A stretch of DNA of 23,566 bases, taken from IMG/VR virus record IMGVR_UViG_3300043446_002213, positions 1 to 23,566 of that record. One strand, given 5' to 3'. The position numbers were made by a program, and so were the translations under genes. This document shows, piece after piece, positions 1 through 23,566 of the stretch (positions are counted from its first letter, which is position 1; the number at the start of each line of letters is the position of its first letter). Below the pieces are notes generated by a model. The model was given only the letters and a program-made list of their open reading frames with translations. It searched no databases and was not told the DNA's origin. This DNA is from a virus.

Positions 1-11
1 AAGGATAAAAA

Positions 12-632
12 ATGCCACATCTAGTACCTACAGTTATTGAAACAGAAGCACGTGGTGAACGTGCTTATGACATTTACAGTCGTCTGCTCAAGGACCGTAT
101 TGTAATGTTAGATACAGAAGTAGACCAACATTCTGCTAGTTTGCTTGTAGCACAACTGCTATTCTTGGAAAGTCAAGGAAACGAAGATATTAACTTCTTT
201 ATCAATAGCCCCGGTGGAAGTGTTACTGCTGGTCTTGCTATTTACGATACCATGCAGTTTATTAGGCCAGATGTTGCAACTTATGTTGTTGGACAGGCTG
301 CAAGTATGGGGTCTTTCCTTGCTCAAGCTGGCGCACCCGGAAAGCGGTTTGTTCTACCCGAAAGTCGGACAATGATTCATCGTGTAAGTTCAGGTACTCC
401 GGGCACACGAGGAAGTGTGCATGTTCAGGAACTTGAGTTTGAAGACGCTAAACGCACCTTTGAAGAAAGTCAAAGATTGAATAAACGACTAACTGAGCTG
501 TATGTTAAGCACAATACTGCCGGCAAGACATTCAACGAAATGTTTGAAACTATGAAGTTTGATACGTTTTTAAGTGCTCAGGCGGCTGTAGAATATGGAC
601 TAGCTGATAAAGTTATCGAAAAGCGTCCGTAA
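12..632 (+). CDS. clpP: ClpP-like ATP-dependent protease proteolytic subunit
   Basis: The 206-residue protein is a full-length serine peptidase of the ClpP family, which forms the tetradecameric proteolytic chamber served by a Clp ATPase. The N-terminus (PTVIE, then [17 protein letters not shown]) matches the mature form of bacterial ClpP, with no propeptide. The catalytic triad is visible: Ser98 in QAASMGS, His123 in MIHR and Asp184 in the FDTFLSA segment, which aligns with Asp172 of Bacillus ClpP. About 12 residues more than usual separate His and Asp, in the handle region (roughly 125-145). AAGGA lies just upstream of the ATG. No Clp ATPase is encoded in this window, so it would have to use a host unfoldase or one encoded elsewhere. 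Identity is sure; its role in infection is inferred. Confidence 0.95.
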
Positions 633-667
633 TTAGAAATTAGCTATATCCAGTATACGTTGCAATT

Positions 668-689
668 CTAGGGATTCTTTTATCCCTAG
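668..689 (+). terminator. Candidate hairpin terminator after clpP
   Basis: CTAGGGAT and ATCCCTAG form a perfect 8-bp stem around a 6-nt T-rich loop, 36 bases after the clpP stop codon. There is no long T-tract after it (only TTCATAA), so it may be a weak terminator or an mRNA 3'-end protection structure. Confidence 0.4.
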
Positions 690-715
690 TTCATAAAGTG
701 CGTATATAATTGGTA

Positions 716-760
716 GCCATAGCACACTATAAATACAACTGTGTAGGAGTGTGCCATGGC
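716..760 (+). promoter_or_regulatory. Hairpin masking the start codon of the metallopeptidase gene
   Basis: Bases 716-728 (GCCATAGCACACT) pair with 748-760 (AGTGTGCCATGGC): 12 Watson-Crick pairs with one A.C mismatch at 721/755. The 3' arm holds the ATG (756-758) and half of the GGAG ribosome site (746-749). The loop carries the late promoter motif at 728-735. RNA reading through from clpP would fold; RNA started at about 741 would lack the 5' arm. The pairing is seen directly; the regulatory reading is inferred from known T4 cases. Confidence 0.65.
728..735 (+). promoter_or_regulatory. T4-type late promoter
   Basis: TATAAATA is an exact match to the T4 late promoter recognised by the gp55 sigma factor with the gp33/sliding-clamp system, and it is followed by C as in the T4 consensus. 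Expected transcription start is about 741, just before GGAG at 746-749 and the ATG at 756. The same 13 bases, CTATAAATACAAC, recur at 20092. Confidence 0.75.
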
Positions 761-1484
761 CCGTCAGGCTTTTAACTGGTCTTTGCTAGATCGTGAAATG
801 CTGTACTCAATGCTATATAGTCTTAAATCAGAGATTGTAGACAGACGATTACCTATTGGCGAAATTACTAGTCTAATTTCTCAGCACATTAAAGCACATA
901 TTCCAGTTAAAGTTCGTAGTAGTAGATTTAACCCTGTTAAAAAAGGCGAACTTTGGGTAGGCGGCGCATACTATAGTGACTTAGATAAAAAGGGCAGAAA
1001 GCGTTTTATTGAAATTGAACTGGCATATTCCCCTAAGTTTGCTACCATGCGTATGAGCAACTATCGTTGGGAACGTGTTTGCCAACTATTTGCTGACACA
1101 GTACTACACGAAATTATACATACTCGACAATATCGTGCTAGAAACTTTAAAGCCATACCTGGCTACCAAAGCACAGCCTATTATGCAAGAACTCGCAAAG
1201 AACAAGAGTATTACGGCGACAGAGATGAGATGGGTGCCCACTCATTTAATCTAGCACAGGATATGATTGATAAATTTGGCTGGGATACTAGAGCAATTAA
1301 GGCATACTTAGATTCAAAAGTTCCAAAACGTGTTCGCCCAAATGGTTGGGGCCGTTTTATGAAAGCATTTGAGTACGATCACAACCATCCAAAAGTTCGC
1401 CAAATGAAGCGTAAGATAATGAATCAATTAGAATATGCGTATGAAGGCAAACCATTTAAGACAACAAACTACTTGACATACTGA
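756..1484 (+). CDS. Putative zinc metallopeptidase (HExxH)
   Basis: This 242-residue protein has the zinc-peptidase motif HEIIH at residues 118-122, which gives two histidine ligands and a catalytic glutamate. A DEMGAHSFNLA segment follows at about 157-167; Glu158 is a candidate third ligand, as in gluzincin-like and SprT-like phage proteins. The rest is basic and rich in aromatic residues and matches no family that I recognise firmly. There is no signal peptide or membrane segment. GGAG lies 6 bases before the ATG and a late promoter drives it, so it is probably made late, perhaps for virion maturation or host-protein cleavage (inference). The metallopeptidase call rests mainly on the HExxH motif in a plausible context. 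Confidence 0.7.
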   Translation: MARQAFNWSLLDREMLYSMLYSLKSEIVDRRLPIGEITSLISQHIKAHIPVKVRSSRFNPVKKGELWVGGAYYSDLDKKGRKRFIEIELAYSPKFATMRMSNYRWERVCQLFADTVLHEIIHTRQYRARNFKAIPGYQSTAYYARTRKEQEYYGDRDEMGAHSFNLAQDMIDKFGWDTRAIKAYLDSKVPKRVRPNGWGRFMKAFEYDHNHPKVRQMKRKIMNQLEYAYEGKPFKTTNYLTY

Positions 1485-1501
1485 TAATTAGACTGTATAA
1501 T
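1473..1501 (+). promoter_or_regulatory. Consensus sigma70 promoter of the ligase operon
   Basis: TTGACA (1473-1478), a 17-base spacer and TATAAT (1496-1501) are perfect matches to both bacterial sigma70 boxes at the ideal distance. The -35 box overlaps the last codons of the preceding gene. Expected start is about 1508, giving a short leader before the ligase. It should act early, with unmodified host polymerase. Confidence 0.85.
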
Positions 1502-1532
1502 ACTTACACTAAGTTAATTATTGGAGTCTAAA

Positions 1533-2861
1533 TTGAGCGATCCTTGCTACGCCGTCATTTCCACTCTGGAAGATCACCCTAGTCGTTTAAACAAAGAAGC
1601 TATTATTCTTGCTCAAGCTGAAGCAGGTAATAAAGAATTCTTTGAAGGCACTAGGCTCGCTCTCGACTCAATGATTACTTTTGGACTTAAACAAATACCG
1701 GAGAAAACAGATGAAGATGGCCCTGGGCTGGATTGGGATAGTTTTACTCTCGCTATTACTGGCTTTGTTACTCGCAATGTCACCGGTAATACAGCGAGGG
1801 ATATGATTCAAGCGATGATGAAATCGGCCACTAAGAAACAGTGGAATGGTTGGTATCGTCGCATCCTTATTAAAGATTTGCGCTGTGGTGTCAGCGACAA
1901 AACAATTAACAAAGTTGTAGAAAAGAAATGGCCTGATTATGCAGTACCTGTCTTTAGTTGTCAGCTTGCTCACGATAGTGCTAATCATGAGGCAAAGGTC
2001 ACTGGCAAAAAATATATTGAAGTCAAACTCGATGGCGTTCGCGTTATTACTATTGTTCGCGCAGATGGCCGCGTTGACCAGTTTAGTCGTAATGGTAAAG
2101 AGCTGGTAAACTTTCCACACATTAAAGAACAAATCAGTGCTGTAATTAAAAAACACGGAACTACTAAGAACATAGACTTTGTCCTCGACGGTGAAGTTAT
2201 GTCTAGTAGTTTCCAAGACTTAATGAAACAGGTACATCGTAAAGATAATGTACAGGCAAATGATGCTGTACTTCATTTGTTTGACTTCTTGCCACTAGCA
2301 GACTTTGAAAAAGGTCATTGGAACAAAGGTCAGGAAGAGCGTAGTGCCATGTTGTATTATTGGCACAAAACTTACAAAGAAGAAATGCCCAACGTAGCAG
2401 TTGTCGGGCATGAGCTTGTTGACTTGGAAACTAAAGAAGGCAAGAAACGTTTCAAAGAAATTAATCAGAAAGCCATTGACGGCGGATACGAAGGCATTAT
2501 GATTAAGGATCCCAATGCACCTTACGAGTGTAAACGTACCGCAAGTTGGCTTAAACTCAAGCCATTCATTGAAGTGTCTCTAAATGTTGTTGCTGTCGAG
2601 GAGGGCACTGGCAGGAACATTGGTAAACTAGGTGCCTTAGTCTGTGAAGGTGAAGATGATAATAAATCAATTCGAGTCAACTGCGGTTCTGGGTTTAGTG
2701 ATTCCGACCGTGATACTTTTTGGAATGATCGTGAGACCCTTATTGGCCAAGTTGTGGAAGTCCGTGCGGACGCTATTACACAAAACCAGGATGGAAGTTA
2801 CTCTTTACGCTTTCCGCGCTTCTTACATTTTAGAGGGTTTGACAATGGCGAGAAAATTTGA
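1533..2861 (+). CDS. lig: ATP-dependent DNA ligase (T4 gp30-like)
   Basis: The protein seals nicks by adenylating itself on lysine. Nucleotidyltransferase motif I is KLDGVR with Lys165 (T4 uses Lys159), motif III is LDGEV (Glu221), motif IV is EGIMIKD (about 320-326) and motif V is WLKLKP (about 339-344). An OB-fold-like C-terminus follows. An N-terminal helical region of about 150 residues resembles that of T4-type ligases. Length is 442 residues, slightly shorter than T4 gp30. I chose the TTG at 1533 because GGAG (1523-1526) sits 6 bases before it; an in-frame TTG at 1521 would leave no ribosome site. It is the first gene of an early operon and serves DNA replication and repair. Confidence 0.93.
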   Translation: MSDPCYAVISTLEDHPSRLNKEAIILAQAEAGNKEFFEGTRLALDSMITFGLKQIPEKTDEDGPGLDWDSFTLAITGFVTRNVTGNTARDMIQAMMKSATKKQWNGWYRRILIKDLRCGVSDKTINKVVEKKWPDYAVPVFSCQLAHDSANHEAKVTGKKYIEVKLDGVRVITIVRADGRVDQFSRNGKELVNFPHIKEQISAVIKKHGTTKNIDFVLDGEVMSSSFQDLMKQVHRKDNVQANDAVLHLFDFLPLADFEKGHWNKGQEERSAMLYYWHKTYKEEMPNVAVVGHELVDLETKEGKKRFKEINQKAIDGGYEGIMIKDPNAPYECKRTASWLKLKPFIEVSLNVVAVEEGTGRNIGKLGALVCEGEDDNKSIRVNCGSGFSDSDRDTFWNDRETLIGQVVEVRADAITQNQDGSYSLRFPRFLHFRGFDNGEKI

Positions 2862-3093
2862 TATCCGTCGCTCAATGCACAAGGACATGTTATACGGTTC
2901 TTTGCTAGAGCTTAGTCAAAACGCTCGTGTTTGGCACGAAAGTTCAGTAAGTCCTGAATACAGTCACTTGACAGAAGATGGCAAGGCTGCTATCATACAT
3001 GTTGTTGAGGAAATGTTTCGCGGATTGCAAACTATCCATAAACAAGAAATCAAAGAAGAAGCAAAACGACAAACAATGGAAGCACTTAAATAA
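2845..3093 (+). CDS. Small hypothetical protein (82 aa)
   Basis: An 82-residue mostly helical, charged protein starts at the ATG at 2845, inside the last 17 bases of the ligase gene, with AGAGGG a few bases upstream. The frame stays open farther upstream, but that part runs through the ligase coding region and has no credible ribosome site. The stop overlaps the next ATG (TAATG). I do not recognise a family; the sequence (start MARKFDIRRSMHKDMLYGSL) suggests a soluble helical protein. Its position between ligase and MazG-like genes points to an early nucleic-acid or nucleotide role, without proof. Confidence 0.75.
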   Translation: MARKFDIRRSMHKDMLYGSLLELSQNARVWHESSVSPEYSHLTEDGKAAIIHVVEEMFRGLQTIHKQEIKEEAKRQTMEALK

Positions 3094-3470
3094 TGACAAA
3101 CCCATTTCGTGATCAAGAAAAATTTATGCGGGCCTGTGATCAGACCGTAGACGAACATAACGAAGCACAATACAAATTGTACCTCGACCTTATGGAAGAG
3201 GAATGGAAAGAACTCCAAGTAGCACTGGATAAAGGTGATCGTGTAGAACAACTGGATGCACTACTTGACTTTATCGTTGTTACCACAGGTGCTATTCATT
3301 CAGCAGGATTCGATGGCGAAGGCGGCTGGAAAGAAGTTATGAAGACAAACTTTGCCAAGGTTGATTCAGAGACTGGCAAAGTTCGTAAGCGTGAGGACGG
3401 TAAGGTTCTCAAACCCGTGGGGTGGACTCCCCCTGACCTAAAACCATTTGTTAGTAAGGAGAACAAATAA
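3093..3470 (+). CDS. MazG-like / PRA-PH nucleotide pyrophosphohydrolase
   Basis: A 125-residue all-alpha NTP pyrophosphohydrolase. The family metal site appears as EEEWKE (residues 35-40) followed by ExxD/DxxxD in VEQLDALLDF (Glu52, Asp55, Asp59), matching the ExxE...ExxD pattern of MazG, HisE and dUTPase-like proteins. The C-terminal segment (SETGKVRKREDGKVLKP then WTPPD) is typical of phage members. These enzymes hydrolyse (d)NTPs to monophosphates; phage versions may clean the nucleotide pool or alter alarmone levels, but the substrate cannot be read here. The ATG overlaps the preceding stop by one base. Confidence 0.85.
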   Translation: MTNPFRDQEKFMRACDQTVDEHNEAQYKLYLDLMEEEWKELQVALDKGDRVEQLDALLDFIVVTTGAIHSAGFDGEGGWKEVMKTNFAKVDSETGKVRKREDGKVLKPVGWTPPDLKPFVSKENK

Positions 3471-4168
3471 TGTTTGGACATAGTTATACTGAAGGCGGAA
3501 TTATTAACTACCGCACCGCTGGCGAAGTAAATCAAGCAATGGGCCGTGTCTACGGATATATGGGTCTTGCTACCTTAGTCAGTATGTTTGTTAGTGGATT
3601 TATAGGAACTAATCCGGAACTTGTAAAATTCTTTTTTACAGGTATTATGCATTGGGTTGTAATCTTTGCACCGTTACTAGCGGTGTTTGGTGTTACTGTT
3701 GCCCTTAATGCGAACCCGCCAAAGGAAATTGCCCTGCTATTACTTGCAGGTTTTGCGGCTATCATGGGCCTGAGCTTTGCTGTAATCTTTGCTGTCTATA
3801 CTCTACATAGTATTGTCACAGCCTTTATGGGCGCGGCCGTACTGTTTTGCACTATGGGCTTCTACGGATACTTCACTAAGAAGAGTCTTGATAGCCTAGG
3901 AAAGTTTATGTTTGTTGGCTTGATTGCTATTGTCATTGCTAGTATTATCAATATCTTTATTGGTAGCACAGTCATGCAAATGGTGATTTCAGCACTTGCT
4001 ATTGTAATCTTTATGGGCTTAACTGCGTATGATACACAGCAAATTCGTGAGATAGTTAGTACAGATTCGAGCCCTGCTGTTGAAGTGACTGGCGCCTTGA
4101 CCCTGTACCTAGACTTTATCAACATTTTCCTAAGTCTGCTTCAGTTGTTTGGAGACAAGAAGGACTGA
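3470..4168 (+). CDS. Bax inhibitor-1 (BI-1/YccA) family membrane protein
   Basis: This 232-residue polytopic protein has about seven hydrophobic helices (near 28-47, 60-80, 86-108, 112-133, 145-165, 168-186 and 207-227). The C-terminal family signature is clear: AYDTQQI (Asp188) and TLYLDFINIFLSLLQLFG (Asp215). These acidic residues correspond to the pair that controls the pH-gated calcium leak in the Bacillus homologue YetJ. Bacterial relatives include YccA, which modulates FtsH. AAGGAG lies 8 bases before the ATG, so expression should be good, and the ATG overlaps the preceding stop. A role in protecting or remodelling the host inner membrane during infection is inferred only. Confidence 0.9.
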   Translation: MFGHSYTEGGIINYRTAGEVNQAMGRVYGYMGLATLVSMFVSGFIGTNPELVKFFFTGIMHWVVIFAPLLAVFGVTVALNANPPKEIALLLLAGFAAIMGLSFAVIFAVYTLHSIVTAFMGAAVLFCTMGFYGYFTKKSLDSLGKFMFVGLIAIVIASIINIFIGSTVMQMVISALAIVIFMGLTAYDTQQIREIVSTDSSPAVEVTGALTLYLDFINIFLSLLQLFGDKKD

Positions 4169-4293
4169 TGTATAGAGTTTATTATTACATTTACAACAGC
4201 GTACATTCAAAAGATTTTCCTAGCCTAGAAGATGCATTTAATTTCTGGGCTAGGTTGCCCTTTGAAACATTTAGAGAGTTAATTAGATTATGA
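4168..4293 (+). CDS. Small hypothetical protein (41 aa)
   Basis: ATG at 4168 overlaps the TGA of the BI-1 gene, and its own TGA (4291-4293) overlaps the ATG of the next gene, so it fills the gap between two genes exactly. The product is 41 residues (start MYRVYYYIYNSVHSKDFPSL), aromatic-rich, with no membrane segment and no family that I recognise. The ATGA junctions on both sides suggest translational coupling and support it being real. Confidence 0.65.
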   Translation: MYRVYYYIYNSVHSKDFPSLEDAFNFWARLPFETFRELIRL

Positions 4294-5126
4294 GAAATAA
4301 TTATTGGACTTGTTCAAAATTCGCTGATTGGGTACGTGGTACTACAAAACTTAAGATGGGTACCTCAGAGCAGTGGCACGAATGGGAATCTCGAGCAAAG
4401 AAAGATTATCCATTGCGCTGGTGGTTAGCCGAAGAAGGCCTCGACTATCTACAAAAATTTATCATGTGGCCTTTGGATAAACTATATGCTGTCAAATATT
4501 ATATCAACAACAGATTTATTAGTCGCACTCATAGCCTTACCGCTCATCCCCGGGATATTAAACCTGGCCAGTGGCAAGACGTGGGGAACCGCTTTTTGCC
4601 TTGCTTATTCAACGAGCTTGTTGATTTTGTTGAAGTGGAGTTAGCATGGTGGCACCTTGCTTGGGCAGACGCTGATGAAAAAAAGAAGTATAACGCACCG
4701 TGGTGGCGTTTTGGTTGGTGGAACATTAGGCTCTGGCGTTGCCCACAGGCTGGTCTCGACAATCTCGAATGGCAACGTAATCTACGTTGGAAAGAAGACG
4801 AGTGCGTTGAAGGTAGCCCTAATGTGGGAAAACTTACTCCGCAAGCAGAAAAGGCGCAAGAAATCTTAGACTTGTACAAGTGGTGGACTGAAACATATCG
4901 CAACCGTCCCGATCCACACGATGCTAGCGGATGGAGTGCTTACTGCGATGCTCTTAGAAATGAGAATGGTGATCGTTGGATTGGAATCGATCCAAAAGAT
5001 CCTAAACTTAAAAAGCAAGGTGACAAAGCTCACAAACTACTTCAAAAGATTGAAGCGGCCTATGAAAAAGAAGACGAAGAAATGATGATTCGTCTTATTA
5101 AAGTTCGTCATGGACTATGGACATAA
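4290..5126 (+). CDS. Tryptophan-rich hypothetical protein (278 aa)
   Basis: No known fold is recognisable. About 23 of 278 residues are tryptophan (around 8%, several times the usual share), many as WW pairs (RWW, AWW, PWW, GWW, KWW). The first third includes a hydrophobic, aromatic stretch (about 50-75), the centre holds most WW pairs, and the C-terminus is a charged helix (about 235-270). There is no signal peptide. It starts at an ATGA junction and overlaps the next gene by 10 bases, so it belongs to the early operon. WW-rich proteins may bind stacked bases, glycans or membrane interfaces; the function is unknown. Confidence 0.85.
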   Translation: MRNNYWTCSKFADWVRGTTKLKMGTSEQWHEWESRAKKDYPLRWWLAEEGLDYLQKFIMWPLDKLYAVKYYINNRFISRTHSLTAHPRDIKPGQWQDVGNRFLPCLFNELVDFVEVELAWWHLAWADADEKKKYNAPWWRFGWWNIRLWRCPQAGLDNLEWQRNLRWKEDECVEGSPNVGKLTPQAEKAQEILDLYKWWTETYRNRPDPHDASGWSAYCDALRNENGDRWIGIDPKDPKLKKQGDKAHKLLQKIEAAYEKEDEEMMIRLIKVRHGLWT

Positions 5127-5362
5127 GTTGGAGATTTGTTCGATCCAAAGGAAGGCGCACGTGGATTGCTGAGGTATGGAGTGATGATTCGGATCTTGCT
5201 CCTCCTCATATTGGGTTCAACGAACCTTACCCAGAAGAAGTTTATTCAGAAATTAATCAATGGTGCTTGGAAACATTTGGGTACCATGCCCGTACTGCCT
5301 ATAACATTTTTGAATTTAAGAAAAAGTCAAACTTAGACTGGTTCATACTGCGCTGGCAATAA
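5117..5362 (+). CDS. Small hypothetical protein (81 aa)
   Basis: An 81-residue soluble protein, also rich in aromatic residues (SWRFVRSKGRRTWIAEVW at the start, LDWFILRWQ at the end). Its ATG lies inside the last 10 bases of the preceding gene with no clear ribosome site, so translation is probably coupled. I do not recognise a family. It is the last gene before the glycan-type island, which starts 20 bases later behind its own AGAGGA site. Confidence 0.7.
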   Translation: MDISWRFVRSKGRRTWIAEVWSDDSDLAPPHIGFNEPYPEEVYSEINQWCLETFGYHARTAYNIFEFKKKSNLDWFILRWQ

Positions 5363-5382
5363 TTACAATAATAGAGGATATT

Positions 5383-6774
5383 ATGAGCGCAGAAATTGAT
5401 CGCATTAAAAAAGTAATCAAAATTACTAACGAAATTAGTCCAACATTCTGTTTGGCTAAATGGCACCATACTAGCATATACCTACATACTGGCCAAACAC
5501 ACAGTTGCTATCATCCAAGACCGCACGAAATTCCCTTAGAAGAAATTAAGTTTAATCCGGCGGCCTTACATAATACTCCTGAAAAGAAAAAAGAACGTGC
5601 CTTAATGCTTGTTGGTGAGAAGCCAAAAGGCTGTCAGTACTGTTGGAACGTAGAAGGACTTAGTGATACGCACATTAGCGACAGGCACGATCGAAATGCT
5701 AACATTTATAAACCAGAACGTTTAGAAGAAATCAAAAATAGTCCTTGGGACTTTAACATCAATCCAGAATACATAGAACTGGCATTTAGTAACGAGTGCA
5801 ATTTTAAGTGTGGTTATTGCCATCCTATGAGCTCAAGCAGTTTCCAAAGCGAAATTAAAAAGCACGGTCCGTACAATACTGTTAAAAATCATACATTGAA
5901 TATTGAGTGGTTCAATCCTTATCAAGAAGATGAAAATCCCTACATTGATGCATGGTGGAGATGGTGGCCAGAAGTTAGTAAAACTTTAAACATTTTACGC
6001 ATTACAGGTGGCGAACCCTTAATGCATAAGAGTACTTGGCGGTTGTTTGATAACTTGCGTCAGGAACCTCGTCCTTATTTAGAACTTAACCTAAACAGTA
6101 ATTTAGGAACCACAACAAGACATGTAGAAAAACTTGTTGAAAATGTAAACGACTTAGTTAGCAATAATAAAGTTAGAACATTTAAACTATTTTCAAGTAT
6201 GGATACTTGGAATAAACGTGCAGAATACTTGCGTACAGGATTAGACGTAGATTTGTGGGAAAAGAATTTAGATGTATATCTAACAGGAACTAAACTTCCA
6301 ATTAGCATCATGTGTACATTTAATATTTTAAGTGTTACATCATTTATAGACTTCCTTGAAAAAGTTTTAGAATGGCGTAGGAAATATCAACCGTTACTAA
6401 ACCCCGATGGTTACGGTAGACGTATTAGATTTGATACTCCTTATCTAAAAGAACCTCTACAGTACGACATGTTAATTTTACCAAAGGAAGAATTTTTACC
6501 TTACTTTGATAAAATTTTAAAATTTATTAATGACAATAGAGACGAAACTGATCCTACAAAATTTACCGATATGGAGTATGAAAAGTTTCGTAGGGTTCGT
6601 GATTACTTTGCTACAGCAAGTTACGATGAAGCAAGAGTCAAAGAAGGTCGTAAAGATTTTTATAACTGGTTTACGGAATATGATCGTAGGCGCGGCGTGA
6701 ATTTCTTAGAAACATTTCCTGAAATGGCAAATTTCTGGGAACTATGTAAATCACAAGGTGCGCCTAATGAATGA
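5383..6774 (+). CDS. Twitch-domain radical SAM protein, copy 1
   Basis: A 463-residue radical SAM enzyme. CNFKCGYC (Cys139, 143, 146) is the CxxxCxxC motif that binds the SAM [4Fe-4S] cluster, and TGGEPLM (near 208) is the SAM-binding GGE motif. Before the core lie four more cysteines, Cys23, Cys42 (SCYHP), Cys84 and Cys87 (CQYC), enough for an auxiliary cluster in an N-terminal twitch domain. All four, and the start of the core, recur at the same positions in the paralogue at 15021, except that the SAM cysteines there lie two residues earlier. The family is known in marine phages and bacterial glycan clusters, but the substrate is unknown. A good AGAGGA site precedes the ATG; it opens a 12-gene island of overlapping or abutting genes. 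Confidence 0.9.
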   Translation: MSAEIDRIKKVIKITNEISPTFCLAKWHHTSIYLHTGQTHSCYHPRPHEIPLEEIKFNPAALHNTPEKKKERALMLVGEKPKGCQYCWNVEGLSDTHISDRHDRNANIYKPERLEEIKNSPWDFNINPEYIELAFSNECNFKCGYCHPMSSSSFQSEIKKHGPYNTVKNHTLNIEWFNPYQEDENPYIDAWWRWWPEVSKTLNILRITGGEPLMHKSTWRLFDNLRQEPRPYLELNLNSNLGTTTRHVEKLVENVNDLVSNNKVRTFKLFSSMDTWNKRAEYLRTGLDVDLWEKNLDVYLTGTKLPISIMCTFNILSVTSFIDFLEKVLEWRRKYQPLLNPDGYGRRIRFDTPYLKEPLQYDMLILPKEEFLPYFDKILKFINDNRDETDPTKFTDMEYEKFRRVRDYFATASYDEARVKEGRKDFYNWFTEYDRRRGVNFLETFPEMANFWELCKSQGAPNE

Positions 6775-7501
6775 ATTAAGTGATATCTTTTCAACTAATA
6801 TATTCGAAAGCTGTGAAGATTTTAAACTAGGCCAGCCATTACCAATGGCTGTTATCGATGATTTCCTTCCTGTAACCGTTGCATTAAATCTGTATAAGGA
6901 AAGCAATAGCATACCTGACTCGTATTGGACTAAATTTACACGCAACGGCAGTCATATGAAAGAGTGTAAAAATCTTTCAGTCGCTCCTAATGCGTTCAAC
7001 CTAGTAGCATACTTACATAGTTCATACGCTCTTAGACATTTAGAAAAGATAACAGGCATAGAAAAGTTAATCCCAGACCCACATTTAGTAGGTGCAGGTT
7101 ATAGCAAAAGCAGTAACGGTGACACACTAAAGATCCACAACGATTTTAACTGGAATGAAGAACTACAGTTACACCGTGCATTATCTTTAATCATTTATAT
7201 CTCTCCAGAGTGGAAAACAGAATGGGGTGGTGCTCTTGATTTTTATGATAACAAACGAGAACAAGTGATACGATCTGTTGACTGCATTTTTAATCGTTGT
7301 CTCATTTGGCAGTACAACAAATACGGGTTTCATGGCTATGAAAAACCAATAGCATGTCCTGAAGATCAATACAGGGCAACATTTAGATTATTTTACTATA
7401 CTAGTAATTCTACTCATAACCCCGAGGATCCACCGCATAGGAGTCAATATTGGTTTGATCCTACTACAGGTAGTCCATACGATATACGAGAACAAAAATG
7501 A
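6767..7501 (+). CDS. 2OG-Fe(II) oxygenase, copy 1
   Basis: A 244-residue non-heme iron dioxygenase of the prolyl-4-hydroxylase-like superfamily, expected to hydroxylate or otherwise oxidise a substrate with 2-oxoglutarate and O2. The iron facial triad is visible: His124-x-Asp126 (KIHNDF) and His189 (GFHGY), with Arg203 (QYRATFR) placed to bind 2-oxoglutarate. WGGALDFYD (about 153-161) is a typical core strand. I chose ATG 6767, behind AAGG, rather than a GTG three codons earlier; it overlaps the radical SAM stop. It is followed by a glycosyltransferase-like gene at an ATGA junction, a pair repeated at 10101-12223. Confidence 0.88.
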   Translation: MNELSDIFSTNIFESCEDFKLGQPLPMAVIDDFLPVTVALNLYKESNSIPDSYWTKFTRNGSHMKECKNLSVAPNAFNLVAYLHSSYALRHLEKITGIEKLIPDPHLVGAGYSKSSNGDTLKIHNDFNWNEELQLHRALSLIIYISPEWKTEWGGALDFYDNKREQVIRSVDCIFNRCLIWQYNKYGFHGYEKPIACPEDQYRATFRLFYYTSNSTHNPEDPPHRSQYWFDPTTGSPYDIREQK

Positions 7502-8754
7502 TTTATGTAAGTACAGAAGCAGACCATCCGTTCTTTGTAGAATTTAAAAATATAAAGGATGCTAAACTAGAACCAGAATCAGTTTACTGGCACGATCAAC
7601 ATGATCATCATATGAGGAATGTGTCGTTTGAAGACTTTTTAGACGAAATACATTGGGATCATATACGCAGAGATCCTACTGCCAAAATTTTATTGCATTA
7701 TAGTGATGAGTATTTTAATATATTTGATTTAGAAATATATGTAAACACTATAAAGAAAAAACAAATTAATCCAGCACAAGTCTTTTTTATTGTAATCGAT
7801 GAAACATGGAAGACTTGGGTTATTGATGAGTTTAGAAAGAGAGGAGTAGTTGGTATAAATGTTACTGATTATAACTTGCTTTTAAAAAAATCTGTTAGCG
7901 TAAAAAAATTAGATCTCATTGATGTAGTTGCCAACGGAGATAGTATTAAGGGTTATTTTAAAAATCTATTATCAATTCCATTTATTCCAAAACCTGCGCC
8001 TGCAATAGAAAAAAAGTTTAGCGCATTTAGTAGAAGGTTTGACGAGTGGCGCCTGCAGTTGTTCACTGAACTTTACCTCAAGGGTTTATTAGATCAATTT
8101 AAGTATACATTCAATAATATTGATCCGTATGCTGGAGGTGTTGGATATAATAAAATAAGAACATACGAACACGATGAAATTTTTAAACTACTGGCAAGCA
8201 AAAACTATAATATAGGTAAATTAAAAAATTGGGTAGATAATATGCCCTATACTTTTCCAAAGATTGATGTAACACACAAGTGGAATTTAAGATCTAACGA
8301 GTGGATCGAAAACACTGCCTTTCATTTGTTAGTAGAATCACATTTCAATCCGTTTAATCATTTTGAAGAATACAAAGACAAGTATGGTCCAAGAGAATTT
8401 GCACCATCTCTTATAACAGAAAAAACATGGAAAGTTATTACATCAGCTAGACCGTTCATTGTTTTTTCAACACCATATTTTTTAGACGACATGAGAGCAT
8501 TGGGTTATAAAACGTTCCATCCTTTTATTGATGAATCGTACGATAAAATTGAAGACCAGTACGAACGACTACACGCAATAGTAAACGAAATTGAAAGATT
8601 GAACAACCTACCAAAAGATGAGTTTGACTATTCATTTAAAGAATGTTATAATATAGCGTTACATAATCAGAAAGTATGTGAAAAGTTAACCAAAAGGTTA
8701 GTGTATAAAGATGAATTTGCCTGGGTTAACCAGTATTTGCAAAAAGGAAAATAA
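7498..8754 (+). CDS. Glycosyltransferase-like protein, copy 1
   Basis: A 418-residue protein without a certain family. The C-terminal third has ITEKTWK (about 306-312), a hydrophobic strand ending in PFIVFSTP, and GYKTFHPFIDESYD (336-349). This order (a TEK motif, a strand, then an acidic loop) resembles the donor-binding half of GT-B enzymes such as the GT10 fucosyltransferase type, so a glycosyltransferase is likely but unproven. The last motif is nearly identical in the copy at 10880. The gene is AT-rich compared with its neighbours and joins the preceding oxygenase at an ATGA overlap. Confidence 0.6.
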   Translation: MIYVSTEADHPFFVEFKNIKDAKLEPESVYWHDQHDHHMRNVSFEDFLDEIHWDHIRRDPTAKILLHYSDEYFNIFDLEIYVNTIKKKQINPAQVFFIVIDETWKTWVIDEFRKRGVVGINVTDYNLLLKKSVSVKKLDLIDVVANGDSIKGYFKNLLSIPFIPKPAPAIEKKFSAFSRRFDEWRLQLFTELYLKGLLDQFKYTFNNIDPYAGGVGYNKIRTYEHDEIFKLLASKNYNIGKLKNWVDNMPYTFPKIDVTHKWNLRSNEWIENTAFHLLVESHFNPFNHFEEYKDKYGPREFAPSLITEKTWKVITSARPFIVFSTPYFLDDMRALGYKTFHPFIDESYDKIEDQYERLHAIVNEIERLNNLPKDEFDYSFKECYNIALHNQKVCEKLTKRLVYKDEFAWVNQYLQKGK

Positions 8755-9783
8755 ATGTCTAAAACAATTTTAGTAACGGGTGGAGCAGGATTTATTGCAC
8801 ATCACCTTATCGATAAACTACTAGCAGAAACTGACTATCGTATTGTTACCCTAGATCGATTAGACTACAGCGGTAATCTTAATCGCCTTAATGAAGTAGT
8901 AATGGCACATCCTGTACAAGAAAGAAAACGTGTTCGTGTTATTCATCACGATCTTAAAGCAGAGTTAAACTCGCAGATTCGTAGTCACATTGGTAAGGTA
9001 GATATGATTGCTCACCTAGCCGCTGGTAGTCATGTCGATCGTAGTATCAAGTATCCTATGGAATTCGTACAAGACAATGTTGTCGGAACTGTAAACTTAA
9101 TGGACTATGCTCGCAACCTAGACAATTTAGAATTGTTTGCTTACTTTAGTACAGACGAAGTGTTTGGTCCGGCACCGGATGGCATTAGTTACAAAGAAAA
9201 CGATCGATACAATTCAACTAATCCTTATAGTGCTAGTAAGGCGGCCGCAGAGGAAATGGTTGTAGCATACGAAAACACTTACGGGTTGCCTGCAATCATT
9301 ACACATACTATGAACGTGTTTGGTGAGAGACAGCACCCCGAAAAGTATATCCCAATGTGTATTAAACGTGTGCGTGACAATCAAAAAATTACAGTACACA
9401 GTAATCCAGAAAAGACCAAAGCGGGATCTCGCCATTACATTCATGCTCGAGATGTTGCTGATGCTCTCATGTTCTTATACAATTACGATCTAAGTAAACT
9501 GCCCACAACATATGGCGGTGCTAAATGTCAAAAGTTTAATATTGTCGGTGCTGAAGAATTTGATAACTTAGAGTTGGCACAGTTTATTGCGGACACACAA
9601 GGAAGACCACTTAACTATGAAATGGTTGATTTCCACAGTTCAAGACCAGGCCACGACTTGCGTTATGCGTTAGATGGTAGTAAAATGAAAGACATGGGGT
9701 GGACCCCGCAGCCGGTAAAGAAAAGACTTGCAGAAGTTATTAACTGGACTTTGGCTAACGATCGTTGGTTGGGAATTGAATGA
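8755..9783 (+). CDS. rfbB: dTDP-glucose 4,6-dehydratase-like nucleotide-sugar dehydratase
   Basis: A 342-residue extended short-chain dehydrogenase. A Rossmann start, TGGAGFIAHHL, lies at the N-terminus, although the third glycine of GxxGxxG is Ala15. STDEVFG places Thr133, Asp134 and Glu135 exactly where E. coli RfbB has its catalytic trio, and YSASK gives Tyr158 and Lys162. The enzyme would turn an NDP-hexose (dTDP-glucose by best analogy) into the 4-keto-6-deoxy sugar. A GDP- or UDP-sugar substrate is possible. AAAAAGGA precedes the ATG. This gene and the cytidylyltransferase fusion are the two clear activated-sugar enzymes of the island. Confidence 0.9.
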   Translation: MSKTILVTGGAGFIAHHLIDKLLAETDYRIVTLDRLDYSGNLNRLNEVVMAHPVQERKRVRVIHHDLKAELNSQIRSHIGKVDMIAHLAAGSHVDRSIKYPMEFVQDNVVGTVNLMDYARNLDNLELFAYFSTDEVFGPAPDGISYKENDRYNSTNPYSASKAAAEEMVVAYENTYGLPAIITHTMNVFGERQHPEKYIPMCIKRVRDNQKITVHSNPEKTKAGSRHYIHARDVADALMFLYNYDLSKLPTTYGGAKCQKFNIVGAEEFDNLELAQFIADTQGRPLNYEMVDFHSSRPGHDLRYALDGSKMKDMGWTPQPVKKRLAEVINWTLANDRWLGIE

Positions 9784-10100
9784 AACACGTAAGATTTGAA
9801 AACACAGGACGCCGAGGTTGGTTTGTTGGCGGTTTTCCCGAAGCCGCATTTCAAACTGACCTTGCGGAAGTATGTTATTGTACTGAGCCAGCTGGCACTG
9901 GTATTAGTCATTACCATACTGTTTGCACTGAAACTGTTTTTATAGTTTCTGGAAGAGTAACATGTCAAGGTAAAGAATATACTAGCGGAGACATCCTTGT
10001 ATTTGAACCCGGAGACATTAATGATTGTGTCTACGAAGAAGAAACTGTTATGATCGGAGTCAAAACTCCAGCAGGTAAGGATGATAAGGTATTGGTATAA
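9780..10100 (+). CDS. Small cupin protein
   Basis: A 106-residue single-domain cupin. Motif 1 is visible as SHYHTVCTETVFIVSG (HxH, then Glu and Gly) and motif 2 begins EPGDINDCVY, where the usual histidine is replaced by Asn or Cys. Such proteins include sugar isomerases, epimerases and metal-dependent dioxygenases. The gene overlaps the dehydratase stop (ATGA), as expected for a partner that acts on its 4-keto sugar product, for example a ketoisomerase or epimerase. That link comes from context, not sequence. Confidence 0.8.
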   Translation: MKHVRFENTGRRGWFVGGFPEAAFQTDLAEVCYCTEPAGTGISHYHTVCTETVFIVSGRVTCQGKEYTSGDILVFEPGDINDCVYEEETVMIGVKTPAGKDDKVLV

Positions 10101-10883
10101 ATGATTGTTAACTTAGACAAGATCAAGGATGCGTTTAGCACATTTCATAGTGCTGAACCTTTCCCCTATTGTGTAATTGATAATTTCTTTACAGACGAAA
10201 TTGCAGAACAATTAGCGTTAGAATTCCCTAACTCTGATTCAGATGTTTTTAATGGAAACTATTTTAATCAGATTGAAATTAAAAAGACATGCAATATCTG
10301 GGACCGATTCCCTGCTACTACATACAATGTCCTAACATATTTAAATAGTACAGAGTTTTTAGACATATTAAAACCATTAGTTAAACAAGATATCTTGTAT
10401 GCAGACCACGGACTTCACGGTGGTGGGTGGCATATACATCCACCTGGCGGCAAGCTAAATGTACATTTAGATTATAGCATTCATCCTAAGATGAAAAAGC
10501 AAAGAAACTATAACTTACTAGTTTATCTAAATCCTAACTGGCAAGAAGGATGGGGCGGAGAACTAGGACTATGGTCAGATAAAAATAACAAGCCCAGTGA
10601 GTTAGTTAAGGTCCTTGAACCTAAGTTCAATAGAGGAGTTATCTTTGACACAACCGCTAATAGTTGGCATGGTCTCGAAGTGCCTAATAGTTTTCCAGAA
10701 GGACAAGACCGTAAAAGTATTGCACTATACTATCTTACAGAACCCCCAACGAATGTTAATACTAGAGGTAGAGCCCTTTTCTCCCCAAGTAAAGAACAAG
10801 AAAACGACCCTGAAGTACTAGAATTGATCAAAAGAAGATCTCAAGTATCCGCAGGAGATGTATCAACATGGAGTCGTTCATGA
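10101..10883 (+). CDS. 2OG-Fe(II) oxygenase, copy 2
   Basis: A 260-residue dioxygenase of the prolyl-4-hydroxylase-like type. The iron ligands are His122-x-Asp124 (VHLDY) and His190 (SWHGLEVP); Arg204 (DRKS) should bind 2-oxoglutarate. WGGELGLWSD marks the jelly-roll core. An extra glycine- and histidine-rich run, HGLHGGGWHIHPPGGK (about 103-118), precedes the HxD and is absent from copy 1, so the substrates probably differ. It starts directly after the cupin stop. Like copy 1 it is followed by a glycosyltransferase-like gene, so oxidation and transfer may be linked steps. Confidence 0.88.
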   Translation: MIVNLDKIKDAFSTFHSAEPFPYCVIDNFFTDEIAEQLALEFPNSDSDVFNGNYFNQIEIKKTCNIWDRFPATTYNVLTYLNSTEFLDILKPLVKQDILYADHGLHGGGWHIHPPGGKLNVHLDYSIHPKMKKQRNYNLLVYLNPNWQEGWGGELGLWSDKNNKPSELVKVLEPKFNRGVIFDTTANSWHGLEVPNSFPEGQDRKSIALYYLTEPPTNVNTRGRALFSPSKEQENDPEVLELIKRRSQVSAGDVSTWSRS

Positions 10884-12223
10884 ACTTTGTATTTGAAAAT
10901 TTAGAAACACTTGAAAATTTTGTAGAATGCCCTGATAAAAATCCATCAGGTGTGAGAAGATTTACACCTAGTCCGTTAGTTATTACCATGGTAAGGTATC
11001 ACCAGACTAACGAAAAATTTAAAAATATGGATTTTAAAAACATAGCTATCAGCAATGATCCTAGAAAATTTGAAAGATATGGAATAGCATCCGGAGTAAC
11101 ACATGCACCTCACGATTGGTGCGGACCCGATACACAAGGAAATGGATTTGATAAGAATTTTGCAGATCGAAAATCTTTATTTGAATTTCTCAGTCCTGTT
11201 TATCTAACAGACCTTAGAACAGGTAAAGCAACTTTACTATTAGATCAGAGTCACGAAGGCTATCACGCTGATTGGTTATTTGATTGGTTTCATAATAGCT
11301 GTGAATTTTACAAAATTAATCCTACACAAATTATTTACATAACAGGCGATATGGATGTGTATAGAAAATATTCGCTGTGGTGTGACGAAAAGAATTTAAC
11401 AGATAGAATGTGTGTTGTACCATATGCACACTTTGAAAATGCTGTTTTTACAAATGATAACAATAGGACGACAATCTTTAACCTAGGCCGTAATCCAAAC
11501 TTCAACGACCAGTACAAGTATAAAAAGAAAAACTTGAACAAAATTAAAACATTTAATGCTTTACAGAAACGCCCTAGAGCACATAGAATGTGGCTGTTTA
11601 AAGAACTGTGCCTAAATAATCTTTTAGAAAATAGTATTAGTAGTATGAATTGGTTTAAGTGGAGCCATACATTCTACATGAATAAAACTATGAACATAGA
11701 GGACTACGAAAATATTATAGGGTTAACTCCAATGCTTCCACCTAATGCTACAGGAAAATACAAAGAAGAGTTAGATGTGTTTGCGAGCGGTGACAGTGGA
11801 AAGTATCAAATGGAATTTAATTCACAAATAACATTAGATACATGGTTTAGTGTAATCAGCGAAGCGTCGTTTGGTGAAGACACTTGCTTCATTAGTGAAA
11901 AAACTTTTAAACTAATCTGTGTTCATCATCCATTTATTATTTTTGGAAATAAGAATTCGTTACACTATTTGCGAGAACTAGGATACAAAACATTCCACCC
12001 ATATATCGACGAATCATATGATACATTAGAGTGTTGGGAAAGATTAGATGCAATTATCAATAGCATTAAAAAAATAAATGCTATACCACAAGAAGAAAAG
12101 CTAGACTGGTTTTTAGGCATGAAGGACATTTTAGAGCATAACTATAAAGTTATGAAGCGCAACTCTTTAGACAATGCTCCGCAATCTATGATAACAATTA
12201 AAGAATATTTTCAGGAAAAATAA
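10880..12223 (+). CDS. Glycosyltransferase-like protein, copy 2
   Basis: A 447-residue relative of the protein at 7498. The shared C-terminal block holds ISEKTFK (about 338-344), PFIIFG and GYKTFHPYIDESYD (368-381); the N-terminal halves differ widely, as expected if acceptors differ. A GT-B-like transferase is the best guess. The start is uncertain: ATG 10880 forms the ATGA junction usual in this island and has GGAG 6 bases upstream, while ATG 10868, in frame, has AGGAG 10 bases upstream. The next gene follows without a gap. Confidence 0.6.
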   Translation: MNFVFENLETLENFVECPDKNPSGVRRFTPSPLVITMVRYHQTNEKFKNMDFKNIAISNDPRKFERYGIASGVTHAPHDWCGPDTQGNGFDKNFADRKSLFEFLSPVYLTDLRTGKATLLLDQSHEGYHADWLFDWFHNSCEFYKINPTQIIYITGDMDVYRKYSLWCDEKNLTDRMCVVPYAHFENAVFTNDNNRTTIFNLGRNPNFNDQYKYKKKNLNKIKTFNALQKRPRAHRMWLFKELCLNNLLENSISSMNWFKWSHTFYMNKTMNIEDYENIIGLTPMLPPNATGKYKEELDVFASGDSGKYQMEFNSQITLDTWFSVISEASFGEDTCFISEKTFKLICVHHPFIIFGNKNSLHYLRELGYKTFHPYIDESYDTLECWERLDAIINSIKKINAIPQEEKLDWFLGMKDILEHNYKVMKRNSLDNAPQSMITIKEYFQEK

Positions 12224-13243
12224 ATGTATAGAAAACAAATAGCTGAAATTAACGAAAGCATCAAGACAACTAAGAAGGCTATTATATCCCTTGGCTGTTC
12301 TTTTGTTCAAGGACAAGGGGCAGTTAATCCAGAATTATACGAAGAATACAAATGGAACTATGACGGACTTGGTGTTCCTCTTTATCTCAAACTTCCCGAA
12401 AAAGAAGAAAAAGAATTACTAAAGAAGTATCCATTAGTTACTAAACAAGGCGACGAGCTGTTTTTTAGATTCATGGAATACGAAAATGCTTTTGTCAATG
12501 TATTGTGTAAAAAATACTTCAATGGAGAATATACTCCTATTAACTTAGGTCTAGCAGGATGCGGAAACAGAGGAACAATTAAAGAACTGTATTTCTATCC
12601 AGAGGTTAACTGGAACCAGCTTGAAGAAATTATAGTTATTTACTGCCCAAGTGGTCCGGAACGATTTGACTTTATCAACGACCAGTGGATAGATCACGGT
12701 CATTGGTTATGCATGTGGCCGCATTATAAAGATAAAGAAGACGGCCCTCGCAAGAATTTATGGAAGGGATACAGCGATTGCGTCTACTCTGAAAAGTTTG
12801 AGGTGCTAGAACAAATTGCACATATACAAGAATTGATGTTATGGTGCAAGTATCATAATGCAAAACTAATAATCACTCCGGGCTTTGATAGAAGATACGA
12901 AAAAGACTACTTTAAAGCTTCTCTTAAAAAAGTTATAAATCGTTCTTCAGAAGGAACTGTATTAAAGCATGGAACTATTTTTCCATTAGACTTTGGACAG
13001 AAAGAAAATATTAATAAAATAATGGAATTGTGGCCCTGGGATAGTATGTTTAAACCAGATGGCTACGAAACGTTTGCTGATTTATGTGTAGCACAAGAAA
13101 AGGTTAAAGACGATCATTTCTTTAACTACTTAGGAGCAGGGTCTCCTAATGGATGGATAACCGCATGTGCTCATCCTACTGCAAAAGGCCATGACTTATT
13201 TGCTAAAATATTACATAACCATATTACTAAAAACAAAAAATGA
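12224..13243 (+). CDS. SGNH hydrolase-like protein, copy 1
   Basis: A 339-residue protein of the SGNH/GDSL esterase type. Block I is SLGCSFVQG with Ser26, block II/III is seen in NLGLAGCGN (Gly and Asn), and block V in TACAHPTAKGHDLF with His317. The aspartate usually three residues before that histidine is Ala314, so the Ser-His pair remains but the Asp is missing or supplied elsewhere. Such enzymes add or remove acyl groups on sugars. There is no signal peptide, which favours a cytoplasmic role in glycan building. AGGA precedes the ATG, and it overlaps the second SGNH gene at ATGA. Confidence 0.75.
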   Translation: MYRKQIAEINESIKTTKKAIISLGCSFVQGQGAVNPELYEEYKWNYDGLGVPLYLKLPEKEEKELLKKYPLVTKQGDELFFRFMEYENAFVNVLCKKYFNGEYTPINLGLAGCGNRGTIKELYFYPEVNWNQLEEIIVIYCPSGPERFDFINDQWIDHGHWLCMWPHYKDKEDGPRKNLWKGYSDCVYSEKFEVLEQIAHIQELMLWCKYHNAKLIITPGFDRRYEKDYFKASLKKVINRSSEGTVLKHGTIFPLDFGQKENINKIMELWPWDSMFKPDGYETFADLCVAQEKVKDDHFFNYLGAGSPNGWITACAHPTAKGHDLFAKILHNHITKNKK

Positions 13244-14142
13244 GAATCACACGAGTAAAAGAAACTGTAGGAACAATCACAGCAGACGATCCTGAAATGA
13301 TCGAATCGTTTCGATTACGCAGTCCTGTTGTTGCAAAAAATCCAATCGACTTAAAGTATTATTCTAATTATTACAACGGTAATACTGATCAAGGATCAAT
13401 GCCGAGTCCAGGAGTTCATAAATTTCTAAACGGTAACGAGCGGGCACAGGCTAACCCAGACTATAAAGATTTTAGTTATTTCATAAACGATATAGGTTTT
13501 AGAGACCAATATCCTCCAAAAGAAACACAAGGGATATTTGGTTTCTTTGGATGCAGTATGACATTAGGCGAGGGTTTAGATACGGTTGATAATTTTCCGC
13601 ATCGCGTATCTAAGCATTTTAACAAACAACATTTAAATCTTGGTTTGCCTGGTATCGGTGCATACAGGATTGCATTAATTTTTGCGGCGGCGGCAAATGT
13701 TTGGAATATAGAAACCGCGGTAGTTACCTTTCCTAACTGGGCAAGATTCCACTATGTTGACACTAAAAACAACATGAAACTGATTCATTTGCCTTATAGC
13801 ATAGATAACAAGGAATGCGAAATTGTTAGAAATGACATCTTAAATGATTTTTCTGACCAGTATATGTTATCAGCTACCAAGGATGCAATAAATTATATTC
13901 TTATGGTTGCAAAATTAAAAAATATTAATTTAGTTTTATCTGCTTGGGACCCTGATGTTAGTAGAATTATAGAAGCAATCACAGGATATGATGTTCCTAA
14001 ATACAACCTATGGAATCCTTTTAAGGAAAGGATACCTGGAGATTTTGCCAGAGACTATATACACCCAGGAGTCAACATTGTTGATACCTATGTAGAAAAA
14101 CTTAAAGACACAATCAATAGAAAACACTATGTCAGACTCTAA
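13240..14142 (+). CDS. SGNH hydrolase-like protein, copy 2
   Basis: A 300-residue SGNH-type protein. Block I is FGCSMTLGEG with Ser106, block II is LGLPGIGAYR (Gly, but no Asn at the third-block position that I can see) and block V is RDYIHPG with Asp272 and His275 in the classic DxxH spacing. About 95 residues precede the serine, more than usual, and include a sugar-esterase-like aromatic region. It lies in tandem with copy 1 but is only distantly similar, so it is not a recent duplicate. A glycan acyl esterase or acyltransferase is likely; the substrate is unknown. Confidence 0.75.
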   Translation: MRITRVKETVGTITADDPEMIESFRLRSPVVAKNPIDLKYYSNYYNGNTDQGSMPSPGVHKFLNGNERAQANPDYKDFSYFINDIGFRDQYPPKETQGIFGFFGCSMTLGEGLDTVDNFPHRVSKHFNKQHLNLGLPGIGAYRIALIFAAAANVWNIETAVVTFPNWARFHYVDTKNNMKLIHLPYSIDNKECEIVRNDILNDFSDQYMLSATKDAINYILMVAKLKNINLVLSAWDPDVSRIIEAITGYDVPKYNLWNPFKERIPGDFARDYIHPGVNIVDTYVEKLKDTINRKHYVRL

Positions 14143-15028
14143 ACAATTAACCATTGTTATAGTAACTTACCACGGAGACTTTCCATTACTGGAAAGATGC
14201 CTAACTTCCTTTGAAAAATATATAAATCTAGATCAAGTTAAGGCTATTAAAATTATCCTTAACGATCTTCCTATATACACAAACGCATTGCAGAGTATTA
14301 TAAACAAGTATACTAATTTAAAACTTGAATTAGTTTCGTCTGCAACATTAGAACCGGTTATTACAGAATATTTTAATTGGAATACACAACAACTTTTTAA
14401 GCTTCTAGCCTGTAATGTAGTTGATACTGAGTGGTACTTAATACACGACTGCAAAGATTATTATGTCAAGCACGTAGACTTCTTTAAAGACTGTTTTACA
14501 GATGACGGCAGAGCTATCACAAAATTAGATCACACACAGTATAGTGATTATAACAGACACGGGGGAGGATTTTTGCCCTTCAACCTGGCTTATGAAATTG
14601 CCTGTAATGTCTGGGGTATTAGCAGACAAGATACTGCCATCTGGCATTTGCCCACTGTAACACCGTTCTTTGTTAAAACAGATACAATGAAAGGTATGGT
14701 GCGTGAATTAAAATCTATGATAAGAGGGTTCTTTCCTTACCTATTTAATCTTGCTATAAATGAGCAACGTGTAGCAACTGAATTTTTACTTTATAGTGCA
14801 TACTGTTTTAGTAAGAACCAATTAGCTGACTATGCTGACTGGAGTATTAATACTGCCTATTATAGTAAATTAAAACAATCAAAGGATCTAAGAATTTACT
14901 TCCCACCTAATCCACAAGAAAATGAAAAATATTTTCATAACGGACAGATTTGGCAATTTAATGAAGGTACTTGGAAGCCTGCTGTTGCTACACATGTTTC
15001 TTATACAGAGGAAAAGTTAGATGAGTAA
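14129..15028 (+). CDS. GT-A-like glycosyltransferase (putative)
   Basis: A 299-residue protein whose N-terminus, TIVIVTYHGDFPLLERCL (about 8-25), is the usual first strand and turn of family-2-like GT-A transferases. An acidic DCKD (107-110) after WYLIH is in the right place for the DxD metal site. The C-terminal half (about 170-260) is helical and has a WGISRQDTAIWHLP block. It overlaps the SGNH gene by 14 bases and the second radical SAM gene by 8. Donor and acceptor are unknown. A DUF6492-type assignment is possible. Confidence 0.65.
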   Translation: MSDSKQLTIVIVTYHGDFPLLERCLTSFEKYINLDQVKAIKIILNDLPIYTNALQSIINKYTNLKLELVSSATLEPVITEYFNWNTQQLFKLLACNVVDTEWYLIHDCKDYYVKHVDFFKDCFTDDGRAITKLDHTQYSDYNRHGGGFLPFNLAYEIACNVWGISRQDTAIWHLPTVTPFFVKTDTMKGMVRELKSMIRGFFPYLFNLAINEQRVATEFLLYSAYCFSKNQLADYADWSINTAYYSKLKQSKDLRIYFPPNPQENEKYFHNGQIWQFNEGTWKPAVATHVSYTEEKLDE

Positions 15029-16532
15029 CTACAACCAAGCGGCAGACATCGCAGAACATCAACTAAAATTTATTAGCAAATCAATGTGCTATGCTAAGTG
15101 GGCACAAGTGTCTATGCACCTTACTAATGGCATGACACAGAGTTGTTACCATCCGCCGCTACATAAAATAGATACTGCACTATTAAAAGAAAATCCCAGC
15201 GCATTGCATAACACCGATCAAAAAAAGCAAGAGCGTAAAATGATGTTAAAGGGCGACCGCCCAGCAGGGTGCGAGTATTGTTGGAAAATTGAAGATGTAG
15301 GCGGAAGAAGTGATAGAATTTATCGTTCAGGAGAATACTGGGCACAAAATGCTAGACTAGATATATTTGAAGCCATAGATACTGGCAACGTAGATCCGCG
15401 ATATGTTGAGGTTAACTTTAATCAAGCCTGTAATTTTAAATGTATGTATTGCAGTCCGCACCTGTCAACTGCATGGGAAGATGAAGTAGAAAAATTTGGA
15501 CCTTACGAAGTACTAAACTCGTCTGGACAATTAACAGAACACAACAACATCAATGCACTAAAGAGCAGTGGTTTCATGCCTCTAAAAGTTAGGCAAGATG
15601 AGAACCCATACGTAGAAGCATTCTGGCGTTGGTGGCCTCAGTTGTATAAAAAATTAGAAGTATTGCGTATGACAGGCGGAGAGCCGCTTATGGATGTCAA
15701 CACATTTAAGGTGCTAGACTATATCTATCAGCACCCAAATCAATGGTTAGAAGTAAGTGTAACTACTAATATGTGCCCGCCTAAGCCGGAACTGTTTAAC
15801 AAGTTTATTGATAGTCTAAAAAAATTAGAAGAAATACAAATATGGGAAGATAAAGAACGATTCAATCCTGGATCCGGTAATCACTGGTACGTAAACATGG
15901 CTGTTAAAAATTTTGCTGTGTTTGTTAGTTTAGATAGCGTAAGTGATCAAGCTGAGTATATTCGATCGGGTTTAGATTACACAACCTTACAAAAAAATGT
16001 AACACATTTATTAGACGACACTTGCAATACTACGCTGACCTTTATCAATACATTTAATGCTTTAAGTGTTCCTAAGTTCAAGGATTTTTTAAAATACATA
16101 CTAGAGCTTCGCACAAAGTATAATCGTCAAGCTCAGGGTATCAAATATATCCCAATTCACGATCCATACCATACACATCCAGATCACCAAGTACATCCAA
16201 GACAACGTGTATGGTTTGACGTACCTTTGTTAAGGAATCCTGCTTGGCAAAATATACATATATTGCCTGAAGAGTTTGAACAGTATTTAGATGATGCTAT
16301 TAAGTTTATGGAAGATAATTTCGAAATGGGGAACTTTGATGGCTTTTACGATTTTGAAATTGAAAAAGTAAAAAGAAATTTAAAAATTATGAAGGAAAGA
16401 AATCCTAATCAAACTATTAACAGAAAAAATTTCGTAAATTACTTCCAAGAGTATGATCGTAGAAAGAACACTAATCTAGTAAAAACCTTCCCAGAATTAG
16501 AAAATGTTTATAACGATTGGAGAAAAATATGA
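15021..16532 (+). CDS. Twitch-domain radical SAM protein, copy 2
   Basis: A 503-residue paralogue of the protein at 5383. The SAM-cluster cysteines are Cys137, 141 and 144 (CNFKCMYC) and TGGEPLM is conserved. The N-terminal cysteines Cys23, 42, 84 and 87 are at exactly the same positions as in copy 1, which supports a second iron-sulfur cluster. About 40 extra residues lie in the middle and near 365-390, including a histidine-rich HDPYHTHPDHQVHP segment that copy 1 lacks and that may bind metal. The C-terminal YDRRKNTNLVKTFPE also matches copy 1. Divergence suggests two different radical steps in one pathway. Confidence 0.9.
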   Translation: MSNYNQAADIAEHQLKFISKSMCYAKWAQVSMHLTNGMTQSCYHPPLHKIDTALLKENPSALHNTDQKKQERKMMLKGDRPAGCEYCWKIEDVGGRSDRIYRSGEYWAQNARLDIFEAIDTGNVDPRYVEVNFNQACNFKCMYCSPHLSTAWEDEVEKFGPYEVLNSSGQLTEHNNINALKSSGFMPLKVRQDENPYVEAFWRWWPQLYKKLEVLRMTGGEPLMDVNTFKVLDYIYQHPNQWLEVSVTTNMCPPKPELFNKFIDSLKKLEEIQIWEDKERFNPGSGNHWYVNMAVKNFAVFVSLDSVSDQAEYIRSGLDYTTLQKNVTHLLDDTCNTTLTFINTFNALSVPKFKDFLKYILELRTKYNRQAQGIKYIPIHDPYHTHPDHQVHPRQRVWFDVPLLRNPAWQNIHILPEEFEQYLDDAIKFMEDNFEMGNFDGFYDFEIEKVKRNLKIMKERNPNQTINRKNFVNYFQEYDRRKNTNLVKTFPELENVYNDWRKI

Positions 16533-17284
16533 GAAAGATTGTTTTAGTTACAGGAGGATTTGACCCCTTACACTCCGGACATATTTCTTACTTCAAAGAA
16601 GCGCGAGCACTAGGTGACATGTTGATTGTCGGTATCAACAGTGATGCTTGGCTTGAGCGTAAAAAGGGCAGAGCATTCATGCCCTGGAAAGAACGCTACA
16701 TGATTGTGAGTAAGATCAAGTATGTTGATCAAGCTACATATTTCAATGACGAAGACGGTAGTGCTGTGGCGTTTATTGAAGACATGAAACAACAATATCC
16801 CAATGACGAAATCATCTTTGCCAACGGTGGTGATAGAACCGCTACAAACATTCCAGAGATGGTATGTAAGGATGTGGTCTTTAAATTCGGAGTCGGCGGT
16901 GAAGATAAATCTAACAGTAGTAGCTGGATTCTTGACGAATGGAAGGCTCCTAAAACAGAAAGACCGTGGGGTTACTATCGAATTATTCACGAAGTTCCAG
17001 GAACCAAAGTTAAAGAACTTACTATTGACCCTGGACAAAAGCTCAGTTTGCAAAAGCACTTTAAAAGAAATGAATTTTGGTTTGTAACACACGGTGCTTG
17101 TGACGTTGTTAGCTGTTTGAGTAACGGCTACATGATGCCTGTAGTGCTACTCAAAGAACACCTACACCATTTTGTACCAAAAGGTGAATGGCACCAAATT
17201 CGAAATCCGTACCAAATTCCTTGTAAAATTGTAGAAATCCAATTTGGCGAGCTGTGTGACGAGTCAGATATTGAGCGTAGATAA
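16529..17284 (+). CDS. Cytidylyltransferase fused to phosphomannose-isomerase-type cupin
   Basis: A 251-residue two-domain protein. Residues 1-130 are a nucleotidyltransferase like RfaE/HldE and glycerol-3-phosphate cytidylyltransferase: GGFDPLHSGH with the HxGH pair His15 and His18, then GINSDAW. Residues 141-251 match the C-terminal cupin of type II phosphomannose isomerases: RPWGYYR, SLQKH (His177), Glu182, WHQIRNP (His222) and a GELCDESDIER end. One usual metal histidine (second of HxH) is Lys179, so isomerase activity may be altered. ATG 16529 has GGAG 6 bases upstream and an ATGA overlap; an in-frame TTG at 16517 is less likely. The island's activated-sugar supply probably passes here. 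Confidence 0.88.
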   Translation: MRKIVLVTGGFDPLHSGHISYFKEARALGDMLIVGINSDAWLERKKGRAFMPWKERYMIVSKIKYVDQATYFNDEDGSAVAFIEDMKQQYPNDEIIFANGGDRTATNIPEMVCKDVVFKFGVGGEDKSNSSSWILDEWKAPKTERPWGYYRIIHEVPGTKVKELTIDPGQKLSLQKHFKRNEFWFVTHGACDVVSCLSNGYMMPVVLLKEHLHHFVPKGEWHQIRNPYQIPCKIVEIQFGELCDESDIERR

Positions 17285-17287
17285 AGG

Positions 17288-17316
17288 TTGACAGCACTAT
17301 ATTTTGGTGCTACAAT
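17288..17316 (+). promoter_or_regulatory. Sigma70 promoter with internal dyad
   Basis: TTGACA (17288-17293), a 17-base spacer and TACAAT (17311-17316) make a near-perfect early promoter directly after the glycan island. An inverted repeat, AGCAC (17293-17297) and GTGCT (17307-17311), spans the spacer and touches both boxes, a possible operator. The arms are only 5 bp, so the operator idea is weak. Confidence 0.8.
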
Positions 17317-17348
17317 ATACATATTGTTAAACATTAGGAGTGATTCAC

Positions 17349-18554
17349 ATGGCAACAAAAGCCGCTACTAAAACTCGTGTAACCAAAAAGCAAGTTATTG
17401 CTCACCGTACTCGCGCTGTTAAAGATACCAGCCCTGTTTGGGAAGGTTGCGAGACTTGGAGCGGTGATGAGTTCCATCGCTTCTTCCGCAAAGCAATGGA
17501 CTACTACCGCCTTGAAAGCGATATTAAAACTTACAAGCCTGTAGTTATCCGATGGATGGAAAGTGTTGGCTGTACTAAGTCAGACATTGCCGCTTTTAAG
17601 AAAGTTAAAGACAGTCGTGTTGGAACTACAATGGGTGCAGTTGCGGCCTGTTTGAATCGTGGTATGCAACCACAACGGGCTGACTTTAATCAAGGTCGCG
17701 ATACTGCGGCGTGGCTTCGTGCTGAGATTGTTAAAGTCATTAACGAAGGCAAAGACGACGTTGATCCAGAAGTAGCAGCCGCGGAAAAAGAAGCAGAAAA
17801 GTCAACTGTTTATACTCCTAGTATCCAAGAACGTGTGCGTGATGCGGCTATGAACATGACTGAAGAATTGGAAGATGCATACCACGCTTTCCAAACTGAT
17901 CCAGAAAACTTTGATCCCAAAGCATTTAAGATTGTAAACTTGCTTCGTGGCAAGGGCGTAAAAGCCGCACATGCTCGTATTATTAAAGAGTTTTATGCCC
18001 GTGACTTGGCGGAACTAACTGAGCTTGCTAGCGGTAAAGCTGACGAGCAGTTGCGTGAAGGTTATAGTCATCGTAGCCGTAAACAAATTAAAAACTTCAT
18101 TGCGTTCTTGCAAGAGATCGAAAGTGCTTGTAAAATGCTTATGGAAGAGGCAAAAGTTAACAAGAAGCCTCGTGCTAAAAAGGCTGTACCTGCTGAAAAG
18201 ATTGTTGGTAAACTCAAGTATCTTAAGACGTTTGAAGCTCTTAAACTTGTGTCTATTAACCCTGCAGACATCCTTCGTGCTAAGGAACTGTGGGTTTACA
18301 ATACTAAAACCCGTAAGTTGGGCAAATATGTGACTACAGAGTTCAGTGAGTTGGGTGTAAAAGGCACTACAATTACAGGCTTTGATGAGCATAACAGTAT
18401 TTGTAAGACTATCCGTAAGCCTGAAGAAAAGCTCAAAGAGTTTAAAGCGGCAGGTAAAGTGGCGTTGCGTAAGTTCTTGGACGATATCAACGCTACAGAC
18501 ACCAAAATGAACGGTCGTATTAACGAAGATACTATCCTGCTTAAAGTGCAGTAA
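17349..18554 (+). CDS. Hypothetical protein (401 aa), early-type promoter
   Basis: I recognise no domain. The 401-residue protein starts at ATG 17349 (AGGAG 8 bases upstream; a GTG at 17340 overlaps that site and is unlikely). The first 16 residues are basic. A helical, alanine- and glutamate-rich middle (about 130-270) follows, then a lysine/proline linker (KKPRAKKAVPAEK near 270) and a C-terminal domain ending in GRINEDTILLKVQ. There is no membrane segment. The basic ends and linker would suit a nucleic-acid-binding protein (inference). GC-richer codons than in the island, and its own strong sigma70 promoter, separate it from its neighbours. Confidence 0.85.
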   Translation: MATKAATKTRVTKKQVIAHRTRAVKDTSPVWEGCETWSGDEFHRFFRKAMDYYRLESDIKTYKPVVIRWMESVGCTKSDIAAFKKVKDSRVGTTMGAVAACLNRGMQPQRADFNQGRDTAAWLRAEIVKVINEGKDDVDPEVAAAEKEAEKSTVYTPSIQERVRDAAMNMTEELEDAYHAFQTDPENFDPKAFKIVNLLRGKGVKAAHARIIKEFYARDLAELTELASGKADEQLREGYSHRSRKQIKNFIAFLQEIESACKMLMEEAKVNKKPRAKKAVPAEKIVGKLKYLKTFEALKLVSINPADILRAKELWVYNTKTRKLGKYVTTEFSELGVKGTTITGFDEHNSICKTIRKPEEKLKEFKAAGKVALRKFLDDINATDTKMNGRINEDTILLKVQ

Positions 18555-18567
18555 GTATAAACAAAAC

Positions 18568-18602
18568 ATGGATAAATACTCAAAAGAGAGTGTTTATCCA
18601 TG
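18568..18602 (+). promoter_or_regulatory. Start-codon-masking hairpin with late promoter motif
   Basis: Bases 18568-18581 (ATGGATAAATACTC) and 18588-18601 (GAGTGTTTATCCAT) form a 14-bp stem, 13 Watson-Crick pairs and one G.T, with a 6-nt loop. The 3' arm ends in the first two bases of the ATG at 18600. The 5' arm contains GATAAATA (18571-18578), one base from TATAAATA and followed by C as in late promoters. Late RNA would start near 18585 and so lose the 5' arm. The structure is seen; the function is inferred. Confidence 0.65.
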
Positions 18603-20063
18603 GACTCATTACAAAATAGCATTAATCAATTAATACAATCAGCATTAGAAAATTCTGCTGGCAATTTTAAGCACACTGGCGACTTATTAATTAACGGAAC
18701 TCTTACTGTTGATACTGTAAATGTTAATAATTTAATTACAGAACATGGTAATTTAGCCAATCCCGGAAACTGGGTAACTATAACAGAAGACGAGTTAAGC
18801 GGCAAAGGATTTAGTTGGACATGGGGTGACGGCGGTACAAAGTTATTGTACAGAGACGGCAATAGACTTTGGACCAGCGGAGACTTTGATCTAGGATCTA
18901 ACAAGTCTTACAAAATTAATAATGTACCTGTGTTGTCTGCAAGCGAGCTTGGCCCGCAGGTCACAAAAAGTAAACTTAGAGAGCTAGGAACATTAAACAG
19001 TTTAACAGTTTCTGGCGATGCAACTATTTCTGATTTTGCAGTTTTTAACAGCACAGTAAATCGATTAGGTCTAGGAACAGATCAGCCCAATGCAATCCTA
19101 AGTATTTTAGACAACGGGATTGAAATTGTAACGGGTGCGGCAGGTAACAATCTAGCCTGCTTTGGTACGTTTACTAATGATAGTTTAGAAATTATTACTG
19201 ATAATACAACTCGCGTTACATTCAAGAATGATGGCGAAGTTATTTTTGGCAATGAATCTACTAAGACTGCTAACGTAACTGTCTACGGAACCCTCAAAGT
19301 AGAAAATTTATTAACTGATAATAGATTAGATCGATACAGTTCTTTAGAGTTTAAAGCATCAACTGGTAGAACAGAGTATGGTTTAGGATTAACTTGGACC
19401 GGTACAGGCAACAGTAAAAACTTCCTACTAATGCCTGATCCAAGTAGATTGTGGTCTAGCGAAAGTTTAGAACTTGCAGAAGAAAAATCTTTTTACATTA
19501 ATGGTTCTGAAGTATTGAGTAAAAATGCTCTTGGCACTAATGTCACTAAATCTAATCTAGCTACATTAGGCACTTTAGAATCGTTAAGCGTACAAGGCGA
19601 AGCTACGTTCTTTGGAGATGTTAATGCATCTCACAACCTATTAAGAGCAAAAAATATTGTACTTGATGCGTACAGTAATAGGCTATCAATTACCAACTTA
19701 GGTGTTGATTCTAGTGAATCGTTCAGTATTAAAATTGACAACGACGAAGCACTACACGCAGATAAACATTCTATAAGTATTGGTAATAAAAACAATAATA
19801 GAAAACCAGTTAAGGTATTTGGTCCATTAAGTATCGGCGCAAGCAATCCCGATCCAGATGCTATGCTCAGTGTTAACGGAGACGTTATACTAGGCGGCAA
19901 GAAATTTACCAGCGGTACATCAGCACCAGTGACAGGAAACGGCACTCAGGGAGATATATGCTGGAATTCAAATCCTCAACCTAATAGTTACGTTGGCTGG
20001 ATCTGTATTTCAAGCGGTGCTCCTGGTGCATGGATGCCGTTTGGAATGATTGTAAACCGTTAA
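18600..20063 (+). CDS. Tail-fibre-like structural protein with internal duplication
   Basis: A 487-residue Gly/Ser/Asn/Thr-rich protein of the kind found in phage tail fibres and whiskers. It begins with a short helix (1-20), then has short repeated elements: INGTLTVDT (31), VYGTLKVEN (228) and VFGPLSIG (406). A long unit recurs: WTWGDGG to LTVSGDAT (about 73-142) and LTWTGTG to LSVQGEAT (about 264-336), each with RLW, a YxIN element and a TKS-LxxLGTL-SL element. The C-terminus (GTQGDICWN, then GWICISSGAPGAWMPFG) is typical of receptor-binding fibre ends. GAGAG lies 9 bases before the ATG. It may be a substrate of the neighbouring glycan island (inference). Confidence 0.82.
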   Translation: MDSLQNSINQLIQSALENSAGNFKHTGDLLINGTLTVDTVNVNNLITEHGNLANPGNWVTITEDELSGKGFSWTWGDGGTKLLYRDGNRLWTSGDFDLGSNKSYKINNVPVLSASELGPQVTKSKLRELGTLNSLTVSGDATISDFAVFNSTVNRLGLGTDQPNAILSILDNGIEIVTGAAGNNLACFGTFTNDSLEIITDNTTRVTFKNDGEVIFGNESTKTANVTVYGTLKVENLLTDNRLDRYSSLEFKASTGRTEYGLGLTWTGTGNSKNFLLMPDPSRLWSSESLELAEEKSFYINGSEVLSKNALGTNVTKSNLATLGTLESLSVQGEATFFGDVNASHNLLRAKNIVLDAYSNRLSITNLGVDSSESFSIKIDNDEALHADKHSISIGNKNNNRKPVKVFGPLSIGASNPDPDAMLSVNGDVILGGKKFTSGTSAPVTGNGTQGDICWNSNPQPNSYVGWICISSGAPGAWMPFGMIVNR

Positions 20064-20077
20064 TACTACTGTATAAT
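20050..20077 (+). promoter_or_regulatory. Possible weak sigma70-type promoter
   Basis: TTGTAA (20050-20055), a 16-base spacer and TATAAT (20072-20077) lie at the end of the fibre gene. The -10 box is perfect but the -35 matches only 4 of 6. A similar TATAAT stands 17 bases before the late motif at 728, so the pairing of the two boxes may be functional. Confidence 0.35.
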
Positions 20078-20092
20078 TTGGTTTCATTGGCC

Positions 20093-20100
20093 TATAAATA
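20093..20100 (+). promoter_or_regulatory. T4-type late promoter
   Basis: This is an exact TATAAATA followed by CAAC, identical over 13 bases to the site at 727-739. The expected start, about 20106-20107, is almost at the ATG (20108), so late mRNA would be nearly leaderless. In longer RNA CCTATA (20091-20096) can pair with TATGGG (20107-20112) and cover the AUG. Confidence 0.65.
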
Positions 20101-20107
20101 CAACACT

Positions 20108-20443
20108 ATGGGAATAATCACTAATGAACTCTACAAGCAGATTAAAGGTTGGCGAATTTACTCTGTAATTGCGCCTGCTCTGTTTTGTGGCACAGCGGCT
20201 TTCTTATACTTACATTACGGTACAAGTTTTGAAAAAATATTCTATACGGGACTAATCATCCTTGCTGTTACCTGTATCAGTTGGTGGCATTGGAGTCTTT
20301 CAACTATGGTTACTATGCTGGCCATTATGAAAGATACTGACGACCATTTTGAAGAAGTTGGTAAAAAATTAGAAGAATTAAGGATACAAAACGGTGGAAA
20401 ACCCAACCTAACGGTTGTCAAGAATCTTGACAAAGTAGACTAA
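20108..20443 (+). CDS. Small two-helix membrane protein (111 aa)
   Basis: A 111-residue protein with two predicted membrane helices (about 17-35 and 44-63) and a charged helical C-terminal tail (about 75-111). The frame is open upstream through the fibre gene, but ATG 20108 is the only sensible start, directly behind a late promoter; no ribosome-binding site is visible. I recognise no family. Late expression plus two helices and a cytoplasmic tail would suit a lysis-related or membrane-associated assembly protein, but there are no holin-specific features to confirm this. Confidence 0.72.
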   Translation: MGIITNELYKQIKGWRIYSVIAPALFCGTAAFLYLHYGTSFEKIFYTGLIILAVTCISWWHWSLSTMVTMLAIMKDTDDHFEEVGKKLEELRIQNGGKPNLTVVKNLDKVD

Positions 20444-20454
20444 ACTAGTATAAT
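20427..20454 (+). promoter_or_regulatory. Sigma70 promoter of the queD-uvsE operon
   Basis: TTGACA (20427-20432), a 16-base spacer and TATAAT (20449-20454) are both perfect boxes. The promoter overlaps the end of the preceding gene. Expected start is about 20461, which puts the structured leader at 20462-20500 at the very 5' end of the mRNA. Confidence 0.82.
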
Positions 20455-20461
20455 TATATTA

Positions 20462-20500
20462 TGCGGTCTTGACGCTCACCCCGCAATATAAACTCTGCGT
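20462..20500 (+). ncRNA. Structured leader, possible preQ1-I-like riboswitch
   Basis: TGCGG (20462-20466) pairs with CCGCA (20481-20485). In the 14-nt loop ACGC (20472-20475) can pair with GCGT (20497-20500) beyond an A-rich run, giving an H-type pseudoknot. As in preQ1-I aptamers, the 5-bp stem is followed by U, the loop ends in ACC before the 3' strand, and the tail is A-rich and runs into AAACT. The usual loop-tail CUA pairing is not seen, and the linker is longer than normal. The gene downstream is a QueD homologue, which fits. The pairings are real; the ligand is a guess. Confidence 0.35.
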
Positions 20501-20529
20501 GTCATCAAACTTACTGAAAAGGGCAAGAG

Positions 20530-21081
20530 ATGACTTGGATCATTGATAAAACATTTGAATTCTGCTACGGTCACAGAGTTCATACACAAACATTAAACGG
20601 CGAATATGCCGCTGACCTAAAATGCGCTTGTCGCCATTTACATGGACACGAGGGCAAAATGCAAGTATTCCTTACAGCGCCAAAACTAGATAACACTGGT
20701 ATGGTAACTGACTTTAGACACTTAGAATGGCTAAAGAAATGGATTAACGAATATATTGATCACCAATTTATTATTGACAAGAATGACCCACTTTACTTTA
20801 AAATTATCGGCGATAGACCGTTGGTTCCTGTTTTGGTCCCTAACACTGAACATGTCGCTGGTTGGCATTTGGATCTTAGCGGACTGGAGCCAAACACACC
20901 TGAGTACGAGTACTATGAAGGATTTATGGTTGTGGACTTTGTTCCTACCAGTGAGCATCTTTCTTCTTGGATGGCGGAGCTTGTCCAAAGTAAAATGAAA
21001 GCATTAGGTGTAACTGTTCAGCGTATCGAATGGTGGGAGACACCTAAATCACGCTCGGTATTTTATAGAGATGGTGTATGA
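20530..21081 (+). CDS. queD: QueD / 6-pyruvoyl-tetrahydropterin synthase-like protein
   Basis: A 183-residue member of the PTPS/QueD family, which makes 6-carboxytetrahydropterin on the way to 7-deazaguanines (queuosine, or deazaguanine DNA bases in phages) or acts on pterins. Zinc ligands are His15 (YGHRVH), His38 and His40 (HLHGH), with Cys34 in the CxxxHGH motif. Further family features are TDFRHLEWLK, DHQF (Asp77-His78), PTSEH (140-143) and Glu170 near the end. Bacterial QueD has about 120 residues; here some 45 extra lie between 85 and 130. AAAAGGG lies 6 bases upstream of the ATG. No other que or dpd gene is in the window. Confidence 0.9.
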   Translation: MTWIIDKTFEFCYGHRVHTQTLNGEYAADLKCACRHLHGHEGKMQVFLTAPKLDNTGMVTDFRHLEWLKKWINEYIDHQFIIDKNDPLYFKIIGDRPLVPVLVPNTEHVAGWHLDLSGLEPNTPEYEYYEGFMVVDFVPTSEHLSSWMAELVQSKMKALGVTVQRIEWWETPKSRSVFYRDGV

Positions 21082-21218
21082 CAGAAAAAGAAATGCTCGA
21101 AAGAATTAGTCTTGCATATGAAGTATATGCAAAAGAAGTAGGCAATCGAGGCGCGATTGAACATTTTATCAGTTGGCTGTACAAGCAGTACGGTATAGTC
21201 CAAAATGATAAAAAGTAA
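21078..21218 (+). CDS. Small hypothetical protein (46 aa)
   Basis: ATG at 21078 overlaps the queD stop (ATGA) and the stop at 21216 overlaps the next gene. The 46-residue product is acidic/helical (start MTEKEMLERISLAYEVYAKE) with no membrane segment. I recognise no family. The tight junctions on both sides support a real coupled gene. Confidence 0.65.
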   Translation: MTEKEMLERISLAYEVYAKEVGNRGAIEHFISWLYKQYGIVQNDKK

Positions 21219-21375
21219 TTTTTGGCGACTTTGGGCCAAGGCGTTAGGCGAAAAATCAGGTAATTCGGACGCAGAAGCGGACCGAATTGCTTGGATTCGT
21301 ACAGTAATTGTGTTAATATACATTATCACAAACTTTTTTATTGTAGCAGGCGTCATAAGGCATTGGAATGATTAA
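21205..21375 (+). CDS. Small single-pass membrane protein (56 aa)
   Basis: The product has 56 residues: a charged N-terminal part (about 1-30, including KALGEKSG) and one strong hydrophobic helix (about 33-50), then a short tail RHWND. It starts inside the preceding gene and its stop overlaps the ATG of uvsE (ATGATTAA). Similar small one-helix proteins occur in T4-like phages of aquatic bacteria to my knowledge, with unknown function. The membrane segment is a direct reading of the sequence. Confidence 0.72.
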   Translation: MIKSNFWRLWAKALGEKSGNSDAEADRIAWIRTVIVLIYIITNFFIVAGVIRHWND

Positions 21376-22390
21376 ACGAATTGGCTTTGCATGTAAATGG
21401 ATTGATCACCCTGATCAGGTTAATGGCATTAAACCTAAAGATGATGCTAAACAATACAACACAGGTTCTACTACTGTAGCTTGGTTAAATAGACAAAGCA
21501 AGGATGTAGCTGAACAAAAACTATGGGACTTAATGGTCCAGAACATAGAATCTGCACGTAAACTTGTTTCAAGAGTTGGAGACTTACCCAATGACCTCTG
21601 TATGGTACGACTTAGCAGTGATATTCTTCCTGTCTACACTGAGCCTAGCTGGAGTTACTATTACCGTAAGCCTGATGTCCGAGCATATCTTGAACGAGCC
21701 TTCGCGGGTGTTGGAGAAGTGGCTCGCAGTAGGCAAGTACGGCTTAGCTTTCACCCTGGGCAGTTTTGTGTGCTGGCTTCTGATAATCCTGATATTGTTA
21801 ATCGTAGCATAGAGGAATTTGAGTATCATGCAGATATGGCCAAGTGGATGGGGTATGGTAAATCTTTTCAAGATTTCAAAATTAACGTCCACATTGCGGG
21901 TAGAGCCGGTACAGAAGGTATTAGACAAGCCTATAAGAGACTCAGTACAGAAGCCCGCAACTGTATTACAATTGAAAACGAAGAAATAAGTTATGGACTT
22001 TCAGACTGTCTCGAGCTTGCTGATATTCTCCCTATTGTCATGGATATTCATCACCATTGGGTTAGAGAAGGGGAGTACATACAAGCGAAAGATCCTCGGG
22101 TACAACGGGTTATTGGTTCGTGGCGTGGCGTTCGCCCTACTATGCATTATTCTGTTAGTCGTGAAGATGTACTACGAGGTCATGCCACTAATAGTCTCCC
22201 AAGCATGGAGTCTTTGCTTTTAGAAGGACACAAAAAACAAAAGTTGCGAGCTCACAGCGACTTTTATTGGAACAAGGAAGTTAATAATTGGGCAATAAGT
22301 TTCACAGACCAGTTCGACATAATGTGCGAAAGCAAGGGCAAGAATTTAGCAAGTATGGAACTGTACAAACAAATGAAGGGAATCGTATGA
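21368..22390 (+). CDS. uvsE: UV damage endonuclease UvsE/UvdE
   Basis: A 340-residue UVDE-family TIM-barrel enzyme that nicks DNA 5' of UV photoproducts and starts excision repair. Family motifs occur in order: RLSSD (81-85), SFHPGQ (His129), INVHIAG (His175), TIENEE (Glu203), VMDIHHHW (Asp226, His228-229), MHYSVSRE (His260), RAHSDFYW (Asp298) and MCESKGKN (Glu321). These supply the metal-binding His, Glu and Asp set. Length fits the family. It overlaps the preceding small gene by 8 bases and the next by 4. Likely an early or middle gene protecting phage DNA from sunlight damage. Confidence 0.95.
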   Translation: MIKRIGFACKWIDHPDQVNGIKPKDDAKQYNTGSTTVAWLNRQSKDVAEQKLWDLMVQNIESARKLVSRVGDLPNDLCMVRLSSDILPVYTEPSWSYYYRKPDVRAYLERAFAGVGEVARSRQVRLSFHPGQFCVLASDNPDIVNRSIEEFEYHADMAKWMGYGKSFQDFKINVHIAGRAGTEGIRQAYKRLSTEARNCITIENEEISYGLSDCLELADILPIVMDIHHHWVREGEYIQAKDPRVQRVIGSWRGVRPTMHYSVSREDVLRGHATNSLPSMESLLLEGHKKQKLRAHSDFYWNKEVNNWAISFTDQFDIMCESKGKNLASMELYKQMKGIV

Positions 22391-22578
22391 TAACACGCGA
22401 AAAGCTAATCAACCACGTTGAGCATCTTAAAGAAAAACACGACGAACTAGACAAGCAAATTCAAGAATTATACGAACATCATACTGCTGACTTAAAAGTT
22501 GAAGAACTTAAAAAGAAAAAGCTCAAACTTAAGGACGAGATTGAGCAGACTAATCGAAAGATTAATGACATAAAATAA
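22387..22578 (+). CDS. YdcH-like (DUF465) small coiled-coil protein
   Basis: A 63-residue protein, almost all charged helix: LKEKHDELDKQIQELYEHH, then LKVEELKKKKLKLKDEIEQ. This is the spacing of the YdcH/DUF465 family (an L-EHxxLD start, a gap, then L-KKKL-LKDEI), known in proteobacteria and some phages, with unclear function. It starts at the ATGA junction with uvsE, and an earlier in-frame extension lies wholly within uvsE. It ends right at the terminator that closes the operon. Confidence 0.8.
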   Translation: MITREKLINHVEHLKEKHDELDKQIQELYEHHTADLKVEELKKKKLKLKDEIEQTNRKINDIK

Positions 22579-22600
22579 AAGGGCCATTGGCCCTTTTATT
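22574..22600. terminator. Bidirectional intrinsic terminator
   Basis: AATAAAAGGGCC and GGCCCTTTTATT form a perfect 12-bp stem with a 3-base ATT loop. The A-rich and T-rich arms give a U-tract after GGCCC on either strand, so it can end both the plus-strand uvsE operon and the minus-strand gene at 22599. It overlaps the last codons of both genes. Confidence 0.88.
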
Positions 22601-22886
22601 ATTGTGCTTTAGGTGCTTTAGGCTTGCGTGGCTTACTTCCGCCTTGCTTTTTTGGAGCAGCCTGTTTCTTAGGTGCGCCACCTTTTTTACCACCCTGCTT
22701 TTTGGCAGGTTTTTCTTCTGCAACTACAACAGTTTCACTAGTAGTTGAAACTACAGGATTAACCGCTGGATCAACAGATACAACTACTGTTGGTGCTGGT
22801 GCTGGTGTTTCAACTTTGTATGGTGCTTCTGTTGCTGAAGCTTCTGCTGGTTTACTGCCAAATAACTTTTTTAAAAATCCTAACAT
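22599..22886 (-). CDS. Lysine-rich small basic protein, minus strand
   Basis: This is the only minus-strand gene. The 95-residue protein has an amphipathic start (MLGFLKKLFGSK), an Ala/Pro/Val/Thr-rich middle (about 12-58) and a strongly basic tail (about 59-95) built from KKQGG, GGAPKKQ and KPRKPK pieces. The tail resembles eukaryotic-histone-like or DNA-condensing tails, so nucleic-acid binding is likely but unproven. AAGGAGG lies 8-9 bases before the ATG, the best ribosome site in the window, and a late promoter is just upstream, so high late expression is expected. A virion or DNA-packaging protein is plausible. The plus-strand frame over it has no such signals. Confidence 0.82.
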   Translation of the reverse strand: MLGFLKKLFGSKPAEASATEAPYKVETPAPAPTVVVSVDPAVNPVVSTTSETVVVAEEKPAKKQGGKKGGAPKKQAAPKKQGGSKPRKPKAPKAQ

Positions 22887-22908
22887 AATGGATTCCTCCT
22901 TCGTGACA

Positions 22909-22916
22909 TATTTATA
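22909..22916 (-). promoter_or_regulatory. T4-type late promoter, minus strand
   Basis: On the minus strand this reads TATAAATA within TATATAAATATG. The expected start is about 22902, giving a 16-base leader that consists mostly of the AAGGAGG site. Unlike the three plus-strand sites, no stable hairpin covering the AUG is found. Confidence 0.65.
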
Positions 22917-23069
22917 TAGCTAAATATTATCAACAAATAGTCAAGAGCCAATTTACCCGTAGTCGCAAAATGCTACCTGAACTTTTAAACTTGCCGAAAC
23001 TGGGAAAAAGCAAGCATCAGGGTCCTTGGATGCCCAGTTGACCTCTTGACAGAGTATTTACTAAAGTAT
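22917..23069 (+). other. Intergenic region with inverted repeats and a 23-codon frame
   Basis: It separates divergent genes. Seen: ACTGGG with CCCAGT (22999-23038 region) enclosing GCATC with GATGC; CTTGC with GCAAG; and a short plus frame 22970-23041 (start MLPELLNLPK, 23 residues) that lacks a ribosome site. TTGACA at 23046 has no well-placed -10 box. It may be a structured leader or small RNA for the gene at 23070; no known RNA family is recognised. Confidence 0.35.
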
Positions 23070-23566
23070 ATGTATAATTTTATAAAAACGATTATTGAAG
23101 GCAAAGTACCTAAAACTTTAAAACAAGCAAAGCTACCTTACGAAAAAACAGACCTAGGAAGAAGTTTAAGCAAGCAGACACTAGAATATCACTATGGTAA
23201 ACTTTACAAAGGCTATGTAGATCGTTTTAACAATAGTGAAGGCGATGCAGATTTCAACGAAGCCGGTGCATTTTTACACGAAATATACTTTACACAGTTT
23301 AAAAAACCCTCAAGTAATAACAAACCTAGCGGCAGTTCTGAAGAGTTTATTAATAAACACTTTGGTGGATTTAAAAAGTTTCAAGAAACTTTTGAAAAAG
23401 AAGCTATGAAAATTCAAGGTAGCGGATGGGTGTACCTTGCCAAAGACGGCAAAATAAAAACTATCGTCAATCACGAAATCAAGCAAGATATTGTGCTATT
23501 AATTGATTGGTGGGAACACTCTTGGGTTCTTGATTACGGCTCAGATAAGAAACGTTACTTAGAAAA
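23070..23566 (+). CDS. sod: Fe/Mn superoxide dismutase (3' end outside window)
   Basis: The first 165 codons of an iron/manganese superoxide dismutase, which turns superoxide into O2 and H2O2. Family features in order are KLPYEKTDLG, LEYHYGKLYKGYV (first metal His), FLHEIYFTQF (second His), GSGWVYL, and DWWEHSWVLDYG, with Asp and His as the last metal ligands. It has a 20-residue N-terminal addition before KLPY compared with common SODs. ATG 23070 has no clear ribosome site; the upstream frame stays open to 22989, so the start is uncertain. The window ends soon after the last ligand. It would help an infected cell against oxidative stress, or be carried in virions (both inferred). Confidence 0.85.
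   Translation, partial: MYNFIKTIIEGKVPKTLKQAKLPYEKTDLGRSLSKQTLEYHYGKLYKGYVDRFNNSEGDADFNEAGAFLHEIYFTQFKKPSSNNKPSGSSEEFINKHFGGFKKFQETFEKEAMKIQGSGWVYLAKDGKIKTIVNHEIKQDIVLLIDWWEHSWVLDYGSDKKRYLE

Follow-up and report, generated by a model that had tools for sequence, protein, structure and literature searches.

A gene cassette that opens and closes with a radical SAM gene of the N_Twi_rSAM family recurs in the stereotyped order rSAM1-[2OG-GT]-SDR-GT-SGNH-SGNH-rSAM2 in 25 dereplicated phage contigs and at least two genomic settings. In the window analysed here (the whole stretch of 23,566 bases of the IMG/VR virus record IMGVR_UViG_3300043446_002213), the cassette is part of a twelve-gene island inserted beside a fibre gene. 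The island is probably hotspot cargo encoding a modular pathway by which a nucleotide-activated sugar is made, chemically edited and transferred.

Phage background and layout of the island

The window, a fragment of a T4-like phage, matches a section of a 67-kb contig of the same collection at 99.87% identity. The T4 major capsid family Gp23 was found in 8 of 12 related contigs tested, which places the backbone group among the T4-like phages; the Gp23 gene was absent from the 67-kb contig of the window's own virus, a fragment as well. When the entire window was compared with 50,697 phage records at the nucleotide level, no match was obtained.

Upstream of the island, a ClpP-like protease, DNA ligase, MazG and a Bax1-I family membrane protein of the phage backbone (3470-4168) are encoded, together with two conserved phage ORFs on the plus strand (4290-5126 and 5117-5362). 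Downstream lie the genes of a conserved phage protein (17340-18554, plus strand; phrog_11903, 5.7e-61) and a tail-fibre-like virion protein (18600-20063, plus strand; phrog_6002 virion structural, 2.8e-16; phrog_23059 tail fiber, 3e-5), and backbone genes of the QueD/PTPS (20530-21081), UvdE (21368-22390) and Fe/Mn superoxide dismutase (23046-23564) types.

The island itself (5383-17284) consists of twelve plus-strand ORFs, with an overlap of 4-17 bases or an exact abutment at every junction. The initial annotation had described a continuous, overlapping twelve-gene run with two radical SAM enzymes, two oxygenases, a 4,6-dehydratase, two SGNH proteins and a cytidylyltransferase-isomerase fusion, and both the layout and the domain and motif matches agree with it. 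Its placing of the island before a fibre gene was correct as to direction, with the gene of the 404-residue phrog_11903 protein lying in between. Purifying constraint was strong (pN 0.02-0.23 versus pS 0.65-0.82). None of the 12 island proteins had a 19-residue hydrophobic stretch above 1.7 (Bax1-I control, 2.8); lacking likely membrane segments, they probably act in the cytoplasm.

Radical SAM enzymes

The left and right boundaries of the cassette are formed by rSAM1 (5383-6774) and rSAM2 (15021-16532), both on the plus strand. By profile score they are members of N_Twi_rSAM (NF033640), with 309.5 and 308.3 bits at a curated cut-off of 170 bits; they differ from this family in nothing, and its name gives no reaction. 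Pfam Radical_SAM matched both, rSAM2 with a score below the Pfam cut-off. Seven cysteines are invariant in each enzyme (Cys23, 42, 84, 87, 139, 143 and 146 of rSAM1 in 24 homologues; seven of rSAM2 in 21 homologues), of which three belong to CxxxCxxC and the other four to an N-terminal auxiliary-cluster domain. Peptides are frequent substrates of radical SAM enzymes of the SPASM/twitch type, a point against a sugar substrate.

The radical SAM enzymes are the most constant part of the island, with 84-87% and 79-82% identity to the loci L003 and L004, compared with 46-47% for the glycosyltransferase GTb and 52-53% for the fibre protein. Across cassettes, mean identity was 67% for the radical SAM enzymes, 42% for the glycosyltransferase and 41% for the SGNH protein SG1. 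In 14 control genomes, zero N_Twi_rSAM members scored over the cut-off.

Head-to-tail arrays of N_Twi_rSAM paralogues were observed in two T4-like phage contigs, about 12 in IMGVR_UViG_3300027749_000040 (G008; 54497-70076, loci L278-L279) and about 10, in the same order, in 3300032323_001214 (G007; 108312-120216). In both, fibre-like genes precede the array and SGNH-like and carbamoyltransferase-like ORFs follow it. The window's own virus has a second region upstream of the window's stretch (IMGVR_UViG_3300046804_001743 (G001), 1-21030, locus L250), which is dense in radical SAM-like, 2OG-like and SGNH-like ORFs and includes three N_Twi_rSAM genes.

Sugar-nucleotide genes

The gene deh (8755-9783, plus strand) encodes a predicted nucleotide-hexose 4,6-dehydratase, an RmlB-type SDR of the dTDP-glucose 4,6-dehydratase kind (TIGR01181, 2.4e-73, below cut-off), in which the TDE and YxxxK residues of 4,6-dehydratases are present, the latter as YSASK. 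It is followed by cup, for a small cupin (9780-10100, plus strand; Cupin_2, 1.5e-4, below cut-off; phrog_24762, 4e-19). CTcup, at the end of the island (16517-17284, plus strand; alternative ATG start possible at 16529), is a fusion of a nucleotidyltransferase (CTP_transf_like, PF01467, 5.4e-14) to a type II phosphomannose-isomerase-like cupin (MannoseP_isomer, PF01050, 4.2e-24), with the HSGH and cupin metal-site residues in place. A recent transfer of deh had been suspected from its higher G+C content and 98% protein identity to locus L005, and was rejected because nucleotide identity was only 84% (dS 1.48, dN 0.025).

Oxygenases, glycosyltransferases and SGNH proteins

OG1 (6758-7501; PF13640, 3.2e-12) and OG2 (10101-10883; PF13640, 1.7e-17), both on the plus strand, are putative 2OG-Fe(II) oxygenases matching 2OG-FeII_Oxy_3, and the metal site of HxD and distal His is kept (conserved H127, D129 and H192 in OG1). 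Both are followed by putative glycosyltransferase genes on the plus strand, GTa (7498-8754) and the cassette-core gene GTb (10868-12223); OG2 and GTb are directly adjacent in the window, L005 and L104. The two glycosyltransferases are paralogues, about 25% identical with common invariant motifs, and matched no family in Pfam, NCBIfam or PHROGs.

Sequence searches of the PDB with profiles of the glycosyltransferase, SG1 and SG2 gave no useful match (nothing for the glycosyltransferase; weak matches only, to GDSL enzymes, for SG2), and structure prediction was therefore employed. The AlphaFold model of GTb, built from an alignment of 33 sequences (pLDDT 91.5), shows a predicted GT-B fold. Its leading PDB matches were GT-B enzymes, namely trehalose-6-phosphate synthases, a fucosyltransferase and PglA; fucosyltransferases were weak fold matches (7yro, 8e-4; 2nzy, 8e-3) ranked behind the trehalose-6-phosphate synthases. 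R240, E344 and K345 of GTb are invariant and may correspond to the nucleotide-binding R, E and K of a GT10-type inverting, fucosyltransferase-like GT-B enzyme.

SG1 (12224-13243, plus strand; pLDDT 92.1), also a member of the cassette core, shows an SGNH fold in its predicted model, as of an esterase or acyltransferase; a carbohydrate esterase was the top PDB match, followed by the acetylxylan esterase Axe2 and TesA-type GDSL hydrolases. Query-normalised TM-scores of the GTb and SG1 models were low (0.3-0.4) and speak for the fold, not for a substrate. SG2 (13240-14142, plus strand) is a second putative SGNH protein, with a GCS nucleophile block and an ARDxxHP block conserved in 18 homologues. 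A DUF6492 protein (14129-15028, plus strand; PF20102, 4.6e-12, over cut-off) completes the set. Of three glycosyltransferase-like proteins in the initial annotation, two are thus GT-B-type paralogues by motif and model; the third is this DUF6492 protein, whose glycosyltransferase nature we infer only. For none of the core enzymes is a characterised homologue near enough to tell the substrate.

Locus L005, the closest relative by the interior genes OG2 and GTb, has a different ORF of 249 residues (9669-10418) in place of OG1-GTa, which shows replacement of a module between rSAM1 and deh.

Recurrence of the cassette in viral contigs

Relatives of rSAM1 were found in at least 597 stretches of viral contigs and relatives of rSAM2 in 172; for each, 80 loci were kept. 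Both occur together in 33 contigs, 25 after dereplication at 90% rSAM1 identity. In all 25, the cassette runs along one strand from rSAM1 to rSAM2, and a GT gene is present in 23, an SGNH gene in 24 and an SDR gene in 21. The commonest form is rSAM1-SDR-GT-SGNH-SGNH-rSAM2, to which an additional OG-GT pair is added in 10 of the 25. Most forms are without CTcup, the small cupin, OG2 and DUF6492, so that the core is shorter than the island. In other contigs, the cassette has a different setting and stands beside ORFs resembling genes for glycosyltransferases, carbamoyltransferases and sugar dehydrogenases (assigned by eye).

Across contigs, correlated protein distances were obtained for rSAM1, rSAM2, GT and SG1 (r 0.49-0.77, with 0 to 4 of 2,000 permutations as high), as would be expected of a unit inherited together; shared phage phylogeny could contribute. 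A search for syntenic clusters had been proposed with the initial annotation, and in these 25 contigs the genes proved to be linked and ordered, not scattered.

Every cassette oxygenase (11/11) has a glycosyltransferase encoded directly after it. This paired order suggests that the oxygenase prepares an acceptor for the adjacent transferase, and it would also suit maturation of a peptide or protein, in which the radical SAM enzymes and oxygenases modify a phage protein such as the fibre or a neighbour and the transferases glycosylate the hydroxylated residues in the manner of RiPP pathways. The auxiliary-cluster domain with four invariant cysteines in both radical SAM enzymes is in line with such maturation, as is a resemblance of OG2, short of the cut-off by a wide margin (2.2e-10), to the cyclophane-peptide oxygenase YhhC. 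RiPP clusters, however, comprise a precursor peptide and an RRE (PqqD); no PqqD/RRE domain was matched by the window genes searched, and the dehydratase and nucleotidyltransferase require a role in sugar metabolism. A precursor hidden inside the island is ruled out, as the overlapping or abutting genes leave no intergenic room for it. We consider peptide or protein maturation quite improbable and prefer the sugar pathway.

The insertion slot beside the fibre gene

The slot between the 4290-5362 genes and the phrog_11903 gene, near the ligase, MazG and ClpP genes, was surveyed in 58 loci anchored on the phrog_11903 protein, several of them from the same virus. In 13 of the 58 the slot is empty, its two edges adjoining at distances of -11 to 63 bp; a single radical SAM gene occupies it in 12. 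Elsewhere it holds runs of radical SAM genes, radical SAM and SGNH genes, an rSAM-SDR-GT-SG1 set, or full islands up to the 12 kb of the window, and those slot genes that have an annotation encode, among others, more radical SAM enzymes, an Asp/Asn hydroxylase and a UDP-sugar dehydrogenase. The phrog_11903 gene is kept with or without the island. The fibre gene is likewise kept where the slot is empty, so decoration would not be essential to the fibre. The varied content marks the slot as a cargo hotspot beside the fibre gene. A presence/absence comparison of relatives, also suggested at the outset, bore out that the island comes and goes as a block in this slot.

With a slot content that ranges from nothing to 12 kb, the genes might be cargo without a fixed pathway, serving Fe-S or general metabolism or merely filling the head. 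There are precedents for such views: the T4-like genome TARA_ERS488813_N000010, with 12 radical SAM genes, was discussed in terms of Fe-S cluster biology (PMC5332604), and 'stuffer DNA' was raised for the LPS genes of cyanophages (PMC3037559). The former resembles the island's phages in being T4-like and rich in radical SAM genes, but was not framed as a GT/SGNH cassette (PMC5332604). Strong purifying selection, the constant order in 25 contigs and the co-varying distances argue against cargo of this kind, which we regard as very improbable.

Distribution beyond the cassette contigs

Among the 50,697 phage records, rSAM2, GTa and GTb had no match, and the sole records matched by rSAM1 were Vibrio phages K566 and K567. 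These resemble the island in having radical SAM enzymes encoded by three of four successive genes, but similarity to rSAM1 is limited to 28% identity over residues 109-325, without the N-terminal domain, and no GT or SGNH partners are annotated. Jumbo 'moraphages' were considered as the phage lineage and set aside, as the paper on them makes no mention of radical SAM (PMC12619734).

Of 144 Bdellovibrionota genomes, 35 carried rSAM1-like genes (E <= 1e-60); of 349 Pseudomonadota genomes, a single one did, and this is a phage-like contig. Members of the cassette's GT family were present in 3 and 2 of these genomes, respectively. A bacterial source of the cassette was rejected, since the Bdellovibrionota loci examined do not contain the phage cassette and Pseudomonadota have nearly no such genes; no host is identified thereby. 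The Bdellovibrionota relatives of rSAM1 adjoin GT2 genes (L260, L264, L270) or an SGNH gene (L266), and in L264 the relative directly follows a gene with weak similarity to PqqD. With these mixed neighbours, including the PqqD-like gene, the peptide reading keeps some probability.

Two further observations were made in Bdellovibrionota. In L266 the SGNH gene, whose product has a hydrophobic stretch at its N-terminal end, overlaps the rSAM1 relative, and these two genes mirror the pairing seen in the phages. At locus L288 (G106:C34:190369-190773) a GTb-family gene adjoins UDP-sugar dehydrogenase-like and radical SAM-like ORFs.

Proposed function and comparison with known systems

For an operon that unites a 4,6-dehydratase, a nucleotidyltransferase-cupin fusion of the sugar type, GT-B enzymes and SGNH proteins resembling carbohydrate esterases, a role in sugar metabolism is the most economical reading. 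The steps are assigned from gene families; what they are fitted to is the observed content, order, constraint, recurrence as a unit and slot swapping, and the predicted folds of GTb and SG1. A keto-deoxy NDP-sugar would come from CTcup and the 4,6-dehydratase, together with the small cupin. The radical SAM pair may then modify this sugar, or its carrier, by radical chemistry such as epimerisation, dehydration or deamination. Each 2OG oxygenase could provide a hydroxyl usable by the glycosyltransferase encoded directly after it, the DUF6492 protein may add another unit, and the SGNH pair would set the O-acyl groups. The coherent sugar-type pathway of the initial annotation is thereby supported by gene content, linkage and order in relatives. 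Its description as self-contained was too strong, for no kinase/mutase, flippase, polymerase or initiating transferase is among the 12 island genes, and the core cassette is shorter still.

Should the pathway reading be right, decoration of a virion fibre protein has a nearly even chance of being its purpose and a host surface glycan is a somewhat less probable target; this marginal preference for the virion comes only from the missing membrane proteins and the location. In the host-surface case, the pathway would draw on lipid carriers and flippases of the infected cell to alter its O-chain or capsule, and superinfection would be blocked or progeny set free. A role at the host surface has been offered for the glycosyltransferases in pelagimyophage host-recognition clusters (HRCs; PMC7029224) and for LPS genes in marine phages (PMC5332604). 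LPS gene clusters are reported for the larger cyanophage genomes and for cyanophages P-SSM2, S-SM2 and S-SSM7 (PMC3037559), and deh is 69% identical to the sugar gene SSM2_191 (T4-GC 265) of the S-SM2 cluster. O-antigen and capsule loci, however, encode a flippase, polymerase or initiating transferase, whereas the island has none of these and no other membrane protein, and the phage SGNH proteins are without the N-terminal hydrophobic stretch of the bacterial SGNH protein in L266. Host-surface editing appears somewhat unlikely.

The general kind of system is already known. Pelagimyophage HRCs, as described in the sections of that report considered here, combine glycosyltransferases and radical SAM cassettes in T4-like phages and resemble the island in being hypervariable, rich in glycosyltransferases and associated with tail-fibre genes (PMC7029224). 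They lie between VrlC and gp14 with a mean size of 44.6 kb, whereas the slot extends from the 4290-5362 genes to phrog_11903, and those sections mention no constant gene order with a radical SAM gene at either end (PMC7029224). No VrlC or gp14 gene was recognised in either the window or the 67-kb contig, both of which are genome fragments. The cyanophage LPS clusters are likewise sets of sugar-nucleotide and transferase genes in T4-like phages (PMC3037559). P-SSM2, S-SM2 and S-SSM7 share a set of seven LPS gene clusters, whereas the overlap of the island with S-SM2 is limited to deh (GC 265) and a nucleotidyltransferase (GC 304) at a distant 32% identity, and no gene in the S-SM2 stretch examined is annotated as radical SAM. 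The statement in the initial annotation that no described pathway corresponds to the island consequently needs narrowing: T4-like HRCs and dehydratase-containing LPS clusters are described, and it holds for the rSAM-bounded cassette and its slot, of which no description was found in the open-licence literature. The phage records searched contain no close relatives of the core genes of the cassette.

A wider proposal, which we judge unlikely as it stands, is that aquatic T4-like phages run an exchangeable radical-SAM glycochemistry, in which bounding pairs or arrays of N_Twi_rSAM enzymes (up to about 12), 2OG-GT pairs and SGNH proteins would build a sugar not known from cells and the radical SAM set would choose its structure.

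Glycan genes next to phage fibre genes are known, and most accounts treat their chemistry as copied from host LPS pathways. The present cassette is most constant in its two radical SAM enzymes and nearly absent from the sampled Pseudomonadota genomes, which points to a phage-specific sugar chemistry at the layer of phage-host contact. Its constant ends and variable interior provide a testable model for changes of decoration by cassette swapping, and it gives N_Twi_rSAM, a large family without known reaction, a consistent biochemical context.
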